From contig NZ_CP027231.1 of assembly GCF_002998435.1 (NCBI RefSeq), positions 2,831,001 through 2,895,000 of the forward strand: 64,000 nucleotides of DNA, in the 5' to 3' direction. This DNA comes from Bacteroides zoogleoformans (GTDB lineage: Bacteria > Bacteroidota > Bacteroidia > Bacteroidales > Bacteroidaceae). The position numbers were made by a program, and so were the translations under genes. Of this stretch, positions 1 through 64,000 are shown piece by piece. Under the pieces are notes generated by a model that was not told the origin of the DNA, ran no database searches, and was given only the letters and a program-made list of their open reading frames with translations. Positions within the stretch are counted from its first letter, which is position 1. The number at the start of each line of letters is the position of its first letter.

Positions 1-1
1 C

Positions 2-1258
2 TCACCCTTTTATAGAGGTATGCCTGCATCGGCTAAGTTTGCCGCGGTAGGTTTCATGATTTTCGGTTGCGGCGTGGAAATGGCCGGAATCACGGTTTCA
101 CGAGGCATCGTAAAATGGTTTAAGGGACGCGAGATGGCACTTGCCATGGGCTCGGAGATGGCACTTGCCCGTTTGGGAGTGGCCACTTGTATGATATTCT
201 CTCCCATGTTTGCCAAATTGGGCGGGGTGATAGATGTATCGCGCTCGGTGGCATTTGGCGTTGTCTTGCTGTTTATTGCACTCATCATGTTCATTGTCTA
301 TTTCTTTATGGATAAAAAACTTGACGAGCAGACCGGCGAGGCGGAAGAAAAAGACGACCCCTTTAAGATCAGCGATCTTGGTACGATTCTTTCCAGCGGA
401 GGTTTCTGGGTAGTGGCTCTTTTGTGTGTACTCTATTATTCTGCCATTTTCCCTTTCCAGAAATATGCAGTGAACATGTTGCAATGTAACTTGGTGTTTA
501 CAGAAGTTTCTCCTGACTCTTTCTGGGCTACCAATACTGTGACGATTATTCAGTATGGCATCATGCTGGTGGTGGCAGCGGCGGCTTTTGCAAGCAACTT
601 CTCAAAGAAAACCGGCATGAAGTATGGCCTGTTGGTGGTGGCAGGTGTGGCATTGGTGCTATTCTGCTACATGGGTTATATGCGTCAGAGTGCTGAAACG
701 GTGTTTGCGGTATTTCCTTTGCTGGCCGTCGGTATCACGCCGATATTGGGTAATTACGTAGATCATAAAGGTAAGGCTGCTTCTATGCTCGTGATAGGAT
801 CTGTATTGCTGATTTTATGCCATTTGACCTTTGCGTTTGTGCTTCCGTTGTTCAAAGATAGTGCAGTGGGTGGTATATTCATAGCTTATCTCACGATTCT
901 TGTACTCGGAGCCAGTTTCTCGTTGGTACCGGCTTCTTTATGGCCCAGTGTGCCCAAACTGGTTGACGCTAAGATTATAGGAAGTGCGTATGCCCTGATT
1001 TTCTGGATTCAGAATATAGGCTTGTGGCTTTTCCCATTGCTGATAGGCAAGGTGCTTGACAAAACCAATCCGCAGTTGGTGGAAGATTTGAGGAATGGTA
1101 TCATTACGCCTGAAGAAGCAGCTGTGTCGTATGATTATACGGCTCCATTGGTGATGTTGGCATGTCTGGGTGTTGCTGCCTTGGTTCTGGGTTTTGTTCT
1201 GAAAGTGGTGGATAGAAAGAAAGGCCTCGGATTGGAAGAACCTAATATTAAAGAATAA
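2..1258 (+). CDS. MFS family transporter, 5'-truncated by the window edge
   Basis: The reading frame is open to the left edge (codons before the first Met at 20 read S-P-F-Y-R-G), so the N-terminus lies outside and about 418 residues are seen. The protein is a string of hydrophobic helices with the loop pattern of a major facilitator: an RG-x3-KWFKGRE-type stretch near the start matches the cytoplasmic loop between early helices, followed by a charged central loop (DEQTGEAEEKDD) separating two six-helix halves. It would sit in the inner membrane and move a small solute by proton or ion coupling; the substrate cannot be read from sequence. It lies beside a glycan locus but is convergent with the next gene, so a link to that locus is only inferred. 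A strong hairpin follows the stop. Confidence 0.85.
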   Translation, partial: SPFYRGMPASAKFAAVGFMIFGCGVEMAGITVSRGIVKWFKGREMALAMGSEMALARLGVATCMIFSPMFAKLGGVIDVSRSVAFGVVLLFIALIMFIVYFFMDKKLDEQTGEAEEKDDPFKISDLGTILSSGGFWVVALLCVLYYSAIFPFQKYAVNMLQCNLVFTEVSPDSFWATNTVTIIQYGIMLVVAAAAFASNFSKKTGMKYGLLVVAGVALVLFCYMGYMRQSAETVFAVFPLLAVGITPILGNYVDHKGKAASMLVIGSVLLILCHLTFAFVLPLFKDSAVGGIFIAYLTILVLGASFSLVPASLWPSVPKLVDAKIIGSAYALIFWIQNIGLWLFPLLIGKVLDKTNPQLVEDLRNGIITPEEAAVSYDYTAPLVMLACLGVAALVLGFVLKVVDRKKGLGLEEPNIKE

Positions 1259-1330
1259 GAGCAAGTGAATATAAAAGCGCATCAAGGAAAGAGTTGTCTG
1301 TTGATGCAGTACGCTGAGAACATATAATGA

Positions 1331-1373
1331 CCGAGTGGGAAGGTGAGTGTGACGTGCTCACCTTCCCACTCGG
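1331..1373. terminator. Long hairpin between convergent genes
   Basis: Perfect 17-bp inverted repeat (1331-1347 with 1357-1373, arm CCGAGTGGGAAGGTGAG) around a 9-nt loop, placed between the stop of the MFS gene (1258, +) and the stop of the DUF4831 gene (1421, -). Position and symmetry fit a bidirectional terminator, although no clear T-run follows on the + strand. Confidence 0.7.
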
Positions 1374-1420
1374 CTTAAAGAGGGATGGATGCGTGGCTTC
1401 TTATTAAGTCTTGAATTGAC

Positions 1421-2470
1421 TTATTCCCTATCTACTTTTATCAGTCTTCCTGTTGCTGTGTCGAACAGTACTTTAATCGTTGATTTTTTATTGAATAATA
1501 CCGGTGCAAGATATTCTACTGTGCCGAATTGGGTGACAGAGAGTGATTCGTCCAGCAGTTTCTGGTTGTTGTATATGAGGGTTAGTTGTGCTTTGCCCGG
1601 AAGATTGTAGGCTATGCCATCCACTTTCTTTTTGCTATCCTCGGTTGCGGAGATATCCGGAGTCTTGAGGTTGGTAATGGTGAGATAATACGGCTCGCCG
1701 GCTAAATCTGTGTCGGCTACTACTCCTAATTTCTTGGAAAAGCGGAAAGCAACTACGTTTTGCATTTCCTCGGGTGTCAGGCGGATGACAATTGTTTTGG
1801 ACTCTTCTTTCACTTTGCCAGAGAACATCTCTGTCATGGCACGTTCCTGCTGGTTCAGGTTATCAAGCATGAGCTTGAGTTGGGCACCGTCCTTGGGCAT
1901 GTTGTCTGCTTCACCACGTAGCAGGGCATTTTTGCTCTCGCGTATGCTGTAAATTTCTTTGGCAACCAATTCGGCCATTTTGGCGCTGGAATTTGACATC
2001 AGAATTTCTTCCGTCAGGAAACTACGTGGGTCAATTCTGACTTCAGGTGTCGTTACTTCAGGTGTCTTAGTGTTTTGTCGGCCGCTGAAAGGTATATTGA
2101 TGGAGCGGACAATGCCCTCTTCTGTGAGTTCCATGAGGGGAGCCACGGTCTTGTCTTTCATCTTTACAAAATAGACATTATCCTTGTCCGGAAGACCGAT
2201 TACACGGCTTTCTACCTTGTCCAATGTCCAATATGTTTCCTGTTCGGCGGATACGTTGTTTAGACGCAGGTAGCGGTCTGCATATTTGCAAAACTCTCCG
2301 GGAGTATAGCTGTGTTTGGTGGTTTGTAATACAATTTCTATTTCCGTTTTGGGCAACAGATAGGTCACCCCGTAATCTTTGCCACGCATTACACCGGTCG
2401 TAACTTCTGTTTGAGCCACGGAGGTAGCAGCCGATAGCAGAGCAGAAAATATCAATACATTTTTCTTCAT
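1421..2470 (-). CDS. DUF4831 family exported protein
   Basis: A 349-residue protein read from the Met at 2470 (MKKNVLIFSALLSAATSVAQ), which gives a clean signal peptide ending at A-Q. An in-frame upstream start at 2512 would lie before the likely transcription start and would hide the signal. The body (YLLPKTEIEIVLQTTKHSYTPGEF, then a region rich in beta strands, and a C-terminal AQLTLIYNNQKLLDES) matches the Bacteroidales DUF4831 family as I remember it. The family has no assigned function and is probably periplasmic or outer-membrane associated. It has its own promoter and so is likely monocistronic. Confidence 0.75.
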   Translation of the reverse strand: MKKNVLIFSALLSAATSVAQTEVTTGVMRGKDYGVTYLLPKTEIEIVLQTTKHSYTPGEFCKYADRYLRLNNVSAEQETYWTLDKVESRVIGLPDKDNVYFVKMKDKTVAPLMELTEEGIVRSINIPFSGRQNTKTPEVTTPEVRIDPRSFLTEEILMSNSSAKMAELVAKEIYSIRESKNALLRGEADNMPKDGAQLKLMLDNLNQQERAMTEMFSGKVKEESKTIVIRLTPEEMQNVVAFRFSKKLGVVADTDLAGEPYYLTITNLKTPDISATEDSKKKVDGIAYNLPGKAQLTLIYNNQKLLDESLSVTQFGTVEYLAPVLFNKKSTIKVLFDTATGRLIKVDRE

Positions 2471-2509
2471 AAATACATACGTTCGTTTAGATAACCCTTT
2501 GTTAAGGAA

Positions 2510-2517
2510 CAAAGTTA
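2510..2517 (-). promoter_or_regulatory. Bacteroides -7 box for the DUF4831 gene
   Basis: The reverse complement reads TAACTTTG, matching the Bacteroides sigma-ABfr -7 consensus TAnnTTTG. It lies 40 bases upstream of the chosen start at 2470 and downstream of the lactonase stop (2545). No clear -33 TTTG is visible. Confidence 0.55.
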
Positions 2518-2544
2518 ATCAAGATATCGTTGTCTGAGCATGGT

Positions 2545-3669
2545 TTAGGGATTATTAACCGAATGGATGAATTGTATACACACGGGCTTATCCAATATGA
2601 TATCCTGATGAGTATTGCTCAGCAACCCGGAATGTTCGTCACGTTGAAACACCTGGATGATATTGCTGTCACGGCAGGCAACGAGCAGAAATTTTCCATT
2701 AGGAGTGATGTTGAAGTTACGTGGGTGGATGCCTGTTTGCTGATACCCGACTTTGGCTAAGTTTCCATTTTGGGGATTAACGGAGAATATGGCAATGCCG
2801 TCTCCCTTCAGGCGGTTGCTGGCATAGAGATACTTGCCGTCCGGACTGAGGTGTATGTCTGCGCTTCCGCGGGCGGCCATTGTATCGGCAGTGATGGTTT
2901 GTATCTGATTAAGACGACCGTCGTCATAGCTGAAGGCAATGACCTTACCTGACAACTCGGTGATGAGATAGGCATATTTCCCGTTGGGACTGAAAGTCAG
3001 GTGGCGCGGCCCGGAGCCGGATTCAATGTCTGTTGCTTTCATTGAAGGGTGAGGAGTGGCGGCATTGGGGTGCAGGACAAAGCGAAGAATGCGATCGGCA
3101 CTGAAGTCGGTGGCAAAGACATATTTTCCGTCTGGTGAGAAGACTGCACAGTGGATGTGCGGAGTGCCTTGGCGTATGGGGTCGGAACCAGTAGCCGCAC
3201 CTTCAAAGAGTGTATCTACAGGTGCCGGCCTTCCATCTTTAAGTAAGGAGAATACAGACATGTTTCCACCACTATAGTTGGCCGTCAGCACCTTGCTTCC
3301 ATTTGTAGCCACATAGCAGGGATCGCCTCCCAGCGTGAGTTCTGTGCTTAGCAGGTGCATACTTCCCGTTTCTTTATCGAAAGACAAGGTGTTGAGGGCG
3401 GCTGTGTTGTCGTTCATTTCGCTTACGGCATAGACCAGTTTCCCATCTTCAGATGGAGTAAGGTAGGAGGGATTATCCAATTCTACTGAATCGAGCAGAG
3501 TGGCTCTGCCTGTTTCTTGATTGAAGCGAAAGGTGTAGATGCCTTTGCTTGTGCCATTGGTATAAGTTCCCACCAGCATGGCGAGTTCATCCTGATTGTT
3601 GTTGCTTGCCTTCTTTGGTGTGCAAGCGGTGATGCTTAATCCGAGCATACAGAAAAGAAATGTTTTCAT
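2545..3669 (-). CDS. Lipoprotein lactonase, 7-bladed beta-propeller (6-phosphogluconolactonase family)
   Basis: A 374-residue protein from the Met at 3669 (MKTFLFCMLGLSITAC), whose ITAC lipobox marks a lipoprotein; a longer frame to 3738 would bury this signal and is rejected. The body carries repeated propeller blades: LVGTYTNGTSKGIYTFRF at the start, HIHCAVFSPDGKYVFATD and GSGPRHLTFSPNGKYAYL in the middle, and HPRNFNITPNGKFLLVAC near the end. This pattern is typical of the Lactonase/Pgl (YbhE-like) family, which hydrolyses 6-phosphogluconolactone or related sugar lactones. An exported lipoprotein is unlikely to act in the cytosolic pentose phosphate pathway, so the true substrate may be a periplasmic sugar lactone. 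It is on the same strand as the hexosaminidase operon but separated by 315 bases with hairpins. Confidence 0.85.
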   Translation of the reverse strand: MKTFLFCMLGLSITACTPKKASNNNQDELAMLVGTYTNGTSKGIYTFRFNQETGRATLLDSVELDNPSYLTPSEDGKLVYAVSEMNDNTAALNTLSFDKETGSMHLLSTELTLGGDPCYVATNGSKVLTANYSGGNMSVFSLLKDGRPAPVDTLFEGAATGSDPIRQGTPHIHCAVFSPDGKYVFATDFSADRILRFVLHPNAATPHPSMKATDIESGSGPRHLTFSPNGKYAYLITELSGKVIAFSYDDGRLNQIQTITADTMAARGSADIHLSPDGKYLYASNRLKGDGIAIFSVNPQNGNLAKVGYQQTGIHPRNFNITPNGKFLLVACRDSNIIQVFQRDEHSGLLSNTHQDIILDKPVCIQFIHSVNNP

Positions 3670-3828
3670 TGAGTAGCTGTTAAATAATGACGAGAAATTC
3701 CTCCATCGGACTGTGTGAGAACCGATAGAGGTGTACAATATTAGGTATTTAAAATGATAAATGCAAATGCTTGGTGTGTAAGAGTAGGCGGGGAATTGAA
3801 TTTTATTTCCGACGTATGGCCCAACGCC

Positions 3829-3921
3829 TTACTATAACTTAGGCATGGACTACGCTCATTGCACGAATTCTCTTAATGAATGCCGCATTGATACGTGACG
3901 ACCATGCCTAAGTTATAGTAA
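3829..3921. repeat. 20-bp perfect inverted repeat with 53-nt loop
   Basis: Arms 3829-3848 (TTACTATAACTTAGGCATGG) and 3902-3921 are perfect reverse complements. The pair lies in the 315-bp gap between the GH20 gene and the lactonase gene, both on the minus strand. It could form a long stem in the transcript or be the remnant of a small mobile repeat. Confidence 0.7.
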
Positions 3922-3958
3922 AGTGTTTTTAAAAGTGACACACTTATAAAAACACTTT
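3920..3958 (-). terminator. Terminator-like hairpin after the GH20 gene
   Basis: Arms 3920-3937 and 3941-3958 pair over 18 bases with one mismatch around a 3-nt loop, and the arm bases run A/T-rich at the outer end (AAAGTGTTTTT / AAAAACACTTT). It lies 27 bases after the GH20 stop (3985) and so fits the end of the susC-susD-hexosaminidase transcript. Confidence 0.6.
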
Positions 3959-3984
3959 TGCAGTAAGGCTCTTTCGGATGTCTT

Positions 3985-6342
3985 TTAGTGCCACAACATA
4001 TTTCCTGTTATCGGTTTGAATTCCGTCTCATCGCTTCGGCGAAGCTTTATGCTTCCATCGTTCCAGTTGGAAGGCCATCCGCCAATAATATGTCCCAGAA
4101 ATACAGCCTTCAGTTTATGAAGCCCCTTGGCTAAAGCAATAGAGGTGTCTTTACGAGAATGACGTTTAACTTCACCGCTATTGTTTATTAACAGCTTATC
4201 GTCTAACCGGACTTCTTCTAAGTCGGACGAAAGGAAATAGACCCCATCGACAGGAATTTCCAGAAAACCGGTGGTCACGGCTGCATATTGCTTGACGCTG
4301 CGCATCGACTCATCATACTTCTCCTGGGAAGTCAATTCGTTGAGTTGCTTTATTTCTTTTATAACATCGGGAGTTTTAGCGGCAACATTCAGTTCATTTA
4401 CATTGAGATAGTAACCGTAAGTCATTTCTACAGTCAATCCTTGTTTTAGATTTTCGGCTCTAATGGCAGGCATCGGTGTCTGTTTCTCAATGAGGATAGT
4501 ACGCACTCTACTCAACTTGCCCGAAGGCAATAAAGTGGCGATTTTCAGTGTTCCGTTTGTACTGAAGCTGATGGGGCTTTCATAACGGGCTGATCGGGCT
4601 GTTGGTTCGGTACCATCTGTGGTATAAACCATGTCATATGAGCGAGTGTTGGTGAATTCTAATGTTGTACTTTCGTCCGTGAAAGCCACGTAGTCACACG
4701 AGCCGCCGGGCTGTTCGGGCAGGGGAATGTGATAGTTGATGTCGTGTGCGTCCAAACGAACGAGGGCATTGTTCAGTCTGCGTTCAAAGTCTTTGTAGTC
4801 CTTGCATGCTTGTTGTGTCCATGCTGTTTCACTCAAAGCTATGCATCTGGGGAAAGTCTGATATTCCCGCAGGTCGTTGGTGTACAGGTATTCGCTCCAT
4901 ACGTTTGCTTGCGTACCAATGATGTGATGGCCTTTACCAATAGTTGTCAGCGTATCCGGCACAGGATTGTAGTTGTATACTTTTTCCAGGGAGGAATATC
5001 CGCCTATGGCTATAGGTTCAATTTTGGGGTCTCCTTGATAAAAGTCGAGATACAATCCGTTGGAGCCGGGAGACATGATGGCATCGTGTCCTTTCAGAGC
5101 AGCTTCTATTCCCCCTTTCTCGCCTCTCCATGACATGATGGTGGCACTGGGGGCGGGAGTTCCCTCCAATATCTCATCCCATCCTATGATTCTTTTTCCA
5201 TATCGGGCAAGATATTTCTCTATGCGTGTCACTACGTAGGTCTGCAACAACTCTTCGGCAGTGTGATTGGCGTTTGCTTTCAGACCCTCTTCCTTGATAC
5301 GTTTTTGGCACAGCGGACATGTTTTCCAACTACTTTTGGGACATTCATCACCACCGATGTGGAAGTAGTCACTCGGAAACAGTGTGACCATTTCGTCAAT
5401 CACGTCCTCCAAAAAGGTGAATACACTCTCCTTGCCCGGACACATCACGATGTCTTCTACTCCCCAAATGACGCGTGGGGTGATAGGCTCTCCTTTGCAA
5501 GATAATTCCGGATAGGCTGCAATGGCGGCCAACTCATGTCCGGGAATCTCCAGCTCGGGGATGATGGTGATGAAACGTTCCTCGGCATATTGTACGATGT
5601 CTCTTACTTCGTCTTGTGTATAAAAGAAAGGACCGTATTCCGTGCCTTCTCCTTCCATACGTTTTCCACCTATTTCCGTCAGTTTGGGGTATTTTTTGAT
5701 TTCAATGCGCCAAGCTTGATCTTCTGTAAGGTGCCAATGGAGGCGGTTGATTTTGAACATGGCAGATACGTCTATCAGCTTTTTCATCTCTGCTACCGTC
5801 ATAAAGTGTCGGCAGGGGTCTACGTGTATGCCTCGATAACCGAAACGCGGTGCATCGGTGATAGTTACGGAGGGAGCCGTCCAAGCTATGTCCTTTACTT
5901 TTTCCTTGCTTTCTATCTCCGCAGGAAGTAGTTGCATGAAACTTTGCATGCCGTAGAACAAACCTTGTGGAGTGTGTGCGGCCACTACCACAGAATCAGG
6001 GGTAACGTCCAAGCGATAGCCTTCGTTTCCCATTGTGGTATCTGCATTGATTTTCAACATGATTCTGCCTTTATCCTCCACGGTAATTTCGTATCCGGTT
6101 GATTGCTTCATTTTATTGGCAAAATAGTGGGCTACTGCCTGGCTTTCGGGAGTGAGGGTACCCAGAGAAGTTCGGTCGGTCAGAGTGAAGAGGCCTTTCT
6201 GCTCTGTTAGAGATTGTGGCATTGGAATGATATTAATGCCTTTGTTGTAAGTTTTTAAAGTGCCCGGATTACTCTCGCACGAGATAGCGAGTATGAATAG
6301 ACCTACGGTGCACAATGATATTATATTCTTTCTTAAATTCAT
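3985..6342 (-). CDS. Beta-N-acetylhexosaminidase, GH20 lipoprotein
   Basis: 785 residues. The N-terminus (MNLRKNIISLCTVGLFILAISC) is a lipoprotein signal with ISC lipobox. Residues about 35-150 form the GH20 N-terminal alpha/beta domain, followed by the TIM barrel from about 160 (FGYRGIHVDPCRHFM, RLHWHLTEDQAWRIE). The catalytic pair is visible in HIGGDECPKSSW: family GH20 uses this Asp-Glu with the substrate 2-acetamido group as nucleophile. After the barrel come a chitobiase-type C-terminal beta-sandwich (YTTDGTEPTARS, about 575-625) and a PA14-like module (about 640-780: GVYFLSSDLEEVRLDDKLLI). It removes terminal GlcNAc/GalNAc from glycans, probably at the outer membrane or periplasm. It lies downstream of susCD in the same direction and is the only glycoside hydrolase in view. 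Confidence 0.95.
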   Translation of the reverse strand: MNLRKNIISLCTVGLFILAISCESNPGTLKTYNKGINIIPMPQSLTEQKGLFTLTDRTSLGTLTPESQAVAHYFANKMKQSTGYEITVEDKGRIMLKINADTTMGNEGYRLDVTPDSVVVAAHTPQGLFYGMQSFMQLLPAEIESKEKVKDIAWTAPSVTITDAPRFGYRGIHVDPCRHFMTVAEMKKLIDVSAMFKINRLHWHLTEDQAWRIEIKKYPKLTEIGGKRMEGEGTEYGPFFYTQDEVRDIVQYAEERFITIIPELEIPGHELAAIAAYPELSCKGEPITPRVIWGVEDIVMCPGKESVFTFLEDVIDEMVTLFPSDYFHIGGDECPKSSWKTCPLCQKRIKEEGLKANANHTAEELLQTYVVTRIEKYLARYGKRIIGWDEILEGTPAPSATIMSWRGEKGGIEAALKGHDAIMSPGSNGLYLDFYQGDPKIEPIAIGGYSSLEKVYNYNPVPDTLTTIGKGHHIIGTQANVWSEYLYTNDLREYQTFPRCIALSETAWTQQACKDYKDFERRLNNALVRLDAHDINYHIPLPEQPGGSCDYVAFTDESTTLEFTNTRSYDMVYTTDGTEPTARSARYESPISFSTNGTLKIATLLPSGKLSRVRTILIEKQTPMPAIRAENLKQGLTVEMTYGYYLNVNELNVAAKTPDVIKEIKQLNELTSQEKYDESMRSVKQYAAVTTGFLEIPVDGVYFLSSDLEEVRLDDKLLINNSGEVKRHSRKDTSIALAKGLHKLKAVFLGHIIGGWPSNWNDGSIKLRRSDETEFKPITGNMLWH

Positions 6343-6387
6343 GATAGGAGTGTTTTAGTTGTTGGTAAAATGTTGTGAGAAAAGAAA

Positions 6388-6425
6388 GGCCGGACAGGGG
6401 AATTCAGGGGATTCCTTATCCGGCC
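6388..6425 (-). repeat. Hairpin between susD and the hexosaminidase gene
   Basis: GGCCGGA (6388-6394) pairs with TCCGGCC (6419-6425), with an inner GGAAT/ATTCC stem. Such intercistronic hairpins in susCD operons commonly adjust transcript level between the transport genes and downstream enzymes; that role is inferred here. Confidence 0.5.
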
Positions 6426-6502
6426 GGAAGGTGTTGAGTTAATAACTATTGATCAAGGAATTTCAGTAGTTCTTCTTCTTTTCTTCTTTCTCAAAATATA
6501 TG

Positions 6503-8212
6503 TCAACGCTTCAGGTTGGGGTTCTTCTCCACTTCCGTGGGTGGATAGTTGTGATAGATGGAAGCCTCATTTCTCCAAGGGGCGCTTACAGCCATTTCCT
6601 CTTTTACAACCACATCGGCTTTCAGCTTATAAGTGAACGGTTTACCATCTGCATCCACGCTATTGGTTAGTGTGCCGGCCGGTACAAGGACGTCACTCTG
6701 TGCTCCCGAACGGTAAGCGTGGTTCTCTTGCAGTCGGTTCATGCGGAACTCATCGGCACGTCGGGTAACCATTCCCAGCACATAGCCTGCCACTTCATAA
6801 CCATGCTCTTGGTATGCGGCTTCGGCCAGTTGTTTTGCATCCATTGCATCTACTGCGGCAACTGCTGCTTGGTTGCTGTATGCGCGTTGACGTACTTGTT
6901 TCAAAGCGGCTTTGGCTGCGGCCAAATCACCTCCTGAGCGTGCGGCAGACTCGGCATACCAAAGAAGTACCTCGGAATAACGAATCAAATGATGACGTTT
7001 GTTGAGACACATGCCACCCCAGACCGGCTTGGTGTAGTCAAACGGAGCTGCGACAGGTGCGCCGGAGGCATCTTTGTTCACCGAGAAAGCTACGAACATC
7101 GGACGGAAATCGGGAGCAGCGACATTCTTTCCATTGTATGCTTCACCGTCGGTGGTAGCCCACCAGTCTACCGGCACATTGTTATTCAACAGAATCTGCT
7201 TAGAGTATGTGGCGTCTTTACGAGGGCCGTCGGGATAATTTTTCCAATAGCGACGCTCGGCTAGAAAATCTCCCCAGCCACTCCATAGCTTGCCTGACTG
7301 ATGACAGGAAGAGAGTTGTGAGTCTCCTTCGCTCCAACCACCGGGAATGCTGTTATAGTCGATACCGAGCAGTGTTTCGAAATGCTGATTATTTCCGTAA
7401 GAGTATATATCGGCATAGTTTGAGAGTAATCCATGCGGATATTTTCCACTGTTCACGCCATCTATTACTTCTTTAGCTTTGGTTGCTGCGGTAGCATAAA
7501 GTTCGTTCTTGTTTAGCGGATAGCCGGCCATAGCCATATATACAGCCGCCTGCGTGGCTTTCACCGTCTGGGCTGAAACATAGATGTTCTGTCCGTTGAT
7601 GGAACGGTTGGCAACCGTATATTTTGCGGGCAGATTGCATTTTTCGGCTGTGGCGAGGTCCTCTAATATCAGTGCGTACACATTCTCCACAGTGGTGAGG
7701 GGGGTGGTATTGTTGTCTGGTGTGTTGTGCAGGTTGATGGGAAGTGCTCCGAATACACGTACTAAGCTAAAATAAGAGAAAGCACGCCAATAATGGGCTT
7801 GACCCAATGCGATGTTTATTTCCTCTTGGCTCGTTTTGGCGCTGCTTGCATTGTCCACAATAAGATTGGCAGCCTGAATAATGGTATATAGGCGATTCCA
7901 ACAATCTCTTAATCCTTTTACATCAGAGGGGTCTTCGAATGCGTCTGCCGAGAGATAGGCTGCTTTGTTAGAACCCGTAGTAGACGTCACATCGTCGCCC
8001 TGACACTGTACGATCATCGGATTGGAGTTACATTGAAACGCTTGTACCTTGGCATACAAAGCGTAGACGCTCATGTCCAGTTCGGCTTGGTTGGAGAAGA
8101 AATTCTCGGGGGTGAGCTTCCCTTGTGGGTTCTCGGTCAGGAAGTCGCTGCAAGAAGTTGTCACCAGTATGGATGCTGCAAGAATGCATCCTGATAATAT
8201 TCTTTTTTTCAT
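6503..8212 (-). CDS. susD: SusD/RagB family nutrient-binding lipoprotein
   Basis: 569 residues beginning with MKKRILSGCILAASILVTTSC, a lipoprotein signal with TSC lipobox, followed by SDFLTENPQGKLTPENFF, the characteristic SusD N-terminus. Other family hallmarks are GQAHYWRAFSYFSLVRVFG in the TPR-like part near residue 140 and HHLIRYSEVLLWYAESAAR near 405-425. SusD proteins cap the paired SusC channel on the cell surface and bind the oligosaccharide. It lies 16 bases after the susC stop, so the two are co-transcribed. Specificity cannot be read, but the neighbouring GH20 suggests a GlcNAc/GalNAc-containing glycan. Confidence 0.96.
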   Translation of the reverse strand: MKKRILSGCILAASILVTTSCSDFLTENPQGKLTPENFFSNQAELDMSVYALYAKVQAFQCNSNPMIVQCQGDDVTSTTGSNKAAYLSADAFEDPSDVKGLRDCWNRLYTIIQAANLIVDNASSAKTSQEEINIALGQAHYWRAFSYFSLVRVFGALPINLHNTPDNNTTPLTTVENVYALILEDLATAEKCNLPAKYTVANRSINGQNIYVSAQTVKATQAAVYMAMAGYPLNKNELYATAATKAKEVIDGVNSGKYPHGLLSNYADIYSYGNNQHFETLLGIDYNSIPGGWSEGDSQLSSCHQSGKLWSGWGDFLAERRYWKNYPDGPRKDATYSKQILLNNNVPVDWWATTDGEAYNGKNVAAPDFRPMFVAFSVNKDASGAPVAAPFDYTKPVWGGMCLNKRHHLIRYSEVLLWYAESAARSGGDLAAAKAALKQVRQRAYSNQAAVAAVDAMDAKQLAEAAYQEHGYEVAGYVLGMVTRRADEFRMNRLQENHAYRSGAQSDVLVPAGTLTNSVDADGKPFTYKLKADVVVKEEMAVSAPWRNEASIYHNYPPTEVEKNPNLKR

Positions 8213-8228
8213 AATGTTCTGTTGTAAT

Positions 8229-11200
8229 TTAGAAGTTCATACGTACACCAAATGTAAATGTTCTCGGAGTGGGGTATGTACCGGTGTCGATGCCGTTGGA
8301 ACGGTCGCCCTCGCCACTTGAGAAAGAGAAACCTGCCGGATTTGAACCCTTATAGCCTGATAAGGTGAAGAGGTTCTGCACGCTGAAACTGAGACGTAAG
8401 TCGGCAAACTTTGTGATGTTTTTGGACAAGTCGTAAGATAGTGTCACATTTTCGCAGCGGAAGTAGTCGGCATTTTCAACCCATTTGGTAGAGTTACCCA
8501 GATACTGGTTATTGGATACAGACGGATCGGGCATGGTTTTGCCAATCTGTTCGATGTAACCGGCATCGGTGAACATGCGTGAATTACCAATCATGGAGTT
8601 CATGGCAAAACGCAGCGCATTCAAACGTTGTACTCCGAATGAGGAGTTGAAGAAAGCATTCAGTGACCAATTCTTGTAGCGAACAGAATTGTTCCATCCC
8701 AAAGTGAAGTCGGGTGTGGCTTTACCAAGTACGGTTCGGTCGTTTGCAGATGGGGTGCGAGTAACGCTTCCATCGGCAGTGTAATATGTGTCATATCCTT
8801 CTTTGTCGATACCTGCCCAACGGTAGCCGTAGAGTGTACCGATGGCTTCACCCTCTTTGATGATGCTACTTTCGGTTACGATGGACTGGAAAGAGGCTCC
8901 ATAGATAATGGGCTGTTGAGCCGTCAGTTTTTCAACCTTGTTTTTAAGATAGGTACCGTTGAGGGTGGTAGACCAACTCCAGTTCTTATTTTGAACGATA
9001 TTGGCAGTGATTGAAACATCAAATCCTTTGTTGGAAACCTCTCCGGCGTTAATCAGATAGCTTGTTCCACCCAGGTAACCTGCTAAGTTGGTGTATAGCA
9101 GTGCATCGGATGTCTTTTTACTGAAGAAGTCAAAGCTTAAGTCGATACGGTTATTAAACAGACCTAAATCGATACCGAAGTCGAATTGCTTGGTCTTTTC
9201 CCATTTGATGTCGGGAGTAGCTAAAGAGTTAGACCAATAGCCGGTCACCGCATTGGATGTACCGAAGTAGGTAGAAGTGCTACTCAGCAGTGCCAATGTG
9301 GAATAGGGATTGATGTCCTGATTACCGATGATACCATAGCTGGCACGTAGTTTCAGATTGCTCACTGTGTTGCGGTATTTCTCCATGAAAGCTTCATTTG
9401 ATACTGTCCATGCCACTGCTAATGAAGGGAAATATCCCCATTTGTGGTTCGTGAAACGGCTGGAACCATCGGCACGGAATGTACCGGTCAGCATATAGCG
9501 GTTGTCATAGTTGTAGATGACACGGCCCACACCCGAGAGTAATGCCCAGTCCGAATAAGAATTGGAAGCATCACGGGTTTTTGCATTTCGCACGTCCCAC
9601 CAGCCTACACCTTCTGCTTGTAGATTACTGCCACTGATACCCATGGCACGTGTATTGCTTTTGGTAGCTTCCCATACACCTGTTACGGTGAGGAAATGTT
9701 TATCGTTCCAATCGTGTATCCAAGTAAGGTTGTTTGATGATTGGAGCAACATGCGCTGACTGTTGTTGTTACTCATACTATTGCTTTTGCCGGTTGTGAT
9801 GAGCGGTGAAAAACCATAGTTGGTACTGTTGTAGTAGTCCACGCCGTTACTGGTGGTGAAAGTCAGCCCCTTGAGCAAGTTGAAACGGAAATCCACATGG
9901 CCGCTGAATACATCACGACGACGTTCGCTTTTGTTTCCGGCAATGATACCACGTGCATTCTCCTGAATGGTGCCATAAGGATCCCATGCATAGTTTCCGT
10001 TTTCGTTGAACATATTCATTGTAGGAGATGAGTTGAAAGCAATCCACAGAGGATTGTAGCCTCCCATGGCTAATTCACCTATACCTTTCCCAATGGCATG
10101 AGAAGCATTGATGTCTACTGTGATGTCGAGCCATTTGGCCATGGAAGCCTTGAAATTTGCCTTGGCTGAATAGCGCTCGTAGTTACTTTTATCAATAGTG
10201 CCATCCTGATTCATGTAGTTGGCAGAGAAGTAGCTCTGCACGCTCTCCGAGCCTTTTGAGAGCACGAGTTTGTAGTTATGGGTGATGCCTGTGCGGAAAA
10301 TTTCGTCTTTCCAGTTGATACCGGGATTTTTCCCGCTTAAGTAGTCGGTCAGGTCGCTTTCGCTGATACCGGCATATTTGACTAAGGCCTGCGCATAGCT
10401 TTTGGTGTCCATCAAGTCGGGAAGGTTTGTCGCATTGGAAATACCTACAGAAGCATCGAAAGTGATGACGCTCTCACCCTTTACGCCACTTTTGGTAGTG
10501 ATGATAACTACACCGTTGGCGCCACGCGAGCCGTAGATGGCGGTAGAGGATGCGTCTTTTAATATCTGCATGCTCTGAATGTCTTCAGGATTTATTCCTT
10601 CGAGACCGGATTCTCTTACCATGCCGTCTACCACATAGAGGGGGTCGTTACTCTTATTGATGGAATTAGATCCGCGTACGCGTATCTTGGCCGAGCCACC
10701 GGGAATACCGTCGCTCACCACGTTTACACCGGCCACGCGTCCTTGAAGAGCGTCACTCACTTGCGTGATGGGCTGATCTTTGAACGCTTTGTTGTCCATT
10801 ACGGCTACCGAACCGGCCAAGTCGGCTTTACGCACTACACCGTAACCGATAACCACTACTTCGTCCAATGTTTCGCTGTCTTCCTGAAGTTTGGCGTTTA
10901 CTATTCGTTGCCCGTTTACTGCTACTTCCAGCGTTTTATAACCGATATAAGAGAAAACCAAAGTGGCATTTGCCGGTACATTGAGTGTAAATTTGCCGTC
11001 CACGTCAGTGATAGTACCATTGCCGGTACTGCTTTTCTGTACCACATTCACACCGATTAGCGGCTCACCGCTTGTATCTGTCACCACACCGGTGACTTGT
11101 GTGGCTTGTTGCATGATGGAATACTCTGTCGGGACAGAGGACGGAGCGGCAAACGCGTTTCCTCCGAGCATCAGCACTCCCATGGCAAACGGAATTGTCC

Positions 11201-11231
11201 GAAGCAATCTTCTTCTTTCTTCTTTTTTCAT
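8229..11231 (-). CDS. susC: SusC/RagA family TonB-linked outer-membrane receptor
   Basis: Start chosen at 11231 (MKKEERRRLLRTIPFAMGVL), which gives a signal peptide ending near AFA; the longer frame to 11255 adds eight unsupported residues. Exactly 1000 residues. Order: carboxypeptidase-regulatory-like domain (GVVTDTSGEPLIGVNVVQ, about 45-120), TonB-box region with the SusC hallmark DEVVVIGYG near 125, plug domain (LQGRVAGVNVVSDG, DPLYVVDGM, ILKDASSTAIYGSRGANG), then a 22-strand barrel ending in FGVRMNF with a terminal Phe. It imports oligosaccharides across the outer membrane using TonB energy with its SusD partner. The divergent hybrid regulator about 350 bases upstream is its likely activator. 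Confidence 0.96.
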   Translation of the reverse strand: MKKEERRRLLRTIPFAMGVLMLGGNAFAAPSSVPTEYSIMQQATQVTGVVTDTSGEPLIGVNVVQKSSTGNGTITDVDGKFTLNVPANATLVFSYIGYKTLEVAVNGQRIVNAKLQEDSETLDEVVVIGYGVVRKADLAGSVAVMDNKAFKDQPITQVSDALQGRVAGVNVVSDGIPGGSAKIRVRGSNSINKSNDPLYVVDGMVRESGLEGINPEDIQSMQILKDASSTAIYGSRGANGVVIITTKSGVKGESVITFDASVGISNATNLPDLMDTKSYAQALVKYAGISESDLTDYLSGKNPGINWKDEIFRTGITHNYKLVLSKGSESVQSYFSANYMNQDGTIDKSNYERYSAKANFKASMAKWLDITVDINASHAIGKGIGELAMGGYNPLWIAFNSSPTMNMFNENGNYAWDPYGTIQENARGIIAGNKSERRRDVFSGHVDFRFNLLKGLTFTTSNGVDYYNSTNYGFSPLITTGKSNSMSNNNSQRMLLQSSNNLTWIHDWNDKHFLTVTGVWEATKSNTRAMGISGSNLQAEGVGWWDVRNAKTRDASNSYSDWALLSGVGRVIYNYDNRYMLTGTFRADGSSRFTNHKWGYFPSLAVAWTVSNEAFMEKYRNTVSNLKLRASYGIIGNQDINPYSTLALLSSTSTYFGTSNAVTGYWSNSLATPDIKWEKTKQFDFGIDLGLFNNRIDLSFDFFSKKTSDALLYTNLAGYLGGTSYLINAGEVSNKGFDVSITANIVQNKNWSWSTTLNGTYLKNKVEKLTAQQPIIYGASFQSIVTESSIIKEGEAIGTLYGYRWAGIDKEGYDTYYTADGSVTRTPSANDRTVLGKATPDFTLGWNNSVRYKNWSLNAFFNSSFGVQRLNALRFAMNSMIGNSRMFTDAGYIEQIGKTMPDPSVSNNQYLGNSTKWVENADYFRCENVTLSYDLSKNITKFADLRLSFSVQNLFTLSGYKGSNPAGFSFSSGEGDRSNGIDTGTYPTPRTFTFGVRMNF

Positions 11232-11590
11232 AATGAGAAAATTAAAGTTAAACAAATGATATGATGTTGATATTTTGTCTGTCGAAACATAAAAACATCT
11301 GTCGGTTCTGCATTACTTCCGGTTATGCGGATTTTTTTGAAGAACGCCACAAATCTATGGAAAGTAGGTAGGATATAAGGTTCGATTTTGTCTATTTTAT
11401 TTTCAAAAATGGCTAAAACTACATTTTTAAAGGCTTTAAAAGGCTGTTTTGAAGAGAGGTTTAAATGTTTTTGAAAACTGATTATACGGTTCTATAATCT
11501 CTGTCCGCATAAAAATAGGCAGAGACACCATGTAGTAATTCTGAATGAAACACTATCTTTGCATTGTTGAAACGAAACTTTAATCTATAT
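11232..11590. promoter_or_regulatory. Divergent control region between susC and the hybrid two-component gene
   Basis: A gene-free 359-bp region holding the promoters of both neighbours. It has a good -7 box on the + strand for the regulator (see 11554-11561) and A/T-rich stretches. No clear sigma-ABfr box was found for susC, as expected for a promoter that needs its own activator. I could not identify the operator. Confidence 0.5.
11554..11561 (+). promoter_or_regulatory. -7 box of the hybrid two-component gene
   Basis: TATCTTTG matches TAnnTTTG. Transcription would start near 11567, which is after an in-frame TTG at 11564. This decides the start codon of the regulator in favour of the ATG at 11591. 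Confidence 0.6.
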
Positions 11591-14500
11591 ATGATAAAAA
11601 CATTGGGAGCCTCTTCACGTTTGACGGCCTTTTTGTTTTTCTGTTTTCTTTGTTCTTTACTCTTTGGTACAGAACACTACTTCTATAAACAGATAACGTT
11701 GGATGCCGGTTTGCCTACCACTCTTACCTGTATATTTGCCGATACACGAGGCTTTATCTGGACCGGGACTACAGCGGGATTAGGGCGTTTCGACGGACAT
11801 GACCAAAAACGGTATCTGAACCGGAGGAACGATGCCACTTCACTACCCGGTAACCATATTTACCAGATACTCGAAGACCGGCATCATAACCTATGGATAT
11901 TGACGGACAAGGGAGTGGCTCTTTATAATTATCGCTACAATCATTTTACCACGTTGAAGGATGAGGAGGAAAAGCCTTGCGTGGCCTACTCTGTATGTCT
12001 GTGGAAAGACCAATTGCTGTTTGGCGGTAAGAATAAAGTCTATACTTATGATGAGAAAACACACCGGTTGAAGAAACGCTATGAACTGAATGTGGAGCAT
12101 GATTTTGATATTTCACGGATTGCGGCAATTGCTTCCGGCACTTTACTTTGCTGTAGCCGTTGGCATGGTATTTGCACCATAAACATGCAGAATGGAGCAA
12201 TTTTAAATTCTCCTTTTGGTCAAGAAAAGGAAATTACGGATATGCTTATCGACTCTGAACAGCGTATTTGGATAGCCCCCTATAATCAAGGATTGCGTTG
12301 CTTCTCGGCTGATGGCAAGGAAATTGCTTCCTATACCACTCGTAATTCATCCATTAAAAGTGATATCGTAATCTGTATCATTGAGCGGAAAGGACAAATA
12401 TGGATAGGTACCGACGGAGGTGGCATCAATATATTGAATCCGGATAATAACCATTTTACTTATTTGGAGCATAGTATCGGTGACAAGCTTTACTCACTGC
12501 CTACGAATTCTATCAACTTTCTGCATTGTGACCACTACCACAACATTTGGGTAGGCGGGGTCTATAACGGATTGATCAGCATCCGTCCGGTTTCCATGAA
12601 AACCTATACGGATGTACAGCAAGGTAATCGGTTAGGCTTAAGCCATAGTATTGTGCTTAGTCTTCATAAGGAAAACGCCGACCGCATATGGATAGGTACG
12701 GATGGAGGCGGTATGAATAGTTTTAATCCGCATACGGGCACGTTTACCTACTATCCCACTACCGGAAAAGACAAGATTACGTCCATTTGTGAGTTTGAAC
12801 CCGGCAAGCTGTTGCTTTCTATCTTTGCCGAAGGATTGTTTGTATTCGATATGCGTACAGGCAGTAAAACTCCGTTTCGTGTCATCGACGAAAAGACAAC
12901 CATGACTCTGTCAAAACACGGCTATTCGGTTTATCTGTATCGCAACACCCCTCAGACTGTACTGATATTGAGTGATCATGTGTACATCTACGACCTTAAA
13001 AAGAAAATCTTTGCCATTGCTGAGGAAGAAAAGGAACAGCTTATCAATTGGGGAACCTTACAATCTGTTACGGATAATGGCAGAGAGACCTTCTTGTTCG
13101 ACAATAAACGTATATATGCGTTGAATCATAAAACTCAATCGCTGAAAGTCCTGTTTGTTTGTAACAGCGAGATGCAAATCAATTCAGTAGACCGTGATTC
13201 TCAAGGATACTTCTGGATTGGCAGCAACTTGGGGTTAAGCTGCTACATGCCTGATTCCGGAAAATTGGAAACATCGCAGACCAGTCTTTTCGTTGCAGTG
13301 TCTATGGTGATGTGCGGGCCCAAAGGGGAGGTATGGATAGGTGCGGAGAACAGGCTTTTTGCTTACTTGCAGGCCGAGAACAGGTTCATCCTTTTTGGAG
13401 AATCGGATGGCGTCATTCCTAATGAGTACGTGCCTCGTCCTAAAATTATTATGGATAACAACGACATCTATATAGGAGGTGTAAAGGGGCTGCTCCACAT
13501 CAGCAAAGAGTGGACTCCGGAAGTGACCGGTCTGCCTGAACTGCAACTGACTGATATCCTTCTTAACGGGCAATCTACCAACAGCCGGTTAGAGAAGATG
13601 CAAGAGGTGCTTACGGTACCTTTCAACAGCAACATTGCCATACAGATTATGAGCCGGGAGGAAGATATCTTCCGGCAGAAGTTATATCGCTTTCGTATAG
13701 AGGGATTGGATAATAACTACATGGAATCATACAATACCGAATTGGTGATGCGTGCGCTTCATCCCGGAAATTATAGAATCATGGCATCGTGTACAACCAA
13801 AGACGGAAACTGGATGCCCGACCGACAGATCTTGGAAGTGACTGTGCTGCCGCCGTGGTATCGGACATGGTGGGCGATGGGAGGAGGGATTCTCTTGGTT
13901 ATGCTCTTCGTCATGGCGTCAATCAGAAGAGTGCTCAAGAATAAAGAACGTAAGTTGAAGTGGTCGATGAAGGAACACGAACAGCAAATGTATGAAGAAA
14001 AGGTGCGTTTCCTTATTAACATCAGTCATGAACTGCGCACACCGTTGACACTGATATATGCTCCGTTGAGACGCATGTTGAAGTCTCTGTCGGCCGAAGA
14101 TGAACAATATTTGCCTTTACGTGCCATATACCGGCAATCACAACGCATGAAGGCCTTGATAAATATGGTGCTTGACTTGCGTAAGATGGAGGTTGGAGAA
14201 AGCAAACTGCATGTGCAGCCTTGTCTTCTGAATAAATGGATAGAGCAAGTGTCGCAAGATTTTGCCTACGAGGGTGAAGCGGAGCAGGTACATTTTGTAT
14301 ACAACCTCGACCCGAAAGTAGAGACAGTGTATTTCGATAAGGACAAATGTGAAATTGTTTTGAGCAATTTGCTTGTAAATGCTTTGAAGCATAGTCCACA
14401 GAACTCCACCATAACCGTTGCTTCCCAACTTCTGGCAGAAAGTAATGATGTACAAGTTTCCGTTTCCGACCAAGGTTGTGGCTTGCAGCAGGTGGACATG

Positions 14501-15532
14501 GAGAGGCTTTTCACTCGTTTCTATCAAGGCAGTAACGAACAATCTGGAACAGGTATCGGTCTTTCTTACTCCAAAATATTGGTAGAGCAACACGGAGGAT
14601 CATTAGGAGTACGTAGTAACTACGGTGAAGGCGCCACCTTTTACTTCCGCTTGCCGATGAGGTTGGATGCGGAGGAAATAGTATGTCAACCGGGTACTTA
14701 TTTAAATGAACTGATGGATGAGGAGGAAAGCGTCTTGTCTTTCAAAACGGAAGAATTTGAACTTTCGGCATACAGCGTTTTGGTGGTGGATGACCATCCG
14801 GACATGACGGCTTTTTTGAAGAAATCACTGAAAGAGTATTTCAAACAGGTCATTACGGCCGCTGATGGTGTAGAGGCCTTGCAATTAATAAAGACATATG
14901 TGCCTGACATCATTGTGAGCGATGTGATGATGCCACGCATGAATGGCTATCAACTTTGTATGGAAATAAAGAGGAATGTGGATATCAGTCATATTCCGGT
15001 CATATTGCTTACTGCCCGTCACGATGAGCAAAGCCAGAAAGACGGCTATAAGAATGGGGCTGATGCCTACTTGATGAAGCCTTTCGAGGTAGATACGCTG
15101 ATAGAATTGATACACAATCGTCTGAAAGCCCGTGATGCCATTCGCAAACGCTATATGAACATAGGCTCTTTGCCTGTGCCCGAGGAGACTACATTCAGTC
15201 AGGCCGACGAGAAATTCTTGTTCCGGTTGAATAGTTTCGTCGAAGAAAACCTGGGCAATTCCGGATTGGATATTTCTTTTATCTGCAAAGAGATGGGAAT
15301 GAGTAGAGCTTCTCTCTACAATAAACTGAAAGTTTTGACAGACATGAGTGCCAATGAGTATATTAATAAATTCCGAATGGAAAGGGCTATACAGCTAATT
15401 CACTCTACTGACATGACTTTTGCCGACATTGCCGAGAAAGTGGGTTTCACCACTTCTTCTTATTTCAGTACCGCTTTCAAACAATATACGGGGGAGACGC
15501 CGACACAATATAAGAAGAAGATTAGGCGGTGA
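11591..15532 (+). CDS. Hybrid two-component system sensor kinase/response regulator (PUL regulator)
   Basis: 1313 residues from the ATG at 11591. Order: signal/anchor (LTAFLFFCFLCSLLFG), about 14 two-component propeller repeats (FIWTGTTAGLGRFDG, IWIGTDGGGINILNPD, IWIGTDGGGMNSFNPH) forming a periplasmic sensor, a Y_Y_Y domain around 680-760 (YRFRIEGLDNNYMES), one membrane helix (GGGILLVMLFVMASI, about 765-780), HisKA with ISHELRTPLTL and phospho-accepting His near residue 813, HATPase (GIGLSYSKILVEQHGG), a receiver (VLVVDDHPDM, acceptor Asp near 1111 in VSDVMMPRMNG), and an AraC-type helix-turn-helix at the C-terminus (FADIAEKVGFTTSSYFSTAF). It binds a glycan breakdown product in the periplasm and activates the divergent susCD operon; that target is inferred from position. 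All catalytic residues are present. Confidence 0.96.
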   Translation: MIKTLGASSRLTAFLFFCFLCSLLFGTEHYFYKQITLDAGLPTTLTCIFADTRGFIWTGTTAGLGRFDGHDQKRYLNRRNDATSLPGNHIYQILEDRHHNLWILTDKGVALYNYRYNHFTTLKDEEEKPCVAYSVCLWKDQLLFGGKNKVYTYDEKTHRLKKRYELNVEHDFDISRIAAIASGTLLCCSRWHGICTINMQNGAILNSPFGQEKEITDMLIDSEQRIWIAPYNQGLRCFSADGKEIASYTTRNSSIKSDIVICIIERKGQIWIGTDGGGINILNPDNNHFTYLEHSIGDKLYSLPTNSINFLHCDHYHNIWVGGVYNGLISIRPVSMKTYTDVQQGNRLGLSHSIVLSLHKENADRIWIGTDGGGMNSFNPHTGTFTYYPTTGKDKITSICEFEPGKLLLSIFAEGLFVFDMRTGSKTPFRVIDEKTTMTLSKHGYSVYLYRNTPQTVLILSDHVYIYDLKKKIFAIAEEEKEQLINWGTLQSVTDNGRETFLFDNKRIYALNHKTQSLKVLFVCNSEMQINSVDRDSQGYFWIGSNLGLSCYMPDSGKLETSQTSLFVAVSMVMCGPKGEVWIGAENRLFAYLQAENRFILFGESDGVIPNEYVPRPKIIMDNNDIYIGGVKGLLHISKEWTPEVTGLPELQLTDILLNGQSTNSRLEKMQEVLTVPFNSNIAIQIMSREEDIFRQKLYRFRIEGLDNNYMESYNTELVMRALHPGNYRIMASCTTKDGNWMPDRQILEVTVLPPWYRTWWAMGGGILLVMLFVMASIRRVLKNKERKLKWSMKEHEQQMYEEKVRFLINISHELRTPLTLIYAPLRRMLKSLSAEDEQYLPLRAIYRQSQRMKALINMVLDLRKMEVGESKLHVQPCLLNKWIEQVSQDFAYEGEAEQVHFVYNLDPKVETVYFDKDKCEIVLSNLLVNALKHSPQNSTITVASQLLAESNDVQVSVSDQGCGLQQVDMERLFTRFYQGSNEQSGTGIGLSYSKILVEQHGGSLGVRSNYGEGATFYFRLPMRLDAEEIVCQPGTYLNELMDEEESVLSFKTEEFELSAYSVLVVDDHPDMTAFLKKSLKEYFKQVITAADGVEALQLIKTYVPDIIVSDVMMPRMNGYQLCMEIKRNVDISHIPVILLTARHDEQSQKDGYKNGADAYLMKPFEVDTLIELIHNRLKARDAIRKRYMNIGSLPVPEETTFSQADEKFLFRLNSFVEENLGNSGLDISFICKEMGMSRASLYNKLKVLTDMSANEYINKFRMERAIQLIHSTDMTFADIAEKVGFTTSSYFSTAFKQYTGETPTQYKKKIRR

Positions 15533-16083
15533 AAGTGGCGTGTGTATAATACAAACACGGATTTTTCGGGAGGACACGAATGCTATCTTATCTCCGTGAA
15601 TCCGTAAAATCCGTGCCTGGAAGCAGAACTTAAAGGGTTCTTTAACGAAACTTTATTGCAAAGTGTGGAGCTGAGGGTAAATGAACTTACCTATATCAGT
15701 CCTTGATATTCAGAAATTTAGCCGAACCTCAATTTTTACTGTAGCCAATCTGTAGCCATTTCAGATATTTTTGAGAGAACGCACAGAAGTTGCATAGACT
15801 TCTTGTTTTCGGGTTCAAAGTTACAAAAAGATGATACATCTTCCAAATATTTGACTAAAAATGTTTTAGAAAGCTTGTGGCTACAATTTTTCAGTGCACG
15901 GTGCAAGACCTATCTATATATAGGCTTGCACCGTGCACTGAAGAGCCTTGCCACTTGTGATATACTGCTGATAATCAATATATAAAATGGTATTATATTA
16001 CCAGACAATGGTATTTTGATATTCCGTTAGAAGCTCATTTCATTAGGAACTTTGCAGCCATAATCATTATAGTCCAATGTATT
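15533..16083. other. 551-bp gene-free junction region, probable left end of the ICE
   Basis: No credible gene. Immediately after the regulator is a 10-bp inverted repeat (CACGGATTTT at 15556-15565 with its complement at 15606-15615), a likely terminator. Further right are two direct copies of TGTAGCCA(A/T) near 15741-15760, an inverted copy near 15878, and a 49-nt palindrome. Ordinary chromosomal genes lie to the left and mobile-element genes to the right, so the attachment site probably falls between about 15.62 and 15.9 kb. No tRNA gene and no duplicated sequence in the window fixes it. Confidence 0.4.
15892..15940. repeat. 49-nt near-perfect palindrome
   Basis: Arms CAGTGCACGGTGCAAG (15892-15907) and its exact complement (15925-15940), with a further CCTAT/ATAGG pairing inside, leaving a 6-nt loop. 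It precedes the first ICE gene by about 140 bases. It could be a terminator against read-through from the chromosome or a protein-binding site at the ICE end. Confidence 0.75.
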
Positions 16084-16563
16084 ATGGCAAACAAAAACAG
16101 CAACTCAGAACAAAAGGGACACCTGTACATCGGTTGTCCTACGCTTGAAACTTTAGCTCTTTCATGCGTCAATGCAAAAGATGCTGCTCATACAAGTAGC
16201 ATCGAGTATTCAAATTTCCTAAAGGCTTGCAAAATGGAAAAGGACATCAGAATCAGCACATATCGGAAATGTGCAGCAGGTTTAGGAAAAGAAGTTCTAA
16301 TCATACATCTGCCTTTGGGAACCATAGAGTCGATGACCAAACCCAAAGCCCATGTGAAGAATCTTTATGAAACAATTGAACTGGATGAACTGATCAAGGT
16401 TTTAATGAAGGTTATGCCAAGTGATGGAATGAAGATAGTGAACTTCATGGAAGAGTTCAAAGGGCATCTAACAAGACACGACAAGGAGAACCTGATGAAA
16501 CCCTTTCTGTCAGCTATTGTAGAACTTTGCCAAAACTTACTTAATGATGATGGAAAACCATGA
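16084..16563 (+). CDS. Hypothetical protein at the ICE left end
   Basis: 159 residues, no signal peptide or membrane helix, mixed alpha/beta and lysine-rich (HLYIGCPTLETLALSCVNAKDAAH). I do not recognise a family. It is the first gene of a rightward set whose members overlap or nearly overlap, and its stop overlaps the next gene by 20 bases, so it is translationally linked to the DNA-handling proteins that follow. A weak -7-like GAACTTTG precedes it near 16049. Confidence 0.6.
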   Translation: MANKNSNSEQKGHLYIGCPTLETLALSCVNAKDAAHTSSIEYSNFLKACKMEKDIRISTYRKCAAGLGKEVLIIHLPLGTIESMTKPKAHVKNLYETIELDELIKVLMKVMPSDGMKIVNFMEEFKGHLTRHDKENLMKPFLSAIVELCQNLLNDDGKP

Positions 16564-16942
16564 AACACGCTCCCTAATGAATGAGCTTCAAACTCTTCGC
16601 GAAGAGTTCAGGCAGATAGCCTGCTTTATCAGAGAGCTAAAGCGTGACTACTCTGTATTAGAAGAGAAAATAGAGTTAAGTACGGCAGATGTCTTGCATC
16701 TGCTTGGTATATCTAAGGCATCCCTTGCCAGATGGCGGGAAGCGAACTCTATTCCTTACCGCTATGTATCAAGTAATCATGTGGTCTATCCATTCAAAGG
16801 ACTCTACCTTTCTGTAAAGACAGGTAGGGCTACATTCAAGGGCTTTCGCCGCTTGGAGGCTTTGCAGCGTCTGAACGCCTACAAGGATGGTGTCCTTAAA
16901 GGCTACATGGGGGATTCTCAAACCTTATTTGAAGAACTATGA
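16544..16942 (+). CDS. DUF3853-like helix-turn-helix protein
   Basis: 132 residues. The N-terminal third is a charged helix suited to coiled-coil pairing (LMNELQTLREEFRQIACFIRELKRDY). From about residue 48 a winged-helix/MerR-like fold follows (STADVLHLLGISKASLARWREANSIPYRY), resembling excisionase-type DNA-binding proteins of Bacteroides mobile elements. The Met at 16547 is an equally good start. It overlaps the upstream gene by 20 bases and the downstream primase by 4 (ATGA), so all three are one operon. It probably acts in excision or replication control; that role is inferred from family context. Confidence 0.7.
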   Translation: MMMENHETRSLMNELQTLREEFRQIACFIRELKRDYSVLEEKIELSTADVLHLLGISKASLARWREANSIPYRYVSSNHVVYPFKGLYLSVKTGRATFKGFRRLEALQRLNAYKDGVLKGYMGDSQTLFEEL

Positions 16943-19005
16943 ACATCAAAGAAGAAATACTAAGCCGGACGAACAAAGGACTGGAGGTGTTCTGCTTCTA
17001 CATGCCCATCAACTTTGTACCCAAGCGCAACTTCCGTAATCCATTGTATGACGATAGGCGTGCATCATGCAATATCTACCTCGATAATAAGTCTGGCTGC
17101 TACCGCATGAAGGACTTTGGCAATGACGCCTACTCAGGTGATTGTTTCTGGTTTGCTGCAACTATGCTCGGTTTGGACGTGAGAAAAGATTTTATGAATG
17201 TTCTTGAAACAATCATCAGAGATTTACAACTCAATATTCGTCTTGAAGAAAGAAAAGAATACGGTAATAAGCGACCTGTCTTAATAAAACCTTCAAAGCA
17301 GCCTATATTACCTCCACCCGACCTTAATACTTCCATGACAAGCGAGAAGTGGTTTACATATATCGAACAGCCCTTTGGAGAAGAGGAACGAAATTATTGG
17401 CGACGATACGGCATTGATACCAGGACTTTGCTACGCTTCCATGTTAAATCATTAGCACGCTATGAATCCGTTTCAAGTCAGGGCAAGCCATTCTCACTTG
17501 TTTCTACGCGAGAAGAGCCTATGTTTGCTTATTGCCTTGGCAGGTTTGTGAAAGTTTATCGTCCCAATAGTAAATTGCGCTTCCTCTATGGAGGCAAGGA
17601 GGTGGATGACTATGTGTTTGGTTTTGAGCAGTTGCCCTGCAAAGGCGATATGATATTCATTACGGGGGGAGAGAAGGATGTGCTTTCACTCTCGGCTCAT
17701 GGATTCAATGCCATCTGTTTCAACAGCGAGACAGCACAGATACCAGAGAATATCATTGAGGGACTATTGCTCCGTTTTCGACATCTAATCATATTGTATG
17801 ATACGGATGAAACAGGACTAAGAGAAACTAAACGACAAGTCGAAGCTCTATCCAAGTTTAAGGTGCTTCACTTAACATTGCCCTTACAAGGCACAAAAAC
17901 AGAAAAGGATATTTCCGATTACTTTGCCTTAGGCAATGGTTCGGAAGGTTTAAAGGCACTGCTTTCTGATATGTTTACCCAAATGTATGCACAGACGATG
18001 ATGATATTGCAATCTTGTGAAATAGACTATGACAATCCTCCCGATGCCTCGAAGTCGGTGGTAGCAGTAAACGGCGTACCCCTCGGTACACAGGATAATC
18101 TGTTCTGCATCACTGGCGGAGAAGGAACAGGCAAAAGCAACTACATTGCTGCCATTCTTGCCGGTACTCTTGGTGCAGAACGCTTACAACCAGAACAAAC
18201 TTTGGGATTGGAGGTAACCGCCAACCCCAAAAGATTAGCTGTACTCCATTACGATACAGAGCAATCAGAAGCACAGTTGCATAAGAATTTGGGGAAGACA
18301 CTTCGTCGGGCAGGAGTCACGTCTGTACCAGAGTTCTACCATTCTCTTTATTTGGCTTCACTTTCTCGTAAAGATAGATTGAAAATTATTCGTGAGAGTA
18401 TGGACTTGTTTCACCATAAGCACGGAGGAATACATCTTGTGGTAATTGACGGCATTGCAGACTTGATACGATCTGCCAATGACGAAACGGAGAGTATAGC
18501 CATTGTGGATGAACTCTATCGTTTGGCAGGAATCTATAATACTTGCATCATCTGTGTGCTCCATTTTGTCCCTAACGGTATTAAGTTGCGTGGACATATT
18601 GGTTCCGAATTACAGCGCAAGGCGGCAGGTATTCTCTCCATAGAGAAAGACGATAACCCTGAATATTCGGTTGTAAAAGCTCTGAAGGTGCGTGACGGCA
18701 GTCCACTCGATGTGCCGATGATGCTTTTCGGCTGGGACAAAGATGCGGATATGCACGTCTATCGTGGAGAGAAGTCGAAAGAGGATAAAGAAAAGCGTAA
18801 GACGGATGAACTTTTGGCTGTTGTAAAATCAGCTTTCCATACCAAGCTAAGACTCTCATATCAAGAACTATGTGACGTATTGATGCGTGAAATGGAAATC
18901 AAAGACCGAACGGCAAAGAAGTACATTGCCTATATGAAAGAGCAGTGTATATTGTCGCAGGACGCAAGTGGTAACTATCAAAAGGGTGAGCTATGCCATA
19001 CTTAG
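16939..19005 (+). CDS. TOPRIM primase / RecA-like helicase fusion protein
   Basis: 688 residues. The N-terminal 100 residues resemble a CHC2-type primase domain without an obvious zinc knuckle ([20 protein letters not shown], then a Phe-rich helix). A TOPRIM domain follows near 225-330 with [15 protein letters not shown] (catalytic Glu) and [15 protein letters not shown] (DxD). From about 385 a RecA/RepA-like ATPase shows Walker [11 protein letters not shown] and Walker [12 protein letters not shown], and the C-terminus is a small winged-helix-like segment. Such proteins prime and unwind mobile-element DNA after excision or transfer. Its start overlaps the stop of the DUF3853-like gene and its end overlaps the next HTH gene by 13 bases. 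Confidence 0.85.
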
Positions 19006-19301
19006 AACAGACAACAGAGAACGATTGGTGCAAGCGATTGTTTGACAGCTTGAGAACTATCGAGAGCAAACTCGACCAACTGCTTGTGATGAAAGAGCAA
19101 TCTGTTGACACAACTATTCATCCGCCTCTTAAACCAGAGTATCTTGACATAATCGACGTGTCGAAGATTCTCAAAGTAGAGCAGAAAACCATTTACAATT
19201 GGGTATGGGCAGGAAAGATCCCATATCTCAAAGCGAATGGTAGACTGCTGTTTCTTCGTGACGAGATAGACGATATGCTTCATAAACGAGAATGTTGGTG
19301 A
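18993..19301 (+). CDS. Excisionase-family helix-turn-helix protein
   Basis: 102 residues. An N-terminal helical segment ([25 protein letters not shown]) is followed by a MerR/excisionase winged helix at about 45-98 ([28 protein letters not shown], then [16 protein letters not shown]). This HTH_17 layout is the one used by the Xis/Exc DNA-bending factors of Bacteroides conjugative and mobilisable transposons. It is the last gene of the four-gene operon. It probably helps an integrase during excision, but no integrase lies in the window. Confidence 0.8.
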
Positions 19302-19462
19302 TCAACAAGCAATTTGTTTATTGCCGAATTCTAACTTATGGCACATCTTAAAATAGACATGAATATGAAGAAGATAGTTAAATTTTAGGACGGTAAATCA
19401 ACTATTAGTTTATTTGTGGGAATTATTTTCAACCAATAAGCTATTATTTGAAATGATTTGCT

Positions 19463-19470
19463 TATCTTTG
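19463..19470 (+). promoter_or_regulatory. -7 box for the AbiE pair
   Basis: TATCTTTG matches the Bacteroides -7 consensus and lies 30 bases before the AbiEi start. The 198-bp gap upstream (19302-19499) otherwise holds only A/T-rich DNA and a 16-codon frame (19338-19388) with no support as a gene. Confidence 0.55.
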
Positions 19471-19499
19471 CGGTTGAAATAAATACAAGCAAGTAAACT

Positions 19500-20264
19500 A
19501 TGAGTGTATCTACAGGTAACAAAATCAACCAAATGCTCCAATTAGGACAAAAAAACGGATTGTTGTTTGCTCAATGGCTAACAGGACGAGGATATTCCAG
19601 TCAGCTATTGAAAAGATACCGCATATCGGGATGGTTAACACCTCTATGTAGAGGTGTAATGTACCGTACTGGGGATAACCTATCTGCCTATGGTGCATTG
19701 CAGTCGTTTAATGAACAGTTAGGAAAAAAGTTCCGTATAGCTGCTCATTCTGCATTAGAGTTATGGGGCTTCAATCATTATGTGCCAATGGGTAAGCCAT
19801 TGCTAGTGATAACTGCTACCAATGAGAGAATGCCTCAATGGATGAAGCTTAACGTATTCGACCGTGATTTTCATTTTTTCAAAACAGACGCATTTATGCA
19901 AGCACAAATAACGACTTTGTCTTATTTAGATTGGAATTTACTCGCGTCTACTCCAGAACAGGCTTTTATGGAATGCTTGTTACTATCGCCGCGGCAATAC
20001 AACTACATGGACTTGTACTATATAATGGAACAGCTAACAACATTGCGTTCAGAGGTTGTCCAATCGTTATTGGAAACAACCAAGAACTATAAGATGAAGC
20101 GCCTATTCTTATATATGGCAGAAAAAGCAAACCATTATTGGTTTGAAGAATTAGACTTATCTAGGATAGATTTGGGAACTACAAAATTGCAGTTGGTAAA
20201 GTCGGGGGTATATCTCAGTAAGTATAAAATGACAATCCCCAAAGAATTGAACGACTATGAATAA
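19500..20264 (+). CDS. abiEi: Type IV toxin-antitoxin antitoxin, AbiEi family
   Basis: 254 residues. The N-terminus is a winged helix-turn-helix (NGLLFAQWLTGRGYSSQLLKRYRISGWLTPLCRGVMYR), as in AbiEi antitoxins, which bind their own promoter. The C-terminal part (AHSALELWGFNHYV, LLASTPEQAFMECLLLSP) matches the AbiEi C-terminal domain that neutralises toxicity without contacting the toxin, as known for this family. The coding end overlaps the toxin gene by 8 bases, the standard AbiEi-AbiEii layout. On a mobile element this pair can stabilise the element or abort phage growth. Confidence 0.88.
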   Translation: MSVSTGNKINQMLQLGQKNGLLFAQWLTGRGYSSQLLKRYRISGWLTPLCRGVMYRTGDNLSAYGALQSFNEQLGKKFRIAAHSALELWGFNHYVPMGKPLLVITATNERMPQWMKLNVFDRDFHFFKTDAFMQAQITTLSYLDWNLLASTPEQAFMECLLLSPRQYNYMDLYYIMEQLTTLRSEVVQSLLETTKNYKMKRLFLYMAEKANHYWFEELDLSRIDLGTTKLQLVKSGVYLSKYKMTIPKELNDYE

Positions 20265-21168
20265 TCATCAGTATAAAAGTCAAGTGGCACTATTGGTACG
20301 CATCATGCCCTTGGTTTATAGAATCAAAGATTTTGCCGTACATGGTGGTACGGCTATCAACTTGTTTCATCAGAACATGCCACGGTATTCTGTGGATATA
20401 GATCTTACCTATATTCCCTTGGAGGCACGTTCAACGAGCTTGGAACATATCAATCTGAATCTTCAAGACTTGAAAACGAGCATCGAACGAGCCGTACCGG
20501 GAATACATGTGGTACATAAAACTGATGTATGGAAACTGCAATGCACATACAATGGCACTACGGTGAAAATCGAAGTGAATGGCACCAAACGTGGCATACT
20601 TGGAGAAGCGGAAGTAATGAACCTCTGCCCAAAGGCGAAAGATGAGTTTCAAGCTAACTGTAAGGCACGCATCGTACCTTATCCACAACTATATGGAGGT
20701 AAGATAGCGGCTGCTCTCAGTCGCCAACACCCACGTGATTTGTTTGATTGCAAGTACATGAAAGACGAAACATTGGATGAAGTAAAAGACGGTTTGTTTC
20801 TGTGCTTACTGGGAAGCGACAAACCCATCATAGAATCACTTTGTCCTAATGACATTAATCAGGAGGAGGCTCTTGAACATCAGTTCAAAGGAATGACCGA
20901 TATTCCTTTCACTTACAAGGATTATGAGTCCTCGCGTAACGACATTATCAGAAAGGTAAATGCCTGCCTTACCGATGAGGACAAAGACTTCATCATTTCT
21001 TTTGAAGAAGGCTCCCCGCAATGGGAACTATGTTGTGCTGGTGATTTGAGCAAATACCCATCCGTACAGTGGAAACTGCTCAATATCGAGAAACTAAAAA
21101 AGCAAAATCAAAAGAAGTTTCAAGAAGGAATTGATAAACTCAAAACTTTTTTTGAAAAAATGATGTAG
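20257..21168 (+). CDS. abiEii: Type IV toxin, AbiEii nucleotidyltransferase
   Basis: 303 residues. The nucleotidyltransferase core is visible at about 28-50: FAVHGGTAINLF followed by RYSVDIDLTY, the GG-x-DxD arrangement of AbiEii/AbiGii toxins. Further support is ARIVPYPQLYGGKIAAALSRQHPRDLFDC, the conserved Lys-Arg-Asp segment of the family. These enzymes transfer nucleotides onto tRNA or similar acceptors and stop growth. Metal-binding Asp residues are intact, so it should be active unless held in check by the upstream antitoxin. It is the last rightward gene before the tmRNA. Confidence 0.9.
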   Translation: MNNHQYKSQVALLVRIMPLVYRIKDFAVHGGTAINLFHQNMPRYSVDIDLTYIPLEARSTSLEHINLNLQDLKTSIERAVPGIHVVHKTDVWKLQCTYNGTTVKIEVNGTKRGILGEAEVMNLCPKAKDEFQANCKARIVPYPQLYGGKIAAALSRQHPRDLFDCKYMKDETLDEVKDGLFLCLLGSDKPIIESLCPNDINQEEALEHQFKGMTDIPFTYKDYESSRNDIIRKVNACLTDEDKDFIISFEEGSPQWELCCAGDLSKYPSVQWKLLNIEKLKKQNQKKFQEGIDKLKTFFEKMM

Positions 21169-21189
21169 GTATAATCCGAATATAAACAC

Positions 21190-21197
21190 TACCTTTG
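21190..21197 (+). promoter_or_regulatory. -7 box with no gene behind it
   Basis: TACCTTTG matches TAnnTTTG just after the AbiEii stop. The only thing downstream before the oppositely oriented tmRNA is a hairpin-terminated stretch of about 90 bases, hence the candidate small RNA. No good -33 element is seen at the usual spacing. Confidence 0.45.
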
Positions 21198-21203
21198 CAA
21201 CGT

Positions 21204-21291
21204 AAATAGTGCCGATAAGGACTTTTGTCGCTTTATTAGCACTCTAAAAAGGGGAAATGGGGCTGTGTACTTTGTCGATACAGTCCCTTTT
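21204..21291 (+). ncRNA. Candidate small RNA of about 88 nt
   Basis: It begins about 7 bases after the -7 box at 21190-21197. It contains a first stem (AGTGC near 21207 with GCACT near 21239) and ends in a terminator: GGGGCTGT (21259-21266) pairs with ACAGTCCC (21280-21287), followed by TTTT. There is no open frame of note. The small RNA RteR of CTnDOT has a similar size and represses tra genes, but no sequence match is claimed. Confidence 0.4.
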
Positions 21292-21392
21292 CGGTGTATT
21301 AAAACTTCAAAATCTTATGGATCTCTGAATAGAGCATAATAAGAAAGAAGACTATCAGCTGCTTAAAAACAATTAATAGTCCTCTCTTTTAG

Positions 21393-21788
21393 TGGACTTG
21401 CGGAGAGTCGAACTCCGGTCCGCACAAGGAAACCATATGCTTTCTACATGCTTATTTCAGCCTTCTGTTTTCGAGTGTTGGCAAGACCTGAACCACCAAC
21501 CAACACCTTATCCTCTAAATTTCATCTATGCATCGAGGCATACACAAACTATTTCCGATTTACCTGCACCGCTTGACCCTTAGATTCGGAACAACATCCT
21601 TGGAGCAGTGTCTCGTCGCATCACCTGGTGACGCAATAAAGCCAGTAATCTACTATGCTTCGATTAGGCAGCGAGAGCGTAATTGTTTTCGCCAATTAAT
21701 TTTTTGACCACTCAGATTTAGGAGGTAGCCGTCGAGCCTCCGCATGCTTACATACCATCTCATCTTGCCGTCAAATCCATACAAGCCC
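21393..21788 (-). ncRNA. ssrA: tmRNA (transfer-messenger RNA)
   Basis: Read on the minus strand, the 5' end GGGCTTG (from 21788) pairs with CAAGTCC at the 3' end over 7 bases including one G-U, forming the acceptor stem. A T-arm (CGGAGTTCGACTCTCCG) precedes it, and the discriminator A is at 21393; CCA is not encoded. The 5' D-like part contains GGATTTGACGG. The tag frame 21693-21664 reads GGC GAA AAC AAT TAC GCT CTC GCT GCC TAA, that is GENNYALAA, ending in the ALAA degron expected for proteolysis. tmRNA rescues ribosomes stalled on broken mRNA. It is flanked by mobile-element genes on both sides, so it appears to be carried by the ICE rather than being the host's own copy. Confidence 0.93.
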
Positions 21789-21801
21789 TCGGTATGTTCT
21801 G

Positions 21802-21809
21802 CAAAGTTA
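21802..21809 (-). promoter_or_regulatory. -7 box of the tmRNA gene
   Basis: The reverse complement reads TAACTTTG, 13 bases upstream of the mature 5' end at 21788, which is the right distance for a start near 21795. Confidence 0.6.
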
Positions 21810-21873
21810 CATATTATTTCTGAATTTGCTGAATGAGATTCGATAATTTTGTTGCAAATTTATTCTTTTAGAT

Positions 21874-24800
21874 TCAAAATCTTACTTTATGACGTACTAT
21901 TGTCTCTTTTGCACTGTGTTCTGAAACTGTATCAGGAGGATTTTGCAAGTCTGATTTTGGGGAGAGTTCTTCATCTCCTTCTTTGTCCGCAGTAATCGTC
22001 AAAGTGATTTTTCTGTCCAACTCTGCCGACTGCCCTTTGAGCGAGCGAAGCTCGTCCTCTTTCTTCCACGTCCCATTAGCAATAGCAGTATAGATTTCCT
22101 GATTGGCTGCAACTTTCTCTTTCTCCTTTTCATGCGATTCAATTACTTTCGGGATGCGCCCAAGCGCACCTAAGAAGTTCTCACACGCAAGTTTCGGGTC
22201 CGTAGCCAACTTACCATTATTATAGGTATAGTAGATACTCTCCTGCCCTTTAACAAAGAAACGATTTACGGAGCAGTCAAACAAATCCTTTGAGGTACTT
22301 TCCGTCTTCACCATGATGGAGAAGCCATAAATCTCACCGATTTTATTATACTCACCTTTGGTGCGTGCCTTGTCGTTAATCTCCTGCAGGCGTGCGGCAA
22401 TGACCTTGGTGTCCGTACTGCCCTCCACACCTTTTATGACAAGTTTATTGATAGGATTGCCGTCCTTATCACGCTCGACACGCTTCTCAAAGCATGCCAA
22501 GTCCGCCTTGGCTTCCTTAATCTTGTCCGAATGAAAAGATACGGAACTGTCAATCTCCGCCAATTTCCCCGTCGCTGCATCACGCTCACGGAGAAAGTTC
22601 TTACGCTCGGATTCCAGCGTGGCAATCTTCTTGTCGAGTTTGGCTTTCTCTAACAAGTCTGTATTACCAGATAGCACGGCAACATACTCTGAAAAGTTCA
22701 TACCGCTATCCTCATCCATCGAACCCTCGTCAATGGTACGACTACCGAGCGTATTGGTCTTCAATTGATTGATAAACAATTGCTTGTTGTGTAGCAGATT
22801 GAATTTATAACTGTCCAACGACCGCTCCACGGCATAGATAATCACATCGACCTTGTTGTCAGCAAATTCTTTGGCAACCATATTGCCTTTACGGATTGCC
22901 CGACCATTGCGCTGTTCTAAATCTGAGGGTCGCCAGGGTGTGTCAAGTTGATGCACCGCCACCGCACGCTGCTGGGCATTAACTCCCGTTCCAAGCATGG
23001 ATGTAGAACCGAAGATAATGCGGATGTCTCCACGATTCATCGCATCTACCATCGCTTTTTTGGCTTTCTCGTTCTTGCACTCCTGAATGAAGCGTATCTC
23101 GTAGGACGGGATATGATAATCTTCTACCAATTTACGCTTCACCTCCGAATAGATATTGAAGTCTCCACCGGATTTATACGTGCCCAAGTCAGAGAACACA
23201 AACTGCGTACCCTTCTGTGCATCATACTTCTGATAGTAGTCATTAAGTAGCTTTGCACAATGGCTTGCCTTGTTGTCAATATGATCCGAGTACCCGTTTT
23301 CGTCTATCATGCGTAGATCCAAGCTCATCTTGCGGGCGTAGTCTGTAGCAATGAGCATTTTCGCTTTTTCCTCACTCTCACTAAGCGGTGCGCGTCCTAA
23401 GATTGTGGCATCCCCTTTCTTGGCAAATTCCATCAACTTACCGATAAACTCTTCCTGTTCAGGTGTCGGCGGAATGTTATGCAGTATCTCGTTCTTCTCA
23501 GGTCTGTCAATACCAATATCCTTAGCAGTTCTGAAATCGCATATCTCCGCATAGAACGAAGCCAGCTCAGGCACTTTGATGAATGTTCTGAAGCGTTCCT
23601 TCTGAATAATCTCATTCGTAATGGAAAACTCATAGTCGGTGGACTTCTTGGCAAAGACCGCAGCCCATGCGTCAAAACTGTTGATGCCCTGCTTTTCCAA
23701 GGCTTGCGGGCGCAAGTATTTGAACAAAAGATAAAGTTCAGTCAGACTATTGGAAATAGTAGTTCCCGAAAGGAATGTTGCTCCCAAGTCCTTGCCCGAC
23801 CGCTCCTGTATGGTGCGAATGGCAAAGAGCATATTAAGCGCACGCTGTGAGCCGTCAGGATTGCCCAAGCCTGATACCCTATCGTGGCGAGTGTTGAACA
23901 TTAGGTTCTTGAATTGATGACTTTCATCTACAAATAGGTGGTCAATGCCCATCATCTTGAAATCTACGGCATCGTCCTTGCGCTCGGCTATGCTGTCTTG
24001 AATGCCTTGTAACTTGGCTTCCAAGGTCTGCTTTCGTTTCTCCAATCCTTTGAGCATGGCACGGGATATGTCCGCTCCCTGCATACGGAGCACTTCAAGG
24101 TTTTCTTCTACCGAGTCTTTCTCTTTCTGTAAGATTGCCTCCTGTATCTCCAAGGCTTGCGGAATCATACCGAACTGCTCATGCGTTAAGATAATACAGT
24201 CCCAATCGTTGTTCTTGATGTCATTAAAGATACGCTGGCGGTTCTGCTTGTTAAAGTCGTTCTTGCCCGGATAGAGAATCTTGGCATTGGGATAAGCCTT
24301 GCGAAAAGTATCAGCAATATCGAATACATTTGCCTTCAGTCCGATAATCATCGGCTTGTTGGCTAATCCCAACCGCTTCATCTCGTAGGCAGCCGTACAC
24401 ATGATAAGCGTCTTGCCCGCACCCACCTCGTGGTCGCAGATACCACCTCCATTGGTCTTCAGCATCCATACGGCATCTTTCTGACTCTTATAAAGGTCTG
24501 GTATGCCCAATCTTTTAAGGTCAAGGTCGGGAAACGACTGGTGCGTACCGTCAAAATTGGGACGCACAAAGCAGTTGAAAAGACGATTGTAACGGTCAGA
24601 GAGCTGCTCTTTGAACGTGTCGGGTGTCTGTCCGAGCCAATCTACAAAGCCTTGTCTGATCTCCTCAATCTTGGCGTTCGCCATCTGTATGGCGTGCCCG
24701 TCCCGTACTTTAATGGTCTTGGTTTCTCCTGTGATCTTATCCGTCACCTCCTTACTCTTGTTGATGTCGGGAATGGTATTGTGAAGTGCGTGCTTCATCA

Positions 24801-27800
24801 GGTTGATGCCGTCATAACGGCGGAACTCCCCCGGTACGGCATACTTATGCCAGATATTGGCATTCTTTCGGTCGCAGACAATGCTGTACTCGTCCATGTT
24901 GGAATGGTAGGATACGCTAATATCCGTCCCGAAAAACTCCGAGGCAAACCTACCATAGACTTTAGCAGGTATCCAGCGTTCACCGAGATTGAAGTCAAGG
25001 TCCGCAAAAGGAATGGGTGTTGGCGTGGCTGCGCGTAGGGCAGCAAGGCTCTGCTTTGCCTCTTCGTGGTCGGGATGGTCCAAGAGCCACGACTCGATAC
25101 GCTCCGCCTTTTCTATTACATTGCCCGAAATGAACTTGTCGGCTACCTCATAGCTGTCCTCTTCGGGATTGTAGAAGATGCGTCCTTCCAAGGCGGAAAG
25201 CATATCGCTCTCTTCCATATCGGGAAGCAGGGAACTCATATAGTCAAGTTCCACCGTGCCGTATTTGTTGAGTGATGCGCCCAATGCCTCCATCGGGTCT
25301 GCGGCAATGGAAAGCTCGGAGGTGGAAAAAGCCGTCGGATGGTCGAAGATGTCCGCCTTGACGTACCTGCCGTTTTCGGAGCGTTCCAAGAACAGCATTT
25401 CCACGCCTGTGGCGTCCATCTTGATGACATCGGTATTTGTCTTTTGATTGAAATTCCCCCAACGACCTACATAGCCATCATAAAGCCGATTGAGTTTCTC
25501 ACGCTCTTCCTTGTCCTCCGCTTGGTTGTTCGCCTCATAATCATAGAGTCTGTGATAACTCTCCCTAATCTCAATGTATGCTTTCAGCCGTGAGAGCTGG
25601 GCAAAGGGCAAGTCCATCGGATTGAAAGTGGGATGTCGTTTCAAGTCAGAGAGAAAGCCGACCTGTCCTTTTTGCATGACAATAGAGCCGTCCCTCAGAT
25701 GAGAGTCGGGCGATGAGAGAAAGGGACGCGGTGAAGCGTCAAACTCTTTCTTAACCTCTGCTATGGGCTGTGGCTTGCGAGGTTCGGCTTCCTCCATAAA
25801 GTCAAAGAGCGAGGGTTCTCTGACGGGAGCTGATGTCGTTTTCTTGCTTCTGCGAGGACTGCTTGGCGTGCTTCTTGCCGGCTTAGACTGTCGGCTTGCA
25901 GAAAGTGGTTGGTTATCGCTGACCTTCTTTTGTTGAGCAGCCTCCTTGATTTCATTATTTACACGGGCTACGTCTTGTGTCCAAAGACTATACTCCTCCG
26001 GGGCAAACAAGAGTTGATCCGTTGTTTCTGTCTCGATGGTGCTATCCATAATCGGATGATGGTCTTCATCAAAGAATACCGTCTGACCGTTCATCTCTCT
26101 TGGGGCTTCCACGTCCGTGCGAATTTCACGGATTTCCTGTTCGTATTGTCTTTGAAGGGTAATTACGGGGACACCTTCGGGAGCAGGTTCGGTTTCTGGC
26201 TCTATTGTTGGAAGTACCTGTGTTGCTTGTGCTTCTTCTTTTGTCTCTGATTCGTCTCTTGCTTCATCTCCCACTATCTTATTACCTTCTCCGACCTTCT
26301 CTTGGGGCTGAGTTTCTTCTTGTACTAGCCTCAGAACTTCCTGACTTCTTTCTTCCTTGCCTTGCTCAATGATGGGTTCTTTGGTGTATTGTCCTCTGAC
26401 AATCTCTTCCAGCTCCGCAATCTCGTGCAATTTTGTGGGCTTGAAGTATAAGTCCCGCTCAATTCCCAAGCCTCTGACCTTTACTTCCTCCATTTCATCA
26501 AGCGACATTGTACCCAATTCCCAGCCGTAGCCCATCGTAACAGCACCGAAGCCGATGCGCTCCTTGGGGTCGTACTCCAATAGATAAGCCGTGTAAGCCC
26601 CCATTGGGAAAAAGTAGCGAGCGTAGGCTATTCTATCGCCAATGAGTTCTTTTTCTGTCCTATAGAGTTTGGGAAGCTGTTTTTTGATGCTATCAGGCAT
26701 CAGATTATAGGCATTATCTTCTTCCTTATCCTTAGTTTCCTGTTTCTGAGGTGTTTCTTCATTTTTTATGCTTTCTTGCACTTTCTGCACCATCTTGTCC
26801 ACATGTACCTGCCATTCCTCCTCAGTCATGGGTATGCCTGTTTCATAGAGTTTACGATCAAAACGCTGCTCCACTTCCAAAGAGAGTTGAGTACGCAGGC
26901 TGTCAGCCATATCCTCGATACCGCCGTCAAACGTATATTCCCAGGCAGGCTTGCCGTAAGGGTCCGTACCCATCGTGCGGTCTGTGGCGATGGTTCGGTG
27001 GGCTATGTCCTTCCATTCACCGTCAAAGAGCGAATTGTGCTTGAATACGACAGAAGAGCCTTCGGCTATGGGAGCCGATACGGACGCAACAAATTGCTGT
27101 TCGATGCCCTCGCTGATAGTCTTGCCCGACTGCTTTTGCAGGACAATGAGGTCGCTACCCACATCCGTACCCGCATTCTCGGAGAACATACCCGAAGGCA
27201 GGCGGATGGCGGAGATAAGCCGGCTATTCTGCATGAGGTAACGGCGGATGGCTTCATTTTTAGGGCTGTCCAATACGCCCTGCGAGGTAATGAAAGCAAG
27301 AAGTCCGCCCTCTTTGATAGTGTCCAGCCCTTTCACAAAGAAATAATTGTGGATGGTTCGGGTGGATTCCCGTTTAAGGATATTCTCTCCCTTGCTATAA
27401 CTACGGTCATAGACCATAAAGTCGCCAAAGGGGATGTTGCTGGTAATAAGGTCGTACTTGTCCTTCTCTTCCAATTCACCAATGGCTTCAAAGGGTTCTT
27501 GCCGAACAAAGATATTGTCCTTGCCGTAAGGATGAAGGGCTTGTGTGATGCGTGCCGTCAGCATGTCTTTTTCCATAGCATCGACCATACCAGCACTTTT
27601 GGCAAAGGTTTCGGTAAAGGCTCCCATACCTGCGGAAGGGTCCAAGCATTGTCTTACTTGCACGTCGGTGGCACTTAGGGCATCGGCAATGGCGGAGACG
27701 ATACGGGTGTCGGTATAGAAGGAAGTCAGTACGCTTGCCTTGATGCTCTCCCAATAGCGTTTGGCTGTGTTGGTATCGACGGCATCACGGTAAATCATCT

Positions 27801-28032
27801 GTTTGAGCCTTTGGGTAGGCGCGAACAGATTTTGCTCCGATGCACTCCAATAGCGGAGGTCATCGGGATTATCACAACGGTTCAAGACGCATTTCAGACC
27901 ACCGAAACCTTGATAACCTCTGAGCAGGACTTTCTCGGCTTCGGTGGCTTCACGGCGTTCTTTCTCCAAGCGCAGCACGACACGAATGGCTTCCGTGTTG
28001 CCCGCCAAGACTGCTTTCTTATTGTATGCCAT
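21874..28032 (-). CDS. Giant methyltransferase-helicase (DarB-like polyvalent protein)
   Basis: 2052 residues. The N-terminal third is an N6-adenine methyltransferase-type domain: [17 protein letters not shown] (SAM loop, about 130-145) and [12 protein letters not shown] (NPPF-like motif, about 200). A low-complexity, Glu/Pro-rich linker covers about 570-780. The C-terminal half is an SNF2-type helicase: HEVGAGKT (Walker A, about 1200), [10 protein letters not shown] (DEAH-like box, about 1367) and [11 protein letters not shown] (motif VI, about 1710), followed by coiled-coil segments. The same order is known from phage P1 DarB, which protects incoming DNA from restriction, and related proteins occur on many conjugative elements. 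Protection of transferred ICE DNA is therefore the likely role. It is the last gene of a leftward operon after topB. Confidence 0.85.
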
Positions 28033-28126
28033 AGTTGTTCTGTTTTAATATGGAGAGGAAAAATTAGTCGGAAGATAATTTTTTCTACCTCCCAACTAAT
28101 TTATTTTAGCTCCGAGTCTGTGATAA

Positions 28127-30283
28127 CTATCTCCCTCGTGCTTTTCCTTTCTTACCCTCAAACTCAAAGGAGGTGGTGTGGTCTTCGCCCAGAACAAGGC
28201 GTGCGTTGAACTTCTTGCCTGCCTTGCTCGTCAAGCCTTTAAGGATGGGTGTTCGCCCGGTGGTTATCAAATCACGGATATTATCTTCGGAAAGGAACGT
28301 GCCGCAGATTTCACGGAAGATGCGGAAGTCGCAGCCCTCATGCCTGCATTTGGCAATCTTGGCATAGATGCCCACACTTTCGTTGCCACATTTAGGACAG
28401 CGGTAGGTTGGATAGGATTTCTGCACCGGTGGAGCAAGGGCAAGGAGTTCCTCGCAAATTGTCTCCACGTAGGAGTTGATGCCTTGCGCGAATTTCTCGG
28501 GCGGCATCTGTCCTGCTTCGATGGCGGCAAGGGTCAGTTCCCACGAGCCTGTCATCTCTGCATTGGCAATTCGTTTGTCCTTGACAATCTCATAGACAGC
28601 CAAGCCTTTCTCTGTCGGGACTACCGTTTTCTTTTCTCTTCGGATATAGTCTCGCAGGATAAGTGTTTCGATGATATTGGCTTGGGTGGCAGGTGTACCG
28701 ATACCACATTCTGCCATTGCTTTTTTGCTTTCTGCATCTGAAACCTCTTTCCCTGCGTTCTGCGTTCCGCGAAATCCGGCTGCACTCGGCATATCCGAAC
28801 AAGTTCGTTTCTGCTCTCGTTGGCACGGATTTTCCATAGCAGAAAGCAAAGTCGCTTCTGTATAGAGCGGTTTGGGCTTGGTCTTGTGCTCGGTAATCTC
28901 TGAGTCAGATAACGGTAACACCTCATTTTCTGTCAGATTGGGCAATACGGACAAGGTCTGTTCTTCATCCTCCTTGCCTTTTTCATCGTTCGTTCCGGTA
29001 CCTTGCTGCACGGCTTTCCAGCCCAAAGAAATGTTTCGGAACGCCTTCCAAATGAAGGTGTTTGTACCGTCGGTCAGTTCCACCTGCATACGCTCCTCCT
29101 CTGAGTCGGGAGAGAAGGCTTCGATGAAACGATGGACTACCATTTGGTAGATGGTTGTTTCATCTGCCGATAGTCCCGATGGAGTTTCACCCGTAGGGAT
29201 GATGGCGTGGTGGTCGGTTACCTTGTCGTTGTCCACAGAGTGGCGGTTAAGTGGGAAAGATAATCCTTGTCCTATCTTGCCGAGCAAGGCGGGTACTTCC
29301 TCGAAAACATCTTCGCTGATGTATCGGCTGCCTGTGCGGGGATAGGTCGTGATTTTCTTCTCATAGAGGCTTTGTGCTATTGAGAGGGTCTTGTCTGCTG
29401 AAAAGCCGTGCTTTTTGTTGGCTTCTTTTTGTAAGGTGGTAAGGTCGAACAAGAGAGGTGGCGACGTATGCGTTACCTTTCTTGTGACCGATGTTACCTG
29501 AAGCCTGCTCTGTTCGCGAAGCATGGCGAGAGCGGACTGTGCATCGGCTTCACTCTCGAATGCACTACTGCTCACGGCTTTCAGAGATATGCCCTCTTTC
29601 TCCACAGCTACGGAGAGTTTCCAATAGGGGACGGAAGAAAAATCACGATTTTCTATATACCGACGGCAGACCATAGCGAGTGTCGGGGTCTGTACCCGTC
29701 CCAAAGAGTAACCGCCGTTGCGAGCGATGGACAGGGCACGGCTGGCATTGATGCCCACAAGCCAGTCGGCTTCGCTTCTTGCCTTGGCGGAGTGATAGAG
29801 ATTGTCATACGCAGTTCCTGCCTTGAGATGGGCAAGCCCTTCACGGATGGCTTTATCCGTGAGGGAGGAAATCCAAAGTCTGTCAAAAGGCTTATGGCAG
29901 TTCAAGTGGTGATAGATGTATCGGAAGATGAGTTCACCTTCACGTCCTGCATCGGTGGCTACGATGATGCGGTCGGCTCTGTCGAAGCACTCACGGATAG
30001 CTTTGAGTTGTTTGAGCGCTGCGGGGTCTGACGTGTACTCCTTATCCTTGCGCACTTGACGCACGATAAGCCTGAAAGGATTGGGACGAATGGGCAGGTC
30101 TTCGGCTTTATAGGCTGCAAAGCCGTAGGCTTCGGGCATGGCAAGGGTGATGAGGTGTCCCATCGCCCATGTTACCACATAACCGTTACCTTCTAAATAT
30201 CCGTCTTGTCTGGTATTAGCCCCTACGATACGGGCTATATCTCTGGCTACCGAGGGTTTCTCGGCAATAATACAAGTAATCAT
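28127..30283 (-). CDS. topB: DNA topoisomerase III (type IA) with C-terminal DUF3945-like module
   Basis: 718 residues. TOPRIM domain at the N-terminus (IIAEKPSVARDIARIVGA; then ATDAGREGELIFRYIY near 105). Active-site Tyr at about 314 in ITTYPRTGSRYISEDV. A C4-like zinc ribbon lies near 620-650 (YRCPKCGNESVGIYAK, KCRHEGCDFR). After it the last 50 residues (LSEDNIRDLITTGR, then LKGLTSKAGKKFNARLVL) repeat a module found three times in the neighbouring DUF3945 protein. Mobile-element topoisomerase III enzymes, including Exc of CTnDOT, relax single-stranded regions during excision or transfer. It starts 21 bases after the DUF3945 gene stop and is in one operon with it and the DarB-like gene. Confidence 0.93.
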   Translation of the reverse strand: MITCIIAEKPSVARDIARIVGANTRQDGYLEGNGYVVTWAMGHLITLAMPEAYGFAAYKAEDLPIRPNPFRLIVRQVRKDKEYTSDPAALKQLKAIRECFDRADRIIVATDAGREGELIFRYIYHHLNCHKPFDRLWISSLTDKAIREGLAHLKAGTAYDNLYHSAKARSEADWLVGINASRALSIARNGGYSLGRVQTPTLAMVCRRYIENRDFSSVPYWKLSVAVEKEGISLKAVSSSAFESEADAQSALAMLREQSRLQVTSVTRKVTHTSPPLLFDLTTLQKEANKKHGFSADKTLSIAQSLYEKKITTYPRTGSRYISEDVFEEVPALLGKIGQGLSFPLNRHSVDNDKVTDHHAIIPTGETPSGLSADETTIYQMVVHRFIEAFSPDSEEERMQVELTDGTNTFIWKAFRNISLGWKAVQQGTGTNDEKGKEDEEQTLSVLPNLTENEVLPLSDSEITEHKTKPKPLYTEATLLSAMENPCQREQKRTCSDMPSAAGFRGTQNAGKEVSDAESKKAMAECGIGTPATQANIIETLILRDYIRREKKTVVPTEKGLAVYEIVKDKRIANAEMTGSWELTLAAIEAGQMPPEKFAQGINSYVETICEELLALAPPVQKSYPTYRCPKCGNESVGIYAKIAKCRHEGCDFRIFREICGTFLSEDNIRDLITTGRTPILKGLTSKAGKKFNARLVLGEDHTTSFEFEGKKGKARGR

Positions 30284-30304
30284 AGTTGGGTTTGGTTTTA
30301 AGGG

Positions 30305-31705
30305 TTACATCTTGCGTCCGCGACGCTGTTGTTTCTTCTCCTCCAGCTTCTGCTTTTGGACGGCAGTGGGCTGTGTCTGCCCAGACTTTAACGGCTCGTT
30401 CACGTTCTTGGTAGCTTCGTTGGTCTTGCCTTGGTTGTTCACGGCAACCTGTGTCTTGTGTTCTTCGGCTACGGCTACCACCTTTTCCTTGCTGGTCTCC
30501 TGCTTCTTGTCTGGATTCCACTTGTAGAAACGCGGGCGGTTCTGTTCCTTGTCCATCTTGACGTAAGCATTGAAGGGTTGCCCTTCCTTGTCCACCATGT
30601 TCTTCAAGTAGAGCGTGCGACCGCTGTCCAATGCCTCACGCTGCTTGTCGGAGAGTTCCAACCCGCAGAGTTTGCGTGGTGCGCCTTGTTGTCGGGTGTG
30701 CTGCTGTCGTTCTTTCAAGCCTTGCTTGTTCTCGAAGATAAACTCGATGCCTTTCTTCTCGGCATTGACCTGCAAAGTAGCATTGAAGGACTTACCACTC
30801 TTGGCGGTCATTCCTTCCACTTTCACGGCTTTGCCCTCTACAAGGTCTTTATACTGTGCATCAGAAAGTGTAACGCCCTTGATTTCCTTTGGGATGTTCA
30901 CACGGTCGGCACGAAGGGCGATGAGTTCGTTGGTCTGCGGATCGATGGATACGTAGGCTGCGAACGGCTCGCCATTCTTGGGCGTAATCTCGATGGTCTT
31001 GCCAAGGTTGCCTGTTGCAAGGAGCTGTTCTTTCTCCTCTGGAGAGAACTTGTGTCCCATATAGGGAAAGTCGAGCTGTGGCTCCTTGCGGAGCGGGTGG
31101 ATAGCCAATCCGATGTTACCCTCACCATCGGTACGGAATGCTAGACGTGCATCAGTATAGATGGTAGTATCACCGATAGGCACGGCAATCGTGATAAGAT
31201 TGCTCTTTTGCCAGTTGAGCATCTTTGCTAACTCTCCGCTCTGCTCCAATCGCTCACGGGTAAGTCCAAGGTTGTCGAGCTGCTCCCAGTCAATCTTTGA
31301 CTCGTCAATGGCAGTGGCATTCTTCTGCTTGGGTAGGAAGTCCTCAAAGCGCACCTGACTGTCTGCCAACTGCTGTTTGTTCTCAGGCTTCTCACGGTTC
31401 TGTAACATTGTTTGGAGCGATGCCACACCTTGCTCCACGTTGTTAGCCACTACTTTGTAAAGTCCAAAACGGGACGGTTCGTTAAACTGTTTGAGGAAAT
31501 TAGTCATGAAGTTCTTCAGCAAGCCGTCCTTGTTGTTGAATTTCAAAAAGGCTGCCTGATGCACGTCCTTGGCTTCGGTTGTTTGGAGCTTTCCTTTGTC
31601 GTCAATACCTGAAACCACGGAGAGTTTTCCCATTTCGTTAGCATTCTTCACTTCCGTGCGGTCTTCCAATACCAGCACATAGTTGTCATTGTTGTTTGAT
31701 TCCAT
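30305..31705 (-). CDS. DUF3945 repeat protein
   Basis: 466 residues, no signal or membrane helix. The first 190 residues are a helical domain (FLKFNNKDGLLKNFMTNFLK). From about 235 three copies of a 50-60-residue module follow, each starting (F/L)S-x-E/D-x-x-x-x-L and containing a G-x-x-F-x-A/N core: FSPEEKEQLLATGN, LSDAQYKDLVEGKAVKVEGM, LSDKQREALDSGRTLYLKNM. The tail is Lys/Gln-rich and basic (KLEEKKQQRRGRKM), as in nucleic-acid-binding proteins. DUF3945 is a domain of polyvalent proteins on Bacteroidetes conjugative elements. It is the first gene of the leftward topB operon, and partnership with topoisomerase III is suggested by the shared module. Confidence 0.85.
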   Translation of the reverse strand: MESNNNDNYVLVLEDRTEVKNANEMGKLSVVSGIDDKGKLQTTEAKDVHQAAFLKFNNKDGLLKNFMTNFLKQFNEPSRFGLYKVVANNVEQGVASLQTMLQNREKPENKQQLADSQVRFEDFLPKQKNATAIDESKIDWEQLDNLGLTRERLEQSGELAKMLNWQKSNLITIAVPIGDTTIYTDARLAFRTDGEGNIGLAIHPLRKEPQLDFPYMGHKFSPEEKEQLLATGNLGKTIEITPKNGEPFAAYVSIDPQTNELIALRADRVNIPKEIKGVTLSDAQYKDLVEGKAVKVEGMTAKSGKSFNATLQVNAEKKGIEFIFENKQGLKERQQHTRQQGAPRKLCGLELSDKQREALDSGRTLYLKNMVDKEGQPFNAYVKMDKEQNRPRFYKWNPDKKQETSKEKVVAVAEEHKTQVAVNNQGKTNEATKNVNEPLKSGQTQPTAVQKQKLEEKKQQRRGRKM

Positions 31706-31745
31706 AAATCATTGTTTTTAAGATGAATAAATCATTATCGAACAG

Positions 31746-31753
31746 CAAAATTA
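31746..31753 (-). promoter_or_regulatory. -7 box for the DUF3945-topB-DarB operon
   Basis: The reverse complement reads TAATTTTG, matching TAnnTTTG, 41 bases before the DUF3945 start at 31705. No clear -33 box is seen. Confidence 0.45.
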
Positions 31754-31867
31754 AAGCAATAATATTATAGATTTTGAATTAAAGAAAAGGAGGGAACTCG
31801 TGAGAAAAGAAAGGAAATCTCCCATTATTGAATAATGCGTTTTATAAGAAATCACTATTTTTGGGTA

Positions 31868-31898
31868 TTGTGGAGAAATGTCATTATTTCTAACTTTG
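31868..31898 (+). promoter_or_regulatory. Promoter before the siderophore-receptor gene
   Basis: -7 box TAACTTTG at 31891-31898, with TTG at 31868-31870 placed 20 bases upstream as a -33 element. Transcription should begin near 31905. Confidence 0.6.
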
Positions 31899-31917
31899 CA
31901 ACATCTAAAAAAAGTTT

Positions 31918-32022
31918 ATGACAAAGGATAAATATCATATACAAAGAGTTTCTGAATTGAAACAGCATAGAAGCGCATCATTCATCATAGAATGGTGCGC
32001 TTTTTTTTGTGAACAAAACTAA
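31918..32022 (+). other. Possible 34-codon leader peptide
   Basis: ATG at 31918 to TAA at 32020-32022 encodes a short peptide (MTKDKYHIQRVSELKQHRSA, then 14 more residues ending EWCAFFCEQN). The frame runs straight through a strong terminator hairpin, an arrangement seen in attenuators. Neither a ribosome-binding site nor conservation can be judged here, so coding is uncertain. Confidence 0.3.
31972..32008 (+). terminator. Intrinsic terminator or attenuator in the xusA-like leader
   Basis: GCGCATCATTC pairs with GAATGGTGCGC (one G-U) around a 6-nt loop and is followed directly by eight T. It lies between the promoter at 31868-31898 and the receptor gene at 32097, so it either ends a small RNA of about 100 nt or acts as a conditional stop. 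Confidence 0.75.
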
Positions 32023-32096
32023 CTATTGTTCATTTTTGAGAAAAAGAATAGAACAAGTACTTTTTGCAAAAGAATAATGGACTTTAAATAGTAATC

Positions 32097-34460
32097 ATGA
32101 GTAATAAAAATATTTTTCACAACTTCCTATTGGTGCTAATTTTCTCATTCACATGGCAGAATATGTTAGCTCAAAAAATCGTTTATGGGCAAATTACGGA
32201 TGAGCAAACTCACCTGCCGTTAGATGGAGCTTCTATTATTTTAGAAAACTCTAATATCGGCACAATTTCAAATCATGCAGGTGTGTTTAGAATGGAACTT
32301 CCTTCAAAAAGCAGCAAGCGGATCATAGTTCAATATGTAGGATATAAAAGCCGTAACATACTACTCAATAAAAAATCATACATCAATGACAGCATTTGCT
32401 GTAATGTGGAATTGCAGCCATTAAACAATATCTTATCTGATGTCGTAGTGTTGGGAAAAAGCAAGGCGCAAAAGCATCGTGAAGTTCCATCTGCAGTCAC
32501 CATTATAGACAGTCAGTCTCTTAAATACAAGACTGCAACCTTAAACGAAATTCTTGACAATGCTGCAGGTATCAAAGTGGCTCAACAAGGCGGACTGGGT
32601 AATGCTTCACGTATCATCGTACAAGGGATGGACGGTAAGCGTGTCGGTATCTTTATCAATGGTATGCCTATGGGAAATTCCGATGAATTTCAACTCAGCA
32701 GCATACCTCTTGATATGGTAGATGAAGTGGAGATATACAAAGGCATCATCCCGGCATGGCTGGGAGGTGACGGATTAGGCGGTGCCGTGAACATCCGACT
32801 GAAAGACTTCAACAAAAATCATTTGGAAACGGCATTTGAGGTAGCATCATACAATACATATATCGGCAGTCTGCAACTGAAGCAATATATTGGCAAGACC
32901 TCGACAGCTTTCCATGCCGGTGCCACGATGAACTATGCTAAAAACAATTATAGTTTTTCTTCTCCTTTTGAATTGGGACGTATCATCCACCGTGACCATG
33001 ATGCGTACACACATGGAGGTTTCAACGTGGGTGTGAGCAGCCAACAATTATGGTTCGACCGATTTGACATCACATTGAGTGCCGACTACTATCGCAAAGA
33101 GATACAAGGGGGATTGATGAACGTGCAAAATAATATTCAGCATGCCTTTACGCGGACACGTTCTGCCAATGCGGCACTGAGTCTTGAGAAAAGTTTCTTA
33201 AACGGTAAACTCACCGCACAACTACATTCCATTGTTGGTCTTAGTCTCGTCAATCAAGTAGATACTTCACATTATTGTTACGATTTCATAGGTAACAGAT
33301 TCCCAAGCGGTTCAGGACGCGGAGAGATTGGCTCTGTTCCAAACGATTCACATGACAGGCATACTACCATTCGTGAATTACTCAACCTGACTTATAAGAT
33401 TGATGGCAATCAACTTATCACATGGAACACCAATTACCGATATGGTCGGAAGATGCCAAAAGATGAACTTGCCGACCAATACTCGCGTCTGCCTACAAGC
33501 GGATACCCAAGTACGGTACACGCCATAGTATCCGGATTGTCTCATAAATTGAATCTAAACAGTGGTAAATTTACCAACGAAATAGGAGTAAAACTTTTTA
33601 ATCACCACTCGGAAGTCCTTCCGTTTGCCGAAGCAATTATGTTGCAAGACAAACTTAGAACATCGACCAACCACAGTACGATGATTGGCTGGAGCGAGGC
33701 AATGGCATTTCATCTACTTCCGGATAATGCCTTGACACTGAAAGCCTCCGTACAATCAACCGTCAGAATGCCCATAGCCGATGAGCTGTTTGGTGACGGA
33801 GTGTTGCTCCTCCCGTCTGAGAAGCTTCGTCCTGAGCGTAGCTTTAACGTCAATGCAGGTGCGATATGGCTGAGCAATGCCAGATATTATCCGCAGGTGC
33901 GAATCGGGGTAAATGCATTCTACATGAGTGCAAAAGACATGATTAAACTGATGTATAGCTCCATGAACATGGCTTATGACAATATCGGCAAGGTTCGGGT
34001 GATGGGGCTGGACATGGAACTTGACAGCAAATTGAACCATTGGCTGGATATTCAGGGGAATATCACGTGGCAAGATGCTCGCGACATGAGAAAGGAAGCC
34101 GTAGGCGGCGGAGAGAATTTTCACTATCGCTATCGAATCCCCAATATGCCTTATCTGTTTGGCAACGTCGGATTACGCCTGCACAAAGATGGTTTGCTGG
34201 GCAAGACTTCTTCTTCAGCCTTTTCTTCTACGTTCGGATTTACCAAAGAATTCAGCTACAACTGGGAAGCAAGCAATAACAATACAATGCTTATACCGGC
34301 AAGATACAGTTGGGACGTTGCCGTTCACCATTCTTTCAACAAACATTGCCAGCTTAGCTTTGAGATACGGAACCTACTCAACCGTGAAAACTGGGCAGAA
34401 TTTCGCTATCCGATGGAAAGGCGCACATTTCACTTGAAGATAAAATATATTATTAACTAA
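32097..34460 (+). CDS. TonB-dependent outer-membrane receptor, XusA-like
   Basis: 787 residues. Signal peptide (MSNKNIFHNFLLVLIFSF, cleavage after MLAQ), then a carboxypeptidase-regulatory-like domain (VYGQITDEQTHLPLDGASII, about 27-115). The plug domain (HREVPSAVTIIDSQSL; NEILDNAAGIKVAQQGG; KRVGIFINGMPMGN) is followed by a barrel to the C-terminus (FEIRNLLNRENWAEFRYPME, RTFHLKIKYIIN). Its size is that of siderophore/metal receptors rather than the 1000-residue SusC class. The next gene is a DUF4374 lipoprotein, the exact order of xusA-xusB, which imports enterobactin-type xenosiderophores in Bacteroides thetaiotaomicron. Iron-siderophore uptake is therefore the best guess; the ligand is unknown. 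Confidence 0.88.
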   Translation: MSNKNIFHNFLLVLIFSFTWQNMLAQKIVYGQITDEQTHLPLDGASIILENSNIGTISNHAGVFRMELPSKSSKRIIVQYVGYKSRNILLNKKSYINDSICCNVELQPLNNILSDVVVLGKSKAQKHREVPSAVTIIDSQSLKYKTATLNEILDNAAGIKVAQQGGLGNASRIIVQGMDGKRVGIFINGMPMGNSDEFQLSSIPLDMVDEVEIYKGIIPAWLGGDGLGGAVNIRLKDFNKNHLETAFEVASYNTYIGSLQLKQYIGKTSTAFHAGATMNYAKNNYSFSSPFELGRIIHRDHDAYTHGGFNVGVSSQQLWFDRFDITLSADYYRKEIQGGLMNVQNNIQHAFTRTRSANAALSLEKSFLNGKLTAQLHSIVGLSLVNQVDTSHYCYDFIGNRFPSGSGRGEIGSVPNDSHDRHTTIRELLNLTYKIDGNQLITWNTNYRYGRKMPKDELADQYSRLPTSGYPSTVHAIVSGLSHKLNLNSGKFTNEIGVKLFNHHSEVLPFAEAIMLQDKLRTSTNHSTMIGWSEAMAFHLLPDNALTLKASVQSTVRMPIADELFGDGVLLLPSEKLRPERSFNVNAGAIWLSNARYYPQVRIGVNAFYMSAKDMIKLMYSSMNMAYDNIGKVRVMGLDMELDSKLNHWLDIQGNITWQDARDMRKEAVGGGENFHYRYRIPNMPYLFGNVGLRLHKDGLLGKTSSSAFSSTFGFTKEFSYNWEASNNNTMLIPARYSWDVAVHHSFNKHCQLSFEIRNLLNRENWAEFRYPMERRTFHLKIKYIIN

Positions 34461-34482
34461 ATATAAACATAAAGTAAAAAAC

Positions 34483-35721
34483 ATGAAAGCAAAAAAAATC
34501 TTTTGGGTATTGCCTTGTCTTACCCTGCTGTTTGCAGCAACAGTGTCATCTTGTTCAGAAAACAATGACGACCATCCACAGTCTGAAAAGAAGCATCATT
34601 TCCTAATGTCTGCACAATCAGACAACAGTTTCTTCATCACCAGTTTCGAGAATTTCAACGAAGGTACGTCCGTGTCATACGACAAAGCTATAACGCTTCC
34701 TTCAGGACATCTCTTCATGGAAAAACGAGGAAAGTATGTTTATCTTCAGTCCGGTTCTATGTATGGTTATGGTGGTGAGCAAACTCTCCACAAATACGAA
34801 GTGAATGCAAATGGACAACTGTCTTCTCATCCTGTGGGTTCACTTTCCTTCCCGGGTTCACCCAATGTGGTAGAAATCATATTTGCGAACGACACCAAAG
34901 CTTACGCCGTCACATGCGCAAGCCGCGGACAACTTATCGTGTTCAATCCGAGCACAATGAGCGTAACGAAGGAAATAGACCTGTCTCCCTATGCAGAGGG
35001 TGATAAAGATCCGGACGGAGGCAATGGCATTGTGCGTGACGGCAAGCTGTTCCTGCCTCTCAACCAAGCAAAGTCTATGAAGGAAATCCTTGCAACGCCT
35101 GCTCAAGTAGCTGTCATTGACGTGGCTACCGATAAGGTGGAAAAGGTTATAAAGGATGATCGTGCAACGAGTCTCGGTATGGTCGGACATACATCGCCTG
35201 TTATGGATGAAGCCGGTAACATCTATTTCCACACGGGACCTCGTGCGGCAATGATGTGTCAGTTTATGCCCGGCAAGGGGTACAAAGACGGACTGCTGCG
35301 CATCAAGAAGGGAGAAACGGATTTTGACAAGGACTTCTATATGAGCCTGCAAACAACCGAAGGCGCGGAAGTTGGCTCCTACGGTATGTACATGACCTAT
35401 GGCGGCAATGGAAAAATCTACACGTTCCTCTATAAACCTTCACTCGTAAAGGATCCCAACGATCAGACTTATATCGTCAACAAATGTTATGTCCCTTACG
35501 AGATTGACGTAAACAAGAAAACAGGTCGTATACTTCCTCTTCCAGCGTCATGCGGCTGGGCTGCCAATGCCATCATCAAGGTGGAAAGCTCCATTTATTT
35601 CGGTGAACATACCGACAACGGCATAGGATTCTATCGTTACGATATGGCAACAGGGAAGGGTTCCACGCAACCAAGCGTGAAGACGCCAAGTGGTGCCTAT
35701 AAAGTGATTTCACTCGACTAA
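34483..35721 (+). CDS. DUF4374 surface lipoprotein, XusB-like
   Basis: 412 residues beginning MKAKKIFWVLPCLTLLFAAT and ending the signal at VSSC, a lipobox; an acidic SENNDDHP stretch follows, compatible with surface export. The body is beta-propeller-like (GSLSFPGSPNVVEIIFANDT, RGQLIVFNPSTMSVTKEIDL, GYGGEQTLHKYEVNANGQL), as expected for DUF4374. Family member XusB binds enterobactin and salmochelin at the cell surface for its receptor XusA. It lies 22 bases after the receptor gene. Three hairpins follow its stop. Confidence 0.85.
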   Translation: MKAKKIFWVLPCLTLLFAATVSSCSENNDDHPQSEKKHHFLMSAQSDNSFFITSFENFNEGTSVSYDKAITLPSGHLFMEKRGKYVYLQSGSMYGYGGEQTLHKYEVNANGQLSSHPVGSLSFPGSPNVVEIIFANDTKAYAVTCASRGQLIVFNPSTMSVTKEIDLSPYAEGDKDPDGGNGIVRDGKLFLPLNQAKSMKEILATPAQVAVIDVATDKVEKVIKDDRATSLGMVGHTSPVMDEAGNIYFHTGPRAAMMCQFMPGKGYKDGLLRIKKGETDFDKDFYMSLQTTEGAEVGSYGMYMTYGGNGKIYTFLYKPSLVKDPNDQTYIVNKCYVPYEIDVNKKTGRILPLPASCGWAANAIIKVESSIYFGEHTDNGIGFYRYDMATGKGSTQPSVKTPSGAYKVISLD

Positions 35722-35773
35722 ACGAGTTGAGCGTGTATCAAAAAAGTTGGCACATTCTCTTAAATGAAAGAAT

Positions 35774-35870
35774 AAGCGCTGTCCCACACCGGGACAATGC
35801 TTCTCGAAAAGAAAAAGCGCTGTCCCGCTTTGAACAGCACTTCATTAGGAAACCTGCCGGATTCGTCCGG
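35774..35870 (+). repeat. Three tandem hairpins after the DUF4374 gene
   Basis: Hairpin 1 (35774-35802): AAGC-gc-TGTCCC / GGGACA-at-GCTT. Hairpin 2 (35815-35842): AAG-c-GCTGT / ACAGC-a-CTT. Hairpin 3 (35857-35870): CCGGA-ttcg-TCCGG with a stable UUCG loop. Hairpins 1 and 2 share the direct repeat AAGCGCTGTCCC. They lie in the 182-bp gap before the small membrane protein. There is no strong T-run, so transcript stabilisation or binding by a regulator is as likely as termination. Confidence 0.6.
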
Positions 35871-35903
35871 TAATTAAACATTCAAAATTAAAAACATATA
35901 AGG

Positions 35904-36293
35904 ATGAAAAAGAATCTTAAAATTTCAATTCTATGGGTTGCCATAGTCGCAGGCATGTCCGCGCATTCTCTGACTGACATGATACCTCTTTTCTGGAATG
36001 CCAACATTGCCGTTTATAACGATGGTGTAGCACCGATGTCAATGCTCGTATTGATGGCCGTTGTTTCACTCACGATACCAATGACAGGATTGCTCCTTTC
36101 GCTCTATGCCCGCAAGCGCTGGCATAAGACGGTACATCTCTGTCTCGCCGCCTTCACAGCCCTGTTCTGTACGGTACATAGCACGGAACTGATATTCAGC
36201 TTTGAGCTTCCGCAGCTCTTTATCCATCCTATGCTGGTCATAGTGAGCATTGCGCTCGCTTATGAAGCGTGGAAATGGAATAATAAAGAATAA
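35904..36293 (+). CDS. Small four-helix membrane protein
   Basis: 129 residues with four predicted inner-membrane helices (ISILWVAIVAGMSAHSL; MSMLVLMAVVSLTIPMTGLL; TVHLCLAAFTALFCTVHSTEL; HPMLVIVSIALAYEAW). His residues fall inside or beside helices 1, 3 and 4, as in small heme- or quinone-binding membrane proteins. I do not recognise a named family with certainty. It is third after the receptor and binding lipoprotein, where Xus systems carry the PepSY reductase XusC; it is far too short to be XusC but could serve an analogous inner-membrane step. Confidence 0.65.
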   Translation: MKKNLKISILWVAIVAGMSAHSLTDMIPLFWNANIAVYNDGVAPMSMLVLMAVVSLTIPMTGLLLSLYARKRWHKTVHLCLAAFTALFCTVHSTELIFSFELPQLFIHPMLVIVSIALAYEAWKWNNKE

Positions 36294-36320
36294 ATCATTC
36301 CGAACGTTCATTCTACAAAT

Positions 36321-36358
36321 AAAAAACGCATTATATCAAAATGATAAGTGCGTTTTTT
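36321..36358. terminator. Bidirectional terminator
   Basis: AAAAAACGCA pairs with TGCGTTTTTT with an inner TTAT/ATAA pairing and a short loop. It lies 25 bases after the small membrane protein gene and marks the end of the Xus-like transcript. Confidence 0.7.
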
Positions 36359-36416
36359 AACCTGTCAGATTGAATGGCGTTCACTTTTCTTATAGCTATC
36401 AATAAACTTTTTGATA

Positions 36417-37013
36417 ATGAAAAAACAGCTATTTATATTTATCCTATCACTCGTTCCACTCATCGGCCGGACGCAAGAGCAACACACTTCGGCTTTTCAA
36501 GAAGACGATCATGAAGAGGGATTGTTCATAGGCGGTGCCGTTACTTATTGGAACAACACGAAAACCAAAGCCACCACTTTGCAGTTCTGCCCCGAGATAG
36601 GCTGGCACTTCAATGAAACGTGGGCCGCGGGCATCATGTTGGGTTATGCCTTCAACTCCGAGCGTGGCGATAATGAGCGCGAAAAGACACACACCCTTAA
36701 AATTTCGCCTTTCGCACGCTACTATTATCTTCACAAAGGCCCGTTCAACCTCTACTTAGACGGTGGCATCGGCTACAACTACATCTCTCCAACCGATCCG
36801 AACAAAACAGATAAGCACCACGGCTTCGAGATAGGACTGCGTCCGGGCGCATGCGTGGACCTGACAAAAGGACTGTGCCTCTGTATGCGCATGGGGTTTG
36901 CGGGCTATCGGAAAAACTATTTCACAGGTGAGGAGCGGGAAATCGGCAATGACGGCTTTGGGATCCACTTTGCTCCGGAGGAAGTGATGATCGGTCTGGA
37001 ACTGGAGTTCTGA
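36417..37013 (+). CDS. Small outer-membrane beta-barrel protein
   Basis: 198 residues from the ATG at 36417 (MKKQLFIFILSLVPLIGRTQ), a signal peptide; the TTG two codons earlier is less likely. Alternating aromatic/hydrophobic strands follow (LFIGGAVTYWNNTKTKATTL, TWAAGIMLGYAFNSE, LKISPFARYYYLHKGPFNLYL, GFEIGLRPGACVDL), and the C-terminus LELEF ends in Phe as in BAM substrates. This is the eight-stranded OmpX/porin-like fold of Bacteroidetes. A His/Glu/Asp-rich segment after the signal (HTSAFQEDDHEE) could bind metal; function otherwise unknown. Confidence 0.7.
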   Translation: MKKQLFIFILSLVPLIGRTQEQHTSAFQEDDHEEGLFIGGAVTYWNNTKTKATTLQFCPEIGWHFNETWAAGIMLGYAFNSERGDNEREKTHTLKISPFARYYYLHKGPFNLYLDGGIGYNYISPTDPNKTDKHHGFEIGLRPGACVDLTKGLCLCMRMGFAGYRKNYFTGEEREIGNDGFGIHFAPEEVMIGLELEF

Positions 37014-37083
37014 AGATACCGTATTCTCACCGATTACCCATGCGATATGAATGAATTATATTCTCTTTCCTTAAAATTTGATT

Positions 37084-37698
37084 ATGCAGACATTGAAGAC
37101 AGACATAAAGCAACGCATATTGCAAGTTGCCCATAGAGAGTTTATCAAAAATGGTGTGCAGCGTACGTGCATTAGAAACGTGGCGCGTAAGGCTGGCGTG
37201 ACTGTGGGAAACCTGTATCATTATTTTGACAGTAAGGATACACTGTTTTGTGCGGTATTGCAACCATTGCTGACCGCGCTTGACCGCTATATCCTCTCGC
37301 ATAATGATGAGGAATTTCTCTCGCTCGACGTGTTCGATTTGCGGCAACAGCAAATCAATCACATCATGGCGATGCTCACTCTTGTCAAGCAGTTCCGCCC
37401 CGAACTGCGGCTGTTACTCTTCAATGCCGAGGGAACTTCGTTGGAGGGATATAAGAACAAAATCATTGACCACCAGATGAAGGTCGGTATGGAATACCTC
37501 AGGCTGATGAAGGAACGATACCCACACATCAACACCAACATCTCTCCATTTCTGATTCATCTCACCAGTTCGGCTTGGACGACTCTCTTTTGCGAATTGG
37601 TGGAACACGAGGAATATAGTGAGGAGGAAGTCAAACAAGCACTCATGCAGTACTTCGCCTTTGGAACGGCAGGCTGGAAAGAGCTGATGAAACCATAG
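37084..37698 (+). CDS. TetR family transcriptional regulator
   Basis: 204 residues from the ATG at 37084 (a TTG at 37078 is rejected). The N-terminal helix-turn-helix is classic TetR: LQVAHREFIKNGVQRTCIRNVARKAGVTVGNLYHYFDSKDTLF. The C-terminal ligand-binding part is helical (MLTLVKQFRPELRLLLFNAE). It starts 26 bases before the first ABC transporter gene, so it probably represses the ABC-ABC-RND-LolA-like-barrel operon that follows and lifts repression when a substrate is bound. The effector is unknown. Confidence 0.9.
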   Translation: MQTLKTDIKQRILQVAHREFIKNGVQRTCIRNVARKAGVTVGNLYHYFDSKDTLFCAVLQPLLTALDRYILSHNDEEFLSLDVFDLRQQQINHIMAMLTLVKQFRPELRLLLFNAEGTSLEGYKNKIIDHQMKVGMEYLRLMKERYPHINTNISPFLIHLTSSAWTTLFCELVEHEEYSEEEVKQALMQYFAFGTAGWKELMKP

Positions 37699-37724
37699 GA
37701 TAACATTCAAAATACAATAACGAT

Positions 37725-39479
37725 ATGTTCAAAACACTCAAACGATTAGGAGCTTACATGGGAGGGCGCAAGTGGTTGCTGCCCTGTTCCGTCGGGCTGT
37801 CGGCAATCAACGGACTGCTCTCGCTCGTCCCGTTCGTTCTTTTGTGGCTCGTGGTGCGTGCGCTGCTCACCGCAGAGGGCAGCCTTGCCGACGCGCCCGT
37901 ATGGGACTATGCCCTTGCCGCCTTCATCGTGTCGGTGGCAAACGTGCTGCTCTACTTTGCCGCGCTCATGTTCTCACATCTCGCCGCGTTCCGTGTAGAG
38001 ACCAACATGCGCCGCAGGGCAATGCAACGGCTCATGCGCGTACCGCTGGGATTTTTCGATACGCAGAACACAGGACGTATGCGTAAAATCATTGACGAGG
38101 ACTCAGCGCAGACCCACACCTTCGTGGCGCACATCCTGCCCGATGTGGCGGGGAGCATCGTTGCCCCCGTTGGCGTCATCGTGCTGCTGCTGACGGTCGA
38201 TTGGCAATTGGGCTTGGCAGCCATGCTGCCAATCATCTGTGCCTTCGGCATCATGGGCTATATGATGAATCCGAGGAACAACAACTTCCAAAAGCAATAT
38301 CTCGATGCACAGGAGAAGATGAGCAGTGAGGCTGTGGAGTATGTACGTGGCATCCCGGTGGTGAAGGTTTTCCAGCAGACCGTCTTCTCGTTCAAGCGGT
38401 TCCACGACAGCATCATCCGCTATCGTGACCTTGTCATTCTGTACACGCTGTTGTGGCGTTCGCCGATGTCGGCATATACCGTCGCCATCAATGCCTTTGC
38501 CTTCTTCCTCGTGCCGGTAGGCATCATCCTGATCGGGCACGGGGGAAGTGTGGCGGTGGTCATTGCCGACCTCTTTCTCTTTGTTGTCATTACACCGGTC
38601 ATCGCAACCAATGTGATGAAGATGATGTATCTCAGTCAGAATCTTTTCTTGGCAAACGAGGCTGTCGATAGATTGGAGAAACTGACCGATGCCTCCCCGC
38701 TACCCGAAAGCGACAATATCCGGAAGCTACAAGCCTGCGACATACGCTTTGAAAATGTCTCGTTCAGATATGAAGGCACAGAAAAGGATGCCCTCTGCCA
38801 CGTCAATCTCACCATTCCCGAAGGCCGGACAGTGGCGCTTGTGGGAGCTTCCGGCAGTGGAAAGACAACGATGGCACGGCTCATTCCCCGTTTCTGGGAC
38901 GTGCGTGAGGGCAGCGTGAGCATCGGCGGAGTGGATGTCCGACAGATGGACAAGTCGGAGCTGATGCGCAGCGTGTCTTTCGTATTCCAGAACACCCGCC
39001 TGTTCAAAACTTCACTAATAGAGAACCTGCGTTACGGCAATCCCGAAGCAACGGCAGAACAGATAGACCGGGCGATAGACCTCTCGCAAAGCCGTGAAAT
39101 CATCGACCGTCTGCCCCGAGGTTTGGAAACCGTCATCGGAGCGGAGGGCACGTATCTTTCCGGTGGCGAACAGCAGCGCATTGTCCTCGCGCGTGCCATT
39201 CTGAAAGACGCGCCCATCGTGGTGCTCGATGAGGCTACCGCCTTTGCCGACCCGGAGAACGAGCATCTCATCCGAAAGGCACTGGCACACCTCACCAACG
39301 GGAAGACCGTCCTCATGATTGCCCACCGCCTGACCACCGTGCAGGATGCCGACAGCATCGTGGTGGTGGACAATGGACAGATTGCCGAACAGGGTACGCA
39401 CAAGGAACTGATGGCTAAGCGGGGACACTATTATAATATGTGGAACGAATACCAGAAAGCAGTGGCATGGAAACTATAA
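37725..39479 (+). CDS. ABC transporter, fused membrane and ATPase domains, subunit A
   Basis: 584 residues. Six membrane helices in the first 310 residues, then an ATPase domain with Walker A GASGSGKTT (Lys about 383), signature LSGGEQQR (about 477) and Walker B VVLDEATAF with catalytic Glu. It pairs with the next gene (21 bases apart) as a heterodimer. This architecture with an adjacent siderophore receptor recalls YbtPQ and IrtAB, exporter-fold ABC proteins that import siderophores; ordinary drug/lipid exporters share it, so direction of transport is not certain. Base composition is clearly more G+C-rich than the receptor genes upstream. Confidence 0.9.
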   Translation: MFKTLKRLGAYMGGRKWLLPCSVGLSAINGLLSLVPFVLLWLVVRALLTAEGSLADAPVWDYALAAFIVSVANVLLYFAALMFSHLAAFRVETNMRRRAMQRLMRVPLGFFDTQNTGRMRKIIDEDSAQTHTFVAHILPDVAGSIVAPVGVIVLLLTVDWQLGLAAMLPIICAFGIMGYMMNPRNNNFQKQYLDAQEKMSSEAVEYVRGIPVVKVFQQTVFSFKRFHDSIIRYRDLVILYTLLWRSPMSAYTVAINAFAFFLVPVGIILIGHGGSVAVVIADLFLFVVITPVIATNVMKMMYLSQNLFLANEAVDRLEKLTDASPLPESDNIRKLQACDIRFENVSFRYEGTEKDALCHVNLTIPEGRTVALVGASGSGKTTMARLIPRFWDVREGSVSIGGVDVRQMDKSELMRSVSFVFQNTRLFKTSLIENLRYGNPEATAEQIDRAIDLSQSREIIDRLPRGLETVIGAEGTYLSGGEQQRIVLARAILKDAPIVVLDEATAFADPENEHLIRKALAHLTNGKTVLMIAHRLTTVQDADSIVVVDNGQIAEQGTHKELMAKRGHYYNMWNEYQKAVAWKL

Positions 39480-39500
39480 ACATTCTAAGGAGATACCCAT

Positions 39501-41234
39501 ATGATTAAATATTTTCAAAACCGTTTCGCCCTTTCGGAAAAAGGGGCAAAAGACTTGCGGAGGGGGATAGCTTTCTCAACGCTGCTCAACCTTGCGCTGA
39601 TGTTGCCGCCATCCTATCTGTTCCTGTTCCTCATGGAATACTTGGAAGCCGATTCCCGCATCGGTCAGCACACCTTGTGGTTTTACGTGTTGTTGGCAGT
39701 TGTGCTGATGTGCGTGATGTTCTTCATCAGCCGATGGCAGTATGACAGCACCTATACCACCATTTACAACGAGAGCGCGCAGCGTCGCATCGGTCTTGCG
39801 GAGAAACTGCGCCGCCTGCCGTTAGCATTTTTCGGAGAGCGGAACCTGTCAGACCTGACTTCTACCATTATGGAAGACTGCACCTCGTTGGAGCAAATCT
39901 TCTCGCATGCTGTTCCCCAATTGTTCGCGTCGGTGCTGAGCATGCTTATCATTGCCGTAAGCCTGTTCTTCTATGACTGGCGACTGGCTGCCGCCCTTTT
40001 CTGGGTGGTGCCGCTGGCGTTGGCAACTCTGCTCTTAGCAAGACGTATGATGGACAGATCTTTCAAGCAGAATTACCGCGTCAAGCGCAGCGTAACCGAA
40101 CAGGTGCAGGAGGGGCTGGAGTGTATTCAAGAAATCAAGTCGTACAATGGCGAAGCGGAATATAATCGCAGCTTTGACAACCGTTTGAAAGCCTATGAGA
40201 AGGAATTGGTCAATGGTGAGTTGGTGGCAGGTTCGTTTGTCAATCTCTCTGCCATGCTTCTGAAATTAGGTATGCCCACCGTCATTGTCGCAGGCGCATG
40301 GATGCTACAGCATGGGGACGTGTCTATTTTCGTCTATCTGGCATTTCTCCTTATTTCAGCCATGGTTTATAATCCCATTCAGGATGTGTGCAACAATCTT
40401 GCCATCCTCGCTTTCCTCGACGTGCGCATCAATCGCATGAAAGAAATGGAGGCTATGCCGGAACAGAAAGGAAACAAGGATGTGGCGATGGACAATTACG
40501 ACATCGAGTTCCGCAATGTGAGCTTTGCCTACGAGACCGAAAAACAGGTATTGCACAATGTTTCCTTTACAGCAAAGCAGGGAGAAGTGACGGCACTCGT
40601 CGGTCCGTCGGGAGGCGGAAAGAGCACCACCGCCAAACTCGCCGCACGCTTCTGGGACATTGACGGCGGAAAGATTCTATTAGGCGGAAACGACATCGCC
40701 CACATCGACCCGGAGACACTGCTCCGCAACTATGCCGTGGTGTTTCAGGACGTGCTGCTCTTCAACGCCTCTGTCGCCGACAACATCCGCATCGGCAAGC
40801 GTGACGCCACCGATGAGGAAGTGCGGCGTGTGGCACGGCTGGCACAATGTGATGATTTCATCAGCCGTATGCCGAATGGATACAACACCATTATCGGCGA
40901 GAACGGCGAAACCCTTTCTGGCGGTGAGCGGCAGCGTATCTCCATTGCCCGTGCGCTTCTGAAAGACGCTCCCGTCATTCTCTTGGACGAAGCTACCGCC
41001 AGCCTTGATGCCGAGAACGAGACGAAGATTCAGGCAGGAATCTCCGAACTGATACAGGGTAAGACCGTCATCATCATCGCCCACCGCATGCGCACCGTGC
41101 GCAATGCCGACCACATCGTGGTGCTCGGTGGCGGAACGGTCATCGAGCAAGGTGCGCCTGAAGACCTCATGGCTAAAGGTGGAGAATTTGCACGAATGGT
41201 AAAACTGCAACAGGAAAACAATAATGAAAAGTAA
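39501..41234 (+). CDS. ABC transporter, fused membrane and ATPase domains, subunit B
   Basis: 577 residues with the same layout as its upstream partner: membrane helices to about 300 (LLNLALMLPPSYLFLFLMEYL; VLLAVVLMCVMFFISRW) and an ATPase with Walker A GPSGGGKST (Lys 374), signature LSGGERQR and Walker B VILLDEATASLD. Both nucleotide-binding domains keep the catalytic Glu, so both sites could hydrolyse ATP. The gene ends 6 bases before the RND gene, indicating tight co-transcription. Siderophore import or export of the same ligand is the likely task, inferred from context. Confidence 0.9.
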   Translation: MIKYFQNRFALSEKGAKDLRRGIAFSTLLNLALMLPPSYLFLFLMEYLEADSRIGQHTLWFYVLLAVVLMCVMFFISRWQYDSTYTTIYNESAQRRIGLAEKLRRLPLAFFGERNLSDLTSTIMEDCTSLEQIFSHAVPQLFASVLSMLIIAVSLFFYDWRLAAALFWVVPLALATLLLARRMMDRSFKQNYRVKRSVTEQVQEGLECIQEIKSYNGEAEYNRSFDNRLKAYEKELVNGELVAGSFVNLSAMLLKLGMPTVIVAGAWMLQHGDVSIFVYLAFLLISAMVYNPIQDVCNNLAILAFLDVRINRMKEMEAMPEQKGNKDVAMDNYDIEFRNVSFAYETEKQVLHNVSFTAKQGEVTALVGPSGGGKSTTAKLAARFWDIDGGKILLGGNDIAHIDPETLLRNYAVVFQDVLLFNASVADNIRIGKRDATDEEVRRVARLAQCDDFISRMPNGYNTIIGENGETLSGGERQRISIARALLKDAPVILLDEATASLDAENETKIQAGISELIQGKTVIIIAHRMRTVRNADHIVVLGGGTVIEQGAPEDLMAKGGEFARMVKLQQENNNEK

Positions 41235-41240
41235 ATAGCA

Positions 41241-43601
41241 ATGAAAATCGAAAACATCAACAGAAAATTCAGGCAGTTGGCGGTGTGGATATTACGCCAT
41301 CGACTGTTGGTAATGGGGCTGTTTGCCCTGCTTATCGCTTTCTCGTTCGTGGGTACAAAGCGCATCGTCATGAAAACATCGTTCGACGACTATTTCGTGA
41401 GCGATGACCCGATGCTGCTCAAGACAAACGAGTTCAAGTCCATCTTCGGCAACGACTACTACGTGGCGGTATTAGTGAAGAACAAGGACGTCTTCTCCAA
41501 GCGCAGCCTGACACTTATCCGTGAGTTGAGCGAGGAGCTGAAGGACAGCCTGTCGTATGCCGATAAGGTGACTTCGCTCACCGACCTTGAGTTCACCGTC
41601 GGCACCGAGGAGGGAATGACCATCGAGCAGATTGTGCCCGACGATATTCCCTCGGACGCAGCCTCACTGAAAGAAATCAGACGCAAGGCATACAGCAAGC
41701 CCTATCTCTCAAAGAAACTCGTGTCGAAGGACGGCACGATGACATGGATCATGGTGAAGCTGCGTCCCTTCCCGGAGGACAGCGTGTGGAAGAAGACGAG
41801 CGATATTGCCCCGGATATGCTCACGGGCAAGGAAGCCGGGCACATCATCGGCAAGGCGAAATACGCAGAACTGTCGCCTGCTGCTGCGGGAATGCCCTAT
41901 CTGAGCTACGAAAAAGTGGTTTATCTGAAACATGAAATGGGGCGGCTGTTCCTCATTGCTTTCCTTGTTTCCATTGTGGTGATGATTGTCGTAACCCGTT
42001 CATTGCGGGGAGTCATCGCCCCGTTGCTCACGTCGGTGTTTGGTCTTCTGATAAGTTTTGGTGTGATAGGCTGGACCGGACTGTATATAGATATGACTAC
42101 CGCCATGATAGCGGTCATACTGGCCTTTGCCTGTTCCATTGCCTACAACATCCATCTGTACAACTTCTTCAAGACGCGGTTTGTGGAAACAGGCAGGCGC
42201 AAGGCTTCCATCACCGATGCCGTAGGCGAAACCGGATGGGGTGTTTTGTTGTCAGGATTGACAACCATAGCGGCTATGATGACTTTCCTATCCATGAAGA
42301 TAGTCCCCATGCAGGCTATCGGCGTGAACACCTCGCTGTGCCTGCTTTCGGTATTGATTACCTGTCTGATTGTTACCCCTGTAATACTCTCATTCGGAAA
42401 AGACCGCAAGCCAAGCATAGACGTTTCCAAGAGTCTCGAAGGATACGTCGGCGGACGGTTTGAGCAGTTTGGTAGTTTCATCCTGCGTCGCCACCGCCCG
42501 ATATTCATTGTCTCGGTAGCCATCACGCTTTTTTGCGGCATCGGCATGTTCTCCATTGAGCCGGCATTCGACATTGAGAAGACTATGGGACGGAAGGTGG
42601 AATATGTAAAGAAATTCCTCGACCTCTGCGACACGGAATTAGGAAGCATGTACTCCTACGACCTGATGATTACACTGCCGCATGCCGACGACGCGAAGAA
42701 GCCCGAGAACTTGAAAAAACTCGACCAACTGGCAACCACCACGGAAAGCTACCCGCTCACCAAGCGGCACAATTCCGTCACGGACATTGTGAAAGACATG
42801 AACTGCACGCTCAACGGCAACAATCTGAAAGAATATCGCATTCCCGACAATGCCGACATGGTGGCTCAGCTCCTGCTGCTCTATGAGAATGCCGGAGGTA
42901 CGGAGTCGGAATACTGGATGGACTATGACTATCAGCGGCTGCGCCTGCAAATCGAGTTGAAGAGCTACAACTCCAACGAGGCGGAAAAAGAAATGGATCT
43001 GCTCCAAACCGAAGCACGCAAGCTCTTCCCCGGCGCACATGTATCGGTAGTGGGCAATCTACCGCAGTTTACGGTGATGCAGCAGTATGTGGAGCGTGGA
43101 CAGATGTGGTCGATGCTGCTCTCGGTGCTGGTCATTGGCGTGATACTCATACTCCTGTTCAGAAGTTGGAAAGTGGGACTGGTGGGAATGATACCCAACA
43201 TCGCCCCCGCCATTATCGTGGGGGGAATGATGGGCTGGCTGGGCTATCCGCTCGACATAATGACGGCCTCGCTCATTCCTATGGTTTTGGGTATCGCCGT
43301 CGATGACACCATCCACTTCATCAACCATTGCCATGTGGCGCATAATCGTTATAATGACTATAACATGGCTATCCGCAAGACTTTCCGCACGGAGGGACTG
43401 GCCATCGTGATGTCAACGGTCATCATCTCGGCTACATTTGCCGGCTTCATGTCGTCGGATGCCACGCAGACGAAAAACTGGGGCTTGCTGGCTGTAGCAG
43501 GTATGGTGTCGGCATTGTTGGCAGACTTGTTCCTCACGCCGATACTTTTCAAATATTTGCGAGTGTTCGGAAAGGAAAAAGGTTCAAAAACAAATAGTTA
43601 A
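41241..43601 (+). CDS. MMPL/RND superfamily transporter
   Basis: 786 residues. One N-terminal membrane helix (LLVMGLFALLIAFSFVGTK), a periplasmic loop, a five-helix sterol-sensing-like block at about 230-390 (LFLIAFLVSIVVMIVVTRSL; LLISFGVIGWTGLYIDM), then the repeat: helix near 420-440, second loop, and a second block at about 620-780 (LGIAVDDTIHFINH with the conserved Asp pair used for proton coupling). This is the MMPL/HpnN-type RND fold that moves lipids or hydrophobic compounds to the outer membrane. The next two genes, a LolA-like carrier and a DUF1302-like barrel, are its usual companions. Confidence 0.9.
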   Translation: MKIENINRKFRQLAVWILRHRLLVMGLFALLIAFSFVGTKRIVMKTSFDDYFVSDDPMLLKTNEFKSIFGNDYYVAVLVKNKDVFSKRSLTLIRELSEELKDSLSYADKVTSLTDLEFTVGTEEGMTIEQIVPDDIPSDAASLKEIRRKAYSKPYLSKKLVSKDGTMTWIMVKLRPFPEDSVWKKTSDIAPDMLTGKEAGHIIGKAKYAELSPAAAGMPYLSYEKVVYLKHEMGRLFLIAFLVSIVVMIVVTRSLRGVIAPLLTSVFGLLISFGVIGWTGLYIDMTTAMIAVILAFACSIAYNIHLYNFFKTRFVETGRRKASITDAVGETGWGVLLSGLTTIAAMMTFLSMKIVPMQAIGVNTSLCLLSVLITCLIVTPVILSFGKDRKPSIDVSKSLEGYVGGRFEQFGSFILRRHRPIFIVSVAITLFCGIGMFSIEPAFDIEKTMGRKVEYVKKFLDLCDTELGSMYSYDLMITLPHADDAKKPENLKKLDQLATTTESYPLTKRHNSVTDIVKDMNCTLNGNNLKEYRIPDNADMVAQLLLLYENAGGTESEYWMDYDYQRLRLQIELKSYNSNEAEKEMDLLQTEARKLFPGAHVSVVGNLPQFTVMQQYVERGQMWSMLLSVLVIGVILILLFRSWKVGLVGMIPNIAPAIIVGGMMGWLGYPLDIMTASLIPMVLGIAVDDTIHFINHCHVAHNRYNDYNMAIRKTFRTEGLAIVMSTVIISATFAGFMSSDATQTKNWGLLAVAGMVSALLADLFLTPILFKYLRVFGKEKGSKTNS

Positions 43602-43646
43602 ACAAACAAGTAAGGTTAAAATATTCAATCATAAAATATAAAGAAA

Positions 43647-44426
43647 ATGAAAACAAGACATTTTATTTTATCCCTTATTGCCTTGATGACAATGAGTGTT
43701 GCACAAGCAGCTGGTCTCACCGGAAGAGACATTATGCAAAAGGTAAAGAACCGTGCCGATGGCGATACACGCTATGCCACCGTGGAAATGACACTTATTC
43801 AAAAAAGTGGGCATAAGCGTGTGCGAAAAATTGAATCGTGGGCAATGGACGAAGGTAAGGACACAAAGAAAATCATGTTCTTCACCTATCCCGGCGACGT
43901 GAAGGGCACGGGATTTCTCACTTGGGACTATGACAATCCCGGCAAGACAGACGACAAATGGCTCTATCTCCCTGCCATGAAAAAGACAAGGCGCATTAGT
44001 GGAAAGTCATCGAAGACCGATTACTTCATGGGCAGCGATTTTACATACGACGACATGAGTACACGCAGCGTGGACGAGGAAACACACACGCTGCTGCGTG
44101 AGGAAGTGGTAAGCGGACACAAATGCTGGGTGGTGCAGTCCGTGCCTAAGGACAAGGGAGAAATATACTCAAAGCGCATCACATGGATCAGGCAGGACTG
44201 TCTGATGGCAATCAAGGCGGATTACTACGATAAGCTCAATAAACTGCATCGCAGCCTTACCATCTCAAATATTGACAAGGTACAGGGATTCTGGACGATG
44301 CACCTCATGCAGATGGAGAATGTACAGACGGGGCATAAGACCATCATCAAGATGGACAATCAGAGGTTCAACGTCAAGATTGCGCCCAATCTCTTCACTG
44401 TCTCCAAACTGGAAAAAGGACTCTGA
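43647..44426 (+). CDS. LolA-like outer-membrane lipoprotein-sorting protein
   Basis: 259 residues with signal peptide ([20 protein letters not shown], cleavage near AQA). Family landmarks: [21 protein letters not shown] after the signal, [21 protein letters not shown] in the middle, [20 protein letters not shown] and [11 protein letters not shown], which define the LolA-like outer-membrane lipoprotein-sorting family (PF17131). It is a half-barrel carrier of lipid or lipidated cargo through the periplasm. It lies between the RND pump and the barrel protein, so it likely shuttles the RND substrate. Confidence 0.9.
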
Positions 44427-44428
44427 TC

Positions 44429-45733
44429 ATGAAAATACTGCGATTATGGACGCTGTTGCTTGTGCCGATGTTCTCGGCACAGGCATTTGCCCAGATTGAT
44501 ACGCTGACGGTGGAGAATGACTCTGCCGATGCGGAATATATGCAAGAGGAAGAAACGGATGACAACGCCTTGCGTGTTCAGGTAAGAGGCTTCCTCGACA
44601 CATACCATGCCGTCAGGACAGGAGGCAGGAACGAGTGGATGGCTTCGAGAACCCGTGCGCGCGGAGAGGTGAAACTTGAAAAAGGAGCAGCTTCCCTTTT
44701 TGTTTCCATGAACGCCACCTACAACGGCATACTGAAAGACCGCACGGGACTGGAACTGCGTGAGGCATATCTTGCATACACCAAAGGAAACCTTGACCTT
44801 CGGGTGGGGCGGCAGATTGTGGTATGGGGAGTGGCAGACGCATTGCGCGTTACGGACTGCGTGTCGCCGTTCGACTATACCGAGTTCCTTGCGCAGGACT
44901 ACGATGACATCCGTATGCCCGTCAATGCCCTGCGTGCAAGATACACGTGGCATTCGGTAACATTCGAGGCGATATGTAATCCCGTGGCGGATTTCTTCAT
45001 CCTTCCCACCGACCGACGCAATCCGTGGGCACTGACTCTGCCGTTAGCCCCTCTTCCCTATACCATAGATTTGGAAAGTGGAAAACCGGAGAAAAGACTT
45101 AGGAATATGGAGTACGGCGGGCGGATAACGACCAATCTCAGCGGGATAGATTTCTCCCTGAGCGCCCTGCGGACATGGAACAAGACGCCCGCTCTTTCCC
45201 TTGCTGTGTCCAACGATGGAAAGTCGCTTTTAGCCAAAGGGGAATACCGCCGGATGACGATGCTCGGAGCCGACTGCTCTCTGCCTGTCGGACAGTTTGT
45301 CCTTCGCAGCGAGGCTGCTTGCTATTTCGATGAGGCGCAAAGCAGAGGTGTAGGAAAAGATGTGGTATGCCGAAATACGTACAATATCCTTGCCGGTGTG
45401 GACTGGTATCCGGGCAACGATTGGAACTTCAGCGCGCAATACTGCCATAAATATACGGCAGGGAACCTTGACGGTCTTTCCGTTTATCGCAATGCCGGAC
45501 TTGCCACGGCAAGAATATCGAAAGAACTACTGCGGAATATGCTGAAACTTTCAACATTCGCCTATATAGATGTAGCCAATGGCGGCGTTTTCAACCGTTT
45601 CTCTGCATCCTACGCCTTGAACGACCAAATCGAACTCACTGCCGGATACGATTTCTTCCATGCCGACAAAGGCAAGTTTCAGATGTATGACCGAAACTCT
45701 GAAATATGGGCAAAGATGAAATATAGTTTTTGA
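44429..45733 (+). CDS. DUF1302-like outer-membrane barrel protein
   Basis: 434 residues, signal peptide MKILRLWTLLLVPMFSAQAF with cleavage near AFA-Q. An acidic stretch follows, then barrel strands. The stretch LDLRVGRQIVVWGVADALRV and the following VSPFDYTEFLAQDYDD closely follow the DUF1302 pattern (GRQ-x-VVWG, NPFDY-x-EFL). It ends in KMKYSF with terminal Phe. DUF1302 proteins occur beside MMPL/RND and lipid-carrier genes and probably form the outer-membrane end of the route. It begins 3 bases after the LolA-like gene and is convergent with mobC. Confidence 0.85.
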   Translation: MKILRLWTLLLVPMFSAQAFAQIDTLTVENDSADAEYMQEEETDDNALRVQVRGFLDTYHAVRTGGRNEWMASRTRARGEVKLEKGAASLFVSMNATYNGILKDRTGLELREAYLAYTKGNLDLRVGRQIVVWGVADALRVTDCVSPFDYTEFLAQDYDDIRMPVNALRARYTWHSVTFEAICNPVADFFILPTDRRNPWALTLPLAPLPYTIDLESGKPEKRLRNMEYGGRITTNLSGIDFSLSALRTWNKTPALSLAVSNDGKSLLAKGEYRRMTMLGADCSLPVGQFVLRSEAACYFDEAQSRGVGKDVVCRNTYNILAGVDWYPGNDWNFSAQYCHKYTAGNLDGLSVYRNAGLATARISKELLRNMLKLSTFAYIDVANGGVFNRFSASYALNDQIELTAGYDFFHADKGKFQMYDRNSEIWAKMKYSF

Positions 45734-45754
45734 ATGACATAAAGACATTGCGTC

Positions 45755-47758
45755 TCATTCTTTTATAAGATGACAAAGAGAAGGATCTTCTTTTATCCTT
45801 TTTATTTCTTTTTCAATCAAAACAATTATTTCCCGCTTAACACATTTATAGTTGGCTTCGATAGTCTCTTTGAGATTATCGGAGCCATCTTCGTTTTGAA
45901 ACGCATTGATTTCAGGAATGGACTGGTATTGCTTCATTTCGGCAGAGACTTTAGCACTATCCACCACTATTTCAGCATGGAAAATCTTTTGGTCAATGCG
46001 CTCGTCAAAGTTGTCGGATACTGCTCCTACAAACATGCCTTGTGTGAGATTGCTGATTTTCGATGCAGGGATAAGACTATCCATCTGCGTAGAGATAGAT
46101 GTGGACTTATCGTTGCGATTGATGGTCATAGACTGCCGTTGTTGAAGCACCTTGCCGAAGCGTTCGGAGAGAGTCTTGGCGGTTTCACCTACAACTTGAC
46201 CACTAAACACATTGCCCACTGTGTTCTGTATCACCTTGCTCTCCTTATCCCCATAATCACGGGTAAGCTGTGAGAAGTCTTGAAAGCCCAGACACACGGC
46301 AACCTTGTTACTACGGGCTGTAGCAATGAGGTTGTCAAGCCCACGGAAATAGATGGTCGGCAACTCGTCGATAATCACCGAGGATTTAAGTTGTTTCTTC
46401 TTGTTGATGAGTTTCACAATACGGCTGTTATACAGTCCCAATGCCGCCGAATAGATGTTCTGTCTATCAGGATTATTGCCTACGACAAGCACTTTCGGCT
46501 CATTAGGATTGTTGATATCGAGCGAGAAATCATCGCCCGTCATTACCCAATAGAGAGCAGGGCTTATCATACGAGACAGTGGTATTTTGGCACTGGCTAT
46601 CTGTCCCTGCAACTGGTCTTGCGCTCCGCCCTCCCAAGCATCCATAAAGGGAGAAAGGTAGTTGGCAAGCTCATCGTAGGAAGTAAGTGTCGGAAATATC
46701 TGTGCGTAGGGACGGTTCAGGAATTCGATGGCATGAGGAAAGGTGCAATACTTACCGTTCTCATATATCTTCAGAAACCAGATAATGGCGGCAAGCAAGA
46801 TAATCGGTGATTCGACGAAAAAATCTCCCTGCTTCTGTATCCACGAGCGGTTGAGGTTGAGCATGATGGTGTAGGCGCTCTCGTAAGCATCCGATATATC
46901 TGTCATAAAGGCAGGATTGATGGGATTACAGCGATGGCTCCTGCGTGGGTCGTCGAAGTTTATCACATAGAATTGTGGTTTGACTTTATAAGCATCTAAA
47001 TGATGAAGCAGGTGATTGTAGGCAATCTCCGACAAATCAGGGAATTTATAGTCGTAGATATACATGGCAAAGCCTTTCTCAATCTGCTGTTTGATGTAGT
47101 TATTCACAATGGCGTATGACTTACCCGAACCCGGTGTGCCGAGTACCATTGAGGCCCGAAACGGATTGACCACGTTAATCCAGCCTTTGTTCCACCTTTT
47201 CTTATAATAGAAGCGTGTAGGAAGATTGACCGAGTATTCATTTTCCATCAGCCTTGTTTCCTGCATAAAGCTCTCGTTCTCCGTGTTGAATACGTCGTCC
47301 ATGAGGTTGTTTTTGAGCAGTCGGCTCATCCACACACCACCCATTAGCAGGCAGATATAACCCACGGACAGTGTGAAGATGTAAAGCGTAGCCGCCCCGA
47401 TTTTACCAATGGGCAATGCCAACAGCCACCAGTTGAGAAAGAAAAATACAAAGCCTGAGAAAAGTGCCGTCCAAATCTTTGGCCATGTGATTTTCTCCTC
47501 CTTCACGCCTTTTGTGCCCAAGCAGGATAAGGCGAGAAACACAACACAGAAGAGTTTCGTCCATAGGATAGATGAAAATAATCCCGTGGTGCGTTGAAAG
47601 TTCATCAGTATCTTATTGATGATGCCGAGTGTGAAATGCCACTCGTGAAATGCCTCGTAGCAAAACCAATAACAGTTAATCAGGAGGAATATCACAGATA
47701 TACCTCGCATAAAGTCCATGACCTTACCTAATGCCCTTAAATCATCTTCTTGTGCCAT
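45755..47758 (-). CDS. mobC: Type IV coupling protein (TraG/VirD4-like), MobC
   Basis: 667 residues. Four N-terminal membrane helices (ISVIFLLINCYWFCYEAF, WTKLFCVVFLALSCLG, WTALFSGFVFFFLNWWLL, ATLYIFTLSVGYICLLMGG), then an ATPase with Walker A GTPGSGKS at 207-214 and a Walker B-type segment SVIIDELPTIYFRG (about 455), followed by QDFSQLTRDYG, typical of VirD4/TraG coupling ATPases. It links the relaxosome to the mating-pore secretion channel. It is the last gene of a leftward mobA-mobB-mobC set. Confidence 0.93.
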   Translation of the reverse strand: MAQEDDLRALGKVMDFMRGISVIFLLINCYWFCYEAFHEWHFTLGIINKILMNFQRTTGLFSSILWTKLFCVVFLALSCLGTKGVKEEKITWPKIWTALFSGFVFFFLNWWLLALPIGKIGAATLYIFTLSVGYICLLMGGVWMSRLLKNNLMDDVFNTENESFMQETRLMENEYSVNLPTRFYYKKRWNKGWINVVNPFRASMVLGTPGSGKSYAIVNNYIKQQIEKGFAMYIYDYKFPDLSEIAYNHLLHHLDAYKVKPQFYVINFDDPRRSHRCNPINPAFMTDISDAYESAYTIMLNLNRSWIQKQGDFFVESPIILLAAIIWFLKIYENGKYCTFPHAIEFLNRPYAQIFPTLTSYDELANYLSPFMDAWEGGAQDQLQGQIASAKIPLSRMISPALYWVMTGDDFSLDINNPNEPKVLVVGNNPDRQNIYSAALGLYNSRIVKLINKKKQLKSSVIIDELPTIYFRGLDNLIATARSNKVAVCLGFQDFSQLTRDYGDKESKVIQNTVGNVFSGQVVGETAKTLSERFGKVLQQRQSMTINRNDKSTSISTQMDSLIPASKISNLTQGMFVGAVSDNFDERIDQKIFHAEIVVDSAKVSAEMKQYQSIPEINAFQNEDGSDNLKETIEANYKCVKREIIVLIEKEIKRIKEDPSLCHLIKE

Positions 47759-47786
47759 AATAATATTATTTTGTAGCCTCCCCCAA

Positions 47787-47804
47787 CCCCTCCGAAGGGA
47801 GGGG
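47787..47804. repeat. GC-rich hairpin between mobB and mobC
   Basis: CCCCTCC pairs perfectly with GGAGGGG around a GAAG loop, in the 66-bp gap before mobC. Similar CCCTCCGAAGGAGGG hairpins are frequent between Bacteroides genes; here it may tune mobC expression. Confidence 0.55.
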
Positions 47805-47824
47805 AGATAGAAATGCTCGTTTAT

Positions 47825-49105
47825 TTAATGTTTTCTTCGTCTAAGTTTTACCTTACTTTGTCTGCGGAGTTTACGCTGCCATGCCGCTTCCTTCCAATCA
47901 TCGTTGCCCGTAGTTCTGAATGATTCACCCACCATATCCTCGATAAGTTCATCGACAAGGTTGTCGCTTTCTTCTGTATTTTGTTGCAAAGTTTGAACGG
48001 TTGCCGATTGTTCCAAGCGGACAGACGGACTGCCATACAACGTTTCGTCCAAGAATGGGTTGTACGTTGAATTGGAGAAATACGCATTGAATATGTTGGC
48101 AGCATACCCCTTGCCCAATCGTGAGCCGTTGAGCGCAATGCCCACTTCATCATCAATGAAAGTAATGCCATAGATGCGTCCGCTTTCGTTCTTTCGGATT
48201 ACCACACGCAAGCCTTGTTCCTCCAACCTTTGTCGCAGTTCTTCCTCCGTCCGGGGAGAAGTACGCATAGTCTGTAATACCTTGTCCCTTATAGCCGGCA
48301 CCAACGGCTTGACGGCTAGCTTCGATTTCTGCATCCTGTTCTGCACAGCAGTATAGCCCACACCACGACCGATGTCCGATGCGTTGATGGGTGTACTTAT
48401 TTTGCCTCCCTTATCATCGGTCGGAACATAGACCAGCCCATCATATTTCTTCCCACGAAACTCCGTCTTCACTTCTTCCACGGCAAGGTTATATTTACTC
48501 AGGATGGCATTCAGTTCGCCCAGGGAACAGAAACAATAATGCTTCAGCACCATGCGGACAACATTTGCCACCTGTTCCTTGATCTTCCCTTTGTTGGTGT
48601 CTATCTTGAGCGTTTCTTTCATCGCCTTGTCAGTAACCTTTGAACTTGGAATGAGATTATACTTTCTCTCCAAAGCATCTGTAATCTGTTTACTCCTTCG
48701 TTTCTCGAAGCGGTCGTTGAGCTTTCGCCCCTCACTGTCCACCCGAAGCGACACGATGTGTATATGCTCACGGGCAATGTCGTTATGCTTGAACACGATA
48801 TAGGGCTGGTTGCCATAACCAAGTGCCTCCATATACTCTCTTGCAATCTGCATGAGTGTTTCATCGGAGAGCTTCTCGTCCGGGTGCGGATTGAGGGAAC
48901 AATGGAACACCGTTTTCTTTGTCCGGCATTTCTTTGGTATCAGAGCCTCCATGTCGACAAGCACGTCTTCCATCGTATAACGTCCCTCCTTGTTCTGATA
49001 CAACTCTGCTGCATGGAGAATGCTCGCTTCCCCTTTTTCTACCTTTTTGAAGTTATAACCGAGTGCCCCTCCAAGGTTCTCCGTACTTGAAATCTTCGCT
49101 ATCAT
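47825..49105 (-). CDS. mobB: Relaxase, MOBP-type (MobB)
   Basis: 426 residues. N-terminal relaxase domain: MIAKISSTENLGGALGYNFK, then motif III in HNDIAREHIHIVSLRVD (metal-binding His pair, about 100-117) and KLNDRFEKRRSKQITDALE. Tyr candidates for the nick reaction are near residues 17 and 36. The C-terminal part is helical and basic (WQRKLRRQSKVKLRRRKH). The relaxase nicks oriT and stays bound to the 5' end during transfer. Its start overlaps the end of mobA by 4 bases. Confidence 0.92.
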   Translation of the reverse strand: MIAKISSTENLGGALGYNFKKVEKGEASILHAAELYQNKEGRYTMEDVLVDMEALIPKKCRTKKTVFHCSLNPHPDEKLSDETLMQIAREYMEALGYGNQPYIVFKHNDIAREHIHIVSLRVDSEGRKLNDRFEKRRSKQITDALERKYNLIPSSKVTDKAMKETLKIDTNKGKIKEQVANVVRMVLKHYCFCSLGELNAILSKYNLAVEEVKTEFRGKKYDGLVYVPTDDKGGKISTPINASDIGRGVGYTAVQNRMQKSKLAVKPLVPAIRDKVLQTMRTSPRTEEELRQRLEEQGLRVVIRKNESGRIYGITFIDDEVGIALNGSRLGKGYAANIFNAYFSNSTYNPFLDETLYGSPSVRLEQSATVQTLQQNTEESDNLVDELIEDMVGESFRTTGNDDWKEAAWQRKLRRQSKVKLRRRKH

Positions 49106-49521
49106 TTCTTGCGGTAATCTATGGTAAGACTGATAGCCTGCTCCTGCAAGGCAATGATTTGAGCCGACAGTTTCGCCAATTTTTCAAGCAGGATTTGTGC
49201 GGTCTTGACCGAATGATAACTGTTGATAGCACGTACAGTCTGATTATACAGCACACCAATCTTATGGATTTGTGCCGTCAATTCAGAGAGTTTCCGGTAG
49301 TATTCTACAGCGGATTTATCCACCGTGATGACCTTAAAACTCTCTCCAAGAATACGCCCACGCACAAAATCCGACTTCGTTTCTGCTCCTGAACGCTGAA
49401 ACAAATCAATCGCTTTTTGCTGGTCTTTGAGATTGGGAAGACGTACATGCCAGTTATCCCAGCGTGGCTTTTCCACCCTTTTTCGTTCTGAACGATGTTC
49501 TGTGTCTTTATTCATATTCAT
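49102..49521 (-). CDS. mobA: Relaxosome accessory protein, MobA
   Basis: 139 residues. A basic N-terminus (RSERKRVEKPRWDNWHVRLP) leads into a ribbon-helix-helix-like DNA-binding section (LPNLKDQQKAIDLFQRSGAETKSDFVRGRILG), then a long helical tail for oligomerisation (YYRKLSELTAQIHKIGVLYN). This is the MobC/BmgB-type accessory fold that binds near oriT and recruits the relaxase. It is the first gene of the mob operon, directly beside the proposed oriT. Confidence 0.85.
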   Translation of the reverse strand: MNMNKDTEHRSERKRVEKPRWDNWHVRLPNLKDQQKAIDLFQRSGAETKSDFVRGRILGESFKVITVDKSAVEYYRKLSELTAQIHKIGVLYNQTVRAINSYHSVKTAQILLEKLAKLSAQIIALQEQAISLTIDYRKK

Positions 49522-49568
49522 TTGGTCTTCTAATTACGACTTTGGAGTGATTATCTCCCTCGCACCGA

Positions 49569-49623
49569 GGCAAGGGTCTTTGTGGTACAAACTGCGGTTT
49601 GTGTTACAAAGACACACCTTGCC
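49569..49623. repeat. 55-bp interrupted inverted repeat near mobA
   Basis: Outer arms GGCAAGG (49569-49575) and CCTTGCC (49617-49623), middle arms GTCTTTGT and ACAAAGAC, inner ACAAAC/GTTTGT around a TGCG loop. Only short mismatched segments interrupt it. It starts 48 bases upstream of the mobA start. Confidence 0.8.
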
Positions 49624-49708
49624 AATATCAAGAAATGATACGATTGAAGTATCCACCCTCGTGGGGTGTCTGCTTCGGGATATTACCTCCATGTATTATT
49701 CTTGCCTG

Positions 49709-49716
49709 CAAAGTTA
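49709..49716 (-). promoter_or_regulatory. -7 box for the mob operon
   Basis: The reverse complement reads TAACTTTG. Transcription would start near 49702 and run through the inverted repeats into mobA, placing about 180 bases of leader before mobA. Confidence 0.5.
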
Positions 49717-50107
49717 CGACGAGTTTTCAAATAACTCATTATCAGCGATATTCACTCTTTTTCCTCGCATTTCCCTGCACTTCATCGGTGTCATATAATC
49801 AGCCAAAATATCATTTATTTTGCAGTCAGAACGAGCGAACAATGGCATGATGATACAAGCAAAAGATATATCATATTACCGTTGGCTTGCACCAAAGATG
49901 ACAAGAAGGAACAATACATATTCATAACAATTTGTTGTCATGACAAACTATTGTCAGTACAACAGATAGCAAGAACTATAAATCGTCCTTTCAGACTATC
50001 GCACGAACCATGCATAGCCAGAACAAACTGTCTGCTGATACTTCTCAAAAATGAGAGCACATCCAAACATCAAATAGACAAGTAATATGAACTAAGAAAT
50101 TATCATT

Positions 50108-50911
50108 ATGGAGAACAAACAACAACGCCCCATCTTTCTGGGGTTCTCCTCGCAAAAGGGAGGAGTCGGAAAAAGCACGCTTGCCGAAATCGTAAGCAGC
50201 ATATTGTACTACGAACAGGGTATCAGCCTCTTCGTGGTGGACTGCGACCTGTCTCAGGATTCCTTTTACAAGCTGAGGGAACGTGAGAAGAGTGTCATTC
50301 AGGGAAGCGAGGAGCTTTCCAAGTCTATGCAGGCATTCTTTCACCACCTCGGCAAAAAGGCATACAGAATTTACAAGTCCAGCCCCAAGGAAGCCGTCAA
50401 GACAGCACAAAGTAAGATTGACGCTATCAGCAATGAGAAGTACCAGTTGGTTGTGTTCGACTTTCCCGGTCATGCAGGAACAACGGAGCTGATGGAACTG
50501 TCCCTTCAGATGGACTATATCCTATCTCCACTTGAAGCCGACATACAGTCACTCGTCTCTTGTATGGCATACGCCAAGACCATCACGGATATTGGTGTTT
50601 CTATGTCCGACTCACGGATAAAGGACATTATCCTGTTCTGGAACAAGGTGGACAGAAGGGTAAGGAACGTCATCATCGACGAATACACAAAACTTATCCA
50701 AGAACACGAACTCACACTCCTGCCCGGCTATGTATATGCCACACACCGTTTCTCCCACGAACTTTCCACATACGGGCTACGAGGCGTGTTCCGTTCCACC
50801 TATCAGCCTCCTGCAAGGGGATTACGAACGGGCACGGGGCTGGATGAACTCGTCTCCGAGATAATTCAACGTCTCAAACTAAAAACAAAAACAGAACATG
50901 GCAACGATTGA
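50108..50911 (+). CDS. traA: Conjugal transfer protein TraA, ParA-type ATPase
   Basis: 267 residues. Deviant Walker A of ParA/MinD proteins near the N-terminus (FSSQKGGVGKSTLAEIVS), Walker A' region VVDCDLSQDSF, and VVFDFPGHAGTTELME as Walker B. The C-terminal segment (YVYATHRFSHELSTYG) is typical of Bacteroides TraA. ParA-like proteins position or partition DNA or complexes; in ICE tra operons the exact job is not settled. It is the first gene of the rightward tra operon, and traB begins 14 bases before its end. Confidence 0.9.
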   Translation: MENKQQRPIFLGFSSQKGGVGKSTLAEIVSSILYYEQGISLFVVDCDLSQDSFYKLREREKSVIQGSEELSKSMQAFFHHLGKKAYRIYKSSPKEAVKTAQSKIDAISNEKYQLVVFDFPGHAGTTELMELSLQMDYILSPLEADIQSLVSCMAYAKTITDIGVSMSDSRIKDIILFWNKVDRRVRNVIIDEYTKLIQEHELTLLPGYVYATHRFSHELSTYGLRGVFRSTYQPPARGLRTGTGLDELVSEIIQRLKLKTKTEHGND

Positions 50912-51416
50912 GGAAAGAAAGCAGCAACTGGAAAAGAAGCTGAAGAAAATGGCAGAGGACAATGTAGTGGTGAAACCTGTCACGGTCCCCAACCCCTTCG
51001 ATCCATCCGAGGACACCGAGCCTTCCCTCGCAACATCACGAGAGGAAGACAAAGGTTCGGAAGAAATGAAGACGGCAAAAGAAGAACGAACAGACGAAAC
51101 AGGAGGAGAGGAAATCGGGAACACGGAACCGAAAAGAGAAAGAAAACCGAGAATAGAAAAACCTGGCAGGTCGTCCCTTTCCATAGAGGAATACCGTTCC
51201 CTATACTTTCATCCCGTACGTTCGCAAATGCGGACGGCTTTCTCCATCAATTTGGAGACATTACAGAACCTGCGCAATGTGCTACAAGACTTAGGAGAAA
51301 GGGTATCTATTGCTTCCTATATTGATAATATCCTCCGGGAGCATCTGCGGGAACATCAGGAACTTCTCAATAATGCAGCAGCAAAGCAAAGACGTAAGAC
51401 AACAATAACACTATGA
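50898..51416 (+). CDS. traB: DUF3408 conjugal transfer protein (TraB-like)
   Basis: 172 residues. The N-terminal 90 residues are low-complexity and highly charged (EERKQQLEKKLKKMAEDN and a Glu/Thr/Arg-rich linker). The C-terminal part (SLSIEEYRSLYFHPVRSQMR, SINLETLQNLRNVLQDLGER, IASYIDNILREHLREHQELL) is the DUF3408 helical domain, resembling ribbon-helix-helix DNA-binding proteins. With ParA-like TraA it could make a ParA/ParB-like pair, which is inference. It overlaps traA by 14 bases and the next gene by 4. Confidence 0.82.
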   Translation: MATIEERKQQLEKKLKKMAEDNVVVKPVTVPNPFDPSEDTEPSLATSREEDKGSEEMKTAKEERTDETGGEEIGNTEPKRERKPRIEKPGRSSLSIEEYRSLYFHPVRSQMRTAFSINLETLQNLRNVLQDLGERVSIASYIDNILREHLREHQELLNNAAAKQRRKTTITL

Positions 51417-52189
51417 TGGAAACAATACTTTTCAGTTTTATACTGGTACTCATCATCATTTGGATGATGCTTGGTATCCTGTATTTCTATATGCGGTATG
51501 TATCTCCGTATGACTTCATTATCAAGAAAAACGGAAAGAGCGATGAAGGTAGCAAGAAGAAAGAAGCAACGAAGAAAAAAGACGGACAGAAAGGAAAAGG
51601 AACAATAGAGCAAGCCGAGTTTGTACTGATTGGAAAAAGCCGTTCCACTTCCCCGATTATCCCACAAATTCCCTCTGTTTCATCATCTGAAAATTCGGAG
51701 CAGAATAATAATAATTTTGCACCGCAGAACTCCGAAAAGGAGAAAGAAATGAAAGAAGACAACGAAATGGACGTTGATTTCGAGATGGAGAGAGTGGACG
51801 AAGATGGGATTGTCCGTGAGGAATTAAACCTATCCATCGAGTCCACATCGGGCGAAGCCGAAATTTCGGAGCAGTCCGTCCTCGCACGTGACTTAGTCCG
51901 CCTGCAAAAGTGGGCAAAGAACAGTGAGGAGGCTGATGAGGAAGAAGTCAAAGAGACCGTTCTGCAGCTTCAAGACTCAGACCTGTTGGATAAGTACAAA
52001 GAAAACATCGCCAAGATGCTGGGTGAACAAGCCTTGCTATTGGAGAAAATCCGTAAGGCGGAAGAAAAGGAAGAACAGAGTGCTCAACCAGCAATGCCTT
52101 CATCACAAAACCCAACACCTCCTGTTTCTGGCATATCTGACACAGCGGTGGGCGATGCTGACGACAAACCGCTGTCCTATTATCTGTAA
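51413..52189 (+). CDS. Membrane-anchored conjugal transfer protein (TraD-like)
   Basis: 258 residues. One N-terminal membrane helix (ILFSFILVLIIIWMMLGILYF), a basic stretch (KKNGKSDEGSKKKEATKKKD), a disordered Ser/Asn/Glu-rich middle and a helical C-terminal part (ESTSGEAEISEQSVLARDLV, IAKMLGEQALLLEKIRKAEE). Position and layout match the protein often named TraD in Bacteroides conjugative transposons, but the family is weakly conserved. The start is at 51413 or 51416. The 156-bp gap after it holds an inverted repeat before traE. Confidence 0.65.
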   Translation: MMETILFSFILVLIIIWMMLGILYFYMRYVSPYDFIIKKNGKSDEGSKKKEATKKKDGQKGKGTIEQAEFVLIGKSRSTSPIIPQIPSVSSSENSEQNNNNFAPQNSEKEKEMKEDNEMDVDFEMERVDEDGIVREELNLSIESTSGEAEISEQSVLARDLVRLQKWAKNSEEADEEEVKETVLQLQDSDLLDKYKENIAKMLGEQALLLEKIRKAEEKEEQSAQPAMPSSQNPTPPVSGISDTAVGDADDKPLSYYL

Positions 52190-52225
52190 AAATGGTTTCT
52201 TGATTTTCATATTTTGGAGGAATGC

Positions 52226-52289
52226 AGGGGTGGCTCAAAAGTAAAACAATCAACCAATATCAGTCATACGATAAAACCGAGCCACCCCT
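52226..52289. repeat. 11-bp inverted repeat in the gap before traE
   Basis: AGGGGTGGCTC (52226-52236) and its exact complement (52279-52289) with a 42-nt loop. It lies between the TraD-like gene and traE and could form a leader stem that separates the cytoplasmic (traA-D) from the mating-pore (traE onward) part of the operon. Confidence 0.6.
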
Positions 52290-52345
52290 TACCATCTCTA
52301 CCCAAAAGAAAACAATTCATTTAACAACTTAAAATAAAAAGAACA

Positions 52346-52651
52346 ATGAACAACAAAAAGAAAATCACAATGATGCTGCTCCTGACGGCACTGACCACCG
52401 CAGGAGCGTATGCACAGGGAAACGGTATGGCAGGTATCAATGAAGCCACAAAAATGGTAACGTCCTACTTCGACCCGGGCACGAAACTCATCTATGCCAT
52501 CGGTGCCGTGGTGGGTCTTATAGGAGGAATAAAAGTTTACAATAAATTCTCAAGTGGCGACCCCGACACGAGCAAGACCGCTGCCTCTTGGTTCGGTGCA
52601 TGTATCTTCCTGATTGTGGCTGCCACCATCTTACGTTCCTTCTTCCTGTAA
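52346..52651 (+). CDS. traE: TraE, DUF4134 (VirB2-like small membrane protein)
   Basis: 101 residues. Signal-like start (MNNKKKITMMLLLTALTTAGAYAQ) and two hydrophobic helices (LIYAIGAVVGLIGGIKVYNKF; ASWFGACIFLIVAATILRSFF). Size and layout match DUF4134 TraE, thought to be the pilin-like subunit of the mating pore. traF follows directly. Confidence 0.9.
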   Translation: MNNKKKITMMLLLTALTTAGAYAQGNGMAGINEATKMVTSYFDPGTKLIYAIGAVVGLIGGIKVYNKFSSGDPDTSKTAASWFGACIFLIVAATILRSFFL

Positions 52652-52990
52652 ATGATGGCACAGTGGGAAATCAATAAAGGTGTAGGCCGGACGGTGGAGT
52701 TCAAGGGCTTGAAGGCGCAGTACCTCTTCCTCTTTGCAGGAGGCCTGCTGGCAGTCTTCATTCTCGTGGTTATTCTCTATCTCTGCGGCATCAGTCAGAT
52801 AGCCTGTCTTGTCATAGGTGTAGTGGGTGCCACCATAGTGGTGTGGCAAACGTTCACCATGAACAGAAAGTACGGGCAGTACGGACTGATGAAGAAAGGA
52901 GCAGTGCGTATGCACCCACGCTACCTTGTGAACCGCCGTACGGTCTGCCACCTTATCCGTAACCTTCAACCAAAGAAAGCGAAGAAATGA
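52652..52990 (+). CDS. traF: TraF, DUF4133 (VirB3-like)
   Basis: 112 residues beginning with the DUF4133 hallmark INKGVGRTVEFKGLKAQYLF, then two close membrane helices (LFLFAGGLLAVFILVVILYL; IACLVIGVVGATIVVWQTF) and a basic tail. VirB3-like partner of the VirB4 ATPase encoded next. Zero spacing from traE and 4-base overlap with traG. Confidence 0.92.
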   Translation: MMAQWEINKGVGRTVEFKGLKAQYLFLFAGGLLAVFILVVILYLCGISQIACLVIGVVGATIVVWQTFTMNRKYGQYGLMKKGAVRMHPRYLVNRRTVCHLIRNLQPKKAKK

Positions 52991-55500
52991 GAAATAAAAG
53001 CAAGATAACCACCTTGGAATCTAAGTTCCCACTGCTCTCCATAGAGCAGGGCTGTCTGGTGAGCAAAGATGCTGACATCACGGTGGCTTTCCGTGTGGAG
53101 CTGCCCGAACTCTTTACCGTCACCTCTACAGAATACGAAGCAATGCACTCTGCCTGGCATAAGGCAATCAAGGTGCTACCCAATTACAGCATCGTACACA
53201 AGCAGGACTGGTTCATCAAGGAGGACTATCAAGGAAAGCTCTCCGATGGCGGACTGAGCTTCCTTGCCCGTTCCTCTGAACGGCATTTCAACGAACGTCC
53301 GTATCTCCACCATTCAGTCTATCTCTTCCTTACCAAGACCAACAAGCAGCGCATGGCACAGCAGAGCAATTTCTCTTCACTCTGCCGTGGACACCTGTTA
53401 CCCAAGGAAATCACCAACAAGGAGGAGGTGATGAAGTTTATGGAAGCCGTGGACCAGTTCGAGCGTATCATCAACGATACCGAGCAGATAAGGATTGTCC
53501 GCATGACTGAAGAAGAGTTGGTTGGCACAAATGAAAAGGGCGGTCTCTTGGACCGTTATTTCTCCCTCTCGGAAGAAGGACACGCTTCTTTGGAGGACAT
53601 CCGTCTGGGCGCAGACCTTGTGCGCGTGGGCGACAATATGCTTTGTCTACACACTCTCTCCGACACGGATGACCTGCCTACAATGGTCAGCACGGACAGC
53701 CGATATGAGCGGCTATCCACCGACAGGAGCGACTGCCGTCTTTCCTTTGCCTCTCCCGTGGGTCTGATGTTGCCCTGCAACCATATCTATAACCAGTATC
53801 TCTTCATCGAGGACAGCGATGCCAACTTGGAACGCTTTGAGAAGCAGGCAAGGAATATGCACTCGCTGGCACGCTACAGCCGTAGCAACCAAATCAACGA
53901 GGAGTGGAAACAGGAGTATCTCAATATCGCCCACTCACAGGGACTGACCTCCATCCGTGCCCACTTCAACGTGCTGGCATGGAGCGATGACAAGGAAGAA
54001 CTCCGCAACATCAAGAATGACGTGGGCTCTGCACTTGCTCTTATGGAATGCCACCCTCGCCACAATACCATTGATGCGGCAACGCTCTACTGGGCGGGCA
54101 TACCCGGCAATGCCGCAGACTTTCCTGCAGAAGAGTCGTTCTATACTTTCATCGAGCCTGCCCTCTGCTTCTTTACGGCAGAGACGAACTATAAGAATTC
54201 ACTCTCTCCCTTCGGTATCAAAATGGCAGACCGCCTTTCGGGTAAGCCCATTCATTTAGATATATCTGACTTACCCATGAAGCGTGGCGTGATTACCAAC
54301 CGCAACAAGTTTATCTTGGGACCTTCGGGCAGTGGTAAGTCTTTTTTCACCAACCACATGGTACGTCAGTATTACGAGCAGGGGACGCACGTCCTCTTGG
54401 TCGATACGGGTAACTCATATCAAGGCTTGTGTGAACTTATCCACCGCAAGACCAAGGGTGAGGACGGCGTATATTTCACCTATACCAATGAAAGTCCGAT
54501 ATCTTTCAACCCTTTCTATACGGATGATTACTTCTTCGATGTAGAGAAAAGGGAGAGTATTTGCACGTTATTACTTACACTTTGGAAAAGTGCAGATGAG
54601 CATATCACTAAGACCGAAGCTGGCGAACTTGGTTCAGCCGTAAACTCCTATATCGAGCTTATATGTGCTGACCACAGCGTTACGCCCTGTTTCAATACCT
54701 TCTATGAGTATCTGCGGGACGTGTACCGCAAGGATATGGAAAAGCGTGACATCAAGGTAACGCTCTCGGACTTCAATATCAACAACCTCCTGACGACACT
54801 CAAGCAATACTACAAAGGCGGTCGCTATGATTTCCTGCTGAACTCGGACAAGAACATCGACCTACTCTCTAAACGCTTTATCGTCTTTGAAATTGACCAA
54901 GTGAAGGACAATAAAGACCTCTTTCCAGTGGTAACGATTATCATTATGGAAGCCTTCATCAACAAGATGCGCCGATTAAAGGGTATCCGCAAGATGATAC
55001 TCATTGAGGAAGCGTGGAAGGCGATTGCTTCGGCAAACATGGCAGACTACATCAAGTATTTGTATAAGACGGTGAGAAAGTATTTCGGAGAAGCCATTGT
55101 CGTAACGCAGGAGGTGGACGACATCATCCAGTCGCCCATAGTCAAGGAAAGTATTATTAATAACTCCGACTGCAAGATACTGCTCGACCAGCGCAAGTAT
55201 ATGACCAAGTTCGACGGCATACAGGCGATGCTCGGTCTTTCGGAAAAGGAAAAGAGCCAGATACTCTCCATTAACCAGAATAACGACCCGAACCGACTCT
55301 ACAAGGAAGTGTGGATAGGGCTGGGCGGTATGCAGAGTGCAGTCTATGCCACGGAAGTGAGCATGGAGGAATACCTCACCTACACCACGGAGGAAACCGA
55401 GAAGGTGGAGGTAATGAACAGGGCGGCACAGCTTGGTGGGGATATCGAAACGGCTATCCGGCAGCTTGCACAAGAGAAACGGGTTGCACGAAATCGTTAA
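52987..55500 (+). CDS. traG: TraG, VirB4-family conjugation ATPase
   Basis: 837 residues. N-terminal VirB4-type domain (LESKFPLLSIEQGCLVSKDA; LPNYSIVHKQDWFIKEDYQG), ATPase with Walker A LGPSGSGKSF (Lys about 451) and Walker B MILIEEAWKAIASANM (about 680), then VTQEVDDIIQSPIVKESIIN, the family's C-terminal helicase-like motif. It powers assembly of the mating channel and substrate passage. After its stop come 200 bases with three tandem palindromes before traI. Confidence 0.95.
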   Translation: MRNKSKITTLESKFPLLSIEQGCLVSKDADITVAFRVELPELFTVTSTEYEAMHSAWHKAIKVLPNYSIVHKQDWFIKEDYQGKLSDGGLSFLARSSERHFNERPYLHHSVYLFLTKTNKQRMAQQSNFSSLCRGHLLPKEITNKEEVMKFMEAVDQFERIINDTEQIRIVRMTEEELVGTNEKGGLLDRYFSLSEEGHASLEDIRLGADLVRVGDNMLCLHTLSDTDDLPTMVSTDSRYERLSTDRSDCRLSFASPVGLMLPCNHIYNQYLFIEDSDANLERFEKQARNMHSLARYSRSNQINEEWKQEYLNIAHSQGLTSIRAHFNVLAWSDDKEELRNIKNDVGSALALMECHPRHNTIDAATLYWAGIPGNAADFPAEESFYTFIEPALCFFTAETNYKNSLSPFGIKMADRLSGKPIHLDISDLPMKRGVITNRNKFILGPSGSGKSFFTNHMVRQYYEQGTHVLLVDTGNSYQGLCELIHRKTKGEDGVYFTYTNESPISFNPFYTDDYFFDVEKRESICTLLLTLWKSADEHITKTEAGELGSAVNSYIELICADHSVTPCFNTFYEYLRDVYRKDMEKRDIKVTLSDFNINNLLTTLKQYYKGGRYDFLLNSDKNIDLLSKRFIVFEIDQVKDNKDLFPVVTIIIMEAFINKMRRLKGIRKMILIEEAWKAIASANMADYIKYLYKTVRKYFGEAIVVTQEVDDIIQSPIVKESIINNSDCKILLDQRKYMTKFDGIQAMLGLSEKEKSQILSINQNNDPNRLYKEVWIGLGGMQSAVYATEVSMEEYLTYTTEETEKVEVMNRAAQLGGDIETAIRQLAQEKRVARNR

Positions 55501-55552
55501 TCGGACAAGACATGTAAAAAATGTATTGGTTTAGCCAAACGTGGATAAACAA

Positions 55553-55614
55553 TTGGACAAACGTGTCCAATCAATTAGACAGTCGTGTCCAAATACTTGG
55601 ACTAATTTGTCCAA
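55553..55614. repeat. Three tandem 18-bp palindromes at 22-bp spacing
   Basis: TTGGACAAACGTGTCCAA (55553-55570), TTAGACAGTCGTGTCCAA (55575-55592) and TTGGACTAATTTGTCCAA (55597-55614), each separated by four bases. The 22-bp period is two helical turns, so a dimeric protein would bind on one face of the DNA. Related half-sites (GGACA) are scattered on both sides from 55502 to 55670. Confidence 0.75.
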
Positions 55615-55700
55615 CTTATCCCTATAACAGCAAGTTGAATAGACATCCCTTAGTGGACATTCAGACAAACATAGTATTCACATCATAAACAAAAAGAACA

Positions 55701-56047
55701 ATGAAAACAAGAATTTTAATGCTGCTGATGGGCACCGTCCTTTTATTCAGCGGAAAAGCCCACGCACAGTGGGTAGTAACCGATCCCGGTAACTTCGCGG
55801 GCAACATCGTCAATTCGGTCAAGGAGATTGCCACCGCCTCCAAGACGGTGAAGAACACCTTGGACGGATTCAAGGAGGTGGAAAAACTCTACAACGACAC
55901 CAAGAAGTATTACGATGCGCTTAAGAAGGTGAACAACCTCATCGGCGATGCCTACAAAGTCAAGGAGTGCATCCTGATGGTGGGCGATATCTCGGAGATT
56001 TACGTCACCTCGTATAAGAAGATGCTCTCGGACAAGAACTTCCGCCC
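55701..56047 (+). pseudogene. traI: traI 5' part (DUF4141), interrupted by an IS21-family element
   Basis: First 116 codons of TraI: signal peptide MKTRILMLLMGTVLLFSGKA, then QWVVTDPGNFAGNIVNSVKE and a helical section. The frame runs into the insertion after KNFRP and stops at 56069 after seven foreign residues. Removing the IS and one 5-bp duplication restores an uninterrupted 210-residue frame with the part at 58718-59003. TraI is a periplasmic mating-pore component with a VirB5-like shape, so the insertion probably blocks or reduces transfer. Confidence 0.93.
56043..56047 (+). repeat. Target-site duplication, left copy (CGCCC)
   Basis: CGCCC here is repeated at 58713-58717 immediately beyond the right IS end. 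Confidence 0.85.
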
Positions 56048-56223
56048 TGGAAAAGCCACTCTACTTTGACCCTTTTGGCCAAACAGGATTGCCCACCTTG
56101 GCCATAATATGATTGCCCCTTTTGGCCAAAATAACATTAACCACTTAGTACAAGTGTCGTTAGAGTTTTTTTTGTGTAGATTTGAGAACCCGAGTCCTGG
56201 TGTAAGGGGTAATAATAAAATCT

Positions 56224-57801
56224 ATGCAAATGAATAAAAGAATCAAGAACATTTTAAGATGTTATGCGGCAGGGATGGGTATCAAGGAAACGGCATCCAC
56301 GTTCCATACTTCCCGTAACACTGTCCGCAAGTATGTCCGTCTGTTCCTTTCAAGTGGGAAAAGCATCGATCATCTTCTCTCCCTTTCCGAGGAGCAGTTG
56401 CATGAGATGTTTGGCGGTACGGAATCCCGACGTCGGGAGCCTTCTTCCAAAAGGATTGAATTAGAGGCTTTGCTTCCCGGATATGTATCCCGCCTGACAC
56501 GCAAAGGGATGAGTGTCAGAAAACTGTTTAAGGAGTATCATGCTGAATATCCTGACGGTCTTCAGCTGTCTTCCTTCAAGCGGGCAGTCCGCCAGTACAA
56601 GTTCCACATCAAGGTCGTCGGCCATGTCGAGCACTATGCCGCCGACCAGATGTATGTTGATTTTGCCGGTGACAGGCTTGAAGTTGTCGATGAGATGACA
56701 GGCGAGACGAAGAAGGCCGAGGTCTTTGTCGCTGTCCTGCCGTTCAGTCATTATACCTACTGTGAGGCCGTATGGTCACAACGCAAGGAAGACCTGATAA
56801 GGGGATGTGAGAACGCCATGCAATATTTTGAGGGTGTCCCGGCGGCCATCGTTCCCGACAATCTGAAAGCAGCTGTCACACGGAGCGACCGTAACGAGCC
56901 GGTCATCAATGATGATTTCGCCGCCTTTGCCGAGCATTACGGTTGTGCAGTCTATCCTGCCCGTGTACGCCACCCCAAGGACAAGGCCCTGGTTGAGAAT
57001 ACCGTGAAACTTCTCTACCGTTCCGTTTACCTTGACATAGAGGGGATGACATTCTCCAGCCTGGACGGTCTCAATACCGCCATCCGTATTTCCCTGCTTG
57101 ATTTCAACGAAAAGGTGATGGCCGGTCGGGAGGCGTCACGTAAGGAGATGTTCCTGCGTGGAGAGAAAGACTATCTCCGTCCGCTTCCTAAGAAACGCTA
57201 CGTGATGAAAGAGAGAAAACTCATGACCGTGGGCAAGAACTCCTACGTCTCGTTGTTCAGGCACCATTACAGTGTCCCGAAGGAATATGCAGGAAGGCGT
57301 GTGACGATTCTCTATGATGCCGATACGGTGGAAATATACTGTAGCATGAACCTTGTCGCCATCCACGACCGCTGTGACATACCCTACACCTATTCATGGA
57401 AAAAGGAGCACAACCTGCCGGGGCACTATGGTCCTTATGACAAGGATCTTGAGGAACTCTTCCGACGTGCCTCGGAAATAGACAATATCGTATTGAATTA
57501 TCTCCGGGAAGTGGAGCGTGTCATGCAATATCCTCCAAAAGCGTTCAGATCCTGTCGGGGCATACTGACGCTGGAGAAAAAATACGGCCGTGACCGTTTG
57601 GTCGCTGCCTGCGCCTGCGCAGAACAGAAGCTACAATACGGGTATCAGGCCTTACGCGAGGTGCTTGAACTGGGAGAAGACGCGGATTTCCTTCCTGATG
57701 AGGACGGGAGGATACAGCCTGACATGACATCCCCGACACCACTGACCCACAAGAATATACGTGGACGTGACTATTACAGAAAAGACAAACAGGAACAATA
57801 A
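56224..57801 (+). CDS. istA: IS21 transposase IstA
   Basis: 525 residues. N-terminal helix-turn-helix (ILRCYAAGMGIKETASTFHTSRNTVRKYV), DDE core with first Asp in DQMYVDFAGDRLEV (about 142), second in VPDNLKAAV (about 218) and Glu in DKALVENTVKLLYR (about 256), then the IS21-type C-terminal beta-barrel (YVSLFRHHYSVPKEYAGRRV). It cuts and joins the element ends together with IstB. Start at 56224 or two codons later at 56230. No defects seen. Confidence 0.95.
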   Translation: MQMNKRIKNILRCYAAGMGIKETASTFHTSRNTVRKYVRLFLSSGKSIDHLLSLSEEQLHEMFGGTESRRREPSSKRIELEALLPGYVSRLTRKGMSVRKLFKEYHAEYPDGLQLSSFKRAVRQYKFHIKVVGHVEHYAADQMYVDFAGDRLEVVDEMTGETKKAEVFVAVLPFSHYTYCEAVWSQRKEDLIRGCENAMQYFEGVPAAIVPDNLKAAVTRSDRNEPVINDDFAAFAEHYGCAVYPARVRHPKDKALVENTVKLLYRSVYLDIEGMTFSSLDGLNTAIRISLLDFNEKVMAGREASRKEMFLRGEKDYLRPLPKKRYVMKERKLMTVGKNSYVSLFRHHYSVPKEYAGRRVTILYDADTVEIYCSMNLVAIHDRCDIPYTYSWKKEHNLPGHYGPYDKDLEELFRRASEIDNIVLNYLREVERVMQYPPKAFRSCRGILTLEKKYGRDRLVAACACAEQKLQYGYQALREVLELGEDADFLPDEDGRIQPDMTSPTPLTHKNIRGRDYYRKDKQEQ

Positions 57802-57811
57802 AGCTAAAATT

Positions 57812-58591
57812 ATGGAAATAAATAATAAGACAGCTCCCGTAACGGGACAACAAGACCAGAACACCATATCACTGGATTTGATGAGCCGCATGAAATTACA
57901 CGGTATGGCGGAGGCTTTCAGGGAAAGCCTTGCCGGCACCACTCCACAGTCCATGACCGCGGACACCTTCCTTTCCATGCTCCTTGCACGCGAATGGGAT
58001 TACCGTGCCCAGGCTGCCATAGTGCGGCTTACTAAGAATGCGGCGTTCCGATACAAGGCTTATCTCGAACAGATTGACTATGCCACAAACCGGGGCCTTG
58101 AGCGCAATCAGATGGAACGCCTCGCCACCCTTGACTTTGTACATAAGGGGCAGAACCTCTTCATTACCGGCTCTTCAGGTACAGGGAAAAGCTATCTGGC
58201 ATGTGCCCTTGGCCACGAGGCATGCAAAAGGGGATTCCGTACTTTCTATGCCAATGCACCCAAACTGCTTGGTGCACTGAAGGTTGCCAAAGTCAAAGGT
58301 ACACTTGAAACTGAGCTCAAGAAGATTGAGCGTTGCCAGTTACTCATCCTTGACGACCTGTTTCTTGTACCTCTTGATGCCAAGGAACGTCCCATCCTGC
58401 TCGAAATTATTGAGGACAGGCATGAAAGGAAATCCACTATCATAACCTCGCAGTACCCATCGTCCAACTGGTATGACATGGTTGGTGATCCGACAATAGC
58501 CGACGCCATCCTTGACCGAATCATTCATACGGCCCATACCATTGAGTTGTACGGTGAAAGTATGCGCAAGTTAAGGTCTAAGAAAAACTAG
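57812..58591 (+). CDS. istB: IS21 helper ATPase IstB
   Basis: 259 residues from the ATG at 57812, 10 bases after the istA stop; an in-frame ATG at 57761 lies inside istA and is less likely. AAA+ fold with Walker A TGSSGTGKSYLACALG, Walker B LLILDDLFLVPLD and sensor segment STIITSQYPSSNWYDMVGD, and a helical N-terminal IstB domain (SRMKLHGMAEAFRE). It chooses target DNA and activates IstA. Confidence 0.94.
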   Translation: MEINNKTAPVTGQQDQNTISLDLMSRMKLHGMAEAFRESLAGTTPQSMTADTFLSMLLAREWDYRAQAAIVRLTKNAAFRYKAYLEQIDYATNRGLERNQMERLATLDFVHKGQNLFITGSSGTGKSYLACALGHEACKRGFRTFYANAPKLLGALKVAKVKGTLETELKKIERCQLLILDDLFLVPLDAKERPILLEIIEDRHERKSTIITSQYPSSNWYDMVGDPTIADAILDRIIHTAHTIELYGESMRKLRSKKN

Positions 58592-58712
58592 AGAATCAAA
58601 AGGATAAAATAAAATTGACCCCTATCACCAGGACTTTAAAGGGGCAATCATATTATGGCCAAGGTGGGCAATCCTGTTTGGCCAAAAGGGTCAAAGTAGA
58701 GTGGCTTTTCCA

Positions 58713-58717
58713 CGCCC
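58713..58717 (+). repeat. Target-site duplication, right copy (CGCCC)
   Basis: Matches 56043-56047, confirming transposition into traI. Confidence 0.85.
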
Positions 58718-59003
58718 TTCGGAACTCGCTGCGATGGCTTCGGGCTATGCCAAGCTCTTGGAGCAGAGTGGGGAGAGTCTCAAGGAACTAAAGTCCATCG
58801 TCAAGTCGGGTGTCCTCTCGATGAACGACCACGAGCGCATGCAGGCCATCGACCGTATTTATACCACACTGAGGGAAAACCGCTCGCTCGTGTCGTACTA
58901 CACAAGAAAGAACATTTCCGTGAGCTACGTGCGTGCAAGAGAAAAGAACAACCTTGCCTCCGTCAAAGCACTCTACGGCAATACGGCAAGCAGGTATTGG
59001 TAA
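58718..59003 (+). pseudogene. traI: traI 3' part (DUF4141)
   Basis: Continues the TraI frame as SELAAMASGYAKLLEQSGES to NTASRYW. A GTG at 58701 inside the IS end opens this frame and could allow a 100-residue fragment (VAFPRPSELAAM) to be made, but it would lack the signal peptide. Two in-frame ATG codons exist at 58736 and later. Downstream traJ begins 53 bases after the stop. Confidence 0.93.
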
Positions 59004-59055
59004 ATCCACAGACAAAAAAAGAACTTGAAAGAACTTTCATAAAACACTTTTGCTT

Positions 59056-60093
59056 ATGGATTTTGCCAGTTTACATGAGCTACTACGCTCCACCTATGAC
59101 GAGATGATGCCGCTCTGTGCCCAGATGACGGGCATTGCCAAGGGTATTGCGGGCTTGGGTGCGCTCTTTTATATTGCTCTTCGGGTATGGGCTTCCATTG
59201 CCCGTGCCGAGGCGATAGACGTTTTTCCGCTTCTCCGCCCCTTCGTGTTGGGCTTTTGTATCATGTTCTTTCCGACAGTCGTACTCGGTTCAATGAATGC
59301 CGTTCTCTCGCCCGTAGTGCAGGGAACGGAGATGATGGTACACCAACAGGAGGGAAACCTTGCAGAGCTTACTGCCAAGCGAGACAAGTTGCAAGAGGAA
59401 GCCTACCTTAGAAATCCTGAGACAGCCTACCTTGTTTCCAACGAGAAGTTCGATGAGAAGATAGAGGAAATGGGCATCATCGGACCTGAAGATGCTGTGA
59501 CGATAGCGGGTATGTATGCCGAGCGTGCTGCCTATCAGACCAAGCAATGGATTATGAAGATGGTACACGACCTTTTAGAACTTCTGTTCCATGCTGCAGG
59601 ACTTATCATCGACACACTACGCACCTTCATACTCATCGTTCTTGCCATTCTCGGTCCGATAGTCTTCGGCATTGCCGTATGGGACGGGTTGTCGGGTTCG
59701 CTCACAGCATGGTTCTCACGCTATATCTCTGTCTACCTGTGGCTGCCTGTCAGCTCTATCCTTACGGCACTGCTTACTAAAATACAGGTGCTGATGATAC
59801 AGAAGGATATCGAAGCGCTCAGTGACCCTAACTACCTGCCTGATTCGGGGACGTGGTATTACATTGTCTTCTTCCTTATCGGTATTGTAGGTTACTTCTG
59901 CGTTCCCACCGTTGCAGGCTGGATTATCGAAGCAGGAGGCGGTATCGGCTCTTATGGTCGCAATGTCAATCAAGCTGCACAGCGCGGTGCACAAAGTGCC
60001 TACACGGGCGGACGATATGCCGCAGCAGGTGCCGGGTCGGTCATCGGAAATGTCGGTGGACGTATCAAGGGTGCACTGCTCAAAGGAAAATAG
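59056..60093 (+). CDS. traJ: TraJ, polytopic mating-pore membrane protein
   Basis: 345 residues from the ATG at 59056 (a TTG at 59050 is less likely). Helices at about 23-43 (GIAKGIAGLGALFYIALRVW), 55-80 (PFVLGFCIMFFPTVVLGSMN), 170-240 and 268-300 (YYIVFFLIGIVGYFCVPTVA); the C-terminus is Gly/Ala-rich. Matches the VirB6-like conjugative transposon protein TraJ, an inner-membrane channel component. Expression may be affected by the IS in traI upstream. Confidence 0.92.
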   Translation: MDFASLHELLRSTYDEMMPLCAQMTGIAKGIAGLGALFYIALRVWASIARAEAIDVFPLLRPFVLGFCIMFFPTVVLGSMNAVLSPVVQGTEMMVHQQEGNLAELTAKRDKLQEEAYLRNPETAYLVSNEKFDEKIEEMGIIGPEDAVTIAGMYAERAAYQTKQWIMKMVHDLLELLFHAAGLIIDTLRTFILIVLAILGPIVFGIAVWDGLSGSLTAWFSRYISVYLWLPVSSILTALLTKIQVLMIQKDIEALSDPNYLPDSGTWYYIVFFLIGIVGYFCVPTVAGWIIEAGGGIGSYGRNVNQAAQRGAQSAYTGGRYAAAGAGSVIGNVGGRIKGALLKGK

Positions 60094-60139
60094 AAATCGA
60101 GCAACTATGCTTAATTAATCAACAGATATAAAAGAAAAA

Positions 60140-60763
60140 ATGGAATTCAAATCACTTGGTAATATCGAGACTTCATTCAGACAGATACGGCTCTATGCCT
60201 TTGTCTTTGCCATCGTCTGCGTGGCAGTAAGCGGTTATGCCGTCTATGCTTCGTACAGCTTCGCTAAGGAGCAGCGAGAGAAAATCTATGTACTTGACCA
60301 GGGAAAGTCACTCATGCTTGCCCTCAGTCAGGATGCAAGTCGTAATCGTCCCGTAGAGGCAAGGGAGCATGTACGTCGCTTCCATGAGCTGTTCTTCACC
60401 ATTGCGCCTGACAAGGATGCCATTGAGAAGAATATGGAACGTGCCTTCGTACTGTGTGACAAGTCGGCTTTCAACTATTACAAGGACTTGGCAGAGAAGG
60501 GCTATTATAACCGTGCCATATCGGGCAATGTCAATCAGCGCATAGAGGTGGACTCTATCCACTGCAACTTCAATACTTACCCTTATACGGTAACGACTTA
60601 TGCACGGGAGTTTATCGTCCGCCAGAGCAACGTTACAGAGCGCAGTCTTGTTACGACCTGCACGCTGCAGAACTCAGTCCGTTCGGACAATAACCCGCAA
60701 GGTTTTCTTATGGAGAACTTCCTTGTGAAGGAAAACAGGGATATACAGACTTATAAACGATAA
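60140..60763 (+). CDS. traK: TraK, VirB8-like mating-pore protein
   Basis: 207 residues. Typical N-terminus MEFKSLGNIETSFRQIRLYA, one membrane helix (AFVFAIVCVAVSGYAVYASY), then a periplasmic domain (DKDAIEKNMERAFVLCDKSA; YYNRAISGNVNQRIEVDSIH). This fits Bacteroides TraK, a structural counterpart of VirB8 that nucleates the channel. Confidence 0.93.
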   Translation: MEFKSLGNIETSFRQIRLYAFVFAIVCVAVSGYAVYASYSFAKEQREKIYVLDQGKSLMLALSQDASRNRPVEAREHVRRFHELFFTIAPDKDAIEKNMERAFVLCDKSAFNYYKDLAEKGYYNRAISGNVNQRIEVDSIHCNFNTYPYTVTTYAREFIVRQSNVTERSLVTTCTLQNSVRSDNNPQGFLMENFLVKENRDIQTYKR

Positions 60764-60767
60764 GGCT

Positions 60768-61070
60768 ATGGCAAGGAAAAGAAACTTTTTACTCTCCCGT
60801 CACTATCTGCGCTTTCACCTATGGCTTCGCCATCGGTGTGAAAGACTCACGATAAGGCAGAGAAAGGAAATCGTCTATGGGCTGAGTTTCATCTATCTGC
60901 TCTGCTCGCTTTGGATGATAGCGCAGTTCTTCCTTCCTCCAAAGAAGGAGAAACTACCCATCCCCACGGGAAAGCTGACGGACAGTCCGATACGGACGGA
61001 TAGCACTTTACAAGAGTTACACGGCAATTTTTACCTACAACATCATCAAACAATCAAGGAAAATGGATAA
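60768..61070 (+). CDS. traL: TraL, DUF3989 small membrane protein
   Basis: 100 residues, very basic N-terminus (ARKRNFLLSRHYLRFHLWLR), one membrane helix (IVYGLSFIYLLCSLWMIAQF) and a short periplasmic tail. Matches DUF3989 TraL. Four bases after traK; overlaps traM by 8. Confidence 0.9.
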   Translation: MARKRNFLLSRHYLRFHLWLRHRCERLTIRQRKEIVYGLSFIYLLCSLWMIAQFFLPPKKEKLPIPTGKLTDSPIRTDSTLQELHGNFYLQHHQTIKENG

Positions 61071-62331
61071 TAAACAGAAAGAACAAATCAAGAAAGGCTT
61101 GGTCTTCGGAGGACTGGGACTGCTGTTTGCCCTCTCAATGTGGTTTATCTTCGCACCGTCGGGCAAGGATAAGACTGCTGCGGAGCAGGGACTCAATGAC
61201 AGCATCCCGCAGGCAACGACAGAAAAGCTCACCGAAAACAAGCTCAAAGCCTACGAATTAGGCGACAAGGCACACGAGGAGGAACAGACCCGCGAGGAGA
61301 TGGGCAGGCTATCGGACTATTTCGCACAGAACACTGCTCCATCAGAGGCAGAACGTGCAGAGACAGCAGCTTCTACGGCAAAGATAGAAAGCTCCATGCA
61401 TCGCTATGAGGAGAATAATCGGCTCTTAAACTCCTTTTACGCTCCCGACCCACACGAGCAGGAGCGTGAAGCCTTGCGCTCGGAGATAGATAACCTTAAA
61501 AAAGAACTCTCTGTCAAAGACAGCAGGGAGGACAATGAAGAGAAAAGACAGCTTGCCTTGATGGAAAAGAGCTATCAGATGGCAGCGAGGTATCTTCCCA
61601 AGGCATCAACTCCACCTACCTTCAATAGTGGTCTGACGGCTGGAAAGGAGAAGACGGAAGACACTGAAGGTGGCTCTGAAGCCGCTAAGGGCAAGACCAT
61701 GCAGAATGAAAAGCCTGTAATGGAGGTGCTGCCGGAGCGTAGGCAGTTAGTATCTTCACTTAATCAGCCTATGAGCGATGTGTACTTTATGGAGGAATAC
61801 GGCAAGAAGGCTCGTAATATGGGCTTTCATTCGCTTGCAAGCACGGCTGTACCTACAATGCGCAACACACTGAAAGTAGTAGTGGACAGGACCACTGTTC
61901 TTAAGGAGGGCGACAATGTGGTCCTCCGTCTGCTGGAAACTGCTAAGGTACAGGGACTGCACATTCCACGACAGAGCCGACTGATAGCCGTCGCTAAGAT
62001 TGAGGGTAACCGTATGCACCTGCTTGTCAAAAGCATTGAGGTGGACGGACATATCATAGCCGTCAAACTCTCGGCATACGACACAGATGGGCAGGAGGGT
62101 GTTTATATACCTGGTTCGGAGGACATCAATGCGCTTAAGGAAGTCGGGGCAAACATTGGCGGTTCTATGGGAACATCCTTTACCTTCGCTTCCTCTGCCA
62201 AAGACCAGATTATCTCCGAGGCTGCCCGTGGGGTGATGCAGGGTGCAAGTCAACTGCTTCAGAAGAAACTGCGCACCGTCAAGGTAACGCTCAAGGGTGG
62301 CTACCGCCTTTTCTTGGTTCAGTCCAAATAA
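61063..62331 (+). CDS. traM: TraM, VirB10-like mating-pore protein
   Basis: 422 residues. One N-terminal membrane helix (GLVFGGLGLLFALSMWFIFA), a long charged, coiled-coil-prone periplasmic spacer (about 60-200), and a C-terminal beta domain (LKEGDNVVLRLLETAKVQGL, HIPRQSRLIAVAKIEGNRMH, VDGHIIAVKLSAYDTDGQEG), as in VirB10/TraM proteins that bridge inner and outer membrane. Ends with KVTLKGGYRLFLVQSK. Confidence 0.93.
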   Translation: MDNKQKEQIKKGLVFGGLGLLFALSMWFIFAPSGKDKTAAEQGLNDSIPQATTEKLTENKLKAYELGDKAHEEEQTREEMGRLSDYFAQNTAPSEAERAETAASTAKIESSMHRYEENNRLLNSFYAPDPHEQEREALRSEIDNLKKELSVKDSREDNEEKRQLALMEKSYQMAARYLPKASTPPTFNSGLTAGKEKTEDTEGGSEAAKGKTMQNEKPVMEVLPERRQLVSSLNQPMSDVYFMEEYGKKARNMGFHSLASTAVPTMRNTLKVVVDRTTVLKEGDNVVLRLLETAKVQGLHIPRQSRLIAVAKIEGNRMHLLVKSIEVDGHIIAVKLSAYDTDGQEGVYIPGSEDINALKEVGANIGGSMGTSFTFASSAKDQIISEAARGVMQGASQLLQKKLRTVKVTLKGGYRLFLVQSK

Positions 62332-62378
62332 AACAATCGAAAATGATAAGTAAAAATAACATCAAATAAAAAGGAACA

Positions 62379-63329
62379 ATGAAGAAAATTATTTTATCAA
62401 TGGCTATGCTTACCTTGGTGGGAGCAACAGCCACAGCACAGGAAAACAATGATGGTCTGACACCGAGCCGTCCGCTTACTTCGGGAGAGCTCTTTCAAGG
62501 TATGAGCCGTTCCATTCCTAACGGGCGTGTCGTCCTGCCATACGGCTTGGACGTAACCTTTGACAAGACCGTGCATCTTATCTTCCCTTCTGCCATCCGC
62601 TATGTAGACTTAGGTTCGCAGAATATCATCGCAGGAAAGGCGGAGGATGCTGAGAACGTACTACGTGTAAAGGCTTCAGTGAAGGACTTTGAGACGGAGA
62701 CCAATATGAGTGTCATCTGCGAGGACGGCTCATTTTACGCTTTTAATGTAAAGTATGCCGATGAGCCGGAGAAGTTAAGCATCGAGATGAAGGACTTTCT
62801 GTCACCAACGGACGGACGACTGCCAAGCAATCGCTCTGATATTTACTTTAAGGAACTCGGTAACGAGTCGCCCGTATTAGTAAAACTGATGATGCAGACC
62901 ATCTATCAGAACGACAGGCGCAGCATCAAGCACATCGGTGCTCAGCAGTTCGGCATGAAGTTCCTGCTTCGTGGCTTGTATGCCCATAATGGCTTGCTGT
63001 ATTTCCACACTTGTATGGAAAACGGCACGAATATGCCGTACTCTGTGGATTTTATCACATTTAAGGTGGTTGATAAGAAGATGGCAAAGCGTACCGCCAT
63101 ACAGGAACAAGTATTGCAGCCGCTTCGTGCCTATCATCAGGTAATGCAGGTGCGTGGCATGGGCAGTGAACACGCTGTGTTTGCGCTTGAGCAGTTTTCT
63201 CTTGCTGAAGACAAGCAGCTTGAAGTGACGCTTTATGAGAGAAATGGCGGTCGCACGCTGACCTTCCATGTAACGGCAGAAGACCTACAACTGGCAAAGA
63301 GGATTGATAACCTCAAACTGAAATGGTAG
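62379..63329 (+). CDS. traN: TraN, VirB9-like mating-pore protein
   Basis: 316 residues, signal peptide MKKIILSMAMLTLVGATATA, then VTFDKTVHLIFPSAIRYVDL, the DUF4138 TraN signature, and a beta-rich C-terminal domain (KFLLRGLYAHNGLLYFHTCM; GRTLTFHVTAEDLQLAKRID). VirB9-like component of the outer-membrane pore. Its end overlaps an upstream start of traO. Confidence 0.93.
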   Translation: MKKIILSMAMLTLVGATATAQENNDGLTPSRPLTSGELFQGMSRSIPNGRVVLPYGLDVTFDKTVHLIFPSAIRYVDLGSQNIIAGKAEDAENVLRVKASVKDFETETNMSVICEDGSFYAFNVKYADEPEKLSIEMKDFLSPTDGRLPSNRSDIYFKELGNESPVLVKLMMQTIYQNDRRSIKHIGAQQFGMKFLLRGLYAHNGLLYFHTCMENGTNMPYSVDFITFKVVDKKMAKRTAIQEQVLQPLRAYHQVMQVRGMGSEHAVFALEQFSLAEDKQLEVTLYERNGGRTLTFHVTAEDLQLAKRIDNLKLKW

Positions 63330-63334
63330 ACATT

Positions 63335-63916
63335 ATGAAGAAGAAAATCATTTTATCGGTTTGTGCAGCGGTGGCAATGGCTTTTAGCTTGCCATCGCAG
63401 GCACAGCGACTTATCCCCAAGCAAAGGGGCGTAGAGGTCGCAGGGAGTGTTCCGCTTATCAAGGGTGAAAAGTTCCTTGCAGCTGGCAATTTTGGCATGG
63501 GAGCATCACTCACCCGATATCTGGGGTGTGAGAACTATACCTTTGTTATGGCAGAGTATGAACAACAGAATATGCCGTACAGGGATTATGCAGTGAAACT
63601 CAAAGATGCGCTCTTACAGGTGGGCTATATGTACCCTGTTCTCTCCGACAGAGGTAAGAACGTGTTTCTCTATGGTGGCATATCCGCCTTGGGTGGCTAT
63701 GAGCAGCTGAACGAGGACAAGAAGCTGCTGCCCGATGGGGCAACACTGCTCGACCGCTCCCGCTTTGTCTATGGCGGTGCCGTGCATGGCTCGGTGGAAG
63801 TGTTTCTAACAGATGGAGTCCTTTTTCTTGTAAAGGCGCAGGGACGGTTCCTCTTTGGAACGGACGTGCATCGTTTCCGTCCGGCTGTTTCAGCGGGACT
63901 AAGGTTTAACTTTTAA
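63335..63916 (+). CDS. traO: TraO, conjugative transposon outer-membrane protein
   Basis: 193 residues from the ATG at 63335 (MKKKIILSVCAAVAMAFSLP, cleavage near SQAQ); an in-frame ATG at 63323 would overlap traN and spoil the signal. Beta-barrel pattern (QRGVEVAGSVPLIKGEKFLA, YTFVMAEYEQQNMPYRDYAV, VFLYGGISALGGYEQLNE), ending in AGLRFNF with terminal Phe. Matches TraO of Bacteroides conjugative elements. Confidence 0.92.
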   Translation: MKKKIILSVCAAVAMAFSLPSQAQRLIPKQRGVEVAGSVPLIKGEKFLAAGNFGMGASLTRYLGCENYTFVMAEYEQQNMPYRDYAVKLKDALLQVGYMYPVLSDRGKNVFLYGGISALGGYEQLNEDKKLLPDGATLLDRSRFVYGGAVHGSVEVFLTDGVLFLVKAQGRFLFGTDVHRFRPAVSAGLRFNF

Positions 63917-63928
63917 GTAGAAGAAAAA

Positions 63929-64000
63929 ATGAAGAAGATATTGAATACGATTTGGGTAATGGGTGTGCTGACCCTTGCCGTGTTTTGCCTATCTGCTTGT
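63929..64000 (+). CDS. TraQ-like (DUF3872) lipoprotein, start only
   Basis: The first 24 codons before the window ends read MKKILNTIWVMGVLTLAVFC then LSAC, a lipoprotein signal with lipobox. Position directly after traO, 12 bases beyond its stop, matches the DUF3872 gene called traQ in related elements. The mature part is outside the window, so the family is inferred from position. Confidence 0.6.
   Translation, partial: MKKILNTIWVMGVLTLAVFCLSAC

Follow-up and report, generated by a model that had tools for sequence, protein, structure and literature searches.

In the 64,000-nucleotide stretch of DNA analyzed here (the window; G000:C1:2831001-2895000 of the one-contig, 3.36-Mb genome of Bacteroides zoogleoformans), one tmRNA gene was found, designated ssrA2, that is carried by a conjugative element (ICE) inserted in turn into the 3' end of the resident ssrA of its host. 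We consider it rather probable that ssrA2 serves as a spare tmRNA gene, enabling this ssrA-targeting ICE to persist in hosts in which it damages the resident ssrA. This reading is supported by the presence of the same ICE, with the same ends and an identical ssrA2, at ssrA in five genomes; it is weakened by the fact that these carriers are few and related.

Both ARAGORN and the Rfam model RF00023 called a full tmRNA gene at positions 21390-21788 (minus strand), the latter scoring 137.9 bits (cut-off 47; E = 7e-54) with the model complete from 1 to 374. The tag frame given by ARAGORN is GENNYALAA*, i.e. ALAA followed by the stop; all pairs of the acceptor stem (GGGCTTG/CAAGTCC, with G3-U70 retained) and of the T-stem (CGGAG/CTCCG) are intact, and the last encoded base is the discriminator A73 at 21393, the CCA not being encoded. 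By its score, its stems with G3-U70 and its ALAA tag, ssrA2 is a member of the tmRNA family. The element TAACTTTG (21802-21809, minus strand), located 13 bases upstream of the gene, matches TAnnTTTG, the Bacteroidota -7 box; both strands taken together, the window contains this motif 48 times, corresponding to 0.02 per 60 bases. A terminator-like hairpin is present just 3' of the gene (21341-21391, minus strand; -22.2 kcal/mol for the 75-base fold).

The ICE of ~62.7 kb is of the CTnDOT type and extends from position 15665 to about 78400, i.e. beyond the window, which contains its part 15665-64000. Its left end GTGGAGCTG (15665-15673; CAGCTCCAC in ssrA sense) is a remnant of the 3' end of the target gene, and ssrA2 is located about 5.7 kb inside the element from this end; its right end is contiguous with the 3' terminus of the resident ssrA (78388-78784), beside which the tyrosine integrase (Arm-DNA-bind_5, SAM-like and Phage_integrase domains) is encoded at 76758-78044, outside the window. 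The left module includes a primase/helicase-like gene (16939-19005, plus strand; Toprim_2 and AAA_25 matches) and contains, as cargo beside ssrA2, the genes of an AbiEi antitoxin (19500-20264, plus strand) and an AbiEii nucleotidyltransferase toxin (20257-21168, plus strand). The backbone comprises an N6-methylase/helicase gene of 2052 aa (21874-28032, minus strand), topoisomerase and DUF4099/DUF3945 genes (28127-31705, minus strand), a mobilisation block of coupling protein (YWFCY/T4SS-DNA_transf), MobA/VirD2 relaxase and a small adjacent gene (45755-49521, minus strand), and the CTnDOT-type transfer genes (52987-63329, plus strand; TraG 52987-55500, TraJ 59050-60093, TraM 61063-62331, DUF4138 62379-63329). 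Relaxase, coupling protein, TraG/TraJ/TraM-type genes, integrase and defined ends of an element of this type are thus all present. A preliminary description of this DNA had proposed a complete ssrA with acceptor stem, T-arm and GENNYALAA tag, flanked closely by mobile-element genes within a conjugative element; the gene calls and the stem reading agree with this, AbiEii lies on one side, the stop codon of the methylase/helicase gene lies 86 bases away on the other (21874), and transfer and mobilisation genes are present in the window, with the integrase beyond it. The transfer region is interrupted by IS21-type istA/istB genes (56224-58591); this stretch is missing from the copy in the Prevotella genome G389, so that the insertion probably occurred later in the window copy. 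By eye, the cargo at 32097-45733 contains look-alikes of a TonB-type receptor, ABC exporters, an MMPL-type transporter and a TetR-type regulator; the ICE portion at 37.1-47.8 kb is 96% identical in G389.

A search of the complete host genome for another ssrA, as had been recommended, revealed a second full gene at C1:2909388-2909784 (minus strand, window coordinates 78388-78784; 134.7 bits), situated outside the window on the same strand as ssrA2 and 57 kb apart from it. This copy is the resident, its best same-genus matches reaching 91%. ssrA2, in contrast, was 65-73% identical to 16 same-genus tmRNA loci (71% to the host resident), whereas its body reached 88-90% identity to the residents of P. 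amnii and two other Prevotella genomes; the flanks of ssrA2 and those of the three Prevotella residents were 48-66% alike. In a tree of 115 rows ssrA2 was placed inside the Prevotella clade (node supports of 0.91 and 0.98), with P. amnii as exact sister at weak support (0.31). Phylogeny and identity values thus support the transfer from another Bacteroidales lineage that the preliminary description had suggested. The tag from which that suggestion was drawn is a less dependable sign of origin: The host resident indeed encodes GETNYALAA and ssrA2 GENNYALAA, but the tag is unreliable within the genus, where 15 loci with a tag call, including the host resident, showed GETNYALAA in eight, GENNYALAA in two and other tags in five cases. 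A tmRNA match above the family cut-off was obtained in 37 of 41 genomes (40 relatives and the host), with two copies in the host only. The alternative that ssrA2 is the resident copy trapped by insertions is ruled out by the second full ssrA of the host and by the same ICE-borne copy in four other genomes. As a side observation, another genome of the genus (G1126; L323, L324) contains two full tmRNA genes on separate contigs, both tagged GENNYALAA.

Comparison of the ssrA2 DNA with 399 genomes of the family gave identity at 399/399 positions in three, namely the window host, G358 and G389. A search with the methylase/helicase in 84,980 species genomes revealed ssrA2 directly downstream in three of the best 80 of 431 relatives, in each case at 100%: Prevotella veroralis DSM 19559 (= G358), P. 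denticola NCTC13067 and Hoylesella enoeca JCM 12259. The five carrier genomes are consequently the window host, P. veroralis, G389, P. denticola and H. enoeca, with G389 counted apart from P. denticola because its flank differs from the P. denticola flank examined. RF00023, applied to the genomes of 32 methylase/helicase loci, detected two tmRNAs in P. veroralis, P. denticola and H. enoeca, one in 28 of the other 29 and none in the remaining one. In the four other carriers the homology to the ICE starts at 15662-15665 in differing host DNA, and on its opposite side the element extends up to the 3' end of the resident ssrA; as the ICE ends of P. veroralis and H. enoeca are assembled on separate contigs, the connection to ssrA in these two is one that we infer. 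The two tmRNA genes of P. denticola and of G389 are 50-51 kb apart on one strand. An identical ssrA2 thus occupies the same place in the same ICE of four other genomes, the arrangement for which the preliminary description had advised to look, and the distribution of this ICE over Bacteroides, Prevotella and Hoylesella points to conjugative transfer. For the window host, no empty site was found: the DNA flanking the element on either side had no match at the other ssrA loci compared.

The left-end remnant is GTGGAGCTG in the window host and in H. enoeca, and all three Prevotella carriers have GTGGACCTG instead. A further ICE end, carrying CTCTTGTTCAGAGTA (to which TACTCTGAACAAGAG of this ICE is reverse complementary), abuts the left end in P. 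denticola and H. enoeca (L196, L199), which indicates that elements stack at ssrA; the remnant in these two genomes may belong to the second element. A role of ssrA2 as a decoy, i.e. as a second attB on which further elements could land, would agree with such a busy site and its tandem ICE ends; yet the ssrA2 end CAAGTCCAC is devoid of the core CAGCTCCAC, and the 3' flank of ssrA2 is unbroken in all five carriers, which makes this role exceedingly unlikely. Because its end differs from the core of the element, ssrA2 is possibly not itself a target. The idea that this end was altered in order to escape the integrase found no support: P. amnii and two further Prevotella genomes possess these stems natively.

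The left module (15.9-21.9 kb) was 99.6-100% identical to the window copy in three carriers when compared per 250-base step, and in G389 92-99% up to 17.9 kb and 99-100% beyond. At the stop codon of the methylase gene the identity among carriers falls, with 92-96% in the first 500 bases of this gene past 21.9 kb and 81-98% in the next 750. The slot at 19.3-21.9 kb had no match in 37 of the 42 listed related loci without ssrA2, some of which end before the slot; the matches consisted of AbiE at about 75% (L099, L106), of some 100-130 bases (L113, L157) and of a resident tmRNA (L128). ssrA2 is therefore situated in a variable cargo slot next to the ICE end. ssrA2 and AbiE might be passengers from a Prevotella donor that entered this slot and spread unselected with the left module, as would be compatible with the near-identity of the entire module including AbiE among carriers, with the missing slot match in most listed related loci and with a window host that has no need of ssrA2. 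Indeed, the module identity is by itself no sign of selection on ssrA2, because AbiE is equally conserved. We nevertheless regard mere passage as unlikely: ssrA2 occurs only in ssrA-inserted copies, it retains full stems, promoter-like box and terminator-like hairpin, and four of the five residents show a mismatch linked to the insertion.

On insertion, the 3' acceptor strand of the resident is replaced, and in each of the five carriers it now reads CAGCTCC followed by element DNA. The effect differs with the 5' strand of the host: In the window host, GGGGTTG pairs fully with CAGCTCC and the host RNA is rebuilt with an intact stem. In the residents of P. veroralis, G389 and P. denticola, the combination GGGCTTG/CAGCTCC contains a C4-C69 mismatch beside the G3-U70 identity pair; native Prevotella of the GGGCTTG type are fully paired (GGGCTTG/CAGGTCC or CAAGTCC). 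The H. enoeca resident has a paired acceptor stem and an A-A mismatch in the T-stem (GAGGG/CCCAC), the native form of which was presumably paired. According to ViennaRNA, the acceptor stem energy changes with the mismatch from -9.0 to -2.5 kcal/mol and the T-stem energy from -8.0 (assumed native form) to -2.6 kcal/mol. Among 84 distinct tmRNA rows surveyed, stem mismatches were restricted to these four carrier residents; the stems of L012, L014, L015, L016 and L204 were read from ARAGORN coordinates, and all five pair. For E. coli, the available part of a report on ssrA prophages (PMC10107115) states that loss of U357 in the acceptor stem through excision of CP4-57 inactivates the tmRNA.

The comparison group consisted of eight single-tmRNA genomes that contain an element at ssrA (G374, G966, G954, G475, G464, G030, G026, G463). 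Their integrases were 93% (G374), 87% (G966) and 39-46% (G954, G475, G464, G030, G026) identical to that of the window ICE; G463 showed only an ICE end motif at ssrA, with no integrase in the 1.5-kb flank. None of the eight residents (G475 and G026 read by eye) had a mismatch in acceptor or T-stem, versus four of the five carriers (Fisher p = 0.007), with rows that are not independent, as three of the four mismatches are of one kind and from one genus (Prevotella). Within the close integrase group alone, the mismatch was present in 4/5 genomes with and 0/2 without ssrA2. Furthermore, a related integrase or ICE end was located at the resident ssrA in 5/5 genomes with ssrA2 versus 2/24 without (p = 1.8e-4), a count that covers the 29 backbone genomes with readable resident 3' flank and only related integrases or the end motif of this ICE, one of the two occupied non-carriers being recognized by the end motif only. 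Of the three backbone loci of P. denticola, a single one, which lies at ssrA, contains ssrA2.

Integrases of 53-62% identity with a tRNA gene in the flank lay beside tRNA-Ser in 13 of 14 cases; the others had no RNA gene in the flank. A related ICE of Prevotella sp. oral taxon 299 (L328/L329; NC_022111.1 136001-226000) shares the left-end core and has its integrase beside tRNA-Ser, and ARAGORN detected no tmRNA in the 90 kb of this ICE region; NC_022111.1 itself is a 1.77-Mb record labelled plasmid. This preference and the core shared at tRNA-Ser suggest that the ICE core may have been built for the ends of tRNA-Ser and Bacteroides-type ssrA. ssrA2 could then have widened the host range by opening GGGCTTG-type hosts to such an ICE, with the benefit at the population level. 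This is a broader form of the spare-tmRNA explanation; apart from the related ICE beside tRNA-Ser, it would accommodate the finding that among the 13 ssrA-inserted genomes with stems read the GGGCTTG 5' strand occurred in ssrA2 carriers only, but the numbers are small and the history of the ICE is not datable, and we give it very little probability.

According to the spare-tmRNA explanation, the successive steps would be the following. The ICE, with its tyrosine integrase beside the junction, sits in the 3' end of the resident ssrA, which then ends with CAGCTCC; the GGGGTTG host stays paired, whereas GGGCTTG hosts (many Prevotella have this strand, with CAGGTCC as usual 3' strand) are left with the C4-C69 mismatch and H. 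enoeca with the A-A mismatch in the T-stem, all of which is legible in the carrier loci. The mismatched tmRNA may be poorly charged or processed, in hosts that presumably contain no ArfB: the RF-1-domain genes number two in every carrier (open frames of 372-397 aa), and as these are read as RF1 and RF2, ArfB appears to be absent from all five. ssrA2, expressed from its own promoter-like box and delimited by its terminator-like hairpin, would supply an intact Prevotella-type tmRNA to be used with the only SmpB of the host; indeed, one SmpB was found in each of the five carrier hosts. In the window host, where the resident is fully paired, ssrA2 would on this reading not be needed and might represent an unused insurance copy. 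The further-reaching proposition of a tmRNA-dependent integration, in which the ICE needs its own ssrA to settle where the only ssrA is broken and which has possibly arisen more than once, has in our view slightly less than an even chance.

The preliminary description had offered rescue from defence nucleases or a different tagging of proteins as the benefit of a second ssrA; no result points to either, and the insertion of the ICE into the resident ssrA suggests another reason for a spare. In its general form, the idea that an extra tmRNA raises the rescue capacity when defence nucleases or the AbiEii toxin stall translation could draw on the position of ssrA2 directly beside the AbiEi/AbiEii pair. 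It is highly improbable, however, as the single smpB gene of the host is encoded off the element, as the loci with an AbiE-like stretch (L099, L106; about 75%) showed no tmRNA in the stretch examined, and as the link with ssrA insertion would be left unexplained.

The closest known parallel to the spare-tmRNA explanation is the tRNA-dependent lysogeny of actinobacteriophages (Guerrero-Bustamante and Hatfull 2024, PMC10865867): in the accessible parts of that report, a tyrosine integrase, integration at an attB located 3'-terminally in an RNA gene, and an element that encodes the same RNA are features shared with the ssrA2 element; the short core that fails to rebuild the RNA gene has its counterpart in four of the five carriers but not in the window host. 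tmRNA is mentioned there as an attB site only. Those systems consist of phage and tRNA and were tested with mutants, in contrast to the ICE and tmRNA considered here, which are known from sequence only and for which the damage is host-dependent. By analogy, the ssrA2 element probably works like such a system; it is not filed as a proven member of this type, because the window host stays paired and the need for ssrA2 is one that we infer. A prophage of M. abscessus with its own tRNA-Thr, prophiT36-2, likewise combines, as far as its description goes in the sections available (PMC9934374), an imperfect core, unpaired acceptor-stem positions of the target and an RNA copy near att, again with tRNA and prophage instead of tmRNA and ICE. 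The prophages CP4-57 and CP4So at ssrA also alter the tmRNA acceptor stem from the 3' end of the gene; in their case the stem changes on excision, and the portion of the article covered (PMC10107115) does not mention a spare ssrA. Extra ssrA copies, sometimes horizontally acquired, have been described from bacterial, plasmid and phage genomes, and in the consulted text of these reports they are not linked to an ssrA-inserted element or to compensation (PMC4131195, PMC9569102). With the CTnDOT-type ICEs of Bacteroidales the element has TraG, TraJ, TraM, the relaxase and the Arm-DNA-bind_5 integrase in common, and it differs from them in that ssrA is the target and cargo includes ssrA. An ICE-borne ssrA that compensates for ssrA insertion was not found in the literature as covered by titles and abstract openings, with most subscription journals outside this scope, nor in the accessible parts of PMC11915505, PMC12429752 and PMC11476347. 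If the spare-tmRNA explanation is true, spare translation RNAs that mend the damage of an element's own insertion, an idea recently described for tRNAs of phages, would be found to include tmRNA on conjugative elements as well; some of the extra bacterial ssrA genes, whose role is left open in the available text of PMC9569102, would have a simple reason, and a single base pair would predict which hosts need a spare ssrA.

A separate small ssrA cassette was encountered in other genomes: a unit of ~610 bp, composed of about 210 bp spacer and a second complete ssrA, that directly follows the resident ssrA in Bacteroides G308 (L080:10557-11166) and G284 (L081) and, in another genus, G149 (L083). 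The cassette ssrA has the tag GNENYALAA, is nearly identical among these three and ends at CAGGTCCAC. A survey of 158 genomes of this genus recovered the intact unit from G308 and G284; in G412 (L321/L322) assembly gaps interrupt it. The residents of G308, G284 and G149 are paired (GGGGTTG/CAGCTCC), as is the cassette's own ssrA in G308 and G149 (GGGCTTG/CAGGTCC); in G412 only the CAGGTCC end of the latter is legible beyond the gap. The G412 resident is split, with the GGGCTTG start on one contig, CAGCTCC and the cassette spacer on another, and 221 identical gene bases common to both. G412 resembles B. finegoldii, with 99.4% identity over 1400 bases to a record of this species. Compared with this, a B. 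finegoldii record (L043) of 99.5% identity over 1459 bases contains, in the 24.4 kb covered, one tmRNA, no cassette and the paired combination GGGCTTG/CAGGTCC; the change from CAGGTCC to CAGCTCC therefore indicates that the cassette goes with the same C4-C69 change. G412 thus offers an independent parallel in favour of the spare-tmRNA explanation; against it stands that a mismatched resident accompanies the cassette in only one of the four genomes. No cassette integrase was found and the spacer had no match in plasmid records; the cassette is possibly a miniature mobile ssrA element.

Several matches from other collections were rejected as relatives of the element. The viral contig collection contained no match to the ICE integrase protein or to two exact sequence patterns. 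The phage-collection record MT837283 is closer to the host resident tmRNA, and the open reading frames of MT836513 resemble, by eye, a Prevotella-type chromosomal contig; the tmRNA of the latter (MT836513.1, L044, labelled Bacteriophage sp.) is 80.7% identical to ssrA2. The plasmid-record matches H1-H3 (69-71%) resemble fragments of chromosomes, a judgement based on gene content for H1 and H3; H2 carries no annotation. Two records labelled plasmids, NZ_OY725762.1 (L041) and NZ_OY725907.1 (L043), contain resident-type tmRNAs amid chromosomal-looking genes (obgE, hpt, adenylate kinase and dinB in L043), and both have the appearance of chromosomal pieces.
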